The notes under the pieces were generated by a model. It was not told the origin of the DNA, made no database searches, and was given only the letters and a program-made list of their open reading frames with translations. DNA of 48,749 nt from Pseudofrankia coriaricola (GTDB lineage Bacteria; Actinomycetota; Actinomycetes; Frankiales; Frankiaceae). How positions within the stretch are numbered: the first letter of the stretch is position 1; each line of letters starts with the position of its first letter. The position numbers and the translations under genes are program-made. Location: contig NZ_MBLO01000043.1 of the NCBI RefSeq assembly GCF_001854805.1, forward strand, positions 1 to 48,749, read 5' to 3'. Positions 1 to 48,749 of this stretch are shown piece after piece.

Positions 1-15
1 GTGTCCATTCACGGG
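1..15. repeat. Left terminal inverted repeat of the IS66-family element
   Basis: GTGTCCATTCACGGG matches the reverse complement of 1727-1741 at all 15 positions. The bases beyond the repeat differ between the two ends. Confidence 0.85.
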
Positions 16-36
16 GGTAACCGTGTTGATGTTGTT

Positions 37-1629
37 TCAGGCGGTGGCTGGGACTGGTAGCCAGGGGCTGCCGGTGAGGGCGGTGCGGATGGCCTCGAGG
101 GCGCGGACACCGTGGTCTCTGGCAGAGACGAGGTAGGAGCGCACGCGGCAGTAGGCGGCCAGGGTCGTCTGGGTGTGCCAGTATCCCGAGACCGCCTGGT
201 GGCGTTTCGGTCCTCTCAGTGCCTGCTCGGCGGGGTTGTTCGTCCAGGGGACGGCGAAGTTGGTCGTGAACAGCCAGACCTGTCCGGCCTTGTCGGCGAG
301 TCTTCGGGCGAGCTTGAGGCCGGGGTGGTTGCCGTCGTGCCAGTCGCGGCAGCGGTTGGTGATCCGGCCCCACTCGACGTCCTTGTCGTACCGGGCGCGC
401 AGGCTTTCGAGCAGGTCGGGGTCGAGCTGGTCGGCTTCCGCCGTGATCGCGGCGAGAACGGCGGCGTGCGCCTCACGCAGTGTGTCCTGGACGCGGCGGG
501 CCCAGCGCTGCTCGTCGTGGTGCAGGTCCCAGACGCCCTGGAGATGTCTGACCATGTGGGCCAGGCACTGCTGGACGCCTTTGAGCTGGGCGTCGAACTG
601 CGCCCAGCCGGAGTAGTCGTCGCGGACCAGGTAGCCGGTGAACCCGTCGAGCACGCCCAGGTCGTGAAGCGCCTTCGACGAGCGGGAGTGGACCGGGGCG
701 TACCAGACCAGCCCCGGCCCGGGAGTGCGCACCGTCACCACGTGCGGGCTGCCCGCCAGGTCCACGCCGGCGGCGTCGGTGTCCTTGTGCCACAGGTTGA
801 CCGGGGACTCGTCCGCGCACAGCACCGGCTCGGCACCCAGCGCCGCCCTCATCGCCGCGTCGAACCCGACCGCGGCCAACCGCTCGGCGAGGCGGGCGTT
901 CGCGCGGGCGACGAACCCCGACGACACCGCCACCCCGACCAGCCCGTCGACCAGCGCCGCGGCGCGCTCGACGGGCACGTTGCCCTCCGAGACCAGCAGC
1001 ACCGCCGCGCCGTTGAGGTTCGGCCCGTAGGTCACACAGCCCGGCCGGGCGAACGGCACCCCGGCGGTCGTGACCTTCCCGCAGCAGCCGCAACGCCGCC
1101 GCGGCAGCACCCAGTGCACCCTTTCCAGCACCGCGGGCAGCACGTCCCAGACCTGCGCCCAGCCCGCGCCGACGTCCCGCCCGCCGGACAGGTCACCCTG
1201 ACACGACGAGCACTGGTCCGGCTGGTCCGCCGTCTCGGTCCGGTCCGGCTGTTCGGCCGGGGCCAGCCGCGCACCGTCACGCCCCGACTGCCCACCCGGC
1301 TTCCGGTCCTTCGACCGGACCCGCTGCGAGGCCGCCCGCACCGCCTTCCGGCGCTCCTTCGCCGCCAACGGCTCCTTCGACGACGGGGTCGAGGAGTTCG
1401 AGCTGTCCATCCCGACCCGCCGCGCCAGCTCCGCGACCTGCAACTCCAGCCGCTCCCGCGCCGCGCGCTGCGCGGACAGCTCCACCTCGTGCCGCTCCGC
1501 CATGTCTGCGATCACCCGCCGCAACCGGCTGTTCGTCTCCGCCAGCCGCCGGTTCTCCTCCGCAAGCTCGCCGACCCGCTCTTCGGCAGCCGAAACCCGC
1601 GACTCCAACGACGCGGACGGGTCAGCCAC
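37..1629 (-). CDS. IS66 family transposase
   Basis: The 530-residue protein has the IS66 layout. An N-terminal coiled coil rich in Glu, Arg and Leu (about 5-75) is followed by a basic Ser-rich linker, a zinc-finger-like block with CSSC and CGCC pairs (about 140-185), and a long DDE catalytic domain. The catalytic acids are visible in CADESPVNLW, VRDDYSGW and the C-terminal NNPAEQALR motif, so the enzyme looks intact. It would cut and join the element's ends in the cytoplasm. Length is usual for the family. It sits alone inside matching 15-bp inverted repeats, as expected for an autonomous copy. No frameshift or internal stop is present. Confidence 0.93.
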   Translation of the reverse strand: MADPSASLESRVSAAEERVGELAEENRRLAETNSRLRRVIADMAERHEVELSAQRAARERLELQVAELARRVGMDSSNSSTPSSKEPLAAKERRKAVRAASQRVRSKDRKPGGQSGRDGARLAPAEQPDRTETADQPDQCSSCQGDLSGGRDVGAGWAQVWDVLPAVLERVHWVLPRRRCGCCGKVTTAGVPFARPGCVTYGPNLNGAAVLLVSEGNVPVERAAALVDGLVGVAVSSGFVARANARLAERLAAVGFDAAMRAALGAEPVLCADESPVNLWHKDTDAAGVDLAGSPHVVTVRTPGPGLVWYAPVHSRSSKALHDLGVLDGFTGYLVRDDYSGWAQFDAQLKGVQQCLAHMVRHLQGVWDLHHDEQRWARRVQDTLREAHAAVLAAITAEADQLDPDLLESLRARYDKDVEWGRITNRCRDWHDGNHPGLKLARRLADKAGQVWLFTTNFAVPWTNNPAEQALRGPKRHQAVSGYWHTQTTLAAYCRVRSYLVSARDHGVRALEAIRTALTGSPWLPVPATA

Positions 1630-1726
1630 AACCCCTGATCATCACCAGACCGCCGGCCCGATCAAGCAACAGCCCCGGCGTGTCACCCCAACACATCAAC
1701 CCAGCTCAGCGGCCCAGACGCCCAGG

Positions 1727-1741
1727 CCCGTGAATGGACAC
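1727..1741. repeat. Right terminal inverted repeat of the IS66-family element
   Basis: CCCGTGAATGGACAC is the exact reverse complement of bases 1-15. The first ATG of the next open frame (1734) lies inside it. Confidence 0.85.
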
Positions 1742-2105
1742 CCCACCGGACGTTCTGGAACGGCTGGTACGCGCCCACGGCGACGTGACCCACATCCGAC
1801 CGCTGCTCGTCGAGCACCCCAACTTTCCCCGTCACGCCCTGCGCACGCTCGTCGACGAACCGAGCCCGCACGTGCAGCGCCTCGCCCTACAGGATCTTGA
1901 ACTACCGGTGACAGCCCTTCAGCGACTCGCCGCCGCTTCGGAGTCCTCCCTGCGCCGCGGCGTCGCCCGTCACCCCAAGATCACGGATGTGCTACTGGAG
2001 CAGCTTCTCTCGGACCCAGACTTCTATGTCGCCGACGCCGCCGCTGCCAACCCCGCGCTGCGACCAATCCGGATGTATCAAATCCTCGCCGACGCCAACT
2101 TGTGA
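1734..2105 (+). pseudogene. 5'-truncated HEAT/LRV-like repeat protein fragment
   Basis: This open frame encodes 123 residues of helical repeats with the spacing of leucine-rich-variant or HEAT-like repeats. Recurring segments such as LLVEHPNFPRHAL, LALQDLELPV, GVARHPKITDVLL and AAANPALRPI suggest short alpha-alpha units used for protein binding. Its only start codon (ATG at 1734) lies within the insertion sequence's right inverted repeat, and no ribosome-binding site precedes it. The true N-terminus was therefore probably lost when the element inserted. The rest of the frame is intact to its TGA. The function of the original protein is unknown, and it could still be expressed from a promoter in the IS. 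Confidence 0.55.
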
Positions 2106-2277
2106 CCCGGTCCGGCGGGCATCGACCTGCCCGCTGGGCACGCCCGCGCCGGTGCACCCACATTCCACGGGCCATACCAAGCCCGCATGGTCGGCGACGT
2201 TCACGGCTGATGGGCCCCATGCCGGCAGGCTGGGGCTACCGTGGGCACCCACCTGCCCTCGGACAGGTGCCGCTTCG

Positions 2278-2667
2278 ATGGGAGTACGCATGCTGGTCGC
2301 GGCGTCCGGGCGGACCGGCGAGTTGGTCGTGCGGGGCGATGGCCCAGGTCTGCTACAGCTGGCCGACGCCATCCTGTCGGGCAACCACCATGTCGAGACC
2401 AGCGCGATGGCCGATGTTGCCCCCTACGACGAGGCACTGTCCGGTATCCGGATCACGGCATGTACACGTCCGACGACGCGTGTCGGAAAGCAGGCCGACG
2501 GGACAATGATCATCAGCGGACCGTCGTCTGGACTTCGGATCCTCGCAGACAACATGCGCGCCCTCGCCGAGTCCGACACATCGGGACACCACCTTCATAT
2601 CGAGTACTTCCCGGGCCACTTCTATCTGGATCACGAGTCGACGCCACTCGTCGTCGAACTGGGGTAA
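2278..2667 (+). CDS. Imm32-like small protein (putative immunity protein)
   Basis: This 129-residue soluble protein has two similar halves. The first has a hydrophobic core around ELVVRGDGPGLLQLADAIL. The second is GTMIISGPSSGLRILADNM, followed by HHLHIEYFPGHFYLDHES and a C-terminal LVVEL strand. This layout resembles Imm32-type immunity proteins, but the assignment is from memory of the pattern and is moderate. The open frame extends upstream to 1987, but that part is Pro/Thr/Cys-rich and looks like non-coding translation, so ATG 2278 is preferred (ATG 2290 is also possible). No toxin gene is adjacent. Its stop lies 5 bases from the stop of the convergent VirB4-like gene. Confidence 0.5.
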   Translation: MGVRMLVAASGRTGELVVRGDGPGLLQLADAILSGNHHVETSAMADVAPYDEALSGIRITACTRPTTRVGKQADGTMIISGPSSGLRILADNMRALAESDTSGHHLHIEYFPGHFYLDHESTPLVVELG

Positions 2668-2672
2668 CACCC

Positions 2673-4130
2673 TTATCGCTTACCGGTCATGGCGGTGTCG
2701 GTGTCGGCGAAGGTCCATTCGTCGGGGGCGATGGTGTGGTCGACGAGGGCGGTGTGGGGGCCGATCTGCCACAGGGCGGTGAAGGGTGGGAGGTGGTCGA
2801 GGAGGGCCGCCTGGCGGGTGGTGAGACCCATGTCGGCGAGAAGGCGCGCGACATGTTCGGGGTTCTGGTGGAGGAAGACCCGGACCGACGTCGTGTTGAG
2901 GAGGCCTTCGGCGCTGCCAACGCCCCCGCGGCCCGCGCCGGCGCCGCCGTTGTGGTTGGTGTTCAGGTCGGCGATGGCATGGGTGATGAGGATGTTGACT
3001 TGGCCGAACTGGCGGCCGAGGCGCCATTGGTTGTGGAGGTGGCGGGCGATGGCGGGGTCGTCGAGGGCGATCCAGGCTTCGTCGACGATGGTGAGTTTGT
3101 GGGTGGCGGGCTGGCTGTGCATGACGGCGGCGAGCCAGCCGGTGGCGGCGGTCAGCACGAGCTTGAGGGCGCGGGGACTGGTGAGCAGGGCGGACAGATC
3201 GAGGATGAGGCCGGGCTTGGTGCGCCAGTCGAGGCCGGGGGTGGTGGGGCCGTCGGCGATGCCGCGTAGGTCGTGGTCGAGCAGGGTGACGGTGGCGTCG
3301 AGCAGGGGGCGGCGGCGGTCGAGGAGTTCGTCGAGGGTGGTGTCGAGGCCGGCGGCGAGGGTGTGGTCGGGCTGGGCGAGCAGGTGGCGGACGTGGTGCA
3401 GGGTTGGCGCGTCGGGACCGGCGGGGATGGCGTGGGTGTGGGTGGTGAGGTGGCGGGCGGTTTCGAGGAGGAGGCGGTGTTGGCTGGGGTCGAGGGTGGG
3501 GCGGTCGAGGGCGACGGCGAGCAGGGTTTCCAGGACGGCGGCGCGTTGCGCGGCGAGACCGGCGACCAGGTCGTCGACGCGCTCGGGCTCTGTCGGGCTG
3601 TCGGCCGCGTGCGCGCCTACGGCGCGTGGGGTGGGGCTGCGGCTGTGGCGTTCTGAGGGTGAGGTGGTGGGGGTGGTGTCGAGGGGGTTGACGCGGAGGG
3701 TGCCGCCGGGTTGGAGGGGTAGGACGGCGTAGCCGAGGTGATGGCCAAGGGTGGTCCATTCGCCTTTGGGGTCGAGGACAGCGGTCCAGCGGGGGCGGCC
3801 GGCCTGGGTGGTCAGCGCGGTGGTGCGGTGCAGGTAGGTCTTGGCGAGGGCGCTTTTGCCGTGGGCGCCGGCGCCGGAGATGACCATGTTGGGGCCTTGG
3901 ATGAGTCCGTGTTCGTAGGCGGTGACGAGGTCGAAGTGGAAGCCGCCGCCGGCGAGGCGGTCGGTACCGAGCAGCGGGCCTGGCTGGCCGAGGGTGGTCT
4001 CGATGGAGAACGGGTGTAGGGCGCAGAGGTGGGCGGTGGTGGCGATGTCCCAGGGCAGGGTGAGTGGCACCGTCGGACCCGGCCGGCGGCGACCGCGGCG
4101 GTAGCGGCGTGGGATGAGACCTGAGGACAC
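2673..4130 (-). CDS. VirB4-like conjugation ATPase
   Basis: The 485-residue protein is a P-loop ATPase of the VirB4/TraC type, which powers type IV secretion from the inner face of the membrane. A Walker A motif (GAGAHGKS) lies at about 86-93. A Walker B motif with the VirB4-style aromatic tail (LTIVDEAW) lies at about 346-353. A DPKGEW segment after Walker A is also typical of this group. A Gly-rich stretch (GGAGAGRGGVG) occurs near 395-405. The GTG start overlaps the TAG stop of the SCO6880-family gene by one base, so the two are translationally coupled. It is the last gene of the conjugation operon. It lacks the long N-terminal domain of proteobacterial VirB4, as actinobacterial versions often do. 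Confidence 0.82.
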   Translation of the reverse strand: MSSGLIPRRYRRGRRRPGPTVPLTLPWDIATTAHLCALHPFSIETTLGQPGPLLGTDRLAGGGFHFDLVTAYEHGLIQGPNMVISGAGAHGKSALAKTYLHRTTALTTQAGRPRWTAVLDPKGEWTTLGHHLGYAVLPLQPGGTLRVNPLDTTPTTSPSERHSRSPTPRAVGAHAADSPTEPERVDDLVAGLAAQRAAVLETLLAVALDRPTLDPSQHRLLLETARHLTTHTHAIPAGPDAPTLHHVRHLLAQPDHTLAAGLDTTLDELLDRRRPLLDATVTLLDHDLRGIADGPTTPGLDWRTKPGLILDLSALLTSPRALKLVLTAATGWLAAVMHSQPATHKLTIVDEAWIALDDPAIARHLHNQWRLGRQFGQVNILITHAIADLNTNHNGGAGAGRGGVGSAEGLLNTTSVRVFLHQNPEHVARLLADMGLTTRQAALLDHLPPFTALWQIGPHTALVDHTIAPDEWTFADTDTAMTGKR

Positions 4131-6115
4131 TAGGTGGCTCCGGGGTGGGGGCGGCGGGGGGTGAGGCCGAGCGGGAGGGTGGCGGTCAGGGCGGGGTGGT
4201 GGCGGCCGTGGAGGGGGCGTAGGTCGGTGATGCCGGCGCGGGCGGCGAGGTCGACGAGCTGCGCACTGGCGGCGTCGAGCGCGAGGCGGTCGGGGGCGGC
4301 GAGGTCGATGAGGGTGAGGTAGGCGAGTTCGGGGTGGCCGGCGGACAGTTCGGCGTCGCGCTGGTCGATCTGTTCGCGGGCGTGAGCGAGGTGGGTGGGG
4401 ATGCGGACGGCGTGGCGGTCGCGGATCTGGATCGCCAGGTCGAGGGCGGCGGTGTCGTGGTTGAGGCGGCGACGGGACGCGGCCGGTGGGATAGGGGTGA
4501 GGGCGGTGGTCAGGGTGCGCCCGGGTGGGGACTCGTGCAGGAGGGGGTCAAGCCAGCCGGGGTGCAGCGGGCCGGTGGGCCAGGTGGCGACGCGGAAGAC
4601 CCGGTGCCAGGTCGCGCCGACGCGGACCGCATCCCAGTAGGCCGCGAGTTCCGCCGCCGGCCGCGCTGGACCGCTGGTCGGCTGGTGGGTGCGCCGCGGT
4701 GGTGCGAGCGGGGACGGGCGTTGGCTGTCACGCGTGGCGCGACGTCGGCGCGGGTCTGATACGGGTTCCGGGTCCGTGGGGTTGACCGGCGTCTGCTCGG
4801 TCTGGCGGATAGGAACCATCGCGAGCGTGGCTTCCGTCGCGGCGCCGGGCGTCGAGCGGCGCCGACGGGCGGTGGCGTGGACGGTTATAGGTCTGGCGGC
4901 CGGTGCGGGAGTGCCTGCCGGTGTGCGTGGGTGGGATGGGGCGGTAAGGGCACCGGGTAGGCCGGCGCGAGCCGCCAGCCCGACAGACGGCGCCGTCCCC
5001 GTCGCGGCAAGCGCCGGTGGCAGGGCTGTCGCTTGTGGTGCTTCGTGGTCGGTGACGACGGTGAGGTGGCGGCGCGGCGCGACGACGGGCGGTTGCGGGT
5101 CGTCCCGTTCCGCGGTGGCGTCGGAGTCGGGGGTGTCGGGGTCGAGTTGGGTGAGGATGTCGGCGACGAGGCGGCCCGGGGACAGGGCGCCGTGGACGGT
5201 GAGGCCAGCGGCGCGGGCGCGCGCGGCGAGCGCTACGGCGGCGTTGACGGCAGCGAGCTCGGGGCGCGCGCCGCGCCGGCGGGTTCGGTCGGCGCGGTGG
5301 GTGTCGTGGTGGTGGTGGGGGTCGATGGTCAGCCAGAGGCGTAGGTCGTGCTGCTGGAGCAGGGTGTCGGCGAGCAGGCGGCGGTAGGACGCCCACGCCA
5401 CCGCCGCGCCCGCCGCGCCGGTGCCGCCGCTGCGCGCGAGGCCGACCATGGCGGCCGTCCTCGTCCCGATGGTGTGGTCGGTGCGGCGAGGTGAGGGGCG
5501 GGCGCGGCCGTCGGCGAGGTCGGGCGTGGGTGGCAGGTCGGCGTGGGTGTGGTGGGTGTGGACGGTGAAGCCGAGAGTGAGGACGGCGGGGTCGCGGGCG
5601 GTCTGGGCCAGGACGCCGGCCCAGGCGGCGAGGCGGCGGTGCTGGTCGGCGGGTTCAGCGAGGGTGAACGGGCCGCCGCGGATGTCGAGGACGACGGTGA
5701 GCGCGCCGGACCGCCGGTGGCGCAGAACGGCAGTCGGGGCGCCGTCGACGGTGGCCAGCGCGGGGGTCTCGACGGTGAGCAGGTCGAGGCCGGGTAGCCA
5801 GCCCGGCAGCCCACCCTCCGCCGTCGCGGTGCGGCGGGCGGCCACGCGGCAACGGGGGGCGGCGACGGTGAACCGGAGGAGCAGCGGGAGCAGGTCGTGT
5901 AGTGGTTCGCCGCCGAGGCGGACGGTGGCCAGCAGCACCGCGACGACCAGGGCGGCGGTGCCGGTGAGCAAGCCGGCCTGGCCGCGGATGAGGACCGTGG
6001 CCAGGATCAGGGACGTCAGGCCGGCGGCGGTGAGGGTGAGCTGGGAGACGGTCAGGCCGTAGAGCGCGGTCCCAACCCGGCGCGGCGGCAGCCGGTAGAC
6101 CGGTGGGCTGCTCAC
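4130..6115 (-). CDS. SCO6880-family membrane protein of the conjugation operon
   Basis: The 661-residue protein begins with YRLPPRRVGTALYGLTV followed by two membrane helices (about 19-43 and 48-66). This is the signature arrangement of SCO6880-family proteins, which precede VirB4-like ATPases in actinobacterial conjugation loci. The large cytoplasmic part contains the family-type segment YRRLLADTLLQQHDLRLWL (about 245-263). It then has a long low-complexity Pro/Thr/Arg region (about 390-490) and a second folded part near the C-terminus. No catalytic motif is seen. Its role is probably structural, recruiting the ATPase to the membrane channel. ATGA-type overlap with the upstream TrbL-like gene supports one operon. 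Confidence 0.78.
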   Translation of the reverse strand: MSSPPVYRLPPRRVGTALYGLTVSQLTLTAAGLTSLILATVLIRGQAGLLTGTAALVVAVLLATVRLGGEPLHDLLPLLLRFTVAAPRCRVAARRTATAEGGLPGWLPGLDLLTVETPALATVDGAPTAVLRHRRSGALTVVLDIRGGPFTLAEPADQHRRLAAWAGVLAQTARDPAVLTLGFTVHTHHTHADLPPTPDLADGRARPSPRRTDHTIGTRTAAMVGLARSGGTGAAGAAVAWASYRRLLADTLLQQHDLRLWLTIDPHHHHDTHRADRTRRRGARPELAAVNAAVALAARARAAGLTVHGALSPGRLVADILTQLDPDTPDSDATAERDDPQPPVVAPRRHLTVVTDHEAPQATALPPALAATGTAPSVGLAARAGLPGALTAPSHPRTPAGTPAPAARPITVHATARRRRSTPGAATEATLAMVPIRQTEQTPVNPTDPEPVSDPRRRRATRDSQRPSPLAPPRRTHQPTSGPARPAAELAAYWDAVRVGATWHRVFRVATWPTGPLHPGWLDPLLHESPPGRTLTTALTPIPPAASRRRLNHDTAALDLAIQIRDRHAVRIPTHLAHAREQIDQRDAELSAGHPELAYLTLIDLAAPDRLALDAASAQLVDLAARAGITDLRPLHGRHHPALTATLPLGLTPRRPHPGAT

Positions 6116-7482
6116 CGCCCGGGATCCGACGTCGCCGCGCCGCCCGGGTGCGCGAGCGGCGGCGGGGTGCGACGTGGCTGGGGACCTGGCTGAGGACGTA
6201 CCGGCCGGCGCGGCGCCGCCGCCTGCCCCGGCCCGGGCTGGCTAGCCGGTGACCGCCCCTCGCCGGGGCGGGGGGCGGTCGGCGGCCGGTCACCAGGGCG
6301 CCGGCCAGCGGTTGGGCCAGTCGCGGGGCCAGGACGCGGGCCGGCTCCGCGGCCGGTGGTCGGACCGGTCGCGGGGCCGGTGCTCGGGCCGGGCCCACCG
6401 CCGGTGGTGGTGGTGGTGTCGTTGGTCGGCGGGTCGGGAAGGCTGCGGGGTCTGATCGGGCCGTTGCCGGCCGTCGGCGTGGGAGCGTCTCCCCCGGGCA
6501 GGCCACCACCCGCACCCCGACCGCCACCCACGCCGCGGCCGGCGCCCGCGCCGCGGCCACCGCCGAGACGGGCGGCGCCTCCCAGGGCCCGGCCCCAGTA
6601 GGCGACCTGCGCGGTCTGCTGCGCCGCGCGGAACGGAGCGCGCGACAGGCCCTGCGCCAACGTGTACGCCTCGACGATCGGGATGAGACGCCAGACGACC
6701 GTCGGCATGAACACGGCGACGACGACCGTGGTCAGGCCGAGCAGGTACTGCCCCCAGCCGGCCGCACCGTCGCTGTTCGGGCCCTCGTTGAGCTGGTCGA
6801 TCCCGATCCGCAACGCCACGAAGATCGCCGGTTTGGCGAGCACCGCCGCGACCACCATGCGGGTCACCTGCCCGGCCGCGGCGCGGGCCGCGGGCAGCAC
6901 CGACGCGGCGAGGCTCAGCGGCGCGAGCGCGACCACGATCAACACCAGCGAGTCGCGCACGATGAGCTCCATGTAGAGCAGCACCCCGCCGACGAACACC
7001 ACCAACGTCAGCAGAAGCCCCGGGGCGTCCTGCGACGGCGGCAACGCCATCCGGTCGGTCAGCGTCGCGGCCGTGTCCGCGGGCAGGACCGCGCCGGCCA
7101 GCGCGTCCGCGATCGTCAACAGCCGGTCGACCAGCCACGGAAGACCCGCGATCCCGAGCACCGCGACCGGCAGCTGCCGGAACATCCGCGCGAACGCCTG
7201 CCCAGGCTCCCCCGACAACAACCCCTGGATCACCCCGACCAGCAGCGCGCCGACCAGTAACGCCCCGCTGAACGTCGCCACCGTGTGATACGGCCCGTCC
7301 CCAGCCAGGTAGCTCGACGCGGTCACCTGCGGCCGCGTCGAGGTGGCGAACAACTCGGTCAACAGATCCCTGGTCCGGTCACGAAACGCCCCGACCAGGA
7401 CCTCGATCAGCGCCCTCAGGACATCCTGAATCCCCGAAGCAATCCCCGTACCGAACAGGTTCCCCAACCAGCCCACCGTCAC
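6112..7482 (-). CDS. TrbL/VirB6-like polytopic membrane protein
   Basis: The 456-residue protein has about six membrane segments in its first 300 residues, for example ATFSGALLVGALLVGVIQGLL, LLTLVVFVGGVLLYMELIV and YLLGLTTVVVAVFMPTVVW. A charged, Gly/Pro-rich tail follows from about 350 to the end. This matches TrbL/VirB6-like channel proteins of type IV secretion. GTG 7482 was chosen because it forms a GTGA overlap with the upstream stop. The open frame reaches 7635, but the extra residues are Arg/Cys-rich and out of character. An amphipathic segment near the N-terminus (WLGNLFGTGIASGIQDVL) is often seen in these actinobacterial versions. Neighbours on both sides are conjugation genes. Confidence 0.75.
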   Translation of the reverse strand: MTVGWLGNLFGTGIASGIQDVLRALIEVLVGAFRDRTRDLLTELFATSTRPQVTASSYLAGDGPYHTVATFSGALLVGALLVGVIQGLLSGEPGQAFARMFRQLPVAVLGIAGLPWLVDRLLTIADALAGAVLPADTAATLTDRMALPPSQDAPGLLLTLVVFVGGVLLYMELIVRDSLVLIVVALAPLSLAASVLPAARAAAGQVTRMVVAAVLAKPAIFVALRIGIDQLNEGPNSDGAAGWGQYLLGLTTVVVAVFMPTVVWRLIPIVEAYTLAQGLSRAPFRAAQQTAQVAYWGRALGGAARLGGGRGAGAGRGVGGGRGAGGGLPGGDAPTPTAGNGPIRPRSLPDPPTNDTTTTTGGGPGPSTGPATGPTTGRGAGPRPGPATGPTAGRRPGDRPPTAPRPGEGRSPASQPGPGQAAAPRRPVRPQPGPQPRRTPPPLAHPGGAATSDPGR

Positions 7483-8204
7483 TCCGCCCGGGACAACGCC
7501 GGCGGCGCCGGACGTGGCGGCGTCGGCCCGAGCGACGCACGGCGAGAACCGGCAGCCACGGATACGACGGCGGTGAACGGCCCGGGCGACAGCGCCGCAC
7601 TGCCCCACAGGCCGTCGCCGCCCGGCGTCCCGCACCTATACACCACGGCCGACTGGGACAGACAGACACGCACCGGGGGCGGGTTCAGCAGCCGCCAGAC
7701 CACGACCGCGCACAGCAGACTCGCTGCCAGCAGCGTCACCACGAGCATCGCCGCGACCAGCCGCTCCAGCCACCACCGCTCGACCGGTGGCGGCGTCCAG
7801 GCCTCCTCGAACGGCGGCCCGTCCATCGCGCCGCCGTCGGGCAGGGACGGCGGATCGCCTGGCGGGTCCAACGCGGCCCACTCCACCTGATCCTGCGCAT
7901 CCGGCACGGCCGGACCCGTCGGCGCGCCGGGGTCCGTGGGCCGGCCCGCCCCGGCCGACCCGCCAGACCACCACGGTCGACCCGGGCCGCTGCCACGCTC
8001 TCCGGTATCGGCGTCCAGGCCGTCCGCCGCGCCCGGATCCGCGGCGGCCAGTTCGGCGGGCCAGGACGGTGCTTCGGGCTCGGGCACCCATCCGGCCTGA
8101 GCGAACCGAGCGGCAGGGACCTCGGGCGTCCAGTCGCCGCGGGGCGACGTGTGGCCGGTCGACCCGCTGTCAGGGCGGACGGGGCCGGGTTCGGCGGCGG
8201 TCAC
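7479..8204 (-). CDS. Single-pass membrane protein of the conjugation operon
   Basis: The 241-residue protein has a long acidic, Pro/Gly-rich, probably disordered N-terminal half (about 1-140), one clear membrane helix (LVAAMLVVTLLAASLLCAVVVW, about 148-169), and an 80-residue outer domain with two Cys. I do not recognise a named family. Position between the pilin-like gene and the TrbL-like gene suggests a structural part of the conjugation channel. GTG 8204 overlaps the upstream TGA (GTGA), the same coupling used at the next junction. An in-frame ATG at 8216 is an alternative. The open frame continues far upstream to 8819, but that region overlaps the real upstream gene and is not expected to be coding. 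Confidence 0.6.
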   Translation of the reverse strand: MTAAEPGPVRPDSGSTGHTSPRGDWTPEVPAARFAQAGWVPEPEAPSWPAELAAADPGAADGLDADTGERGSGPGRPWWSGGSAGAGRPTDPGAPTGPAVPDAQDQVEWAALDPPGDPPSLPDGGAMDGPPFEEAWTPPPVERWWLERLVAAMLVVTLLAASLLCAVVVWRLLNPPPVRVCLSQSAVVYRCGTPGGDGLWGSAALSPGPFTAVVSVAAGSRRASLGPTPPRPAPPALSRAE

Positions 8205-8641
8205 CGGTACAGCCATCCGATCAGCGCCGGCGCCAGCTTGATCACCAAAGCCCCGGCGCCACCGCCCGCCACCATCCCCAGGCCCCGACCCGAGGTCAGC
8301 CCAGCACCTGACCGCAGACCGACACCGATCACCGCCCCGCCGACGATCAACGTGGCGATACAGCACGCGAGCCCGACCTGCGACGTCACCCCCAACAGCG
8401 ACTGGATCTCGTCCTGGCCGGGCATGTCCTGCCACCCCGGCCTCACCTCGATCCCCGGCACCCCTGCACCCGGCGCAGTCCTCGCGGGCGCAGTTGTCGC
8501 GGGCGCAGTTGTCGCCGCCATCGCCGGCGTCCCCGCCGACGACGCCACCAACACCGCCATCGCACCGACCGCCGTCACCAGCCGCCGCACCCGACGCATC
8601 CGCACCGACGACCCGCGTCGGCGCACAGAACGGGAAACCAT
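8201..8641 (-). CDS. VirB2/TrbC-like small membrane protein (candidate conjugative pilin)
   Basis: The 146-residue protein has an Arg-rich N-terminus, a hydrophobic segment and a signal peptidase-like site (VLVASSAGTPAMA, cut near residue 43). A Thr/Ala/Pro-rich spacer and then two membrane helices follow (VGLACCIATLIVGGAVIGVG and a Gly-rich GMVAGGGAGALVIKLAPALI). Cleaved signal plus two helices is the plan of VirB2/TrbC-type pilins, and it is the first gene of the conjugation operon, the usual place for one. A good ribosome-binding site (GGAGG, five bases before ATG 8641) supports the start. The pilin role is inferred from architecture and position only. Confidence 0.62.
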   Translation of the reverse strand: MVSRSVRRRGSSVRMRRVRRLVTAVGAMAVLVASSAGTPAMAATTAPATTAPARTAPGAGVPGIEVRPGWQDMPGQDEIQSLLGVTSQVGLACCIATLIVGGAVIGVGLRSGAGLTSGRGLGMVAGGGAGALVIKLAPALIGWLYR

Positions 8642-8745
8642 CGCAACCTCCGGTCCACGAGAAACGGGCTCCTATAGAGGCAGTGCGAATGGGAACCCCG
8701 AAACCGGAAGCTGCTAACAAGCAAAAATTTCGTTGATCTCCGCGA

Positions 8746-9192
8746 TCAACGCGTCGGTGCAGGTCGCGCCAGGTGACGGGCGATGGCGGCGAGGTTCCCG
8801 TCGATGCGACGCAGGACACGCAGAACCTCCGCCCACGCCTCCGGTTCCGCCGGCGCCTCGGATGACACCCCTCCCGCCGGCGGAACCACGAAGACCGTGG
8901 GGGTCTCGGCCGGTTCGGCGAGCAGGACCTGGATCAGATGGTCGTCGGGCCAACCGAGCGCACGCGACACCGCGACCAGCGTGCTGTTGTACGCGCGGCG
9001 ACTGCCCACGCCCCGCTGCAGGATCCGCAACGTCGCGACCGAGACTCCGGAACGCTCGGCGAGCTCACGCTGATTGACCCGGCAGACCGCCATCCGCACA
9101 TTCAGCGCCGCCGCGACCGCCATCCAGTTCTCCGGGACTTCGCCGGCCGGGGCCCGCCCGACCAGCGGCCGGACATTGGTACGCGGCCTCAT
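8746..9192 (-). CDS. XRE-type helix-turn-helix DNA-binding protein
   Basis: The 148-residue protein carries a Cro/CI-type helix-turn-helix at about residues 35-85 (NQRELAERSGVSVATLRILQ, then a Trp-ending helix LVAVSRALGW). The pattern resembles XRE regulators that scan for 'QRELAERSGVS'. The C-terminal 60 residues are Ala/Pro-rich and end in a basic tail. The ATG start overlaps the preceding gene's stop (ATGA at 9189-9192). It lies just upstream of the conjugation operon on the same strand, about 100 bases from its first gene, so it may regulate transfer. The target is unknown. Confidence 0.72.
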   Translation of the reverse strand: MRPRTNVRPLVGRAPAGEVPENWMAVAAALNVRMAVCRVNQRELAERSGVSVATLRILQRGVGSRRAYNSTLVAVSRALGWPDDHLIQVLLAEPAETPTVFVVPPAGGVSSEAPAEPEAWAEVLRVLRRIDGNLAAIARHLARPAPTR

Positions 9193-10025
9193 GCCGCCAC
9201 CACCCGAACCACCGGCCGCGCCCGCGCCGCCTCGCTGGCCCCCCGTCCCGGCAGAGGCACCTCCCAGACCGTCAGCAACGCCTGCTCACCGTCGAGATCG
9301 GTGGTGACACGGTGGCGGATCACCAGCCGAGTCCGGCGCATCGGCGGACGCACCGCGCACATCACCGGCGCAGGACCGCCGGCCGGCCGGACCTTCCGCA
9401 GAAGGCAGCCCACAGCCAGCGCGACCGCGGTCAGCTCAGCCGGGACGCCCTCGGGCCAGACCGCGATCGGCCCGGCGGCCGGATGATGCCCGGCGAGGCT
9501 GAGCGCGACGGGCACCAGACTCCGCCTGCACAGCAGCAGACCGACCGGGCCAACCGGGCCGTCCTCGCCGCTCGCCGACGTGCGCCACGGCGCCTGGGAC
9601 AGGACGAGACCATCGCCGCCCAGCACCGCCAACGTCGGCACCTCGGCACAGACAGACCCGACGTCGGGAAGGTCGATCGTGACGGTCGCCGTGAAGTGTC
9701 GTTGCGGCGGGAACGCGCCGCGTCGGGCCGCCGCCGGGCTGGCGACCGAGGGCCTGGCGACCGCGCGGGACGTGCCGCAATCCGGCGCTGACAGGGCGCC
9801 AGGATCGGTGGCCGTGTCGAACACCAACGGGCCGACCAGATACCGCGACACGCCCACTCGGCGAGCATGGGCATGCGCCGCGGCTGGCGACTCGAACGGC
9901 ACGATCACCGCCGGCGTCGCCTGCCCGTCGGGATCGGAATCGGGGTCGGGAAGGCGAACCAGGCCATAGACCTGGCCCTCCGGATCGGAATCGGATCGAT
10001 CATCCTGCTTTGGGAGGACGGGCAC
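9189..10025 (-). CDS. Hypothetical protein coupled to the XRE regulator
   Basis: The 278-residue protein is not recognised. It starts with an Asp-rich stretch (DDRSDSDPEGQ and PDPDSDPDGQ), followed by mixed beta-rich segments and no membrane helix. The N-terminal part VYGLVRLP...TPAVIVPFESPAAAHAHARRVGV resembles small mobile-element proteins that handle a residue-modification or replication cue, but I cannot name a family. GTG 10025 is chosen because AGGAGG lies six bases upstream. That site is half of a 12-bp palindrome (10026-10037). The stop overlaps the start of the XRE gene by four bases, so the two proteins are probably made together. Confidence 0.55.
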   Translation of the reverse strand: MPVLPKQDDRSDSDPEGQVYGLVRLPDPDSDPDGQATPAVIVPFESPAAAHAHARRVGVSRYLVGPLVFDTATDPGALSAPDCGTSRAVARPSVASPAAARRGAFPPQRHFTATVTIDLPDVGSVCAEVPTLAVLGGDGLVLSQAPWRTSASGEDGPVGPVGLLLCRRSLVPVALSLAGHHPAAGPIAVWPEGVPAELTAVALAVGCLLRKVRPAGGPAPVMCAVRPPMRRTRLVIRHRVTTDLDGEQALLTVWEVPLPGRGASEAARARPVVRVVAA

Positions 10026-10090
10026 AGGAGGCCTCCTGAGAACGGCCGGCCAGCCCCGCAGCTCCCCACGGGGCAGGCCGGGTCGGGCAC

Positions 10091-10711
10091 CTACAACCTG
10101 TGGAGCCGGTCACGGACCCGGCGCAGCACCGCCAGATCCGGTTCCGCGGAACCGCGCCGGCCTCGACCGGGCACCGCCAGCGGGTCGACGGTGCGAAGGG
10201 GCAGTCCGGCGGGCGTCGTCGGCGCGCACAGCCCGACCTCGCACCACACCACCTTCCCGACCGCCGCATCGGCGCAGGTCAGGACCAGGTGACCCCACCG
10301 GTCGGCAAGCGCCTCGACCAGCAGCAGCCCCCGGCCGTTCTCGTCATCCGGCCCGGCGTCACGCGGCACTGGCGGGCTCGGGTCGGGATCGGCGACCTCG
10401 ATCAGCAGCCGGCTATCCGTCATGGTCAGGCGCAGCTCCACGCCAACAAGCCCGCCCGACGTCCTGCCCGACGCCATGCTCATGGCGACAGCGTTCGTGA
10501 CGATCTCGGCGCTTAGCAGTTCAGCGACCTCGAGGGCGTGACCGAGCCGCCACCAGGTCAGCATCCAGCGCACAACGTGCCTGGCCAACGGACAAGCGAT
10601 CGGGTCAGCGGGCAACACGACTGTCGCGGTCCGGCTGACACCCAGGGTGTCGTCGGGTGCCGCCGGTGGCCGGTCGTCTGGCTTCCCCGCGGCGTTCTGT
10701 TCTGGACACAC
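10091..10711 (-). CDS. ATP-binding anti-sigma-factor-like protein (HATPase_c_2)
   Basis: The 206-residue protein carries the GHKL ATPase fold used by anti-sigma factors such as RsbW/SpoIIAB and many actinobacterial regulators. The N box (LLSAEIVTNAVAMS), the G1 region (LLIEVADPDPSPP) and the G2 box (DENGRGLLLVEALADRWG) are all visible, with the ENGRGL...RWG signature typical of the HATPase_c_2 group. The start GTG 10711 has an AGAGAGG-like site upstream. GTG 10747 would add 12 residues. It is transcribed away from the DUF5753-XRE gene. The C-terminal 60 residues are Arg/Leu-rich and not part of the fold. The partner sigma factor is not in the window. Confidence 0.8.
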   Translation of the reverse strand: MCPEQNAAGKPDDRPPAAPDDTLGVSRTATVVLPADPIACPLARHVVRWMLTWWRLGHALEVAELLSAEIVTNAVAMSMASGRTSGGLVGVELRLTMTDSRLLIEVADPDPSPPVPRDAGPDDENGRGLLLVEALADRWGHLVLTCADAAVGKVVWCEVGLCAPTTPAGLPLRTVDPLAVPGRGRRGSAEPDLAVLRRVRDRLHRL

Positions 10712-10825
10712 CGGCCTCACCTCTCTGCGACCCGCCGTGCGCTGCACGGCTCCCTCGGCCCCCGGCGAGGGCGACAGAGCATGGCCGCCTAGGTTCGGTC
10801 ACAGCATGTCCCCGCATGGCCTATT

Positions 10826-10842
10826 TTTGCAAGGCATGCAAA
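10826..10842. promoter_or_regulatory. Inverted repeat in the divergent regulator intergenic region
   Basis: TTTGCA at 10826-10831 and TGCAAA at 10837-10842 form a perfect 6-bp dyad with a five-base centre. It sits in a locally A/T-richer stretch between the anti-sigma-like gene (minus) and the DUF5753-XRE gene (plus). A direct repeat AAGAACAT follows at about 10841 and 10859. This is a plausible operator for the XRE protein. No binding data are implied. Confidence 0.4.
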
Positions 10843-10931
10843 GAACATGGGACTGCTAAGAACATAGATTGCAGACTGTAGGCGCCGGTCTGTCCGGATC
10901 GATGCGCTTCCGCTGCAGGAGAGGAGGCCGC

Positions 10932-11801
10932 GTGCCGAAGGAACGTCCCGCGCCACCAACCGTCCGCTCGCGGCGACTGGCCGCAGAGCTACGTCGCCTG
11001 CGAGAAGCAGCCGGGCTTACTCGCGAGCAGGTCGCCGAGCAGACCGGGATCAACCCGGCCACGCTCTACCGGCACGAAACCGCGACGGCACGCTCCCGGC
11101 CACAGCGCCGCACGATGATCGCCCTGCTGAACCTGTACGGCGCGACCGACCAGCAGCGCGAGGACCTGATCGCGCTGTCCCGCGAGGCCGACATCCAAGG
11201 CTGGCTGCGGCCCTACCACGCCGAGTTGCCTGAGCCCTACACCGCCTACATCAGCTTCGAGGCCGAGGCCCGCGCGGTGCGTAACTACGAGTCCCTGTTC
11301 ATCCCCGGACTGCTACAGACCGAGGACTACGCCCGGGCCGCCATCCGCGGCAACCTGCCCAGGGCCACCCCCACCCAGATCGACCAGCGCGTCCAAGCCC
11401 GCCTCGAACGCCAGACCGTCCTCACCAAGGCCAACCCGCTACATCTGTGGGCGATCCTCGACGAGGCCGCCCTGCACCGCCAGGTAGGCGGCCCAGGCAT
11501 CCTGCACGCCCAACTCACCCGGCTCCTCGAGACCGCCGACCAGCCGAACGTCACCATCCAGGTGATCCCGTATACCGTCGGCGCCCACCCTGGAATGCAG
11601 GGATCGTTCTCGATCATGGACTTCCCGCACCGCACCGACCCAGAGATCATCCACGTCGACGGCATGGCCGGCGACCTGTTCCTCGACGCCGAAGCCGACA
11701 TCCGCCGCTATAGCCTGGTCTTCGACCTTCTACGCGCCCAGGCACTCAGCCCGGACGACACAGCGGCGCTGATCAACAACCTGACGGCGAAACGGGAGTG
11801 A
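10932..11801 (+). CDS. XRE regulator with DUF5753 (Scr1-like antitoxin-type regulator)
   Basis: The 289-residue protein has an N-terminal XRE helix-turn-helix (about 16-75, with LRRLREAAGLTREQVAEQTG and INPATLYRHE) and a C-terminal DUF5753 domain (about 95-280). Family landmarks are FEAEARAVRNYESLFIPGLLQTEDYARA, the E-R-Q-x-x-L helix, and VIPYTVGAHPGMQGSFSIMDF. The start is GTG 10932, preceded by GAGAGGAGG. The upstream extension to 10869 is poor in coding character. It overlaps the DUF397 gene by four bases. The pair is the widespread actinomycete arrangement also annotated as an Scr1-type toxin-antitoxin-like regulator. Confidence 0.88.
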   Translation: MPKERPAPPTVRSRRLAAELRRLREAAGLTREQVAEQTGINPATLYRHETATARSRPQRRTMIALLNLYGATDQQREDLIALSREADIQGWLRPYHAELPEPYTAYISFEAEARAVRNYESLFIPGLLQTEDYARAAIRGNLPRATPTQIDQRVQARLERQTVLTKANPLHLWAILDEAALHRQVGGPGILHAQLTRLLETADQPNVTIQVIPYTVGAHPGMQGSFSIMDFPHRTDPEIIHVDGMAGDLFLDAEADIRRYSLVFDLLRAQALSPDDTAALINNLTAKRE

Positions 11802-12025
11802 TGGACGTGGGCGACGCGACACCATACGACGATCTCTCCCAGGCCACCTGGCGCAAGAGCAGTCACAGCAGCGGCGACAGCCAGTGCGTCGAGGTCACCC
11901 CCCTCCCCGACGGCGGCCGCGCCGTCCGCGACTCTAAAGACCCCGATGGCGCCGTCCTCCGCTTCACCGCCGCCGAATGGGCCGCTTTCCTGGCTGGCGC
12001 CCGCGACGGCGAATTCGACCGCTAA
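11798..12025 (+). CDS. DUF397 domain protein (partner of the XRE-DUF5753 regulator)
   Basis: The 75-residue protein is a complete DUF397: ATWRKSSHSSGDSQCVEV, then the conserved VRDSKDPDGAVLRFTAAEW and FLAGARDGEFD. These small proteins normally follow a DUF5753-XRE gene and, in Streptomyces, work with it in developmental control (bldB/whiJ-like pairs). GTG 11798 overlaps the upstream TGA (GTGATG). ATG 11801 is an alternative with the same frame. CGGGAG just upstream may serve as ribosome-binding site. Confidence 0.88.
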   Translation: MMDVGDATPYDDLSQATWRKSSHSSGDSQCVEVTPLPDGGRAVRDSKDPDGAVLRFTAAEWAAFLAGARDGEFDR

Positions 12026-12415
12026 GGATCACCCACCTGCCATCGGCTCCCCGGGCGGAATCCGCTAGTTCGCCCTCGACGAGCCCGGGGGTGTGGTCCG
12101 TCAGCCGGTTCAACCCGTAGATGGCCGGTTTTCGCGACAAGCTCTTCGGTCGCCTGGGCATCCCAACCTTGGCCGGCTGATTCGCCGGGATCCCCGTCCA
12201 TCGACACCCTTCGTCGGCACAGTCCGGCTGTTTCCCAGCCTCACAGTGACGCGGCATGATCACCGGGGTCCCATGCCGGATGGTGCGGTCATAGGACAAG
12301 CCCGGACCTCTCTCATCGCTGGCCGACCGTGCTGCGGTCCAGGCCCCGACCAACGAAACGGGAACCCACGACGAGGCATTCGACGGGTTGTCCGCAATGG
12401 AGGGAAACTCAGGCA
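12026..12415. other. 390-bp intergenic stretch, no gene supported
   Basis: I see no convincing coding sequence here. A minus-strand frame at 12022-12207 lacks recognisable motifs. The region must hold the promoter of the hydrolase gene, but no clear -35/-10 pair stands out. Confidence 0.4.
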
Positions 12416-13207
12416 ATGGACGAGATCTGCCTGACCGCGACCGATGGTGTTCGTCTGCGGCTCGCACTGCACGTGTCGTCGGCGTCGGTGGCACGCGGGA
12501 CCGTGGTGCAGGCACATGGCATCACGGCCGACATGGACGAGGGCGGGATGTTCGTCCGGCTGGCCGAACGGCTCGCCGCCGAGGGTTTCAACGTCGTGCG
12601 GTTCGACTACCGCGGCCATGGCCGTAGCGACGGCACCTCCCGCGGGGTCACGGTGGCGGGCGAGATGATCGACCTGGGCACGATTATCGAAGATGCGGTC
12701 ACACGGTTTGGCGAGCCGCTGGCGGTAGTGGCAGCGAGTTTCGGCGCGGTCTCGACGCTCCTGTCGCTGAGCCGGCTGCCAGTGCGTGGGCTGGTGCTGT
12801 GGAACCCGGTACTCGACCTGACCCGGACATTCATCGAGCCCGAACTTCCCTGGGGGATCGAGAACTTCGCCGACACCCGCCAACTTGGCCACCTGAGGGA
12901 ACACGGCTACCTGCCGGTGGACGGCGGGTTCGAACTCGGCTGGGTGGCATTCGAGGAATTCCACACCTACGGGGCCGCACCGTTGGAGTCCTTCCTGACC
13001 AGCTCGGTCCCGGCCCTGGTCGTGCACGGCGACCAGGACCAAGCCGTGTCGTACGACATCGCCCGCGACGCGGCCAAAGCGCGGCCGTCCTGTGACTTTC
13101 ACACTGTCGCCGGATCGGATCACGGGTTTGACTCGCGCGAGCGGGAGGACGAGGCGATCGCCGTGACCGTGCGCTGGCTCGGCCACCAGTTTGGCGGCGC
13201 CCGGTGA
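12416..13207 (+). CDS. Alpha/beta-fold hydrolase
   Basis: The 263-residue protein is a small alpha/beta hydrolase. An oxyanion segment VVQAHGITADMDEGGMF is followed by RFDYRGHGRSDG, the usual strand 4 signature. The nucleophile elbow is AASFGA (Ser at about 108), an A-x-S-x-G variant of G-x-S-x-G. The acid lies in HGDQDQAV and the His in GSDHGF, so the triad looks complete. The start ATG 12416 has GGAGGG and AGG motifs upstream. The longer frame from 12329 is Arg/Thr-rich and unlikely. The arrangement resembles acyl-esterase or serine-peptidase-like hydrolases. The substrate cannot be told, and it stands alone. Confidence 0.82.
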   Translation: MDEICLTATDGVRLRLALHVSSASVARGTVVQAHGITADMDEGGMFVRLAERLAAEGFNVVRFDYRGHGRSDGTSRGVTVAGEMIDLGTIIEDAVTRFGEPLAVVAASFGAVSTLLSLSRLPVRGLVLWNPVLDLTRTFIEPELPWGIENFADTRQLGHLREHGYLPVDGGFELGWVAFEEFHTYGAAPLESFLTSSVPALVVHGDQDQAVSYDIARDAAKARPSCDFHTVAGSDHGFDSREREDEAIAVTVRWLGHQFGGAR

Positions 13208-13337
13208 CCGGTTCGCTTCCCCGGACTTCCGTCCGGACTGCTGCGGCGCTGGGCGCGGCTGCGGGCCGCCGAGGTCGGTGGGGCCTTCGGACCTGTGGAG
13301 GCAGTCGGAGATGCAGCTTTCGCAACGTAGTCAAGTC

Positions 13338-13366
13338 TTGACGACCTGTGCTTGTCTGGCTGATTG
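13338..13366 (+). promoter_or_regulatory. Possible promoter of the lanthipeptide-locus regulators
   Basis: TTGACG at 13338-13343 is followed after 17 bases by TGATTG at 13361-13366. The -35 is good and the -10 is weak. It lies 47 bases before the ATG of the first small gene of the operon. Confidence 0.3.
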
Positions 13367-13412
13367 TGCGGGGGCGGCCCACTTCGGCACACTCCCGAGT
13401 TCGGAGGGCATG

Positions 13413-13685
13413 ATGCGGCTAAGTTTCGTTGGTATCGACCCGAGGTCGCCTGACAACGGCTGCCCGGCGGTCTTCGTGGATGAGGACACCGGCGACCTGT
13501 GGTTTCAGGGCGAGACGGTCACGGATCGGGAGGCGCTCGCGGAGGTCACGCGGCACAGTCCTCTTGGACCGGCTGAGGCTGTGGTCCGGGTCCCGGCGGT
13601 CATGAAGGCGTTCATCGTGGAGGCGGCCAATGGGACCTATGAGCAGGGCAGGCGGGGGCCTGGACCGCATCCCGGGCGTGGCTGA
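13413..13685 (+). CDS. Small conserved-looking hypothetical protein (90 aa)
   Basis: The 90-residue protein starts MRLSFVGIDPRSPDNGCPAV and continues VFVDEDTGDLWFQGE, a pattern of short beta strands typical of small single-domain actinomycete regulators found beside DUF6879 and XRE genes. No family name is recognised. ATG 13413 is chosen over ATG 13410 because GGAGGG (13403-13408) is then four bases away. Its last 56 bases overlap the next gene, whose ribosome-binding site lies inside it, so production of the two is probably coupled. Confidence 0.6.
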   Translation: MRLSFVGIDPRSPDNGCPAVFVDEDTGDLWFQGETVTDREALAEVTRHSPLGPAEAVVRVPAVMKAFIVEAANGTYEQGRRGPGPHPGRG

Positions 13686-14199
13686 GGAGCCCGACCCGCC
13701 GTTTGGCACGCTTCTGCGCGCGTGTTCGTCCTCCGCCGTGCATCTGGAGATGCGGGATACCTACGATCGCGACGACCCGTGGTTTCAGGCGTGGCTGGGC
13801 GGCGACCAGGAGGAGTTCCGGCGGCGGCTGGCGCCCCGGCCATGGTTGGACCTGATCGCCGAGGTGACCGGTCATGGTGTCGATGTCCGCCGGGTCCGGG
13901 TCGTGTCCGAGCCGGTAACCGACTACATCAGGTTCGAGCACGCGACGACCGCGGCGAGTGTCACCGCGGGTGAGCAGATCCGCTGGCTGCCCCGGCACCT
14001 GGCCACCGGCCTGTTGCTCCCGGCCAACGACTTCTGGGTCTTCGACGGCCGGCAAGCCCAGTTCAACTACTTCTCCGGCGACGGAGAGTTTCTCGAGACC
14101 CGGCTCTCTCCCGACCCGGTGATCGCCGCACAGTGCGCGGCGACGTTCGAGGCCGCGTGGGAGCGGGCCGTTGCGCACGAGAAGTACGACCTGGCCTGA
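13630..14199 (+). CDS. DUF6879 family protein
   Basis: The 189-residue soluble protein matches DUF6879: SAVHLEMRDTYDRDDPWFQAW near the N-terminus, VRRVRVVSEPVTDYIRFEH in the centre, and LLLPANDFWVFDGRQAQFNYF towards the end. Such proteins are often encoded just before DUF5753-XRE regulators, and their own role is unknown. ATG 13630 is chosen because GGAGG (13619-13623) lies six bases upstream. This makes a 56-base overlap with the preceding gene. A later GTG (13678) lacks a ribosome-binding site. The DUF5753-XRE gene follows after 36 bases. Confidence 0.8.
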   Translation: MGPMSRAGGGLDRIPGVAEEPDPPFGTLLRACSSSAVHLEMRDTYDRDDPWFQAWLGGDQEEFRRRLAPRPWLDLIAEVTGHGVDVRRVRVVSEPVTDYIRFEHATTAASVTAGEQIRWLPRHLATGLLLPANDFWVFDGRQAQFNYFSGDGEFLETRLSPDPVIAAQCAATFEAAWERAVAHEKYDLA

Positions 14200-14235
14200 C
14201 GTCGATCTCGTCGCCGTCGCGGCAGTCTTTCTCCT

Positions 14236-15081
14236 GTGCCTCCGTCCTCCTCCAGCGCCCAGCAGGCTCGCCAGCTTCTCGCGGACCGGCTTCGCGATCT
14301 GCGCCGCGACGCCGGTCTGACCGCGGTCGAGCTGGCTGTTCGCGCTGGGTGGGAGCGCACGAAGGTCTCCAAGATCGAGCACGCTACCCGGCCCCCGTCC
14401 GCGGCTGACATCCGCGCCTGGTGCCAGATCTGTGGCGTCGAGAACGACGCGGCGGATCTGATCGCGTCCCTGCACGCGGCGGAGGGGATGTGGGTCGAGT
14501 GGCGGCGGATGGAGCGCTCCGGGCTCCGCCGCGCTCAGGAGGCGAGGCTGCCGCTGTACGAGCGGACCCGTCAGTTCCGTGCCTACAGTTGTTGGATTGT
14601 CCCCGGTCTCATTCAGACGGAGGACTACACCCGCGCCGTGCTACGGGCCTACCAGCAGCGGCGCGGGCTCCACGATGACGTCGAGGCAGCGGTCGCGGCC
14701 CGGATGAAGCGCCAGCGGGTGTTGCGCCGTAACCAGCGCACTGCCGTGTTCCTCGTTGAGGAGTCGGTGCTACGCAACGGCTTCGGCGGTCCGGCGGTCA
14801 TGCGCGGCCAGCTGGCCCACCTGGCCGAGGTGACGACATGGCCCGCGGTGTCCCTCGGCGTCATTCCCGCGTCGCCCGACCGTGGCATGGCCGGCGCGGC
14901 CGAGGACTTCTGGATCTTCGACAATGAGCAGGTGAACGTCGAGCTGATCTCCGGGCACCTGACCGTCACCCAGCCGACCGAGATCGGCCTCTACGCGCAG
15001 ATGTTCGCTCGTTTCGGCGAGATCGCCGTCTACGGCAGCCGCGCCCGCGACCTCTTTGCCTCCACAGGTCGACAGCTGTAG
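14236..15081 (+). CDS. XRE regulator with DUF5753, in the lanthipeptide locus
   Basis: The 281-residue protein has a helix-turn-helix at about 15-75 (LRDLRRDAGLTAVELAVRAG then WERTKVSKIEHATRPPS) and a DUF5753 domain (about 95-275) with YERTRQFRAYSCWIVPGLIQTEDYTRA and GVIPASPDRGMAGAAEDFWIF. It is a second member of the same family as the protein at 10932-11801. It starts with GTG 14236 and no good ribosome-binding site is seen. It directly precedes the methyltransferase gene and probably controls the lanthipeptide genes with the DUF6879 protein. Confidence 0.85.
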   Translation: MPPSSSSAQQARQLLADRLRDLRRDAGLTAVELAVRAGWERTKVSKIEHATRPPSAADIRAWCQICGVENDAADLIASLHAAEGMWVEWRRMERSGLRRAQEARLPLYERTRQFRAYSCWIVPGLIQTEDYTRAVLRAYQQRRGLHDDVEAAVAARMKRQRVLRRNQRTAVFLVEESVLRNGFGGPAVMRGQLAHLAEVTTWPAVSLGVIPASPDRGMAGAAEDFWIFDNEQVNVELISGHLTVTQPTEIGLYAQMFARFGEIAVYGSRARDLFASTGRQL

Positions 15082-15175
15082 TCCGGCTTGCCACACTCGG
15101 GCACACTCCTGGCCCTGGTGATCTCGCCCGCCCTACGGTGATCGCGCCACCCGATGACCACCACAGGAGCGCGAC

Positions 15176-16429
15176 GTGACCCAGGCCCCCGGCGCCGCCA
15201 GTTCCAGCGAAGCGGACGAGTTGCGCGCGGCGATGACCGACAGGCTTATCGCCGACGGCTGGATCGGCGGGCCCGAGGTGGAGGCCGCGTTCCGGGCCGT
15301 CCCGCGGCACTTGTTCGTCCCGGATGGCACGCCACTGGACACGTCCTACGACGTCGGCCAGTCCGTGATCACGAAGGTGGGCGAGGACGGCGCGAGCATG
15401 TCGACGGTGTCGGCACCGTGGTTGCAGGCCCGGATGATCGCGCAGGCCGGTATCGCGCCGGGGATGCGGGTCATGGAGGTGGGCAGTGGGGGCTACAACG
15501 CGGCGCTGATCGCCGAGATCACCGGCGAGAAGGGCCTGGTGGTGACCGTGGACATCGACCCGGACGTGACCGCCCGGGCGACCGCTGGGCTGGACGCCGC
15601 CGGGTATGGCGGCCGGGTCGTCGTCGTCACCGCGGATGCGGAGCACGGCGTTCCGGAGCACGGGGATTATGACGCGGTTGTGGTCACGGTCGGCGCGTGG
15701 GACATCGCGCCAGCGTGGCTGGAGCAGCTGGCCCCCGACGGTGTGATCGTGGTCCCGCTGCGGATGAATACGTTCACCCGTTCCCTCGCGTTCCGCCGCG
15801 CAGGCGAGCACTGGACGAGCACGTCAGCGCAGCTCTGTGGGTTCGTGCCGATGCAGGGGTTGGGCGCGCGGATGGAGCGCCGGCTGCCGCTGCGTGACCC
15901 CGCGGGCGGACACGTGACGCTCCTGTTCGACGAGACCGAACTGGACGACCCAAGCCTGCTGGAGGGGGCGTTGGAGTCCGGGCCGGTCAAGGCGTGGTCT
16001 GGGCTCACGATCCCGGACCAGGTCGACTTCGCGGACCTTCACCTGTGGCTCGCCGGGTTCCTGCCGGGTTTCTGCCGGGTCGAGGCGGGGTCTGGCACGC
16101 CGATGGCGGCTGAGGGCGTGTGCAGAACGTGGTTCCCGTTCGGCGGCGTGATCGGCGACTCGTTCTGCGTGATGGAACTCCGCGCGACCGACACTCCCGG
16201 CGGGGAGTACGAGTTCGGCGCGCGAGGGTACGGGCCGCACGCCGTCGAGGCCGCTGAGGCGTTGGTCGCCCAGATCAAGGACTGGGACGCCCACGGCAGG
16301 GAGATTCCGGGCGACGGTTTTGCCTACTGGCCTGCCGGGATCACGATCCCTTTGCCCGGTGAGGCCCCCGTCTGTGTTTACCGGAAGGGCCATGGCACCG
16401 CCACCGTCACTTGGCCGCCGGCCGGCTAA
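15176..16429 (+). CDS. Protein-L-isoaspartate-methyltransferase-like enzyme, FxLD lanthipeptide type
   Basis: The 417-residue protein has an N-terminal PCMT-like SAM-binding domain: VPRHLFVPDG, then GMRVMEVGSGGYNAALIAEI (motif I, about 101-120), VTVDIDPDV (motif II) and DYDAVVVTVGAWDIAP. The C-terminal 200 residues form the extra domain seen in the methyltransferases specific to FxLD lanthipeptide systems. PIMT-like enzymes in lanthipeptide clusters methylate an Asp side chain of the modified peptide, which can then become aspartimide or isoaspartate. The precursor's adjacent Asp43-Asp44 are candidate targets (inference). The start is the GTG at 15176 after GGAGCGCGAC. It is followed by the precursor gene. 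Confidence 0.85.
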   Translation: MTQAPGAASSSEADELRAAMTDRLIADGWIGGPEVEAAFRAVPRHLFVPDGTPLDTSYDVGQSVITKVGEDGASMSTVSAPWLQARMIAQAGIAPGMRVMEVGSGGYNAALIAEITGEKGLVVTVDIDPDVTARATAGLDAAGYGGRVVVVTADAEHGVPEHGDYDAVVVTVGAWDIAPAWLEQLAPDGVIVVPLRMNTFTRSLAFRRAGEHWTSTSAQLCGFVPMQGLGARMERRLPLRDPAGGHVTLLFDETELDDPSLLEGALESGPVKAWSGLTIPDQVDFADLHLWLAGFLPGFCRVEAGSGTPMAAEGVCRTWFPFGGVIGDSFCVMELRATDTPGGEYEFGARGYGPHAVEAAEALVAQIKDWDAHGREIPGDGFAYWPAGITIPLPGEAPVCVYRKGHGTATVTWPPAG

Positions 16430-16521
16430 CGAGGGCAGGCTCGCACTGCTCGGCAACCCCTCGGTACATCTCTGTTCACGCGATCCGAGTAGTCCGCTTT
16501 GTTGATAAGGAGAGCCAGCAC

Positions 16522-16713
16522 ATGACGCCTTTCCCTTCCGTTCTCGCGCCCGCGCCGGTGTCTGGCGACACCGACCCGTTCGACGCGGACCTCGACCTGA
16601 GGGTGATTGAGGCGGCTGGCCCGCTGGTCATCACGATGTGCGCCACGGACGACAACTGCGGGTCGACCTGCCAGCCGAGTGCCTGCTCCAGCATCTCCGA
16701 CGACCCGTCCTGA
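16522..16713 (+). CDS. FxLD family lanthipeptide precursor
   Basis: The 63-residue peptide has a leader with TDPFDADLDLRVIEAAG (about 17-33) and a core beginning near VITMCATDDNCGSTC (36-50). The core has four Cys (40, 46, 50, 55) and Ser/Thr at 38, 42, 48, 49, 53, 56, 57, 59 and 63 available for dehydration and ring formation. The leader motif is a variant: F20 is followed by DAD before L24-D25, instead of the compact F-x-L-D. AAGGAGA (16508-16514) gives a strong ribosome-binding site seven bases before ATG 16522. The next gene is LanB, separated by a strong hairpin. Confidence 0.9.
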   Translation: MTPFPSVLAPAPVSGDTDPFDADLDLRVIEAAGPLVITMCATDDNCGSTCQPSACSSISDDPS

Positions 16714-16721
16714 CTCGATCT

Positions 16722-16755
16722 GGCCGCCGGCACCCCGCCTCGCATGCCGGCGGCC
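16722..16755 (+). terminator. Perfect 11-bp hairpin between precursor gene and lanB
   Basis: GGCCGCCGGCA (16722-16732) pairs exactly with TGCCGGCGGCC (16745-16755) around a 12-base loop. There is no T run, as is usual for actinomycetes. It starts nine bases after the precursor stop and ends 42 bases before the lanB start. Partial termination or mRNA protection here would keep precursor above enzyme, as known for other lanthipeptide operons. That role is an inference. Confidence 0.6.
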
Positions 16756-16797
16756 CCGCCCCGATCCCCTTTGTGTCGCCTGAGCAGGGAGTCCGCC

Positions 16798-19700
16798 ATG
16801 GCCGCGCGGTACCAGCATCACGGCGTGGTTCTGCTCCGGTCGACGACAGATCCCGGAGATCTCGACCTGCCGTCCGACCTGGACCTGGCCGATCCGGGAG
16901 CCGTCGAAGCCGAGGGCGGGGCCTGGCTCGCGAAGACCTGGTCGCGCGAGGACGTGCGCGACGCCGTGACCGCCGCGAGTCGAGACCTTGCCGCGCGGGT
17001 GCAGGACATCGTGTCCGGGTCCGGGCATCCCACCGCCCGTGACCTGCGGCGCGCGGTGCTGTCGCTCGCTTCCTACCTGCTGCGGTGGCAGCGGCGGGTC
17101 ACTCCGTTCGGCTTGTTCGCCGGAGTCGTCCCCGTCGCCGTTGGACCGGCCTCGGCGAGCGTCGGTCACGCGCATCGTGTGCTCGCTCGTCCGGATGCCG
17201 CGTGGATCGCGAGTCTGGCGCGGGAGCTCAGCCGCACCTCGGCCCTGTGGGAGCGCCTTACCGTCGTGGCGGACTCCACCGCGATCGTCCGGGACGGCCG
17301 GCTGACCCTGACGCTCCGCGCCGCTCCTGGCGCTCGGACACCGGGTCCGGCTCGGGAGGCGTCGATCCGCGCGACCGAGCCCGTGCGGTCCGCGATGGAG
17401 ATGGCCTCGTCACCGATCAGCGTCGCCGCGCTCGCCGACGCGCTCACGAACCGGTTCCCCGGGGCGGCGGCGGACCGAGGCCGCACGCTTCTCGGTGACC
17501 TCATCGACGGGGACTTCCTGATCACTGGCCTCCATCCGCCGATGACCGCCGACGACCCGTTGGAATACCTATGCGCCGGGCTGCGCGCGGCCGGCGCGGA
17601 CCAGGTGCCAGAGATCACCACCGTGCTCTGCGAGCTGGCTGACATCGCCTGCCTGATCGCCGCACACAACGACTGCAGCCGCCCGTCGGAGGCTGTGGCG
17701 TTGCGCGTAGCCGCCGGTGGGCGGATGGCTGCGCTGACGGCCGACGCCGACTACCCCCTGGCGTTGGACACGCGACTCGACGCGTGTGTCACGATCCCAG
17801 GCTCGGTGCTGGAGGAGGCCGCCGCCGCAGCCGACGTGCTTCTTCGCCTGACAACCCGCCCGTTCGGCGTGATGTCCTGGCTGGAATACCAGGCACGGTT
17901 CAAAGAACGGTACGGCCCTGGTGTACTCGTGCCGGTCCGGGACCTCGTCGCCGACTCCGGCCTCGGCTATCCCGACGGCTACCTCGGCGCGCCGACCGCG
18001 CGCCCGGTGTGGCGGACGTTGACGGAGCGCGACGCGGCGCTGCTGGCACTGATCCAGCGGGCCGCGCTCGACGGCACCGACGAGATCCGCCTGACCGGTG
18101 ACGACGTGCGCGCGCTCACGGTCGGCGATCCCGACGCGGTCGTACCACCGCCACGCGGCGAGATCGCCGTCGCCCTGCAGGCCCGATCCACCGCGGCGAT
18201 CAACGCCGGACAGTTCACCCTGCGGGTAACCGGGGTGGCTCGTGTCCCCGGCAGCATGGCCGGCCGGTTCAGCCATCTACTGACCGCCGCGGAACGGGCG
18301 GCACTCGCAGCGACCTTCCGAACTACGCGCCCTGGTGCGGAAACCCTCGACGTGCAGGTGTCGTTTCCGCCCCGTGTGCCGCGCACCGCACACATGACCC
18401 GGGTCGCACCGCTGCTGGACACCGTCGTCCCCATCGGCGAGCACCCCGCCGACACGAAGACGGCCATCGCCGTGGACGACCTGGCCGTGACCGCCGACGG
18501 AGCACAGCTATACCTCGTCCACGTACCTACGGGACAGCGCGTCGTGCCGCACATTCCACACGCGCTGGAGATGACGGCCTACACCCCGCCGCTCGCCCGC
18601 TTCCTCGCCGAGGTCGCGAACGCCCGGTGCGCCGAACTGCGCCCGTTCGACCTTGGCGCCGCCCGGGTCCTGCCCTACGTACCCCGCATCCGTTACCGCA
18701 GGACGATCCTCTTTCCGGCCCGCTGGAACCTTGAGGAAACCGCCCTCGCCGCCTGCCCTGGCGTCAACTTCGACGCGCGGTTGGCCGCCTGGCGGCACCA
18801 GTGGCGGGTTCCCGCCCGCATAGTGATCTGCGACGGCGAGCAGCGGCTCCCGCTGGACCTGGAACACCCACTCGACCGGCAACTCCTGCACACCTACCTC
18901 AGCCGGACCTCGCGCGCCGAGCTCCGCGAAGACAGCCCGACCGGGGCCAACGACTGGCTCGGCCGGCCCGCTGAGCTACTCATCCCGCTTACCCTCGCAA
19001 GCCCTCCACCACGTCCCCTTCCGGCTACGACTCCGCCAGGCGGCGTACATCGGCCAGGGACAGGCCTGATGGTGTGCGCCCGGATCATCGGCAACCCGGC
19101 ACGGTTCGATGATCTCATCGCCGTCCACCTCCCCCGGCTCGCTGGTTCTCTCCACCCAGTGGCCAAGCGCTGGTGGGTACGTCGCTACCGCGACATGATC
19201 CACCCGGAGATCCCGCAGCACATCTCCGTGCACCTACGACTCACCGATTCCGACGGCTTCGCCCCGCTCGCCGCCGACCTCGCCCGGTTCGCCGCCGACC
19301 TCGAGGCGCGTGGCATGCCCGCCACGTTGAGCTTCGTCCCGTACTACGACCAGCCCGGCCGGTATGGGACAGGCCGCGCGCTGGCCACCGCGGAGGGGGT
19401 ATGGGCGGCGGACACGGCCGCAGCGGTCGCCCAACTCGCCACGGCCGCCAGCGGTGTACCAGGCCAGGCGCTCGCCGCCGCGTCGATGGCTCGGATCGCC
19501 GCCGCGTTCGCCCCCGACCCCGCGACCGGACACCGGGCTCTGACCCGCTGCCTGGACCAGGGAAGTGGCCCGCTGGATCGGAACCTGCGCGATCTGGCCC
19601 GCGACCTCGCTGACCCGGTCAGCGGACCGCACGCACTGGCCACGCTGCCCGGCGGGGACGCGGTCGCGCAGACATGGACCAGCCGCGACACGGCACTCGC

Positions 19701-19872
19701 CGCCTACCACGAGCAACTGTCCACGCAGCGCGACCCAGGCACCGTCCTACGAACCCTGCTGCACGAGCACCACACGCGCGCCGTCGGAGTCGATCCCGCC
19801 TTCGAGAAGCAGACCGGACGACTTGCCCGCGCCGCCGCCCTGCGCCAGCTCGGCAAGGGAGGCCACCTGTGA
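16798..19872 (+). CDS. LanB class I lanthipeptide dehydratase (full length)
   Basis: The 1024-residue enzyme should dehydrate Ser and Thr of the precursor by glutamyl-tRNA-dependent glutamylation and elimination. The glutamylation domain (about 1-700) starts with HHGVVLLRST and contains RWQRRVTPFGLFAGVVPVAVG, the TPFGLF landmark of LanB enzymes. The elimination (SpaB_C, thiopeptide-type) domain occupies about 750-1015, with KRWWVRRYRDMIHPEIPQHIS-like sequence and ISVHLRLT. Length matches single-chain LanB proteins such as NisB. ATG 16798 follows AGGGAG at six bases. Earlier in-frame codons at 16744 are Arg/Pro-rich. The stop overlaps the LanC start (GTGA). Confidence 0.9.
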   Translation: MAARYQHHGVVLLRSTTDPGDLDLPSDLDLADPGAVEAEGGAWLAKTWSREDVRDAVTAASRDLAARVQDIVSGSGHPTARDLRRAVLSLASYLLRWQRRVTPFGLFAGVVPVAVGPASASVGHAHRVLARPDAAWIASLARELSRTSALWERLTVVADSTAIVRDGRLTLTLRAAPGARTPGPAREASIRATEPVRSAMEMASSPISVAALADALTNRFPGAAADRGRTLLGDLIDGDFLITGLHPPMTADDPLEYLCAGLRAAGADQVPEITTVLCELADIACLIAAHNDCSRPSEAVALRVAAGGRMAALTADADYPLALDTRLDACVTIPGSVLEEAAAAADVLLRLTTRPFGVMSWLEYQARFKERYGPGVLVPVRDLVADSGLGYPDGYLGAPTARPVWRTLTERDAALLALIQRAALDGTDEIRLTGDDVRALTVGDPDAVVPPPRGEIAVALQARSTAAINAGQFTLRVTGVARVPGSMAGRFSHLLTAAERAALAATFRTTRPGAETLDVQVSFPPRVPRTAHMTRVAPLLDTVVPIGEHPADTKTAIAVDDLAVTADGAQLYLVHVPTGQRVVPHIPHALEMTAYTPPLARFLAEVANARCAELRPFDLGAARVLPYVPRIRYRRTILFPARWNLEETALAACPGVNFDARLAAWRHQWRVPARIVICDGEQRLPLDLEHPLDRQLLHTYLSRTSRAELREDSPTGANDWLGRPAELLIPLTLASPPPRPLPATTPPGGVHRPGTGLMVCARIIGNPARFDDLIAVHLPRLAGSLHPVAKRWWVRRYRDMIHPEIPQHISVHLRLTDSDGFAPLAADLARFAADLEARGMPATLSFVPYYDQPGRYGTGRALATAEGVWAADTAAAVAQLATAASGVPGQALAAASMARIAAAFAPDPATGHRALTRCLDQGSGPLDRNLRDLARDLADPVSGPHALATLPGGDAVAQTWTSRDTALAAYHEQLSTQRDPGTVLRTLLHEHHTRAVGVDPAFEKQTGRLARAAALRQLGKGGHL

Positions 19873-21032
19873 CCACACCGACGATCAACGCCCGGCAGGC
19901 GGAAACCCAGTCACTCGCCCACGGCACGGCCGGCATCGCTCTGCTGCGCATCGAGCTCGCCCTCACAGGTGCCGGTACCTGGCAGGACGCGCACGAGGCC
20001 CTCGTTCTCGCCACGTCTGGACCGGTGGACGGCAGTCCGAGCGGGTGCCTCGTCCACGGTGCGCCGGCCCTGCGCTTCGTGCTGCATGCCGCCGCTGCGG
20101 ACGGGCAACCCCGCTACCAGTACGCCGCTCGCACGCTCGGCCGCCACCTACACCGCATCACGCGTCGACGGCTCGACGCCGCCAGGGCCCGCATCGCGCG
20201 CGAAGCACCCGGCACGTTCGACGAATACGACCTCTTCTACGGGCTCACCGGACTTGGACTCGTCCTGCTGCGCACCGCCCCGGCCAGCGACACCCTCGCC
20301 GACGTCCTCACCTACCTCACGCGACTCGCGACCCGACCCCTCACTCTCGACGGGCTCCAGGCCCCGGGCTGGTGGGCCGCCCGCGACCCCGACCCGCTGT
20401 CCCCCACTCCGGACGGCCACGCGAACCTGGGCATGGCGCACGGCGTCGCCGGCATCCTCGCGGTGCTCGCGCTCGCCACCCGGGGCGGTCACACCGTTGA
20501 CGGCCAACACGACGCGATCCACGTTCTGTCCGCCTGGTTCGACCAGTGGCGCCAGGACTCGGACGAGGGACCATGGTGGCCGCAGTGGATCACCCGCCAA
20601 GATCTGCGCACCGGGCGTCCTTCCCAGCCAGGTCCGGGAAGATCATCCTGGTGCTACGGAACGCCCGGTATCGCCCGTGCCCTCCAACTCGCCGCCCTCG
20701 CAATCGGGGATCCCGCCCGCCAAACGGCCGCCGAGCACACCTTCGCCGCCTGTCTGGCCAGCCCCCAACTCGCCAGACTTTCTGACGCGGGCCTGTGCCA
20801 CGGCCTCGCCGGCGTCTACCAGACAGCGACCCGCGCCGCCGCCGACGCGATCACCCCCGGCATCGGCGCCCACCTACCCGAGCTTTCCGCCCTCCTCGCG
20901 GCACGAGCGAGCACCACCGACGGGTCCACCACGCTGCTCACCGGCGACACAGGCATCCGACTCGTACTTGAGACGGCGCGTCGGAAAGGCGCACCTCTAT
21001 CCGGATGGGACTCATGCCTGCTGCTCTGCTGA
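19869..21032 (+). CDS. LanC-like lanthipeptide cyclase
   Basis: The 387-residue protein is a LanC-type alpha/alpha toroid that adds Cys thiols to dehydroamino acids. The expected landmarks are present: GMAHGVAG (about residue 190, catalytic His), WCYGTPG (zinc Cys, about 261) and LCHGLAG (zinc Cys and His, about 309-310). An N-terminal SLAHGTAGIALL repeat and an FYGLTGLG repeat show the toroid periodicity. The start GTG 19869 overlaps the LanB stop by four bases. A frame reaching 19674 overlaps LanB and is not used. Length and motifs are normal, so it should be active. Confidence 0.9.
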   Translation: MTTPTINARQAETQSLAHGTAGIALLRIELALTGAGTWQDAHEALVLATSGPVDGSPSGCLVHGAPALRFVLHAAAADGQPRYQYAARTLGRHLHRITRRRLDAARARIAREAPGTFDEYDLFYGLTGLGLVLLRTAPASDTLADVLTYLTRLATRPLTLDGLQAPGWWAARDPDPLSPTPDGHANLGMAHGVAGILAVLALATRGGHTVDGQHDAIHVLSAWFDQWRQDSDEGPWWPQWITRQDLRTGRPSQPGPGRSSWCYGTPGIARALQLAALAIGDPARQTAAEHTFAACLASPQLARLSDAGLCHGLAGVYQTATRAAADAITPGIGAHLPELSALLAARASTTDGSTTLLTGDTGIRLVLETARRKGAPLSGWDSCLLLC

Positions 21033-21979
21033 CCCCGCCGGCCGCCGAACGGGTCGCCAACGCCGTCCGTGCCGTTCTCGCCGGGCGCGACACCGCTGCC
21101 ACCGCGGCCGAGGCGGGCCTGGAACCGGCCGACCTCGCGGACGCGACCGACGCCTACCACCTGGCCGGGATCGCCGCGCTCGAACGACGCGCCGCCGCAC
21201 CATGGCAGCAGGTCAACGTCTACCCCGCCGGCCATGACCCGGCCGACCGTACCCTGGCGACCTTCGTCGGTCCACGGCTCGACATGCTCGTGGCGGGCGG
21301 CGCCGCATCCGGCTGGTGGCACATGAACAAGCCTCCCGGCTGGCGAATACGCCTCCTCGACGCCGACATGGACACGGTGCGCCAGCTACTCGACGACCTG
21401 GCCGCCGCTGGAGTCATTGCGGCGTGGAGCCCCGCCATCTACGAACCGGAAACAGCGGCGTTCGGCGGGGACACCGGTATCGGTATCGCCCACGCGCTGT
21501 TCTGCGCCGACTCCGCCGGAGTCCTCGACCACCTCCGCCGCGGAAACGCGCTACTGGGCAGCCGCGAGCTGTCCATTCTGCTGATCAGCGCCATGTGCGC
21601 CGCCGCTGGACTGGACTGGTATGAGCGGGGCGACATCTTTGCTCGTGTGGCCGCGATGCGCCCAAACCCGCCGACCACGGCCAACGTGAGAACCGCACTC
21701 GCCGCCCAGCTCCGCGTCCTGCTCGCCACGCCCACCCAACCGGAATCCCCACTGTTCACCGCCAGCGGGCCGGCCGCGCTCGCCGCCCCGTGGCGTGACG
21801 CCTTCGAGGAGGCAGGACGACGCCTCTGCGTGGCGGCCACCGCTGGCGCCCTGAGCCGGGGGCTACGCGCCGTCCTTGCCCACATGGTGATCTTCCACTG
21901 GAACAGGTTCGGCTTCTCCGCCTCCACACAGGCTGTCCTCGCGCGCACGGCGATCAGCGCATGCCTTCCCGAGGACTGA
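21014..21979 (+). CDS. Thiopeptide-type bacteriocin biosynthesis domain protein (SpaB_C-like)
   Basis: The 321-residue protein has the features of the thiopeptide-type elimination-domain family: PWQQVNVYPAGHDPADRTLA near residue 60, WWHMNKPPGWRIRLL, WSPAIYEPETAAFGGDTGIGIAHALFCADS, and a C-terminal helical part ending VIFHWNRFGFSASTQAVL. The W-x-x-x-Y-E-P-E-...-F-GG segment is characteristic. LanB in this locus already carries such a domain, so this is a second copy as a free-standing protein. It may act on the leader or a further step. ATG 21014 is preferred over ATG 21005 because GGATGGGA lies just upstream. It overlaps the LanC gene. Confidence 0.82.
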   Translation: MPAALLTPPAAERVANAVRAVLAGRDTAATAAEAGLEPADLADATDAYHLAGIAALERRAAAPWQQVNVYPAGHDPADRTLATFVGPRLDMLVAGGAASGWWHMNKPPGWRIRLLDADMDTVRQLLDDLAAAGVIAAWSPAIYEPETAAFGGDTGIGIAHALFCADSAGVLDHLRRGNALLGSRELSILLISAMCAAAGLDWYERGDIFARVAAMRPNPPTTANVRTALAAQLRVLLATPTQPESPLFTASGPAALAAPWRDAFEEAGRRLCVAATAGALSRGLRAVLAHMVIFHWNRFGFSASTQAVLARTAISACLPED

Positions 21980-21982
21980 CCC

Positions 21983-23107
21983 ATGAACGACGCCACCCTG
22001 AGCACCGCGCTGCGGTGGTTCCCCCTGATCGGCTGGGCCCGTCTCCCTTGTCCGCCGCTCCCCGTCCGGCTCGCGGAGATCGACGACATCGTCCGCAACG
22101 CCCGCGGTGCAGGCGAGGACGCCCTCACCGCAGCGTCGCAAGCACTGAACCTGGCCGCGCTCGTGGCGAGCGACTGCGGCCTGCCCGACCTGGCCTATGC
22201 CCTGTGCTGGCGGCACATCGACGCCTACCGCCATGCCCCCCGCCCGCTCACGGTGCCACTCGCCAAACGGATGCTCGGCCCGGCCCTCAACCTGATTCGG
22301 CTTCGCCTACGCGCCGGGCAGCCGGACGACGCTCTCCGTCTCCTCGACCTCATCCTTCGCGCGGCTACCACCGGCGCCGATATCTCCCTCGATGGCCGGG
22401 CACTCCCCCTTGCCGGCCTGATCGGCACACACGACGAGCACCGTGAACTCCGCCAGTCCGTCTGGCGTCAGTGCCTGACTGACGGCATCCGCGCACACGC
22501 GATGGCCGGCCGATGGGACCAGGCGGCGGAATTCGCCCTACACCACCGCGGCGTCGCTGGCCACCTCCTGGAAGGTCGCCAGGCCATGATCATCGCAGCC
22601 CTTCTCGCTGGAGACAGCGACGCCGCCCGGGAGTTGCTCACCGCCTCCACGATCACCGAGCGGTGGGAACGACACGTGGCCGCCTGCCTCACCGTCATGT
22701 GCGCCGCCCCTTCCGACGCCGCCGCGGCCATCGACGCAATGATCGTGCACTTCCTCGACGACAACGTGACGCCCGACCACATCGTCTTCCGCGTCCGGCT
22801 TGGCCTTACCGTCGCAACGCTCGCCGCCTGCACCAGCCCGGATGGCGCCAGCGCCGTAATAACCCGAATCAGCGACGACATTCTTGCCACCGGTGATGGG
22901 CACGCCGCCCACGACATCCTCACGACCCCAATGCCCGCTCTGGCCCTCGCCCCGAGGTGCCGGGAGAGCCTCGCCGAACTGGTCTCCGCAGCCGGGCTCC
23001 GGCGTGGGGCGTTGCCGCCGGAGCTATCCGGCTCCCTCGACGCATCGGTCAGCGCGGCCCTCGCACTCACCGACTCCCACCTGCGCGTCCCGCGAACTAC
23101 CGCATGA
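21983..23107 (+). CDS. Helical-repeat hypothetical protein of the lanthipeptide operon
   Basis: The 374-residue protein is almost all alpha helix, with repeated pairs such as AASQALNLAALVASDCGLPDLAYAL and AMAGRWDQAAEFALHHRG, suggesting TPR-like hairpins. No catalytic motif or membrane segment is visible. It begins four bases after the thiopeptide-type gene, with GAGG eight bases before ATG 21983, so it belongs to the operon. Helical-repeat proteins of this type occur beside FxLD systems, and a scaffolding role is a guess. It is the last gene of the lanthipeptide locus. No transporter or leader peptidase follows. Confidence 0.65.
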   Translation: MNDATLSTALRWFPLIGWARLPCPPLPVRLAEIDDIVRNARGAGEDALTAASQALNLAALVASDCGLPDLAYALCWRHIDAYRHAPRPLTVPLAKRMLGPALNLIRLRLRAGQPDDALRLLDLILRAATTGADISLDGRALPLAGLIGTHDEHRELRQSVWRQCLTDGIRAHAMAGRWDQAAEFALHHRGVAGHLLEGRQAMIIAALLAGDSDAARELLTASTITERWERHVAACLTVMCAAPSDAAAAIDAMIVHFLDDNVTPDHIVFRVRLGLTVATLAACTSPDGASAVITRISDDILATGDGHAAHDILTTPMPALALAPRCRESLAELVSAAGLRRGALPPELSGSLDASVSAALALTDSHLRVPRTTA

Positions 23108-23409
23108 CGGCGGACCCGCGCCAGGACTCGCACGGCACGGGTCGATTCGCTCGCGGAGCACGACAACGCCGGGCAGGGCCGTGGGATCGGGCCTAGTCGC
23201 GTTTCTCGCTGTAGGCGACGCGCTGTTCCATGTCTCGAAGGCGCAGGCCGGCGCTGCGGGCCGGCTTCTGTCCCGGCTGGGAACCGGCGACCCACTGGGA
23301 CCTCGCCCCTGACCTGGCCGCCGCGCTGCAGGACGATCTGCAGCCGGGTGTTGACCGTGTCGCAAGGGTCTTGGCGTGATTGTCAGACCTGTGCGGCAGA
23401 CTATCGCCC
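23108..23409. other. 302-bp stretch without an intact gene
   Basis: Both strands have short frames without a start. One plus-strand frame ends ATHWDLAPDLAAALQDDLQ... at 23379 and looks like a 3' gene fragment, but I cannot assign it. The region separates the lanthipeptide operon from the defence genes and looks like decayed sequence. Confidence 0.4.
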
Positions 23410-23601
23410 GTGGGGATCACGATTCGCGGGTTGCCGGGGGATCCTCGTGCCGCCTCGCTGGACGAGCGAGACAAGGGTGACAAGTTCGAGCGGCTGATCA
23501 AGACGTACCTGGCGGCCGACCCGGGATGGACCGAGAGGTTCTCCGAGGTCTGGCAGTGGACGGCCTGGCCTGGCCGTGGCGGGGCGGGGCGGGCGACTTC
23601 G

Positions 23602-23609
23602 GGATCAAC
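23602..23609. repeat. 8-bp target-site duplication, left copy
   Basis: GGATCAAC at 23602-23609 is repeated exactly at 23967-23974, flanking the 357-bp element. Confidence 0.8.
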
Positions 23610-23966
23610 TGGCTATGAGCGTTTCCTCTGGCCCCACCTTCCGACGAGACGCGGCCCCACCCTTCTTGATCGGAGAATGACGTCCGACGACTTCTGGCTC
23701 CACCTGTGCCGTGCCACGGCTGGGGCAGAGATCCCCGTCCTCCTCGTAGCTGCCGATCCGGTCCTCGGCGAAGCCGCAGGTCCAGGTGGAGCGCCCGCAG
23801 CGAAGCGAGGACGAACGACCTGGACCTGCGGCGAGCGAGCACCACAATCGCCGGCGAGGAGGGCTCCGGGTGGGGCCAGATCTCGTCGGAGATCAAGCCT
23901 CCCGAAGATCGCCAAGTGGGTCCGGATCTCGTCGGATAGTGGGGCCAAAACTCGCTACCGGAGCCA
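23610..23966. mobile_element. 357-bp non-autonomous IS-like element (IS21-type end organisation)
   Basis: The element starts TGGCT and ends AGCCA (5'-TG...CA-3'). Each end carries the same ordered blocks, inverted relative to each other: TGGCT, about 14 bases, TGGCCCCAC, two bases, TCCGACGAGA, two bases, CGG(C/A)CCCAC, then about 20 bases and another TCCGACGA...TCTGG(C/T)(C/T)CCAC. Paired repeated blocks at each end are typical of IS21-family elements. No transposase frame lies between. An internal 15-bp perfect inverted repeat occurs at 23773-23787/23818-23832. The 8-bp target duplication outside both ends shows genuine transposition. The parent element is not in the window. Confidence 0.8.
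23773..23832. repeat. Internal 15-bp inverted repeat of the non-autonomous element
   Basis: GCCGCAGGTCCAGGT (23773-23787) is exactly complementary to 23818-23832, with a 30-base loop. It could act as a bidirectional terminator or be a remnant of the parent element. Confidence 0.6.
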
Positions 23967-23974
23967 GGATCAAC
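23967..23974. repeat. 8-bp target-site duplication, right copy
   Basis: GGATCAAC, identical to 23602-23609. Removing one copy and the element restores an in-frame D-F-G-I-N-L-V-A-A sequence. Confidence 0.8.
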
Positions 23975-24254
23975 CTCGTCGCCGCGAACCGTGGCCAGAG
24001 TGGCTTCACCGCCTGCTCGCCGACGGCAAGGCGCTGGTCCTCGCCGTCGTCGGCAGCGGTACGTCGCCGAGAACGTCCAGCAGGTCATCTCCTGAATCCG
24101 GTGAGATCAGCATCGACGAATCCGTCAGGCTGCTCGGCTGCTGGAACCGGCTGGCCAGGACCTTCAGCCCCGAACACGGCGGCGCCGGTGGCCCATGGGC
24201 CGGGCGTGGGCGTCCGGCACCCCGTCTTCGCGTGAGATCATCTCAAGGAGCCCT

Positions 24255-26000
24255 GTGAGCACCCTCGGTAGTTTCATCTGGTCGATCGCCGACCAGCTTC
24301 GGGGTCCCTATCGCCCCAATCAGTACGGCAACGTGATTCTCCCGCTCACGATCCTGCGCCGGCTCGACTGCATCCTCGAGCCCGACCGGGAGACGGTCCG
24401 GGAGCTCGCGCGGAAGTTCGACAACCCGAACCGGCTGAAGATCGAGGTGAAGAAGGCGACCGGCAGGCCGTTCTACAACACCTCCAACTACGGGTTCGGC
24501 AACCTCCTGGCCGACGCCGACGGGCTGGCAGACAACCTGGCCGACTACATCGACCGGTTCTCGGCGGACGTGGACGTGTTCGAGTACTTCGACTTCAAGA
24601 AGGAGATCCTCGCGCTGGAGAAGGCCGAGCTCCTGCGCGAGATCATCACCTCGTTCAAGGCAATCAACCTGCACCCCAAAGCGGTGTCGAACGCCGACAT
24701 GGGCGATGCGTTCGAGTACATCATCCGCAAGTTCAACGAGGCCGCGAACGAGACCTCCGGAGACCATTACACCCCGCGCGACGCGATCCGGCTACTGGTC
24801 GACCTGCTCTTCGCGGAGAAGGACGTCGACCTGACCGAGGCCGGCATCGTCCGCACTCTCTACGACCCGACCGCGGGCACCGGCGGCATGCTCGCCTTGG
24901 CCGAGGAACACCTGCTCGCGCAGAACCCGGACGCGAACGTGAGCCTGTACGGGCAGGAGTACAACTCGCAGTCGTACGCGATCTGCAAGTCCGATCTCCT
25001 CGCCAAGGGCCACGACGCGGCCAACATCGCCTTCGGCAACACGCTCACCGACGACGCATTCAAGGGCAAAAAGTTCGACTTCTGCATGTCCAACCCGCCG
25101 TACGGCGTCGACTGGAAGCAGTACGCCAAGAAAGTCACCAAGGAACGTGACGAGGCCGGCCCGTACGGCCGGTTCGCCCCCGGCCTGCCGGCGACCTCGG
25201 ACGGGCAGATGCTCTTCCTGCTCCACCTGGCCCACAAGATGCGGGCGCCCGCGGACGGCGGCGGCCGGGTCGGGATCGTCATGAACGGCTCGCCGCTCTT
25301 CAACGGCGCCGCCGAGTCCGGCCCCTCCGAGATCCGCCGATGGCTGCTGGAGAACGACCTGGTCGAGGCGATCGTCGCGCTGCCGACCAACATGTTCTTC
25401 AACACCGGCATCGCCACGTACATCTGGATCCTCGACAACACCAAGCGCCCCGACCGCAGGGGCCTGGTCCAGCTCATCGACGGCACCTCGTTCTGGACCA
25501 AGATGCGCAAGAACCTCGGCTCCAAGGGCCGCGAGATCTCCAACGCCGACCGCGAGAAGGTCGTCCGTCTGTACGCCGACTTCCTCGACGCCGACCCCGA
25601 CTACACTAAGGTGCTGCGCAACGACGAGTTCGGCTACTGGACCATCACCGTCGAGCGCCCGCTCCTCGACGAGTCCGGCAAGCCGATCGTCGACCGCAAG
25701 GGCCAGCCCAAGCCCGACCCGAAGAAGCGTGACACCGAGAACGTCCCCTTCACCTACGGCGGCTCGACCGCCGGCCGGGCCGGCAAGATCGAGGTCATCA
25801 ACGCCTATTTCGGCGTCGAGGTGAAGCCGCACGTTCCCGACGCCTGGATCGACTGGGCCAAGGTCAAGACTGGCTACGAGATCCCCTTCACCCGCCACTT
25901 CTACAAGTACGTCCCACCCCGCCCCCTCGCCGAGATCGACGCCGACCTGGACAAGCAGGTCGCCAAGATCCTCGACCTGCTGCGAGAGGTCGAGGGATGA
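24255..26000 (+). CDS. hsdM: Type I restriction-modification methyltransferase subunit HsdM
   Basis: The 581-residue protein is the N6-adenine methyltransferase subunit of a type I system. An N-terminal HsdM helical domain (SFIWSIADQLRGPYRPNQYG) precedes the methylase core. SAM-binding motif I is DPTAGTGGML (about residue 204) and the catalytic motif IV is NPPYG (about 279), both intact. GTG 24255 has AAGGAG a few bases before it. The frame from 24195 is not supported. It methylates host DNA with HsdS and is required with HsdR for cutting. The stop overlaps the hsdS start (ATGA). Confidence 0.95.
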   Translation: MSTLGSFIWSIADQLRGPYRPNQYGNVILPLTILRRLDCILEPDRETVRELARKFDNPNRLKIEVKKATGRPFYNTSNYGFGNLLADADGLADNLADYIDRFSADVDVFEYFDFKKEILALEKAELLREIITSFKAINLHPKAVSNADMGDAFEYIIRKFNEAANETSGDHYTPRDAIRLLVDLLFAEKDVDLTEAGIVRTLYDPTAGTGGMLALAEEHLLAQNPDANVSLYGQEYNSQSYAICKSDLLAKGHDAANIAFGNTLTDDAFKGKKFDFCMSNPPYGVDWKQYAKKVTKERDEAGPYGRFAPGLPATSDGQMLFLLHLAHKMRAPADGGGRVGIVMNGSPLFNGAAESGPSEIRRWLLENDLVEAIVALPTNMFFNTGIATYIWILDNTKRPDRRGLVQLIDGTSFWTKMRKNLGSKGREISNADREKVVRLYADFLDADPDYTKVLRNDEFGYWTITVERPLLDESGKPIVDRKGQPKPDPKKRDTENVPFTYGGSTAGRAGKIEVINAYFGVEVKPHVPDAWIDWAKVKTGYEIPFTRHFYKYVPPRPLAEIDADLDKQVAKILDLLREVEG

Positions 26001-27241
26001 CACTGGCGCAGTTGACCTTCAACCAGTCTTGGGCTGGCAGGGTCCCGCCTCGCTGGCGCTGGAGCAGGAACAAGGAGCTTCTGACTGAATCGCTGGCCCT
26101 GTCAGCCGATGGTAACGAGGAGCTTCTCAGCGTCTCGCATTTGACGGGCATCACTCCGAGGTCGGAGAAGACCGTGACGATGACGGCTGCAGAGAATCTT
26201 GAGGGTTACCGAATCGTGGAGCCTGGGGATCTCGTCATCAACACGATGTGGGCGTGGATGGGTGCGCTCGGCATTGCCAAGCAGGCCGGGATTGTGAGCC
26301 CTGCATACGGCGTGTATAGCCCACGTGCAGCCGCTCCGTTTGAGCCCCGCTTCTACGACTACGTCTACCGGTCGGAGCCGTACGTGATGGAGATGACTCG
26401 TCTCTCACGCGGCATTTGGTCGTCACGGCTGCGCCTCTACCCGGATGTATTCCTGGGCATGGCCGTGCCTGCGCCACCGCTGAAGGAGCAGCGTGCCATC
26501 GCCGGCTACCTCGACCGCGAGACCACCCGCATCGACACGCTCATCGAGGAGCAGCAGCGCCTGATCGAGATGCTCCGCGAGAGGCGAAGAGCGACGATCG
26601 CGGAGGCGTTGGATGGTCACGAGATGACTCGCCTGCGTCGGCTGGTCGATCGCGAACGGCCGATGACCTACGGGATCCTTCAGTGCGGTCCGCTGGTCGA
26701 CGGAGGCGTTGTCTACGTCGGCCCCTCGGACATCGTTGGCGAGGGTCGGTCTCCGATGCGAACTGCCCTGCGGACAACTGCACCAGAAATTGCGGCTGCC
26801 TACCAGCGATCGGTTCTAGCAGGAGGGGACGTCGTCGTCTCGATCGGACCGGCCTACGGCAAGGTCGCTGTCGTCTCCGATGACTTGGCCGGAGGAAATC
26901 TGACCCAAGACACCGTTAGAGTTGCGCTGCGTCCTGAGCTCGTAGACACGAGGTTCGTGGTTTGGGCTCTGCTGTCGCGGCAGACAGCGGATTATTGGGA
27001 CTACGAGATCATGGGAGCCACCTTCCGTCGGCTGAACCTCGGGACGCTGGCGAGGACTCCGATTCCACTACCGAGCCTGGATGGACAACGCCGCATTGCC
27101 GCGTACCTCGACGAGCAGACTGCGAAGATCGACTTGCTGATCGCCGAGGCCGAGCGGTTCATCGACCTGTCCCTTGAGCGCCGCTCTGCGCTGATCGCGG
27201 CGGCGGTGACGGGGCAAGTCGACGTGCGGGAGTTGGTCTGA
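25997..27241 (+). CDS. hsdS: Type I restriction-modification specificity subunit HsdS
   Basis: The 414-residue protein has the two-fold HsdS plan. The first target-recognition domain (about 1-165) is followed by conserved helices (PPLKEQRAIAGYLDRETTRIDTLIEEQQRLIEMLRERR). The second recognition domain (about 210-365) is followed by matching helices (PSLDGQRRIAAYLDEQTAKIDLLIAEAERFI). The two recognition domains set the bipartite DNA target, which cannot be read from sequence. The gene is visibly richer in A and T than hsdM and hsdR, as is common for exchanged specificity genes. It shares ATGA with hsdM and TGATG with hsdR. Confidence 0.93.
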   Translation: MTLAQLTFNQSWAGRVPPRWRWSRNKELLTESLALSADGNEELLSVSHLTGITPRSEKTVTMTAAENLEGYRIVEPGDLVINTMWAWMGALGIAKQAGIVSPAYGVYSPRAAAPFEPRFYDYVYRSEPYVMEMTRLSRGIWSSRLRLYPDVFLGMAVPAPPLKEQRAIAGYLDRETTRIDTLIEEQQRLIEMLRERRRATIAEALDGHEMTRLRRLVDRERPMTYGILQCGPLVDGGVVYVGPSDIVGEGRSPMRTALRTTAPEIAAAYQRSVLAGGDVVVSIGPAYGKVAVVSDDLAGGNLTQDTVRVALRPELVDTRFVVWALLSRQTADYWDYEIMGATFRRLNLGTLARTPIPLPSLDGQRRIAAYLDEQTAKIDLLIAEAERFIDLSLERRSALIAAAVTGQVDVRELV

Positions 27242-30200
27242 TGGCCGATCACAACGAGGTCGTTTTCGAGTCCGAGATCTGTGCGTACCTGGAGGCTCAC
27301 GGGTGGCTGTACTCGGCGGACGATTCCGGGTATGACCGCGAGCGGGCGCTCTTCCCCTCGGACGTGTTCGCCTGGTTGGAGGAGACTCAGCCGGCGGCGT
27401 ACGGGAAGGCGTTGAAGGCGGCCGGGTCGGAGGCGAAGGTCCTCGACGTGCTGGCCACGGCGCTCGACAAGCCGCTGGAGCATGGCGGCGGGACGTTGAA
27501 CATCCTGCGCAACGGGGTCGTCTACATCGGTGGTGGCCGGTTGAAGCTGGCGCAGTTCCGGCCGGAGACCAGCCTGAACGCGACGACGGTGGCGCAGTAT
27601 GCGGCGATGCGGGTGCGGGTGATGCGGCAGGTGCGTTTCTCGACCGCGGATCAGCGCAGCCTCGACCTGGTGTTCTTCGTCAATGGGCTGCCGGTGGCGA
27701 CGGTGGAGCTGAAGACGGACTTCACGCAGTCGCTGGACGAGGCGATCAACCAATACCGCAAGGACCGGCGCCCGGTCACCAACGGGCGGCCGGAGCCGTT
27801 GCTGTCGTTCGGGCATCGGGCGCTGGTGCACTTCGCGGTCTCCAACGACCTGGCGGCGATGACCACCAGGTTGGAGGGCGAGAAGACGCACTTCCTGCCG
27901 TTCAACATCGGCCACGACGGCGGGGCGGGGAACCCGCCTGGTGCCGAGGGGTGGTCGGCGACGGCGTACCTGTGGGAGCGGGTCTGGGAGAAGGACGCCT
28001 GGCTCACGATCATCGGGCGGCTGATGATCGTGGAGACCCGGGAGGAGTGGGACGTCGCGGCGGGGACGTCGGTGCGGCGCACCAGCATGCTCTTCCCGCG
28101 GTTCCACCAGTGGGAGGCGGTGACGAGCATCGTCGACGCCGTGCGTGAGGAGGGTGTCGGCCACAGGTACCTGATCGAGCACTCGGCCGGGTCGGGGAAG
28201 ACGAACACGATCGCCTGGACCGCGCACCGGCTGGCGCGGCTGCACGTGGAAGACGAGAAGGTCTTCGACTCGGTCATCGTGGTCGTGGACCGGACGGTGC
28301 TCGACGGGCAGCTCCAGGAGGCGATCCGGCAGATCGACGGGTCCGGCAGGATCGTGGCCACGATCAGCCCGGAGGACGTCCGCAAGGCCGGCGCGAAGTC
28401 GAAGTCGGGGCTGCTGGCCTCCGCGCTCAAGAACGGCGAGCTGATCATCGCGGTGACGGTGCAGACGTTCCCGCATGCGATGGGCGAGATCCAGGCAGAC
28501 AAGGGGCTGAAGGGCAAAAAATTCGCCGTCATCGCCGACGAGGCGCACTCGTCGCAGTCCGGCAGGATCTCCTCCCAGCTGAAGGCCGTGCTCACCGCCG
28601 AGGAGATCAAGGACCTCGAGGACGGCGGCGAGGTCTCCCTGGAGTCGCTCCTGGCGGCGCGGATGAGCGAGCGGGCCGACTCGCCGAACATCTCCTACTT
28701 CGCGTTCACCGCGACCCCGAAGGCCAAGACGCTGGAGATGTTCGGGCGGAAGGGGCCAGACGGGAAGCCGGTCGAGTTCCACCTGTACTCGATGCGCCAG
28801 GCGATCGAGGAGGGGTACATCCTCGACGTCCTGCGTGGCTACCAGTCGTACGACACCGCGCTGAAGATCGCAGGCAAGGCCACCGCCGACGACGAGGTCG
28901 AGGAAGGCGCCGCGCGCAAGGGGCTGATGCGGTGGGTGAAGCTGCACCCGACCAACATCAGCCAGAAGGTCCAGATCATCGTCGAGCATTTCCACGCCAA
29001 CGTCGCCTACCTGTTAGAGGGCAGAGCGAAGGCAATGGTCGTCACCGACTCGCGCAAGGCCGCGGTGAAGTACAAGAAGGCGATCGACGCCTACATCGCT
29101 CGCCGGGCCGCGGAGGATGCGTCGTACACCTACCGCACCCTGGTTGCCTTCTCCGAGTCGGTGACGATGGACGAGAACGAGGAGTGGACCTCGGAGTGGG
29201 GGCCGGCGCCGTCGAAGGACGTCGAGTTCACCGAGACCAACCTCAACCCCGGCGCCGGATCGGACCTGGCCGCGGCGTTCAAGGGCGAGACCTACACGAT
29301 CATGCTGGTCGCCAACAAGTTCCAGACCGGCTTCGACCAGCCGCTGCTCTCGGCGATGTACGTCGACAAGAAGCTCTCCGGGGTCACCGCCGTGCAGACG
29401 CTCTCACGGCTCAACCGCACCCACCGCGCCGCGGGCGGGGAGGTCAAGCGCAAGACATTCGTCCTCGACTTCGTGAACAAGCCCGACGACATCCGGGCCG
29501 CGTTCGAGCCGTACTTCGCAGGCGCGACCCTGGAGACCGAGACCGACCCGTACGTCGTCGCCCACCTCGCCGCCAAGCTCGCCCAGGCCGGAATCTACAC
29601 CGCCGACCAGGTACGGGACGTCGCCGAGCTGTGGGTGAAGCGGAAGGGCAACAACGCGCTCTCGGCCGCGATCGCTCCGGCGAAGCACGAGTTCGCGAGC
29701 CGCTACGCCGCCGCGATCGAGGCCGATGACAAGGTCACGCTCAGCACCCTCGACCTGTTCCGCCAGGATGTCTCCACCTACGTCCGACTCTACGACTTCA
29801 TGAGCCAGATCGTCGACTACGGCGACCCGCACCTGGAGATGCTCTCCATCTTCCTACGCCTCCTCGAGAAGGTCATCGCCGACTCTTCGTGGGCCGCCGA
29901 GGTCGACCTCTCCGACGTCGTCCTGGTCGGGGTCAAGCACGTGAAGCGGGACGCCGTCGACATCTCGCTGACCGGCGACGGAGAGCTCAAGGGAATCAGC
30001 GCCGCCGGGACCGGCACCCGCAAGGAACCCAAGTACGTCGCGCTCCAGGTCGTGATCGACAAGATGAACGACCTCTTCGGCGCCGAGTCCTTCACCGAGT
30101 CCCAGATCCGCGAGTTCGTCAACGGCCTGGTCCAGCGGCTCCTCGCCCACCCCGACCTCGTCAGGCAGACCCAGGTCAACTCGAAGAAGCAGTTCATGGA

Positions 30201-30366
30201 CTCCGACGACTTCAAAGCCATCGTCACCGAGGCTGTCCTCGACAACCAGGACGCCCACAACACCATGGCCGACTACTTCTTCAGCGACGGCCCTGGGATC
30301 AACGGCGTCATCCTTGCTCTCGCCGACGCCTTCTACGAGGCCGCCACTTCACGGGAGACTGACTGA
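27241..30366 (+). CDS. hsdR: Type I restriction endonuclease subunit HsdR
   Basis: The 1041-residue protein cleaves unmethylated DNA after ATP-driven translocation. The nuclease core shows LDLVFFVNGLPVATVELK (about 140-157; D and E-x-K residues). The motor has Walker A SAGSGKTN (about 316-323), a DEAH box (ADEAHSSQS, about 431-439) and FTATPK (motif III). VANKFQTGFDQPLLSAMYVD and the RLNRTH segment mark the second RecA domain. The C-terminal helical region binds HsdM/HsdS. Length is normal for a type IC/ID-like HsdR and no defect is seen. ATG 27241 overlaps the hsdS stop. This completes the operon. Confidence 0.95.
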   Translation: MADHNEVVFESEICAYLEAHGWLYSADDSGYDRERALFPSDVFAWLEETQPAAYGKALKAAGSEAKVLDVLATALDKPLEHGGGTLNILRNGVVYIGGGRLKLAQFRPETSLNATTVAQYAAMRVRVMRQVRFSTADQRSLDLVFFVNGLPVATVELKTDFTQSLDEAINQYRKDRRPVTNGRPEPLLSFGHRALVHFAVSNDLAAMTTRLEGEKTHFLPFNIGHDGGAGNPPGAEGWSATAYLWERVWEKDAWLTIIGRLMIVETREEWDVAAGTSVRRTSMLFPRFHQWEAVTSIVDAVREEGVGHRYLIEHSAGSGKTNTIAWTAHRLARLHVEDEKVFDSVIVVVDRTVLDGQLQEAIRQIDGSGRIVATISPEDVRKAGAKSKSGLLASALKNGELIIAVTVQTFPHAMGEIQADKGLKGKKFAVIADEAHSSQSGRISSQLKAVLTAEEIKDLEDGGEVSLESLLAARMSERADSPNISYFAFTATPKAKTLEMFGRKGPDGKPVEFHLYSMRQAIEEGYILDVLRGYQSYDTALKIAGKATADDEVEEGAARKGLMRWVKLHPTNISQKVQIIVEHFHANVAYLLEGRAKAMVVTDSRKAAVKYKKAIDAYIARRAAEDASYTYRTLVAFSESVTMDENEEWTSEWGPAPSKDVEFTETNLNPGAGSDLAAAFKGETYTIMLVANKFQTGFDQPLLSAMYVDKKLSGVTAVQTLSRLNRTHRAAGGEVKRKTFVLDFVNKPDDIRAAFEPYFAGATLETETDPYVVAHLAAKLAQAGIYTADQVRDVAELWVKRKGNNALSAAIAPAKHEFASRYAAAIEADDKVTLSTLDLFRQDVSTYVRLYDFMSQIVDYGDPHLEMLSIFLRLLEKVIADSSWAAEVDLSDVVLVGVKHVKRDAVDISLTGDGELKGISAAGTGTRKEPKYVALQVVIDKMNDLFGAESFTESQIREFVNGLVQRLLAHPDLVRQTQVNSKKQFMDSDDFKAIVTEAVLDNQDAHNTMADYFFSDGPGINGVILALADAFYEAATSRETD

Positions 30367-30484
30367 CAGCGAGGGCCACAGAGGTGGGCGACGGGGCGTC
30401 AATGACCCAGACGCGCCAAGTTCACCTCGCGGAGGCGACAGTCGTCCTGGGCGATCTTTCTTCCGCGAGCCACCCCACGGGTGG

Positions 30485-30737
30485 TCAGGTCGCGGGGTGT
30501 GGGGTGAGCTGGACGTCGAGGCTGGCATCGAGGGCGGTGGCGAGGCGGTCGAGGACCGGGAGAGTCGGAACCGTGCCCCGGCTTCGAAGCGGCGATCGCG
30601 GACTGCGTCATGCCCGCGGCGCGGGCGAGGTCGGCCTGGCTCCAGCCGCGCTGCTGGCGCAGGTCGCGGACCGTCTGGCCAAGGTCGTAGGCGAGCTGGG
30701 CCGCGCGGTAGGCGTCGGTGGCACCGGGTTCGGCCAT
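30485..30737 (-). pseudogene. XRE-family regulator with two one-base frameshifts
   Basis: From ATG 30737 the frame reads MAEPGATDAYRAAQLAYDLG, then QQRGWSQADLARAAGMTQSAIA, an XRE antitoxin-type helix-turn-helix. Expected continuation R-FEAG is one frame over, and GTVPTLPVLDRLATALDASL with ending LDVQLTPHPAT and a TGA at 30487-30485 is in a third frame. The two breaks lie about 13 bases apart, near 30570-30590, and look like single-base losses (C and G). The unbroken product would be a normal 83-residue antitoxin-like XRE protein. It could be a true pseudogene or sequencing error. Confidence 0.7.
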
Positions 30738-30799
30738 CCGCCGCCCGCGCAGCGCCGCCCACTCGATCACACGCTGCTCCGGACCACCGCAGGAGCCCT

Positions 30800-30980
30800 T
30801 CATACGTGCGCCCTTGACCACACCCCCCGCCCGGCTACCTCAGCGACCACGCCACTCTCCTCTTCCTTCAGCACCCGCAGCACCTGATCGATTAGCGCCG
30901 ACGGATACACCCGGTCAGCACCCCGACCGTCGCCCGATCCGGTAGCCACCCCTCCGGCGACAGCCCCTCACCACCGTCAT
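30800..30980 (-). pseudogene. Probable IS4-like transposase N-terminal fragment
   Basis: On the minus strand one frame reads GLSPEGWLPDRATVGVLTG and, after a one-base shift, YPSALIDQVLRVLKEEESGV. This resembles the N-terminus of IS4-family transposases of actinomycetes, in which 'LPDRATVGVLT...PSALIDQVL' precedes the DDE domain. The downstream part is missing and a stop follows the sequence GVWSRAHV. The identification rests on pattern memory only. Confidence 0.35.
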
Positions 30981-31009
30981 GACCCACAGTCCGAGACCAC
31001 CGATCATAT

Positions 31010-31033
31010 GATCACTTAAAGTACGGCCATTGG
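31010..31033. repeat. Flanking repeat copy A
   Basis: Bases 31010-31033 begin GATCACTTAA and match 32545-32568 at 19 of 24 positions without gaps. The gene at 31102 and its downstream sequence lie between the two copies. It may be the outer end of the IS4-like remnant. Confidence 0.5.
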
Positions 31034-31101
31034 ATTTGGACCTGACGGGTGAGCCGTTGTCCGCGCTGGATACGCTCAGTGCTCCGGCCGAAGGGGAAGA
31101 C

Positions 31102-32424
31102 GTGACCGACGAGACGGCGGCACCACAATATGACCCGGAGGAAATCACGGTCTACGTCGCTGAGGACGGAGTGCTCTGCGTCGGCGACCGCAGCGTCGTC
31201 GACACCTACATCGCCGCCCTCCAGCGCACGGCCGGACAATCTTTGAGCGACCTCGGCATCGGAAGGCAGTCGCTTCTAGATGTAGCTGCTGCGGCCTCAG
31301 CGCTCGAAGCCCTCCATGCGACCGGTGGCGAGTACTTCCAGATGTCGCCGAGCAGTCTCGAACTTTTCAAGGACCTTGGGGTCATCCCTGGTGCGGGCGG
31401 CTACTTCAAAGGCACTGTCCGGAGTGACACTGGGCAGTTCTTCGCCAACCTCGACTTCCGGCAAGTATCGCTCGGTCCGACACGGGCCATGTCCATCCAG
31501 TTGGCCTTCGCCACCGCATCACTGCGCGCCGCGATCAAGGACGTTGAGCGGGCAGTCGAGCGCGTCGAAAGCAAGGTCGACGACCTTGCTGCGCGGGTGC
31601 ACTCAGCCACGCTCGGCGAGGTGCTCGGTTCGCACCGGTTGCTCGGGCAACACGTTGCGACCCTCGACGAGACGGGAGTGCTGCCGGAGACGATCTGGCA
31701 GTCCGTTGCCGCGCTTGGCCCACAGCTTGTTGTCGGTATCGAGAGGCTTCGCCAGTTCTTGTCGCAGCGTGTGAAGAACCTCGACGTCGCCAAGTCTGCC
31801 GCTGAAAGAGCCAAGCAGCTTCACGACGCCGTTGACAACAACAGTATCGGCGAAGTGCTCCAGCTACTGGTCGTGACCGAAGACTCGCACTACCTCTGGC
31901 ACCGACTCAGTATTGAACACGCGCGAACCACCGAGCCACACAACCTCGAGCACGTGATCGCGTCAGCCCGCAAGCTTCTTCGCGACGATGTACAACTCGA
32001 CCGCGAACTGCTCGATGACATTCGCCAAGCCATCGACTTCTATGCCACGCTGCGCCCGCTGGAGAAACACCGCATGCTCTCGCGCAGGAAGCTTGAAGAG
32101 GACGTTGAGACGCTGCGACGCGGCTTTGACGACTTCGCGGCCGCCCGCCAGATGCAGGTGACTTCTTGGCAGGCCATCCAGCGGCCCACCTGGGGCGATG
32201 TCGGCGCAGAACTTGGCCGACGTGGTACTGCGCTCGGCCTCGCTGCCCAGAACGCCAGCACGAAGGCCATCGACGCAGCCGACGGGTATGCGACTCGTGC
32301 CGCCGGCGCGATCGCCGAGCAGGCCCGCGCCGCAGGCGACGCAATCGACCTTCAGGCACATCGAGCAGCAGACGCTGCCAAAGACGCTTGGCCAAAGAAG
32401 CCCTCCCAGGATGCCAACGACTAA
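31102..32424 (+). CDS. Coiled-coil-rich protein of unknown function (candidate cargo gene)
   Basis: The 440-residue protein is not recognised. About 1-140 is a mixed domain with the acidic start DETAAPQYDPEEITVYVAED and a segment (EYFQMSPSSLELFKDLG) that may be a small folded unit. About 150-210 is a helix with a strong heptad pattern (IKDVERAVERVESKVDDLAARVH). The rest is mostly helical, ending in an Ala-rich tail. No clear membrane helix or catalytic motif is seen. GTG 31102 follows AAGGGGA. The TTG at 31030 lies inside a repeat and is unlikely. It is a single-gene unit beside the restriction operon, so defence or toxin-like function is possible but unproven. Confidence 0.55.
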   Translation: MTDETAAPQYDPEEITVYVAEDGVLCVGDRSVVDTYIAALQRTAGQSLSDLGIGRQSLLDVAAAASALEALHATGGEYFQMSPSSLELFKDLGVIPGAGGYFKGTVRSDTGQFFANLDFRQVSLGPTRAMSIQLAFATASLRAAIKDVERAVERVESKVDDLAARVHSATLGEVLGSHRLLGQHVATLDETGVLPETIWQSVAALGPQLVVGIERLRQFLSQRVKNLDVAKSAAERAKQLHDAVDNNSIGEVLQLLVVTEDSHYLWHRLSIEHARTTEPHNLEHVIASARKLLRDDVQLDRELLDDIRQAIDFYATLRPLEKHRMLSRRKLEEDVETLRRGFDDFAAARQMQVTSWQAIQRPTWGDVGAELGRRGTALGLAAQNASTKAIDAADGYATRAAGAIAEQARAAGDAIDLQAHRAADAAKDAWPKKPSQDAND

Positions 32425-32648
32425 GTGGACCATCGAGGCTCCCGGCTCTAGATTAATGTTTAAATGATCATTGGGCCGGTAGCATTGGACTGTGAATGAT
32501 AACGGTGGCGAGGGTGATGACCAGCCAACACAAACCCTAGAGACGATCATTTAACGTGCGGCCGTTGCGCCAAGGCGAGACCGTCGCACGGGAGCGAAGC
32601 CAGGTCGCCATAGCCTCCACCAATAATCAGATTTGGCATCGTCGGCAG
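32425..32648. other. Short intergenic region with MITE-like repeats
   Basis: No gene is seen. The minus-strand copy GATCATTTAAACATTAATC (complement of 32451-32469) and the plus-strand copy at 32545-32568 share GATCATTTAA in opposite orientation, about 75 bases apart. A/T content is higher than in the neighbours. It may be a small non-autonomous element or the ends of a lost one. Confidence 0.35.
32545..32568. repeat. Flanking repeat copy C
   Basis: Begins GATCATTTAA. It matches copy A (31010-31033) at 19 of 24 positions in the same orientation, and has the inverted relative at 32451-32469. Confidence 0.5.
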
Positions 32649-33212
32649 CTACTCCATGCCGAACGCCAAATCATCGTTGAGACCTGCACATCGCCATTGC
32701 GCCTCGAACTCCTCGGGATCGATCTCCCAGGCGGCGGCTTGGGGGTCGTAAAGGTCGACGACGGGGGTGTTGAACACCCAGTCATCCGGGGTGTAGCGCA
32801 CGCCGGGGCTGTCGCCGCGGATCTCGACCTCGCGCAGGCGACGACCGTCGGCGCTGACCTCCCAGTAGCAGATGACGTCCGGCTCGTCCTGCGACTCGCA
32901 GCGTAGGTGGACCAGTGACCGTCCGACGAGAGCTCCGAAGCCTGGTTGCCTGCGCTGCTGGTCTCGTTGCTGTCGCAGTTCGCCCAGGCCGGGTGGCAGG
33001 TCCGGGGCGTCCAGGTCGACCTCGGGCAGGTTCCACGCTGCGGCGCGTTCCCACGAGTCGGCGTCTGTGACGACCTCGACCTCGGCGATCCGTTCCACGA
33101 TCTCGCGCGCCGAGGTGGCCTGCACCCACCACCACAGCCCGCCCATGCCGTAGTCGTGGACAACGAGAAACCGCTGTCTGCTCGAGCCCGGGTTGATCAC
33201 TATGTCAGCCAC
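32649..33212 (-). CDS. Hypothetical protein (187 aa)
   Basis: The 187-residue soluble protein begins with beta-rich sequence (RFLVVHDYGMGGLWWWVQATSA), has a charged helix VERIAEVEVVTDADSW, and a C-terminal half with VICYWEVSADGRRLREVEIRGDS and NTPVVDLYDPQAAAWEIDPEEFEAQW. The repeated W and acidic end resemble small immunity-like or DUF-type proteins common in actinomycete genomes, but I do not assign a family. It stands alone on the minus strand, and no regulatory site was recognised. Confidence 0.6.
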   Translation of the reverse strand: MADIVINPGSSRQRFLVVHDYGMGGLWWWVQATSAREIVERIAEVEVVTDADSWERAAAWNLPEVDLDAPDLPPGLGELRQQRDQQRRQPGFGALVGRSLVHLRCESQDEPDVICYWEVSADGRRLREVEIRGDSPGVRYTPDDWVFNTPVVDLYDPQAAAWEIDPEEFEAQWRCAGLNDDLAFGME

Positions 33213-33412
33213 CGGTGCTGACGAGGGAGACGTGCTGCGCTGGCCAGATGTCGGCGTCTCATGCCGTGCAGATCCTTCGAACTAGGCCTCGCGGTCGGGA
33301 CGGCCGTCGTGGTCGACGAGCGAGTTCCGCAGCCTCCCGCGAAGCCTGCCCTTGCTCGCGGGGGGGCGATGAGTCAAAGCCAGATCCTGGTAGGCGGCGA
33401 TTCCCGTGGTTG

Positions 33413-36400
33413 TCACTGGACCCGGCTATCTCGGGTCGCAGACGCACCTCGCAGTGATGCAGCGCCGCGTTGGAGGGTGCGGTGGAGGTGGACAAGGTCG
33501 GGGTTGGTGTCGCCGTTCCAGTCTGGGTCGGATTGTTCGGCGCGTTGGTAGGCGTGGTAGTCGGCGGTGGCGGCGGGCAGGTCGCCGCTCGCGGCGTGGG
33601 CGCGCAGGCGCAGGGCGAAGAGGCCTGGGTGGGCGGGCATGATCGCGAGGCCTTGGGTGGTGGCGTCGAGGGCGGCGTCGGGGTTGTCGGTGTGGAGGTG
33701 GAGTTCGGCGAGCAGGAGGGCTGCGCGTACGGCGGTGGTGGTGAGTTGGGAGCCGAGTTCGGCATCGATCCAGGGGGCGGTGTTGGGGGTGCCGGTGATC
33801 AGGGTGAGGGCGTCGGTGAGGACGGGGATGGCGGTGTGGGGGTGGTGGCGGTGGGTGCGGGCGTAGTCGAGGCGGTGTTGGAGGAGGTCGAGGTCGGTGG
33901 TGACGGCGGGGTCGAGGCGTAGGACGGTCTGGGCGGCGGGGATCCAGGCGCGGGCGTGTTCGCCGGCGAGGTGGACCAACGCGCGGCGGGCGCGGCCGAG
34001 TTGGTTGTTGACGGTGCGGGTCTCGGGTTCGGCGTTGGGCCAGATGGCGGTGACGAGGTTGGTGCGGGTGCGGCCGCGGTGGGTGGCGAGCCAGGCGAGG
34101 ATCTCGAGGGTGCGGGTGCGGGCGTGTTCGCCGGTGGGGTGTTGGCCGGTGCGGTTGACGGCGTCGAGGGGGCCCAGGAGCGTGACGCGGACCTGCCAGT
34201 CCGGCTCGATGTAGGGCGGGGTGGTGGTCGGCGCGTGGCCGTTGGCAGGTGCCGTCGCCAGCGCCACGGCGGGCGACGTCCAGGTGGTGGTTGGGCTGGC
34301 CGCGGCGGTGGGTGCGGGCGTGGTCGCGGTTGCCGACGGGCTGGTGGTAGGTGGTGCGGCTCGGGATGGCGACGCCGGGACAACCGCGGTGGTCGATCCT
34401 GTGAGCGCTCCGAATGGCAACGGAGAGGGTGTGGATCGCGAGCCGGGCGGCCGTGACGGTTCCGGGTCGTCCGGAGGTGGGGTCTGCGCCGGTGCGGGCG
34501 GTGTGTCGAACGCTTCGGTGACGGGTGTGTCGCCTGCGGGGCGTGGGGCTGGGATGGGTGGTTGTGCGGCGTCGGCAAGTAGGAGGCAGAGGGCGTCGAG
34601 CGTGGTCTGGGCGAGGGTCGTTGGGGTGAGGATCAGGTTGAGGGGATCGAGCCGCCAGCGGGCGATGCCGACGGGGCCGGACGTATCGTCGGCGCCGTCG
34701 GGATAGCCGGTGGTGTGGTTGTCATCGGCGACGTGCAGGTCGGCGGCGTCGTCCCGGTTATCGCTGTCGGCGTCGGTGTCCTGGGTGGCTGTGGGCCAGG
34801 CTGCCCCGTCGGCGTCGGCTCGTGTCTGGCTGTGGGCCGGGTGTGGGGTGGGGAGGAGGGTGAGGCGCCAGGTGGAGGTGTGGGTGGGGGTGGCGGGCTG
34901 GATGAGGGCGAGGCCGGTGCCTTCGTCGGCGGCGTAGGTGGCGAGGTCGGTGAGGTCGTCGGTGTCGTGGTCGGTGGTGGGGGGTGTGGCGACCAGGGCG
35001 ATGACGGGGTCCCAGTTGTCGGTGGGGACGGTGGCGCGGGCGGTGAAGGTGGTGGTGGCGCCGACGGTGGCCAGGGCGTCGCGCAGGTGGCTGACCTCGC
35101 CGAGGACGGTGGCCGCGAGGTGGGTGAGGGTGGCGGCCGGGTAGATGCGGTCCTCGTCGATCAGGCCGTCGGGGTCAAGGCCGTAGGTGTGGACGGTGGG
35201 GGTGGCGGCCAGGGGTGTGAGGGCGAGGGTGGTGGCCAGGGCGCGGGCGAGGCCGGTGGTGGCGTCGGTGCCGTGGCCGTTGGGGTCGAGGGTGAGGGTG
35301 CCGAGGGCTTCGAGGTCGGCGTAGACGGCGGCGCCGTCGGGCAGGGTGCCGAGCTGGACGAGGGTTGGGCAGGGTGGTGGGAGGCCGGGGTCGGTCGGGG
35401 GCAGGGGTGCGTCGTGGGGCAGGGTCCAGACCTGGCCGTGGGCGTCGGCCTGCCAGGGCGGTGCGGCGGTGGGGATCGGGTCGGCGAGGTAGACGTCGAG
35501 GGTGCCGTCGGGGCGGGCGAGCACGACCTGCGGGAGTGGGCCGTCGTCGGTGGTGGGGTCGGTGTGCAGGGAGGCGAGGTCGCGCAGCGCCTCGTCGAGG
35601 CGGATGGTCGGGCCTGGTGGGGTGGTGGCGAGCAGGGCGGTGTGGATGGCGGCGGCGTCCGGGTCGGGTGGCGGGGCGGTGGTGTCGACGGTGACCTGCC
35701 GGTCGCGTCGGGCCCGGCGCTGCGCGACGGCGGTGAGGACCGCGGCGGCGAGCAGGGTGCCGCCGAGGCCGAGGCCGATCAGCCAGCGCACGGCGTCGTG
35801 CCGGTCGGCCGGGTAGGTGGTGGGCGCGGTTGTAGTGGGTGGCGCGTGGTCGCCGGGTGCGGTGGTCGTGGCGGGCGTCGTCGGCGCCGGCCTGGTCGGG
35901 GTGGGGAGAGCCGGGCCCCGGCCGGGGGTGCTGGTCGCCGTGCCGGGCGGCGGTGTGGCGGTGGTCGGTGGGGGTGGGATGGCCGGGGAGGGCGTGCCGG
36001 GTGCTGGCGCGGGGCGGGGCGTTGCGTTCGCGGGTGGTGGTGGGGTGGGGCTGGGGTGGCCGGTGGGGTCGAGGGTGGGTAGGGCGAGGGCCATGCCGGG
36101 GTTGATCAGGTCGGGGTTGGTGAGGCGGTGCCCGGCGGGATCAGTGGTGCCGTGGTTGGTGGTGAAGACGATGTCGACGATCACGGGCAGCGTGGTGTCG
36201 TCGGCGCTGCGGTAGGCGTCGGCGGCGACGGCCCAGAGGGTGTCGCCGGGGGCGACGGTGTGGCTGGTGCTGGTCGGGATGAGCAGTTCGGGCCGGCCGG
36301 TGGGTGTGTTCGCGGTCTGGGGCGCGGCCGTGGTGTAGGGCGGGGTGCTGCTGGCCGCCGAGGTCCGCGGCGGGCTGCTGTCCTCGAGGGCTGGTAGCCA

Positions 36401-37312
36401 GCCATGCGGGACGTGCGCCGCCCCGTTGCCCGTGGCCGTCGCCGCCGCGTTGTTGCCGGCGGTGAGTCGCGGGTCGGTCGCCGGGCCGCTGATCCACGGT
36501 GCCCTGGTTGGAGTGAGCGTCGAGCCGGGGTGGGCGGGCGCGGTGGCGGCTGTGGTCGGTGCGCCGGTGTGGGGTGCGGTGGTGGCGGGGGTTGCTGCCA
36601 GGGCGGCGCGGCTGGACAGCAGGGTGAACACGATGCCGGCGGTGGCGACCCAGCGGGCGGCGCCGCGGCGGACGGCGCGGGGTGCCGGTGCGCCGCGCCG
36701 TCCGCCGGCGGCGGGGCGGGTGACGCCGCCGGGGCGGCCGGCCGCGGGTGGTGTCCCGGCGGGACGGCCAGGCGTGCTGGTCGCCGCCCGTGCTTCGGGT
36801 CGGCCTGAGTGGCGGCGCGTCCCGGAGGGGTGTTGCGTGCTGCTCCTGGCGCGTGTCTCGGGCTCGGCTGGGAGGTGGCGTGCGGCGGCGCGGGCCCGGT
36901 GGCGCTGGCTGTGTAGGGCGCTGGTGGCCTGGGTGGTGATTTCCCAGGCGAGGCAGAGGGTGATCCAGGCCCAGAGCAGCCAGCCGAGGGTGGCAAGGGT
37001 GTTGGGGGCGAGGTCGGGGTGGATGTAGCCGGCCTGCAGCAGGGTCCACCAGCGGCCGGGTTGCCACGTGGTGGGTAGCGGGTAGCCGCGCCACGTCCAG
37101 AGCATCGCCGGTATCCCGGCGACGAACCCGACCAGGCTGACCAGGGCGAGCAGGCTGCGCAGGATGTCGCCCAGGCCGGGCCGGGTGGGGCGCGCGGGCC
37201 GGGCCTGCCCTGGCGAATGGTGGCGGGCGGGTGGGAACAGCGCGTCCCCGTCGGGTGGTGAGGCCGGCGGTCGGGAGGTGCGGGTGGGGGTGGCGGTGGC
37301 CCGGCGGGGCAT
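33413..37312 (-). CDS. Large membrane protein with LysM and BTAD domains (Tad-locus partner)
   Basis: The 1299-residue protein has four membrane segments (about 50-72, 105-127, 220-240, 508-530). Between the third and fourth lies an extracytoplasmic Pro/Thr-rich linker with a LysM domain (SHTVAPGDTLWAVAADAY to INPGMALALP, about 350-412). LysM binds peptidoglycan glycans. The long cytoplasmic part ends with a winged-helix-like region (WQVRVTLLGPLDAVNRTG, about 1039-1135) and a BTAD helical domain (about 1138-1285), the C-terminal half of SARP-type regulators. Such LysM-BTAD fusions accompany actinobacterial Tad pilus genes and may sense the wall and control them. ATG 37312 follows AGGAGA at seven bases. 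Confidence 0.85.
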   Translation of the reverse strand: MPRRATATPTRTSRPPASPPDGDALFPPARHHSPGQARPARPTRPGLGDILRSLLALVSLVGFVAGIPAMLWTWRGYPLPTTWQPGRWWTLLQAGYIHPDLAPNTLATLGWLLWAWITLCLAWEITTQATSALHSQRHRARAAARHLPAEPETRARSSTQHPSGTRRHSGRPEARAATSTPGRPAGTPPAAGRPGGVTRPAAGGRRGAPAPRAVRRGAARWVATAGIVFTLLSSRAALAATPATTAPHTGAPTTAATAPAHPGSTLTPTRAPWISGPATDPRLTAGNNAAATATGNGAAHVPHGWLPALEDSSPPRTSAASSTPPYTTAAPQTANTPTGRPELLIPTSTSHTVAPGDTLWAVAADAYRSADDTTLPVIVDIVFTTNHGTTDPAGHRLTNPDLINPGMALALPTLDPTGHPSPTPPPPANATPRPAPAPGTPSPAIPPPPTTATPPPGTATSTPGRGPALPTPTRPAPTTPATTTAPGDHAPPTTTAPTTYPADRHDAVRWLIGLGLGGTLLAAAVLTAVAQRRARRDRQVTVDTTAPPPDPDAAAIHTALLATTPPGPTIRLDEALRDLASLHTDPTTDDGPLPQVVLARPDGTLDVYLADPIPTAAPPWQADAHGQVWTLPHDAPLPPTDPGLPPPCPTLVQLGTLPDGAAVYADLEALGTLTLDPNGHGTDATTGLARALATTLALTPLAATPTVHTYGLDPDGLIDEDRIYPAATLTHLAATVLGEVSHLRDALATVGATTTFTARATVPTDNWDPVIALVATPPTTDHDTDDLTDLATYAADEGTGLALIQPATPTHTSTWRLTLLPTPHPAHSQTRADADGAAWPTATQDTDADSDNRDDAADLHVADDNHTTGYPDGADDTSGPVGIARWRLDPLNLILTPTTLAQTTLDALCLLLADAAQPPIPAPRPAGDTPVTEAFDTPPAPAQTPPPDDPEPSRPPGSRSTPSPLPFGALTGSTTAVVPASPSRAAPPTTSPSATATTPAPTAAASPTTTWTSPAVALATAPANGHAPTTTPPYIEPDWQVRVTLLGPLDAVNRTGQHPTGEHARTRTLEILAWLATHRGRTRTNLVTAIWPNAEPETRTVNNQLGRARRALVHLAGEHARAWIPAAQTVLRLDPAVTTDLDLLQHRLDYARTHRHHPHTAIPVLTDALTLITGTPNTAPWIDAELGSQLTTTAVRAALLLAELHLHTDNPDAALDATTQGLAIMPAHPGLFALRLRAHAASGDLPAATADYHAYQRAEQSDPDWNGDTNPDLVHLHRTLQRGAASLRGASATRDSRVQ

Positions 37313-37441
37313 GGTGTGTCTCCTGCGCAGGTGGTGGTCACGCGGGGTGGGCGCTGCGGCGCCGCGAGCGGCGGCTCGCCCGGGTGGTCGGTCTGGAACG
37401 CTGGTCGCTGCCGTCCAGGCGTCGGCGGGCTGGCGCTGTCG

Positions 37442-37984
37442 TCAGGGGTTGGTGGTGGCGGCGGCGGAGCGGGTCTGGGTGACCGTGGCGTGGGTCTGGC
37501 CGGTGAGTTGGAGGAGCTGGTAGTCGACGGTTTCGGTGACGGTGACCGTGACGGTCAGGCCGTCGACGGTGACGGCGACGAGGTCGGCTTCGGGGTGGCG
37601 GGTGAGGTAGGCGTCGGCGTTGGCCTCGGCCTGGGCCGCATCGAGGGTGGGGGTGCCGGCGCGCAGGCTGGTCTCGTCGAGGGCCTGGGCGCCGGCGCGG
37701 GCCGCGGCGGCGGCGAGGTCGGAGGCGTGGGCGCTGGCGTTGAGCGCGCGCCCGGCGTCATAGATCAGCCCGGCGAGAAGCAGCGCGCCGGTGAACAGGA
37801 CGGCGAGCATGAGGCTGACCGCGCCCTGGTCGCGCCCCCTCGTCTTCGTCGGCGACGACTGCTGGCAGGACCGCCGTTGCGCGCGCCGAGGGCGACCTTC
37901 CGCGGCGTCGGCGCCGGTGCCGGCATCGCGGGGCGGGTGTCGTGGTCTCGCGATGGCGGTGCGGCGGCGGGTCGGGGTGCTCAT
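37442..37984 (-). CDS. TadG-like pilus-assembly protein
   Basis: The 180-residue protein has an Arg/Ser-rich start, then DQGAVSLMLAVLFTGALLLAG, a membrane segment with an N-terminal acidic-Gly junction typical of TadG/TadE-type pseudopilins, and an outer domain ending VTQTRSAAATTNP. TadG-like proteins are minor components or assembly factors of Flp-type pili in the envelope. ATG 37984 overlaps the upstream TGA (ATGA), and the LysM-BTAD gene follows after a 129-base gap. The outer part is smaller than a classic TadG with von Willebrand domain. Confidence 0.7.
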   Translation of the reverse strand: MSTPTRRRTAIARPRHPPRDAGTGADAAEGRPRRAQRRSCQQSSPTKTRGRDQGAVSLMLAVLFTGALLLAGLIYDAGRALNASAHASDLAAAAARAGAQALDETSLRAGTPTLDAAQAEANADAYLTRHPEADLVAVTVDGLTVTVTVTETVDYQLLQLTGQTHATVTQTRSAAATTNP

Positions 37985-38484
37985 GGGACCGCCGGGGTGG
38001 GACCGCCGCGGTAGGCATCCAGGACGGCGTCACCGGTGGCCTGGACCGTGCGGTGGCCGGGAACCGCAGCGAGTTGGCAGCTGACGACGACGGTCACCAG
38101 GTCGAGACCGCCCGGCTGACCGGCGGTGGTCACGAGGGTGGACAGGTCGGTCTGCACGCGGATGCTGCCGGCGGCGCACAGGTGGCCGGGCAGGTTGGCC
38201 CGGGCGGTGGTGTCGGCGACGGCGGCGGCCTGGTCGACGTTGGTGGTCAGGGAGGCGGCGCGGGCGGCTTCGCGGGCGGCGCGGGCGACGTCGGCGCGGG
38301 CCGTGGCGTAGACCGCGGCGACCGCGAGCACGAGCAGCGCGAGGGTCAGGGCCGGTGCGGCGACGGCGAACTCGACCGCGAACGACCCCCGCTCCCCGCC
38401 ACCCGCGCGACACGGCCGGCGGGCCCGTCGCCGCCGGCCCGGCACGCCCGCCCGGGCCGGGGTCGGGGTGGGCTCGCGGGTCAT
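37981..38484 (-). CDS. TadE-like pseudopilin
   Basis: The 167-residue protein has a basic N-terminus, then GGERGSFAVEFAVAAPALTLALLVLAVAAVYA (about 28-59). The G-S-F-A-V-E-F-A order at the start of the membrane helix is the TadE signature, cut by a prepilin peptidase after the Gly. The outer part has two Cys (in HLCAAG and SCQLA). ATG 38484 overlaps the upstream stop (ATGA) and the next gene overlaps its own stop likewise. The frame extending to 39096 is not coding. It is probably a minor pilin. Confidence 0.75.
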   Translation of the reverse strand: MTREPTPTPARAGVPGRRRRARRPCRAGGGERGSFAVEFAVAAPALTLALLVLAVAAVYATARADVARAAREAARAASLTTNVDQAAAVADTTARANLPGHLCAAGSIRVQTDLSTLVTTAGQPGGLDLVTVVVSCQLAAVPGHRTVQATGDAVLDAYRGGPTPAVP

Positions 38485-38918
38485 GGCGCTTGTCTTTGGG
38501 GGATGAAGCGGGCGGCGGGGCCGGTGGCGCTGCGGGTGACCGAACCGCCGAGCAGGGCGGTGACGGTGACATCGACGGTGACCGTGGCGGTGTTCCGGTG
38601 CACGGTGGTCGCGACGTCGGTGATGGCCTGGCTGGAGCGGGCGATCCCGGCGGCGACCTGGACAGCAGCGGTGTCGGTGCCGCCGGTCGACTGGGCTGTC
38701 TCCAGTGCCCGCTGCGCGGCCGCGTCGGCGGCCTGGACGGCAAGCCAGCGCATCCCGAACACCAGCAGCAGCGCGAACAGGGCAAGGACCCCGCCCATCA
38801 CCGCGGCCAGCTCGACCGCGCTGCCCCGGTCGTCCCCGAACCGGCGCCGCCGGTGGCGATGGAGGCGGTGTAGGGAGACCGGAGAAGATGTCGTCTTGTG
38901 CGCGGGGAACCTGTCCAT
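38481..38918 (-). CDS. TadE-like pseudopilin, second copy
   Basis: The 145-residue protein has a basic start and FGDDRGSAVELAAVMGGVLALFALLLVFGMRWLAV (about 27-61). The D-R-G-S-A-V-E-L order is the TadE prepilin pattern, with Glu five residues after the Gly. The outer domain is beta-like (TATVTVDVTVTALLGGS). It is coupled by ATGA to the next TadE-like gene. The start ATG 38918 is the longest in frame, and no strong ribosome-binding site decides it. Two tandem pseudopilins are common in Tad loci. Confidence 0.72.
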   Translation of the reverse strand: MDRFPAHKTTSSPVSLHRLHRHRRRRFGDDRGSAVELAAVMGGVLALFALLLVFGMRWLAVQAADAAAQRALETAQSTGGTDTAAVQVAAGIARSSQAITDVATTVHRNTATVTVDVTVTALLGGSVTRSATGPAARFIPQRQAP

Positions 38919-39036
38919 TCGGACTGCAACCTGCCCTCCGACGAGCCGGTATAGATGTCAATTCCTCGTCCGGCGCCCTCAACGGCGGCCGACTGACCGC
39001 CCTGTTGATCCCACTTCGGGGGTATTCGGAGTGCCC

Positions 39037-39095
39037 CAGTCGACACGCGACTCGCCATTCGACACTCAGTCGACAAGTGGCGCGACCGTTCGACA
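39037..39095 (-). promoter_or_regulatory. Two tandem 30-bp imperfect repeats upstream of the pseudopilin operon
   Basis: Copies start with CAGTCGACA at 39037 and 39067 and end with TTCGACA at about 39064 and 39095. Four TCGACA words lie in the same direction, two per copy. The site sits in the 221-base gap upstream (minus strand) of the TadE-like operon and resembles an activator or repressor array. Confidence 0.45.
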
Positions 39096-39139
39096 TCTAT
39101 GGCGGTCCCCCTACAGGCGGTGAGGGCGGGGCGGCTGGG

Positions 39140-39415
39140 TCACTGGCAGGTGGTCGGATCGGAGGAGACGCAGATGTTGTTGGCCGTGTCTTTCGCCTTG
39201 GCGAGAATGATCGCGACCACGGTGGCGGCGATGATGACGAGGCCGACGGTGATGACAGCCGTCGACAGGGCGTCCCCGCGGTCGGGCCGCCGGCCGTCGC
39301 GATCGGCGGCGGCGCCGTGGGTCTGCTCGTGCGCGGTGATCCGGTCGACGAGCTGGGTCGGCAGGGCGGTGAGCCAGTAGTAGGCCAGGGTGAGGTGGAC
39401 GCCGACGCGGTGCAT
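39140..39415 (-). CDS. Small single-TM protein, candidate Flp-type pilin
   Basis: The 91-residue protein has a charged stretch (RDGRRPDRGDALSTAV) leading into one membrane helix (VITVGLVIIAATVVAIILAKA, about 54-74) and a short tail with two Cys (NNICVSSDPTTC). A Gly-Asp-Ala-Leu junction before a hydrophobic helix fits prepilin-like proteins, but the usual Glu at +5 is replaced by other residues, so Flp pilin is only a candidate. Its position just downstream of tadC is the place of the pilin in several actinobacterial Tad loci. Confidence 0.5.
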   Translation of the reverse strand: MHRVGVHLTLAYYWLTALPTQLVDRITAHEQTHGAAADRDGRRPDRGDALSTAVITVGLVIIAATVVAIILAKAKDTANNICVSSDPTTCQ

Positions 39416-39460
39416 GGCGGCTCCTTGTCTCGGGGCAGGGTCTCGTGACAGGTGACGGGG

Positions 39461-40342
39461 TTAGGGCAGGGTGGCGGGGCCGGTGAGCAGGGCGAGCAGC
39501 GGATAGGTCAGGAAGCCGACGAACGCGAGCGCGACGGCGGCGGCGGGCAGTTCGAGTTCGGCGTCGGCGGTGGAGGCCTCGGCGCGGGCCTGGGCGGCTT
39601 CGGCCGCGCGCAGGTGGGTGGCCTTGCTGTCCATCGCCTCGACCGGGGAGGCGCCGCGCAAGGCGGAGGTGACGGTCAGCCGCAGTTCACGCCACTCCGC
39701 CAGCGGGACGCGGTGAGCGAGGATGTCCAGGCCCGCGTCGGCGGGTTGGTGGCGGGCCGATGCAGCGGCCAGGGCGGTGGCGATCTGGGAGAACGCCCAG
39801 CCGTGACCGGCGTCGGCAGCCAGGCGCAACGCGGCAGGTAGTGGCAGGCCGCCCGCGAGCAGCACCCGCACCAGGTCCAGGTAGGCGGCAATGGCGAGCC
39901 GGGTCTCCTGACGACGGACCTTCGCGCGCCGACGTATCGGCCGGTCCGCGGCGGCGACACCGACGAACGCGGCGAACCCGACCAGCACCGGCTCGAGCAA
40001 CGCCGGCACCGGCACCCCGGTCAGCGGCGCACCAGCGACGGCCACGGCGGTGCCGACGGCGCAGGCGGTGGCGGTCGCGACGCGGGTGGCGGTGTGGGTG
40101 GCCCGGTCGCGGCCAGCGAGGGCCAGGTCGTCGGCGAGCAGCAGACGACGGGCCCGGGCGGACCCTGCGGCCTGTTCGACGTGGTCGTTAACCCAGCCGC
40201 CAGCGGCCCGCGTCCAGCGCGCTGGATGCGTCGCAGAAGTGCGAGCCGTCAGCGCCGCGTACAGGGCGAGGTAGATGCCAGTAGCAGCGGTCGCTCCGCA
40301 CAGCCCCATCAACACGCTGCCCGCGGGCAGGCCGGCGCTCAC
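39461..40342 (-). CDS. tadC: TadC-like type II secretion system F family protein
   Basis: The 293-residue inner-membrane platform protein has an N-terminal hydrophobic segment (GLCGATAATGIYLALYAAL), two central helices (about 95-130) and a C-terminal one (AAAVALAFVGFLTYPLLALL). The cytoplasmic domain with LAIAAYLDLVRVLLAGGLPLPAAL and ELRLTVTSALRGASP is the GspF fold. GTG 40342 overlaps the TGA of the small upstream gene (GTGA). With TadB it should form the platform turned by the TadA ATPase. Confidence 0.82.
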   Translation of the reverse strand: MSAGLPAGSVLMGLCGATAATGIYLALYAALTARTSATHPARWTRAAGGWVNDHVEQAAGSARARRLLLADDLALAGRDRATHTATRVATATACAVGTAVAVAGAPLTGVPVPALLEPVLVGFAAFVGVAAADRPIRRRAKVRRQETRLAIAAYLDLVRVLLAGGLPLPAALRLAADAGHGWAFSQIATALAAASARHQPADAGLDILAHRVPLAEWRELRLTVTSALRGASPVEAMDSKATHLRAAEAAQARAEASTADAELELPAAAVALAFVGFLTYPLLALLTGPATLP

Positions 40343-40575
40343 CGCCGTCCTCCGCCCGGGTGCGGGTTCGGCGCAGCGGCGACGTCAAAAGCCTCCGCGG
40401 CGCGGTCGCCATCTGCCGCGGTCGTGACTCGTGCGGACACAGCGTCGGCGTCGTTCGGGTGGCGCCGTCGGTGTCGCCCGGCGGGGGCGCGATGTGCGTG
40501 CGGATACGTGGTGTTCTCGCGAGCGCCCGTCCAGGCGGTACCGCTGGGTGGGGAAGCGGGGTGGGTGCGGGTCAT
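40339..40575 (-). CDS. Small bridging gene between tadB and tadC
   Basis: The 78-residue basic, His/Arg/Pro-rich protein has no recognised domain. Its ATG (40573-40575) overlaps the tadB stop as ATGA and its TGA (40339-40341) overlaps the tadC start as GTGA. A four-base overlap at both ends in the same strand is unlikely to be chance and supports translation. Alternatively the frame may only serve to carry ribosomes from tadB to tadC. Confidence 0.5.
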   Translation of the reverse strand: MTRTHPASPPSGTAWTGARENTTYPHAHRAPAGRHRRRHPNDADAVSARVTTAADGDRAAEAFDVAAAPNPHPGGGRR

Positions 40576-41507
40576 GTCGTTTCCTCGAAGAAGTCGGGCA
40601 TGGCCGGTGGGCGGGAGCGGCGGATCAGGGAGTGCACGGCGACGCCGACGAGTGCCAGCAGGCCGGTGAGCGCCAGTTGGCCGGCGGCGGTGTGGTAGGG
40701 GGTCAGGACGGCGGGCCAGGCGACGAGCAGCCCGCCGGTGGTGAGCGCGAACAGCGCGAGCAGCAGGGTCATCGCCCGGCGGTGGCGGGCACGGCCGGCG
40801 TGCAGGTCACGCAGGACGGCGACGCGGTGGCGGGTGGTCTCGACCTGGCTGGCCATCAGCCGGCCCAGATCCCCCGCGCCATGCCGGTACGCCAGCACCA
40901 GCGCGGTCACGACCTGGCCGACAGCCGGATGGGCCACGTCACGGCGAAACGCCGCCAGCGCCCACGGCAACGACTGCTGATCGTGCAGACGCCGCCCGAG
41001 CGCCGCCAGCGGGCCGGCGAGCGCCGAGGGGGGTAGCTCGCTGGAGGCAGCGACGGCCGCGCGCAGCGGCTGTCCGGCGTCGAGTTCCTGCCGGACGGTC
41101 TCGCACCAGGTCGCGACCGCCTCGCCCAGCTCGTTCGTCTCGCCGACGCCGCGCAGCGTGCGCGCCTCCCTGGCCAGCCACACCAGCCCGGCCGCGATCA
41201 CCGCCAGCACCGGCAACCCGACCAGCGCCCCCACCACCAGCCCCACCAGCGCGGCAACCGCGACCGGCCCACTCCTCGGCAATGCCCGCCACCTGCTGGC
41301 AATCGCCGCCCCGGTGTTGCGGGCCGCCAGCGTGGTCGGCTGGCTGCCCGACGCGCCGCGGTGCCTCGGCCACCTAGCCCGCCCGTCCACGCCTACGTTG
41401 CCGGTCCAAGGCGCCCGTCCCGTCAGTGCCGCTGCGAGCAGCCACAGGCCAGCCCCGGCGACCGCGCCGTCACCGGCCAGGGCGAGCAGCCGCAGCACGC
41501 CGCTCAC
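40572..41507 (-). CDS. tadB: TadB-like type II secretion system F family protein
   Basis: The 311-residue protein is the first platform protein. It has an N-terminal pair of hydrophobic segments (LLALAGDGAVAGAGLWLLAAAL and, about 70-105, a Val/Ala-rich pair), a cytoplasmic GspF-type domain (TWCETVRQELDAGQPLRAAV, then PALAGPLAALGRRL) and C-terminal membrane helices (MTLLLALFALTTGGLLVAW). GTG 41507 overlaps the tadA stop. The frame extending to 41639 is Arg-rich and unlikely. It should work with TadC. Confidence 0.8.
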   Translation of the reverse strand: MSGVLRLLALAGDGAVAGAGLWLLAAALTGRAPWTGNVGVDGRARWPRHRGASGSQPTTLAARNTGAAIASRWRALPRSGPVAVAALVGLVVGALVGLPVLAVIAAGLVWLAREARTLRGVGETNELGEAVATWCETVRQELDAGQPLRAAVAASSELPPSALAGPLAALGRRLHDQQSLPWALAAFRRDVAHPAVGQVVTALVLAYRHGAGDLGRLMASQVETTRHRVAVLRDLHAGRARHRRAMTLLLALFALTTGGLLVAWPAVLTPYHTAAGQLALTGLLALVGVAVHSLIRRSRPPAMPDFFEETT

Positions 41508-42949
41508 CGCGCCGCTCCGGAGGAGCGGCGCGCCTGGAAGTAGGTGGGGTCGGTGACGGTGGCGAGCTTGGCTGTCAGGCGCTCCGACAGGTCGACCTCG
41601 GTACGCACCGCCCGCCCGGCGCGCGCGTTCCACCGCCACAACTCGGCGGAGCTCACAGCACCGGCGCGGTAGTCGACGATCTCGCGGACCGACGTGACCG
41701 CCCGCGCCCGCCCGACGTGGGCAACGTGGATGACCAGGTCGAGGGTCGCCGCGATCGTCTCGAGCACCACCTGTTCAGGCACGACGCGGGACCCGAACGC
41801 GGCGTAGGTCCGCAGCCGGGCGACAACATCGGCGGACGAGGTGGCATGGATCGTGGTCGCGACGCCTTGGGCGATGCCCTGCCCCGCGGCCAGCAGCAGC
41901 GGCAGCACGCCCCCGTCGGGTTTGAGCTCGCCGAGCAGGACCCGGCTGGGAGTCTGGCGACGCAGGTCCGCGGTCAGATAGCGCTCGATCGGGTACTCGC
42001 CCCGGCCGTCGACGTTCGCCTCCCGGGCCTCGAACTCGACGAGGTTGCGCCACCGGTCCCGGTCCAGGAACAGCTCGGCCTCGTCCTCGACCGTCACGAC
42101 CCGCTCCAACGCCCGCTCGCCCGGGGTGGCGTTCGCCCAGGCGCGCAGCAACGTGGTCTTGCCCGCGCCGGTGCCCCCGGAGATGACCAGGCCGATCGGG
42201 ACCCGCAGCGCCGCGGTCGACGCCAACAGGGCGATCACGTCCGGACCGCACATCCCCGTATCGGCAAGACCGGACAGCGAGTCCAGCGCCGGGGTGAACA
42301 GCCGGCAGTCGAGATGCGTCAGCGAGGTGACCCGGCCGACCGCGTGCACCCGCACCCCGCCCGGCAGCCGGAACCGCACCGACGGGTTCGCCTCGTCGAA
42401 CCGCCGCCCGGCCAACGCCGCCTGCGCCGCCGCCCACTCCCAGACCTGCTCATCCGCCTGGAACGGCGACGGCGACTCGATACGGCGGGCGGTGGCCCGC
42501 TCGGTCAGGACCATGTTCACCGCGCCGTTGACCTCGACGTCGCTCCAGCGGTGCGTCGCGGTCAGCACCGTGCTCAGCGGGCCCAGCTCGGCCCGGGCCG
42601 CCCGGGCACCCTGGCGGACCGCGTCCTCGGCGACCGGGCTCAGCGGCGGCTCGCCATCGGCCGCGGCCTGCTGGCGGGCGGCCACGAGCACCGCTGTGAT
42701 CGCCTCATCGACCAGCGCACCCCGGTCCGCCGACCGCAACACGGTGCCGGTGCGGCGGGCATGGTGGAGTCGCGCCTCCACCACCTCTCCGACCTGGGCC
42801 ACATAGTCCGCGACCAGACCGTCCTCGACCGGGTCCACCACCCCGGCAGCCGCCGCGGTCAGCACGGCAGAACGCTGCGGCGGCCCGGCCCGCCGGCCCC
42901 CGGCCGGCGCAGGTCCCGTCGTCTCCGGACGCGGACGCACGGCCATCAC
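41504..42949 (-). CDS. tadA: TadA/CpaF-type pilus assembly ATPase
   Basis: The 481-residue protein is a hexameric secretion ATPase of the VirB11/TadA group. Walker A is GGTGAGKTT (about 258-266), the Asp box follows as VTVEDEAELFL (about 285-295), and the LGELKPDGGVLPLLLAAGQG region (about 360-380) resembles the Walker B part with G-E in place of R-G-x-E. The N-terminal domain has the typical SDVEVNGAVNMVL strand. ATG 42949 overlaps the SAF gene stop. It powers pilin extrusion. Confidence 0.88.
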   Translation of the reverse strand: MMAVRPRPETTGPAPAGGRRAGPPQRSAVLTAAAAGVVDPVEDGLVADYVAQVGEVVEARLHHARRTGTVLRSADRGALVDEAITAVLVAARQQAAADGEPPLSPVAEDAVRQGARAARAELGPLSTVLTATHRWSDVEVNGAVNMVLTERATARRIESPSPFQADEQVWEWAAAQAALAGRRFDEANPSVRFRLPGGVRVHAVGRVTSLTHLDCRLFTPALDSLSGLADTGMCGPDVIALLASTAALRVPIGLVISGGTGAGKTTLLRAWANATPGERALERVVTVEDEAELFLDRDRWRNLVEFEAREANVDGRGEYPIERYLTADLRRQTPSRVLLGELKPDGGVLPLLLAAGQGIAQGVATTIHATSSADVVARLRTYAAFGSRVVPEQVVLETIAATLDLVIHVAHVGRARAVTSVREIVDYRAGAVSSAELWRWNARAGRAVRTEVDLSERLTAKLATVTDPTYFQARRSSGAAR

Positions 42950-43896
42950 CCGCCCGCCCCCACCACACCCGCGACCCCGCCACTGACACTCGGGCTCGCA
43001 CCGCCTGGCCGGGCGCTGCCCGCCGTCGAGCCGCCGGTTCCCCCAGCGCCGGCATCCCCGGACGGACCGGCGGTGTCACCCGCGGCGGCGGTGCTGGCAC
43101 CAGCAGAGGGACCGGCAGCTGCGTCCGTGTCAGCGTCGCCAGTCGCCGTGTCGCCGGCCGTGGGTGCCGCCGCCGGGCCACCTGCCTGCCCGCCGGGTGT
43201 GACGACCGCGCCTCCGGGAGCATCGGCGGTGACGCCGAGGAGACGAACACCAGGACTGGTCGCGGCGGCGGCCGCGACGCGAGCCGCCAACTGCGCCGGT
43301 ACCGCCAGATAGACAACAGTCCCCCCGGCCTCCGACGAGCCGGTCGGGCGGCCGACCTCGGTCACCGTCACCCGCTCGGCCAGCGTCACCGCTTCCTTGG
43401 TTGCCGGGTCGACCCCGACGACGTCGACCTGCTCCCCCGCCCGCGGCGCCGACGACGGCAACCCGGCGGCGTCCACCGATACCCCGAGCGTCAACGTCCC
43501 CGCAGGCCCCGCCACCGACCCGACGAGCTCCGGCGTCAGCAACGTCCCCACCGGCAGATCCACTAGCGCCTGCCGACCGACCACCACCGCTCTGGCGGTC
43601 GCCGGCGTCGCCAGCCGCACCGCCCCACCCGACGCGGCGACCCGGACCACCGCGAGGTCGGCGGCAGCGATCACCTGGCCCCGCTGCATGGGCCGGGCCA
43701 ACGCCACCGCGTCCACCGTCGGCTGGCTGCCCGACCCCAGCCACAACGCCCCACCCGCGCCCAGCACCGCGAGCAACAGCCCGAGCAGCGCTCCACCCCA
43801 CCGCCGCTGCCCCCGCCCCGCGCCGCGCGGCCCGTCGCCGTCGTACTCGCCGTCCAGATCCGTGTCATCCCACTGATCAGATGCCGTGAACGTCAC
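42946..43896 (-). CDS. SAF domain protein, CpaB/RcpC-like
   Basis: The 316-residue protein has a short acidic N-terminus (DQWDDTDLDGEYDGDG), one membrane helix (ALLGLLLAVLGAGGALWLG) and an SAF domain: ALARPMQRGQVIAAADLAVV, then VGRQALVDLPVGTLLTPELV and DAAGLPSSAPRAGEQVDVV. This is the CpaB/RcpC plan, a periplasm-facing component of the Flp pilus. The last 90 residues are a Gly/Ala/Pro-rich tail. GTG 43896 starts at the first membrane-anchored form. The longer frame to 44229 is not coding-like. It overlaps tadA. Confidence 0.78.
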   Translation of the reverse strand: MTFTASDQWDDTDLDGEYDGDGPRGAGRGQRRWGGALLGLLLAVLGAGGALWLGSGSQPTVDAVALARPMQRGQVIAAADLAVVRVAASGGAVRLATPATARAVVVGRQALVDLPVGTLLTPELVGSVAGPAGTLTLGVSVDAAGLPSSAPRAGEQVDVVGVDPATKEAVTLAERVTVTEVGRPTGSSEAGGTVVYLAVPAQLAARVAAAAATSPGVRLLGVTADAPGGAVVTPGGQAGGPAAAPTAGDTATGDADTDAAAGPSAGASTAAAGDTAGPSGDAGAGGTGGSTAGSARPGGASPSVSGGVAGVVGAGG

Positions 43897-44182
43897 CGCC
43901 CACCACCGCCCACCCGGCCCGGGCGCAACCGCCAGCCCCGAACCGCGATCGGCACAGCCCGACGGGCGTCGGTCCGACCCGTCCGTTCGTCCCACCTGAC
44001 GGCCTCGCGGCACGCTCGCTGAAGCGAAACCAGCCGTGACACCGCTACCCGGACCCGCTGGGTGCCTCGCCGCCGCAGCGACGCGCCGCGACGGCCACGA
44101 TCCACGGGCCGGCCGTAGGGCGCTGGCAGCTTCCGCCCACCACGCCCGGCGGTCGCCACAGAAATCAAGGACATACGGGAGG

Positions 44183-45079
44183 TCATGAGCCGCTTCCTTC
44201 GACTGCCTGGTATTCGTGGACGACGGCATCGACAGCCGTCGTGGTGGTCAGCGCCTGCAGCGCGCCGGACTGGCCACCCGTGGCCAACCAGGTCACCTGC
44301 CAGCGCACCGACAACGACGCCGGCCACGACCGGCCGTTGAGCGCAGCCGTGGACGCGTCCCGATACACGTAGGAACAGGCCGGGTCTGAGGCCGGAGTCG
44401 GCGCGGCCGGATCGAAGGTCTGGCCAGGGCCGGCGCAGGTCACCGGACGGGCGCCGTCACCTGGGTCGAAGGTGAGCGCGACCGGAGTCGCCGTCACCGC
44501 GACCGCGAGGCCCAACGCCTCGGCCGTGCCGGTCACCGGCACCCACTGCCCGGCTGGCACCGCGAACCATGTGGCCACCTTCACCACCAGGCCCTGCGCC
44601 GGATCCGGCGACAACACCGGCCGCGGCGCCGGCAACCGCCGCCTCACGTCATCAGTCGCTGCCGCGAGCAGGTCGCCCTGGTCCTGCACCTGGAACCACT
44701 GCCAGCCCACGACCGCGCCGTCACACACCCGCGCGTACAGCACCGACTCGACGCCGTCCGGATCGAACGGATCAGAGGCGCCCTCCGACGACCCCTCCCC
44801 CAGCTCGTCGAGTGACTTCCACACACACTGCGGCGCCGGACCGGCGGAACCGCTTCCGGCCGACGGCTTCGGACCGCCATTGGCGGTGATCGAACCGAGG
44901 ATCTGCTGCCGGTCCTGGTCCGTCTCGACGTGACCGTCAGCCTGAACACCGGCGTCGTTCGCCCATCCGAACGGGACCGGATCTTCGGCGATGGCGGGTA
45001 GCGGTGCCTGCCCCAGCGCGGCTAGCCCGAGGGCTGCGCCGACAACCACGGTCAGGACGCGGCGGGACGCGGCGGGCAC
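44183..45079 (-). CDS. Secreted hypothetical protein of the Tad locus
   Basis: The 298-residue protein has a signal peptide (RRVLTVVVGAALGLAALGQAPLPAIA, cleavage near AIA-ED) and an extracellular part with pairs of Cys (QCVWK, VCDGA, TCAGP, ACSYV). The segments VLYARVCDGAVVGWQWFQV and PVALTFDPGDGARPVTC are typical of a beta-rich secreted protein seen beside actinobacterial Tad genes. No enzyme motif is seen. It overlaps the upstream lipoprotein gene by 28 bases, and the SAF gene follows. Confidence 0.72.
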   Translation of the reverse strand: MPAASRRVLTVVVGAALGLAALGQAPLPAIAEDPVPFGWANDAGVQADGHVETDQDRQQILGSITANGGPKPSAGSGSAGPAPQCVWKSLDELGEGSSEGASDPFDPDGVESVLYARVCDGAVVGWQWFQVQDQGDLLAAATDDVRRRLPAPRPVLSPDPAQGLVVKVATWFAVPAGQWVPVTGTAEALGLAVAVTATPVALTFDPGDGARPVTCAGPGQTFDPAAPTPASDPACSYVYRDASTAALNGRSWPASLSVRWQVTWLATGGQSGALQALTTTTAVDAVVHEYQAVEGSGS

Positions 45080-45690
45080 CGGTTCTCGCCTTGCCAGCTG
45101 TCGACGACGACACCGCCGCTGATCTTCCAGGCTCTGTCCGGCTGCTCCACCCAGGTGGTGCGAGTACGGACGCTGCTCGGGGTGTCGCTGACGACGATGT
45201 CCTTGCCATCTGGAGCACGGTTGACGCCATCAAGAACGACGTCGGTGTCGTAGCCGCACATCGTCACGACGGCCTGCCCGTGAGGCGAGAACGCGTCTAC
45301 CTTGATGTTCTCGATCACGAAGTAGGAATCCGTACTCGGCCTGACCACGTAGCCCCGCTGGGCGAGGAACGCCATCCGGTCACGGATCGTGTCCCCGGAG
45401 ACTGACTGATCGGTGTAGACGGCTCGCAACGCGGCGACCAGTGCCTGATCGCCGGGCTTGGCGGCCGCGGCACGGTAAACGTCGAAGTACTGCTTCTGCG
45501 CTGCCGCCACTTCGGTACGAACCTCGGTGGCAGGATCAGCTGGTCCCGAGGTTCCAGACACCGATGCTGTGGCACCGCCGGCCGACAGCGCCGGTTCGGG
45601 GGGTGCGTCGCCAGACGAGCCGCCGCAGGCGGCGGTCGAGAGGCAAAGACCAAGTATCCCAGCCACTGCCAACGTCCTTGTTGTCCTCAT
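45052..45690 (-). CDS. Lipoprotein
   Basis: The 212-residue protein starts with a lipoprotein signal MRTTRTLAVAGILGLC and lipobox LSTAAC (Cys 22), then a Gly/Ser/Ala-rich linker and a NTF2-like-sized domain (YFDVYRAAAAKPGDQALVAAL, IRDRMAFLAQRGYVVR, then VTMCGYDTDVVLD). Role unknown; it would sit on the outer face of the membrane. The open frame extends to 45921 through an 18-bp repeat tract whose 6-residue repeat has no signal-peptide character, so ATG 45690 is preferred. The start codon itself lies inside the first repeat unit. It leads the Tad operon. Confidence 0.68.
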   Translation of the reverse strand: MRTTRTLAVAGILGLCLSTAACGGSSGDAPPEPALSAGGATASVSGTSGPADPATEVRTEVAAAQKQYFDVYRAAAAKPGDQALVAALRAVYTDQSVSGDTIRDRMAFLAQRGYVVRPSTDSYFVIENIKVDAFSPHGQAVVTMCGYDTDVVLDGVNRAPDGKDIVVSDTPSSVRTRTTWVEQPDRAWKISGGVVVDSWQGENRCPPRPAAS

Positions 45691-45813
45691 CAGGACCGAA
45701 GACCGCATCCGGACAGACGTCCTCAACCGGACGGACGTCCGCATCAGGACATGGCCCGTAACGATTCGGAAAAGCGGCGTCCGCATGAGGACATTGCTTG
45801 TCCTCAAACGGAC
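45683..45813. promoter_or_regulatory. Array of six 14-bp palindromes, mostly on an 18-bp pitch
   Basis: Six copies of GTCC(T/G)CANN(A/C)GGAC or near matches start at 45683, 45701, 45719, 45737, 45779 and 45800. Copy 45701 has GA for GT at the start. The first four are exactly 18 bases apart and the last two 21. Each is dyad-symmetric (GTCC...GGAC). The first covers the lipoprotein start codon. This looks like a regulator-binding array at the head of the Tad operon. As coding sequence it would give a V-(L/R)-(M/L)-R-(T/S)-(S/T) repeat. Confidence 0.6.
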
Positions 45814-46298
45814 GCCACCGGCACTGTGCACCATTTCGACACAGCGTTCCGCACGGGCGCAGGCGCGCATCAGACCTCCAGTCGGGCAGGGGCGAACACC
45901 TCGACGCCGAGACGCGGGCATGCCGCCAGAACAGCTGCGAACACGACCGAAACCACAGGTCAGGGCAGGTCTCAGCCGCAGGGGCGAAGCGGCTCGGTTA
46001 ACACCGCCCGCAACCGGTCGAGGCCGGCAGTGGGCGTTCGGTCGTCATGGCGAATCTGCGGGTCAGACCCGCAGGATTCGATGACAAAATGGTGGTATCA
46101 CAAGAATTAGTGCTTGAGTAGCCGGTTCACCCCAGCCTGTGGATAACCCCGGCCTAACGGTGGATACCGTCCGTCACCTATGTCGCCCGACCGCTCGGAA
46201 TAGACGACACTTCGCGCCATCCGATCCAACGTCTCAACCGCTCGTGGCCCATGACGCCCGCATCGGGCCGCTCGCTTCACCAGAGCAGGGAGTTCGCC
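45814..46298. other. Divergent intergenic region, mostly without features
   Basis: No supported gene. The tract near 46080-46125 is A/T-richer than its surroundings and may hold the promoter of the DUF2637 gene. A perfect TTATCCACA word (DnaA-box-like) lies at 46138-46146 on the minus strand. Confidence 0.4.
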
Positions 46299-47882
46299 GT
46301 GTTCGACGTTGTCCAGGGCCGCGCCGTGCCGCGCACTGCTGCGAACGACCTCCCCGTCCGCGGCGGCGCACCCGGCGACGACCTCCAGCCCGCCGAACTC
46401 CCCGTCGACAGCGCCAACGCCCGACCCGTCCTGGACGCCAACGGCGCGAGCCATGCGTACGCCGCCGCCGCTCCGCATGACCTCCCAGAGGACCGATCAA
46501 CCACGCAACGTAGTAATTGTGATTCACATCACTCGGAGACTGTCGGGGGAGCTATCCACGTCGCCACCCCCGCGCCACCAGTCCCTACCCATCGCCCGCA
46601 CGACGCCGAGGCGACGCCGTTCCCACCGTCCGACCTCCCGGCGGCAGGCCTCGGGAAGCCCAGTCGCGGCGCCGCCATCACAGGAGCCGACCGGCCTTTG
46701 ACCGGCCGATCACCGCGGGTTCGGTGGTGGCGTGAAGGAGAGACATGGATCCGGCTCGCGACCGTCGTCGCGGTGCTCGCCGTCGCCGGCATCGCCGCCG
46801 CCGTCTCCTATAGACACATGAGAGGCGTCGCCCTCGACCACGGCGAGGACCACATCGCTGCCGCGATCATCCCCATCTCGGTCGACGGCCTGATCGTCGC
46901 CGCCTCGATGACGCTGCTCGCCGACAGCCGCGCCGGGCGCCGCCGTACCTGGCTGCCCTACGGTCTGCTCGTCCTCGGCTCGGCGGCCAGCCTCGCCGCC
47001 AATGTCATGCACGCGGAACCTGATCTTGCAGCCAGGGTCATAGCGGCATGGCCGCCCCTCGCTCTCATCGGTGGCTATGAACTGTTGATGAGCCAGATCC
47101 GCGCCACCACACGCCCCACCGGGAACCGTCCCGGCCATCGGGGGCCGGGACGCCGCCGGCATCGGGCAGTCGCCGAACAGGCCCACCATGACGACGCCCG
47201 TCGCAACCGCGACCGCTCACCCGCCAGCACCGGCGAACGGCCTGACGCCAGCGACCGTGCGCACCACGTCAACCCGGCCAGCGCCCGTTCGGCGCGCAGC
47301 GCGTGGTCCGACGGCGACTGGACGGCCAGAACCGAGCCGGCTGGCAGTTGGTACCGGCATCCCGCCGCACTTGATGACGTCGACGACGGTCAGGCCTTCG
47401 GCGCTGACGTCGAGCACCGATGGGCCGCGGCCGCCGGCCTGCCCACTCAGCGCACCGAGACGCACCCCGGTCCGGCCGCCACCGACAACCCGGCAGCGCC
47501 CAGCACCAACCCGCCAGACGAACTCCACGCCGTCCGTGCACTCAACGGCACGGCCGCCACGCTCACCGGCGTCACGTCTGCCGCGACCACACGTCCTGTC
47601 GGACTGCCGAGTGAGGCGGTCTCGGCCGGCAGCCTGCCGCCACCGCTCGGCCTCGGAGAGGCCCGCATGACAGCCGGCACGGCGTCAGTCGACCCAGCGC
47701 CGTTGACCAGCAAGAAGGCCCAACTCGCCGGTCTCCTGGCCGCGCTCGCTCCCGACGACCCTCGCACCCCCTACGCGCTGGCGCGGGACCTCGCGCCCGC
47801 TCTCGACCTGCACGAGGGCACCGCCCGCCGCTACATCGCCGACCTTCGCAAGACCACCGACTCATCCGCGTCCGCGGCCTGA
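46299..47882 (+). CDS. DUF2637 (SpdB-like) membrane protein
   Basis: The 527-residue protein has a long disordered N-terminus, then four membrane segments in about 165-280: IRLATVVAVLAVAGIAAAVSY, DHIAAAIIPISVDGLIVAASM, YGLLVLGSAASLAANVMH and VIAAWPPLALIGGYELLMSQ. The second helix with PISVDGLIVAASMTLL is the signature of DUF2637, found in spread (SpdB-type) proteins of actinomycete conjugative plasmids and integrative elements. The C-terminus has a winged-helix-like segment (DPRTPYALARDLAPALDLHEGTARRYIADL). GTG 46299 follows AGGGAG at seven bases; ATG 46251 is less likely. Confidence 0.8.
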   Translation: MFDVVQGRAVPRTAANDLPVRGGAPGDDLQPAELPVDSANARPVLDANGASHAYAAAAPHDLPEDRSTTQRSNCDSHHSETVGGAIHVATPAPPVPTHRPHDAEATPFPPSDLPAAGLGKPSRGAAITGADRPLTGRSPRVRWWREGETWIRLATVVAVLAVAGIAAAVSYRHMRGVALDHGEDHIAAAIIPISVDGLIVAASMTLLADSRAGRRRTWLPYGLLVLGSAASLAANVMHAEPDLAARVIAAWPPLALIGGYELLMSQIRATTRPTGNRPGHRGPGRRRHRAVAEQAHHDDARRNRDRSPASTGERPDASDRAHHVNPASARSARSAWSDGDWTARTEPAGSWYRHPAALDDVDDGQAFGADVEHRWAAAAGLPTQRTETHPGPAATDNPAAPSTNPPDELHAVRALNGTAATLTGVTSAATTRPVGLPSEAVSAGSLPPPLGLGEARMTAGTASVDPAPLTSKKAQLAGLLAALAPDDPRTPYALARDLAPALDLHEGTARRYIADLRKTTDSSASAA

Positions 47883-48042
47883 CCGCGAGGATCAACTCCC
47901 CCCGGGTCCTGGCACGCACCCACACGCGATCGGAACCCGCCGGCCCGCGTGACCGGGACGCTGTCACGACCCGGCGATAGGAACGCCCGCCAGCGGACAG
48001 CCCTTCTTCGCCACCCACGCTCGTGACGCCCGGTCCCCTGGG

Positions 48043-48273
48043 TTAGGTGTCGCGGTCCTCGCCCTCACCGCCGGCGCGCCGGCGTAGCCGGCCGGCGGGC
48101 CGGTGTTCGGCGATCCAGGCCTCAATGTCCTCGGTGCGCCAGATGTGGCCGGCGGCCAGGGTGACGTACGGGCTCGGGAACGTCGGATCGCTGGCCAAAA
48201 GCTGGTTCACCCGGGTCCGGTTCACGCCGAGCCGCTTCGCGATTTCCGCGGCCCCCATCAGCGGTTGCACCAC
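48043..48273 (-). CDS. Excisionase/AlpA-type DNA-binding protein
   Basis: The 76-residue protein is a winged MerR/AlpA-type helix-turn-helix: MGAAEIAKRLGVNRTRVNQLLAS, then FPSPYVTLAAGHIWRTEDIEAWIAEHRP, with a basic tail. Such proteins act as excisionases or small regulators in actinomycete integrative elements. GTG 48273 is the longest start; ATG 48258 would remove five residues. A -10-like TAGGAT lies just seven bases upstream of GTG 48273 on the minus strand, so a leaderless mRNA is possible. An inverted-repeat operator sits further upstream. Confidence 0.78.
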   Translation of the reverse strand: MVQPLMGAAEIAKRLGVNRTRVNQLLASDPTFPSPYVTLAAGHIWRTEDIEAWIAEHRPAGRLRRRAGGEGEDRDT

Positions 48274-48279
48274 ACAAAA

Positions 48280-48285
48280 ATCCTA
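48280..48285 (-). promoter_or_regulatory. Possible -10 box of the excisionase-like gene
   Basis: The complement reads TAGGAT. The predicted start point seven bases on falls at the GTG of 48273, which would make a leaderless transcript. The -35 region is poor. Confidence 0.35.
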
Positions 48286-48287
48286 GT

Positions 48288-48337
48288 AGACGACCGTCTA
48301 CCCGCGTCGTACGCTCGGCACTACGCAACGGTCGTCT
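48288..48337. promoter_or_regulatory. Inverted repeat operator upstream of the excisionase-like gene
   Basis: AGACGACCGT (48288-48297) is exactly repeated in inverse orientation as ACGGTCGTCT (48328-48337), with a 30-base centre. The left arm is next to the -10-like box and continues into CT, giving an extra AGACG..CGTCT dyad. The flanking bases TAGT/AGTA are partly shared. Confidence 0.55.
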
Positions 48338-48420
48338 AGTAGCGGCCTGCTGCGTCCTCCGTGCCGCCCGTTATGCAGGCTGCGCCCCCTCCCACTGGTC
48401 ATCCAGGAACGAGGCCCCGA

Positions 48421-48749
48421 TGGACCACTTCCCACTCCCCGCTCCCGGGCCCTGGCACCCCGTATCCCCCGACCAGCCACCGGCCAGCCTGGTGGTCACC
48501 GGCGACGGGCACGAGTTGACGATCTGCCCCGGCGCGACCCCGGATCTGCTGGCAGCGCTGCTTGTCCAGATCCCGCCCCGCGCCCGATTCGTCGAACACC
48601 ACGGTGATGTCTTTTCTGGAGTAAGCAAAGAGGACATTCCTCGGATATGTGGAGTGTTCGTCCGGGGAAGGGTGGCTGGTGTCGGCCGCTGCTGCTATCT
48701 GATGGTCGGGATCCCGAGGTCGGTCTGGGTTCCCGGGGAGTTGCGGATC
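48421..48749 (+). CDS. Hypothetical protein, 3' end beyond window
   Basis: ATG 48421 opens a frame with no stop before the window ends (109 codons). The first 64 residues are coherent: HFPLPAPGPWHPV, LVVTGDGHELTICPGATPDL, LLVQIPPRARFVEHHGD. They resemble a small actinomycete protein of unknown function. GAGG lies six bases before ATG. After about 48613 the composition shifts abruptly toward A/T and the residue pattern changes (VSKEDIPRICGVFV), so the original 3' end may have been replaced by a mobile sequence. Confidence 0.55.

Follow-up and report, generated by a model that had tools for sequence, protein, structure and literature searches.

A Pseudofrankia coriaricola lanthipeptide locus combining a LanB that lacks the NisB-type arginine pair with an extended stand-alone lyase of apparent syn type

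Class I LanB enzymes load glutamate from Glu-tRNA onto serine and threonine residues of a precursor peptide, guided by its leader, and the activity of lanthipeptides depends on the stereochemistry of their rings. Within a 48,749-nucleotide stretch of Pseudofrankia coriaricola DNA (the whole of which is termed here the window) lies a locus that raises the question of which enzyme subsequently eliminates this glutamate, and with which stereochemistry: it encodes both a full-length LanB from which the arginine pair of the canonical anti-lyase is missing and a separate glutamyl lyase of apparent syn type. These two features, the most informative of the locus, were absent from its preliminary description.

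Gene content of the locus

Curated profiles place the locus among the actinobacterial class I FxLD-family lanthipeptide (lanthimiditide) clusters, and thus in a known kind. A compact operon with the order PIMT-lanA-lanB-lanC-GL-TPR-like gene occupies positions 15176-23107 on the forward strand, behind a DUF6879/HTH pair; that these genes form an operon follows from a 4-base overlap between lanB and lanC, a 28-base overlap between lanC and the gene for the lyase (termed here GL) and a gap of 3 bases between the latter and the gene for the TPR-like protein (termed here HRP). The complete, co-directional FxLD class I operon of the preliminary description is thereby upheld, with profile scores above curated cut-offs: the PIMT-like O-methyltransferase LanS_A (15176..16429) passes that for the FxLD-system equivalog (TIGR04364, 435 bits versus 320), and the 63-residue precursor LanA (P0007; 16522..16713, with an AAGGAG ribosome site) that for the FxLD precursor (TIGR04363, 55.4 bits versus 30). 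Characteristic of class I are the glutamylation domain of the full-length LanB (16744..19872; Lant_dehydr_N, 664 bits; C-terminal TIGR03891, 101 bits), for which a start at 16798 is likelier than 16744 in view of its better ribosome site, and the Cys and Cys-His motifs of the cyclase LanC (19869..21032; LANC_like, 125 bits), which begins with a GTG overlapping lanB and in which WCYG and CHG are recognizable by eye. The cassette and its gene order recur in relatives.

Of three regulators said to precede the operon, two stand: a DUF6879 protein (13630..14199, forward strand; PF21806, 179.6 bits), which is probably regulator-linked, and an HTH-DUF5753 transcriptional regulator (14236..15081, forward strand; HTH_31 and DUF5753 matches). 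In 9 of 59 LanB loci (the window counted) the fetched stretch contains homologues of both, as does that of the sister locus L098, which has no lanB and falls outside the 59. The third is a translated 91-residue ORF (13410..13685, forward strand) that matches no Pfam family and may encode a small protein linked to the regulators; it has two adjacent ATG codons, at 13410 and 13413, the second of which was formerly given as its start.

The leader of LanA carries F20-D-A-D-L24-D25 (16579..16596), as had been reported, but to call it unusual was an overstatement. It has F-x3-L-D in place of the compact F-x-L-D, a motif that gives the family its name without being a curated criterion, and it still scores well above the cut-off of the family profile; [FWY]-x-L-[DNP] occurs in 35 of the 39 other precursors read. 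The F-x3-LD form is a subfamily trait found in 4 of 40 precursors, namely that of the window and those of sister loci L098, L099 and L106 (76-83% identical to the window LanA), which rules out a one-off motif. The novelty of the product was likewise overstated, given near-orthologous clusters such as that of Frankia sp. QA3 (L111; precursor 81% identical) and the Frankia clusters with such methyltransferases that the available text of a 2010 paper describes (PMC3091789). T-x-[D/N]-x-C is present in 38 of the 39 other precursors and, as T42-D-D44-N-C46, in LanA, which therefore has the conserved Asp, within a ring motif of TxDxC type, by which lanthimiditides are recognized; such a motif with a PIMT target Asp is known (PMC13001092, PMC10787088), and the Asp44 codon (16651..16653) specifies the predicted target, within the first ring. 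C40 is an extra cysteine relative to the ring pattern inferred from CoiA1.

The statement that neither exporter nor protease is encoded nearby holds. In the window, no ABC protein was found either by motif or by phmmer with one ABC query, and none of the 150 listed PF00005 matches in the genome (150 scored out of 404 candidates) is on contig C43. An upstream alpha/beta hydrolase (12329..13207) is not recognizable as a leader protease, a role for which it was rejected because only one of 40 other loci scanned (L090) has a homologue; the paper on the coi and olv clusters, in its available portion, likewise reports no protease (PMC9486935). The missing exporter is nonetheless nothing special, being usual for the family: an ABC protein lies within 9 kb of LanB in at least 3 of 59 loci, a lower bound inasmuch as the stretches often end earlier.

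The LanB elimination domain and its neighbours

The glutamylation motif of the window LanB is intact (Y111, R114, R118 and T120, equivalent to NisB Y80, R83, R87 and T89). In its elimination domain, S828-V-H830 (19225..19233) is aligned with NisB Arg784/Arg786, so that Ser and His replace the arginine pair that in the canonical anti-lyase serves the gamma-carboxylate, and R873 (NisB R826) and H1007 (NisB H961) are kept. The pair is absent from 16 of 50 LanBs, including that of the window. These 50 remain from a first sample of 81 stretches, with 61 LanB rows in 59 loci, after 11 rows in which the C-domain was short or undetected were dropped; 20 of the stretches (L071-L090) had been selected for holding HRP. 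A second sample, consisting of 60 LanBs selected by strong TIGR03891 scores, contains no pair-less LanB, and so this group lies beyond its reach. Weakened or lost elimination activity in pair-less LanBs is inferred from residue loss, which extends to the Tyr776 position (His in 10/16 versus Tyr in 32/34 normal LanBs). However, R826 is kept in 16/16 and H961 in 14/16 (lost in 2/16), and therefore the anti-lyase may still work; moreover, NisB R784A alone still yielded 7 dehydrations (PMC4341554).

GL (21005..21979; TIGR03891, 164 bits) matches the studied syn-glutamyl lyases CoiSA-ED and SptBb and should, on this likeness, make (E)-Dhb. The syn-lyase signature, as given in the available text of two papers, consists of a Lys, a hydrophobic residue at NisB R826 and no base at H961 (PMC9486935, PMC9011353). 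GL, which is additional to LanB, has K109, Ala and Ile at these places, and its K109, R114 and R116 are spaced as K46, R51 and R53 of CoiSA, where the two arginines are reported not to be essential (PMC9486935). Among 53 lyases, the window's included, the Lys is found in 51, Ala at R826 in 48 and Ile, Leu or Val at H961 in 51, the lack of a His base resting on the alignment, since a His stands two places further on in 33 of the 53 (again including the window's). TIGR03891 matches all 32 members of the GL alignment (window counted), and a low-confidence model (pLDDT 51.7, with only residues 65-145 or so well modelled) has NisB (Z 9.4/9.3) and MibB (Z 8.1) as best structural matches. The idea that the missing R826 and H961 make this protein a non-lyase was dropped because the syn-lyases described in PMC9486935 fit. 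Ahead of the lyase domain is an N-terminal helical extension, at about residues 11-64.

All 16 pair-less LanBs adjoin a stand-alone syn-lyase, including 10 of 10 in loci chosen otherwise than through HRP, and none adjoins a fused one, as compared with 8 fused lyases beside 27 normal LanBs (Fisher test, p = 0.018). The extension is present in 15/16 pair-less loci versus 4/59 lyases beside normal LanBs (3/28 and 1/31 in the two samples), although its profile, built from four pair-less loci (the window, L072, L099 and L106), favours such loci. For the presence of the lyase itself, with common descent uncorrected, 16/16 may be set against 27/34 normal LanBs (p = 0.08), 58/88 normal LanBs from both samples (p = 0.005) or 58/74 methyltransferase-type loci (p = 0.065). 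The 88 and the 74 omit six contig-edge loci without a lyase; the 74 take in every one of the first sample's 34 normal LanBs, even that of L092, which shows no methyltransferase nearby; and L116, which has two LanB rows, is counted in the stand-alone-lyase group. Because 14 of the 16 pair-less LanBs form one clade, pair loss being seen once more outside it, few independent events underlie the association. Such arginine-pair loss beside an extended stand-alone syn-lyase has apparently not been described before in the literature.

HRP (21983..23107, forward strand), which has no Pfam match above cut-off, adjoins LanB in 10 of 16 methyltransferase-drawn loci and in 21 of 60 of the second sample; its overall share of 31/50 is inflated by the 20 stretches chosen for it. 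Up to 7 of 23 relatives have TPR Pfam matches, and a low-confidence model made without an alignment is all-helical (pLDDT 54.8). Comparison of its profile with solved structures found none (best E 4).

A proposed pathway and its alternatives

The locus as a whole is very probably best explained as a class I lanthipeptide (lanthimiditide) operon with LanB, syn-lyase, LanC and PIMT steps. LanB would glutamylate Ser and Thr of the 63-residue precursor from Glu-tRNA under guidance of the leader; the glutamate would be eliminated either by LanB's own pair-less anti-lyase domain or by the separate syn-type GL, which would convert glutamylated Thr to (E)-Dhb; and LanC would close thioether rings T42-C46, T49-C55 and C50-S57, by analogy with CoiA1. 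Once the precursor is cyclised, LanS_A is predicted to methylate Asp44 within the first ring, with aspartimide and isoaspartate as the outcome. A scaffolding role for HRP is possible, and leader removal and export would fall to proteins encoded elsewhere. The methyl mass shift suggested earlier is not expected to be stable, since, with OlvSA as the precedent, the methyl ester is converted to aspartimide (-18) and then to isoAsp/Asp (0) (PMC13001092).

The residue patterns can be read as Thr dehydration moving away from LanB's anti-lyase and towards the syn-lyase, which would predict allo-methyllanthionine rings. More fully, and tentatively, a LanB clade spanning at least three actinobacterial families may have a weak or dead anti site, the extended stand-alone syn-lyase having taken over Thr elimination and LanC having adapted to (E)-Dhb, with products containing allo-methyllanthionine. 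Against this speak the failure of CoiC to cyclise an all-(E)-Dhb peptide (PMC9486935), the retention of R826 and H961 and the mild effect of NisB R784A. The latter two observations, together with the coi precedent, favour instead a division of labour as in coi, where the pair-less LanB still anti-eliminates at most sites and the stand-alone lyase acts on a single residue. This alternative has not far from an even chance of being right; it sits poorly with erosion at the Tyr776 position, with the two losses of H961 and with the fact that the Thr presumably treated by the coi syn-lyase is replaced by Ser in 10 of the 14 pair-less-group precursors that were readable (window counted).

The helical extension, so largely confined to pair-less loci, and the complementary residue sets would also suit a lyase that attaches to LanB by its N-terminal helices, creating a composite site from the lyase's Lys and Arg pair and LanB's R826/H961. 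This is improbable, however: these residues sit within one NisB domain, so that sharing them needs an unusual geometry, and the coi lyase domain eliminated alongside an elimination-dead CoiB (PMC9486935). Least probable is a decayed and silent cluster, as the nearby absence of exporter and protease and the lack of reported coi and olv products from native hosts (in the available text of PMC9486935) might suggest, because frames are open for precursor and enzymes, ribosome-site-like sequences precede most starts, translational overlaps are present and the locus is conserved in sister genomes.

If Thr elimination has indeed passed from LanB to the syn-lyase, this would contradict the published prediction that all full-length LanBs eliminate anti: pair-less LanBs would function as glutamyl transferases, and allo-methyllanthionine would occur where DL/LL isomers are expected. 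A LanB without R-x-R plus an extended lyase can serve as a sequence marker for clusters possibly making this rare residue, and natural erosion of the LanB site lets the possible handover of elimination stereochemistry between enzymes be studied.

Comparison with known systems

Clusters of this kind are widespread, 1305 having been counted (PMC10787088), and across them little is known of the mature form, the protease or the biological role, according to the available text of two papers (PMC7268733, PMC9486935); hence the corresponding questions extend beyond this locus. The type 1 lantibiotic clusters described from Frankia in 2010 have, like the window, genes for LanA, LanB, LanC and an O-methyltransferase, with lyase type, LanB residue loss and HRP not among the features that the available text describes (PMC3091789). 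SptBb, the lyase of the split SapT dehydratase, resembles GL in that a Lys replaces the anti-lyase Tyr and no His base is present, but its partner is a split glutamyl transferase, whereas the window has a full-length LanB (PMC9011353, available text). In the olv cluster of Streptomyces olivaceus (OlvA/B/C/SA), LanS_A likewise acts on the conserved Asp after cyclisation; unlike the window, olv, as presented in the available text, has neither an additional lyase nor a CoiH-type protein (PMC13001092, PMC9486935).

The coi cluster of Streptomyces coelicolor A3(2) (CoiA1/B/C/SA/H), as far as the available text of PMC9486935 describes it, differs in having a methyltransferase-lyase fusion protein and a canonical CoiB, whereas in the window the lyase is stand-alone and extended and LanB lacks the Arg pair; moreover, the Thr57 site of coi is Ser57 in the window precursor. 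Nevertheless, coi shares with the window LanB, LanC, a PIMT-type methyltransferase, an extra syn-glutamyl lyase and the lack of a protease, the precursors have a similar T-x3-C-x2-T-C core, and HRP is probably the counterpart of CoiH, a coi protein of unknown function.

The lanthipeptide operon and its setting

A tight operon (15176-23107) encodes a PIMT-like methyltransferase, a 63-aa precursor, a full-length LanB, a LanC, a stand-alone protein with a LanB elimination domain (GL; 21005-21979) and a helical-repeat protein (HRP; 21983-23107); DUF6879 and HTH-DUF5753 genes stand ahead of it. The genes lanB and lanC overlap by 4 bases, lanC and GL by 28, and 3 bases separate GL from HRP; ATG 16798 is a lanB start with a better ribosome site than 16744. 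All six components of the complete, single-locus gene set claimed in the preliminary description were thus found, and curated cut-offs are exceeded by the precursor (TIGR04363: 55.4, cut-off 30), the methyltransferase (TIGR04364: 435, cut-off 320) and GL (TIGR03891: 164, cut-off 48). The ordinary part of the reading, which makes this a lanthimiditide cluster that also carries a syn-lyase, is secure; PMC9486935 already has a category, 'additional stand-alone GL', for such a lyase accompanying a full LanB.

Such clusters are widespread: 837 were counted in one survey (PMC13001092) and 1305 in a later one (PMC10787088). The window's own genome has five precursor matches, four of them above the cut-off, and six methyltransferases above the cut-off, five of which lie beyond the window on contigs C22, C44, C46, C85 and C262. 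Within the 35 genomes of the window's family, the precursor family occurs in 27 and HRP in 17, and TIGR04364 exceeds its cut-off in 49 of 246 genomes from a class-wide draw that includes close relatives. Sister locus L111 belongs to Frankia sp. QA3, which identifies the family as that of Frankia.

Directly downstream of the operon lies a type I restriction-modification system (24195-30366) consisting of HsdM (24195-26000), HsdS (25997-27241) and HsdR (27241-30366). Three segments (37981-44229, 2673-4130 and 46251-47882) carry Tad/type II-IV secretion-like genes (TadE, T2SSF, T2SSE, SAF) and a DUF2637 protein, with weak TraG/AAA_10 matches below their cut-offs; together these genes raise the possibility that the window belongs to a mobile or plasmid-like element. 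Searches of Pfam, NCBIfam and PADLOC at E 0.001 gave no match for a 1299-aa open frame (33413-37312). Upstream of the locus, 10869-11801 encodes another regulator of the HTH-DUF5753 type, which resembles the Sco1979 family with a score below its cut-off.

Precursor, methylation and export

The leader of the window precursor (MTPFPSVLAPAPVSGDTDPFDADLDLRVIE) carries F-x3-LD. Forty precursors within the fetched stretches, the window's among them, were examined out of 62 precursor matches listed. [FWY]-x-L-[DNP] is present in 35 of the other 39, counting L071 and L073, where FALD stands a few residues upstream of the profile-aligned LELD; three (from loci L098, L099 and L106) have F-x3-LD and one has neither motif. 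Because these three sister precursors, 76-83% identical to that of the window, have it in common, F-x3-LD is a subfamily trait: the leader is indeed unusual, as first described, in that F-x3-LD replaces F-x-LD, but it is not unique. FxLD can also change to LxLD, according to an RRE study (PMC12710340). The core (ITMCATDDNCGSTCQPSACSSISDDPS) contains T42-D-D44-N-C46, and 38 of the 39 other precursors have the pattern T-x-[D/N]-x-C. At L116 a second window-type precursor adjoins a 433-aa LanB-like frame (12933-15254), possibly a decayed or frame-broken copy; the neighbouring LanB of that genome is normal.

The related methyltransferase OlvSA methylates a conserved Asp once the peptide has been cyclised, and the methyl ester collapses to an aspartimide and then mostly to isoAsp (PMC13001092). 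By analogy, D44 is the predicted target of the window enzyme (METHYLTRANSFERASE); Asn, which follows D44, is among the next residues observed in that review (PMC13001092).

The absence of an exporter, which had been singled out, holds insofar as a genome-wide PF00005 search found no ABC protein on the window's contig among the 150 matches listed (404 candidates, 150 scored), but it is nothing special. By a Walker/signature motif search, 2 of 41 loci have an ABC protein no more than 5 kb from the cassette, and phmmer with one ABC query recovered the same two loci plus a fragment in L109; in the enlarged set, an ABC protein lies within 9 kb of the LanB in 3 of 59 loci, one being the L109 fragment at a stretch edge, a lower bound since many stretches stop short of that distance. 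In L095 (14645-16687) and L096 (1981-4023) a 681-aa ABC exporter-like gene directly follows GL and may be the exporter for products of this kind; for Frankia EuI1c I, a 2010 survey also records an ABC gene (PMC3091789). PMC9486935 remarks that the coi and olv clusters encode no protease. The class I lanthipeptide dmxorosin likewise has no protease in its cluster, yet maturation took place in the heterologous host (PMC11855644).

The stand-alone lyase and the helical-repeat protein

Profile search relates GL to the LanB/thiopeptide elimination-domain structures 5ehk, 7cww and NisB. Its model is of low confidence (pLDDT 51.7; reliable at ~65-145) and best matches NisB, with Z 9.4 over 137 residues (4.1 A) or 9.3 over 87 (2.5 A), and MibB with Z 8.1; taken alone this match is modest, because unrelated ferredoxin-like folds come next at Z 8-9. 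It is the residues that decide. In syn-glutamyl lyases Lys replaces the anti-lyase Tyr, the NisB R826 position is hydrophobic and the His base is missing (PMC9486935, PMC9011353), and mutating that Lys in the S. coelicolor lyase (CoiSA K46A) causes glutamylated peptide to build up (PMC9486935). K109, R114 and R116 of GL have the same spacing as CoiSA K46, R51 and R53. Among 53 lyases the catalytic-position Lys occurs in 51, Ala at the R826 position in 48 and Ile, Leu or Val at the H961 position in 51; the two Arg-pair positions are kept in 50 and 52, and 33 have a His two places past the H961 position. On these residues GL can be securely assigned as a syn-type glutamyl lyase. It also bears an N-terminal helical extension (residues ~11-64). 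The L105 stretch contains a second, extended lyase-like protein (2777-3712) that lacks the catalytic Lys.

Of 16 loci drawn by methyltransferase, 10 have HRP next to LanB; in the second sample (LanBs drawn by strong TIGR03891 scores) the share is 21 of 60, and all 21 loci also hold a methyltransferase. It has no Pfam match of its own; up to 7 of 23 relatives show weak TPR matches (best E 4e-6), and its low-confidence model is all-helical. Its position and its gene neighbours make HRP a putative CoiH; being missing from sisters L099 and L106, it is not indispensable.

LanBs without the arginine pair

The window LanB retains its glutamylation motif (Y111, R114, R118 and T120, matching NisB Y80, R83, R87 and T89) and, in its elimination domain, the equivalents of R826 and of H961, which is reported to be catalytic in NisB (PMC4341554), but has S828 and H830 where NisB has R784 and R786, by numbering checked against NisB chain alignments. 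This pair is absent from 16 of the 50 first-sample LanBs with a readable C-domain. A quick tree groups fourteen of these pair-less LanBs, from families f1, f17 and f18, in one clade with branch support 100; L093 and L152 represent a second loss. All 16 retain R826 and 14 retain H961 (L127 has Arg, L152 Gln). At the Tyr776 position 10 of them have His, 4 Tyr and 2 Gln or Asn, as against Tyr in 32 and Phe in 2 of the other 34 LanBs. Literature found on FxLD lanthipeptides, lanthipeptide methyltransferases and aspartimide, glutamyl lyases, NisB elimination residues and PIMT yielded, in its accessible parts, no paper on pair-less LanBs; PMC9486935 predicts all full-length LanBs to be anti-eliminating.

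A stand-alone lyase lies near every one of the 16 pair-less LanBs and a fused lyase near none; for the other 34 the lyase is stand-alone in 19, fused in 8 and lacking in 7. In the second sample all 60 LanBs keep the Arg pair and 31 are accompanied by a lyase, which is stand-alone in 19 and fused in 12; 6 of the 29 others are at contig edges. The N-terminal extension is found in lyases of 15 pair-less loci (L127 being the exception), spanning both independent losses; beside normal LanBs it occurs in 3 of 28 first-sample lyases (L102, L110 and the lone Lys-less one in L105) and 1 of 31 in the second (L164). A further 28 LanBs (11 in f17, 17 in f18) score highly with a profile of the pair-less LanBs, and each, judged by position only, is closely followed on its own strand by a TIGR03891 protein. 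Eighteen reach 346 bits, the score of L127, which is the lowest-scoring of the verified pair-less LanBs in f17/f18 and itself a row of the profile; the other ten, between 346 and 279 bits (the best verified normal LanB), are uncertain.

We hypothesize that in pair-less loci it is now the stand-alone lyase, and no longer LanB, that carries out Thr elimination. A further hint comes from the counterpart of Thr57, the residue that the coi syn-lyase is thought to treat (PMC9486935). Among precursors of pair-less loci, 14 could be read at this site, of which 10 (including the window, with Ser57) have Ser and 4 have Thr, with 2 unreadable; it is Thr in 7 of 7 where a normal LanB is accompanied by a fused lyase (3 unreadable), and beside normal LanBs with a stand-alone lyase it is Ser in 6, Thr in 6 and another residue in 3 (4 unreadable). 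Since the Dha formed from Ser has neither an E nor a Z form, any stereochemical role of the window lyase would have to fall at T38, T42 or T49. Against such a handover, CoiC was unable to make three rings from peptide dehydrated by the CoiSA elimination domain, the Arg pair of CoiSA is itself dispensable (both PMC9486935), and the effect of NisB R784A is mild (PMC4341554). It is nonetheless feasible, because three dehydrations were still obtained when the same CoiSA domain was combined with a CoiB dead for elimination (PMC9486935).
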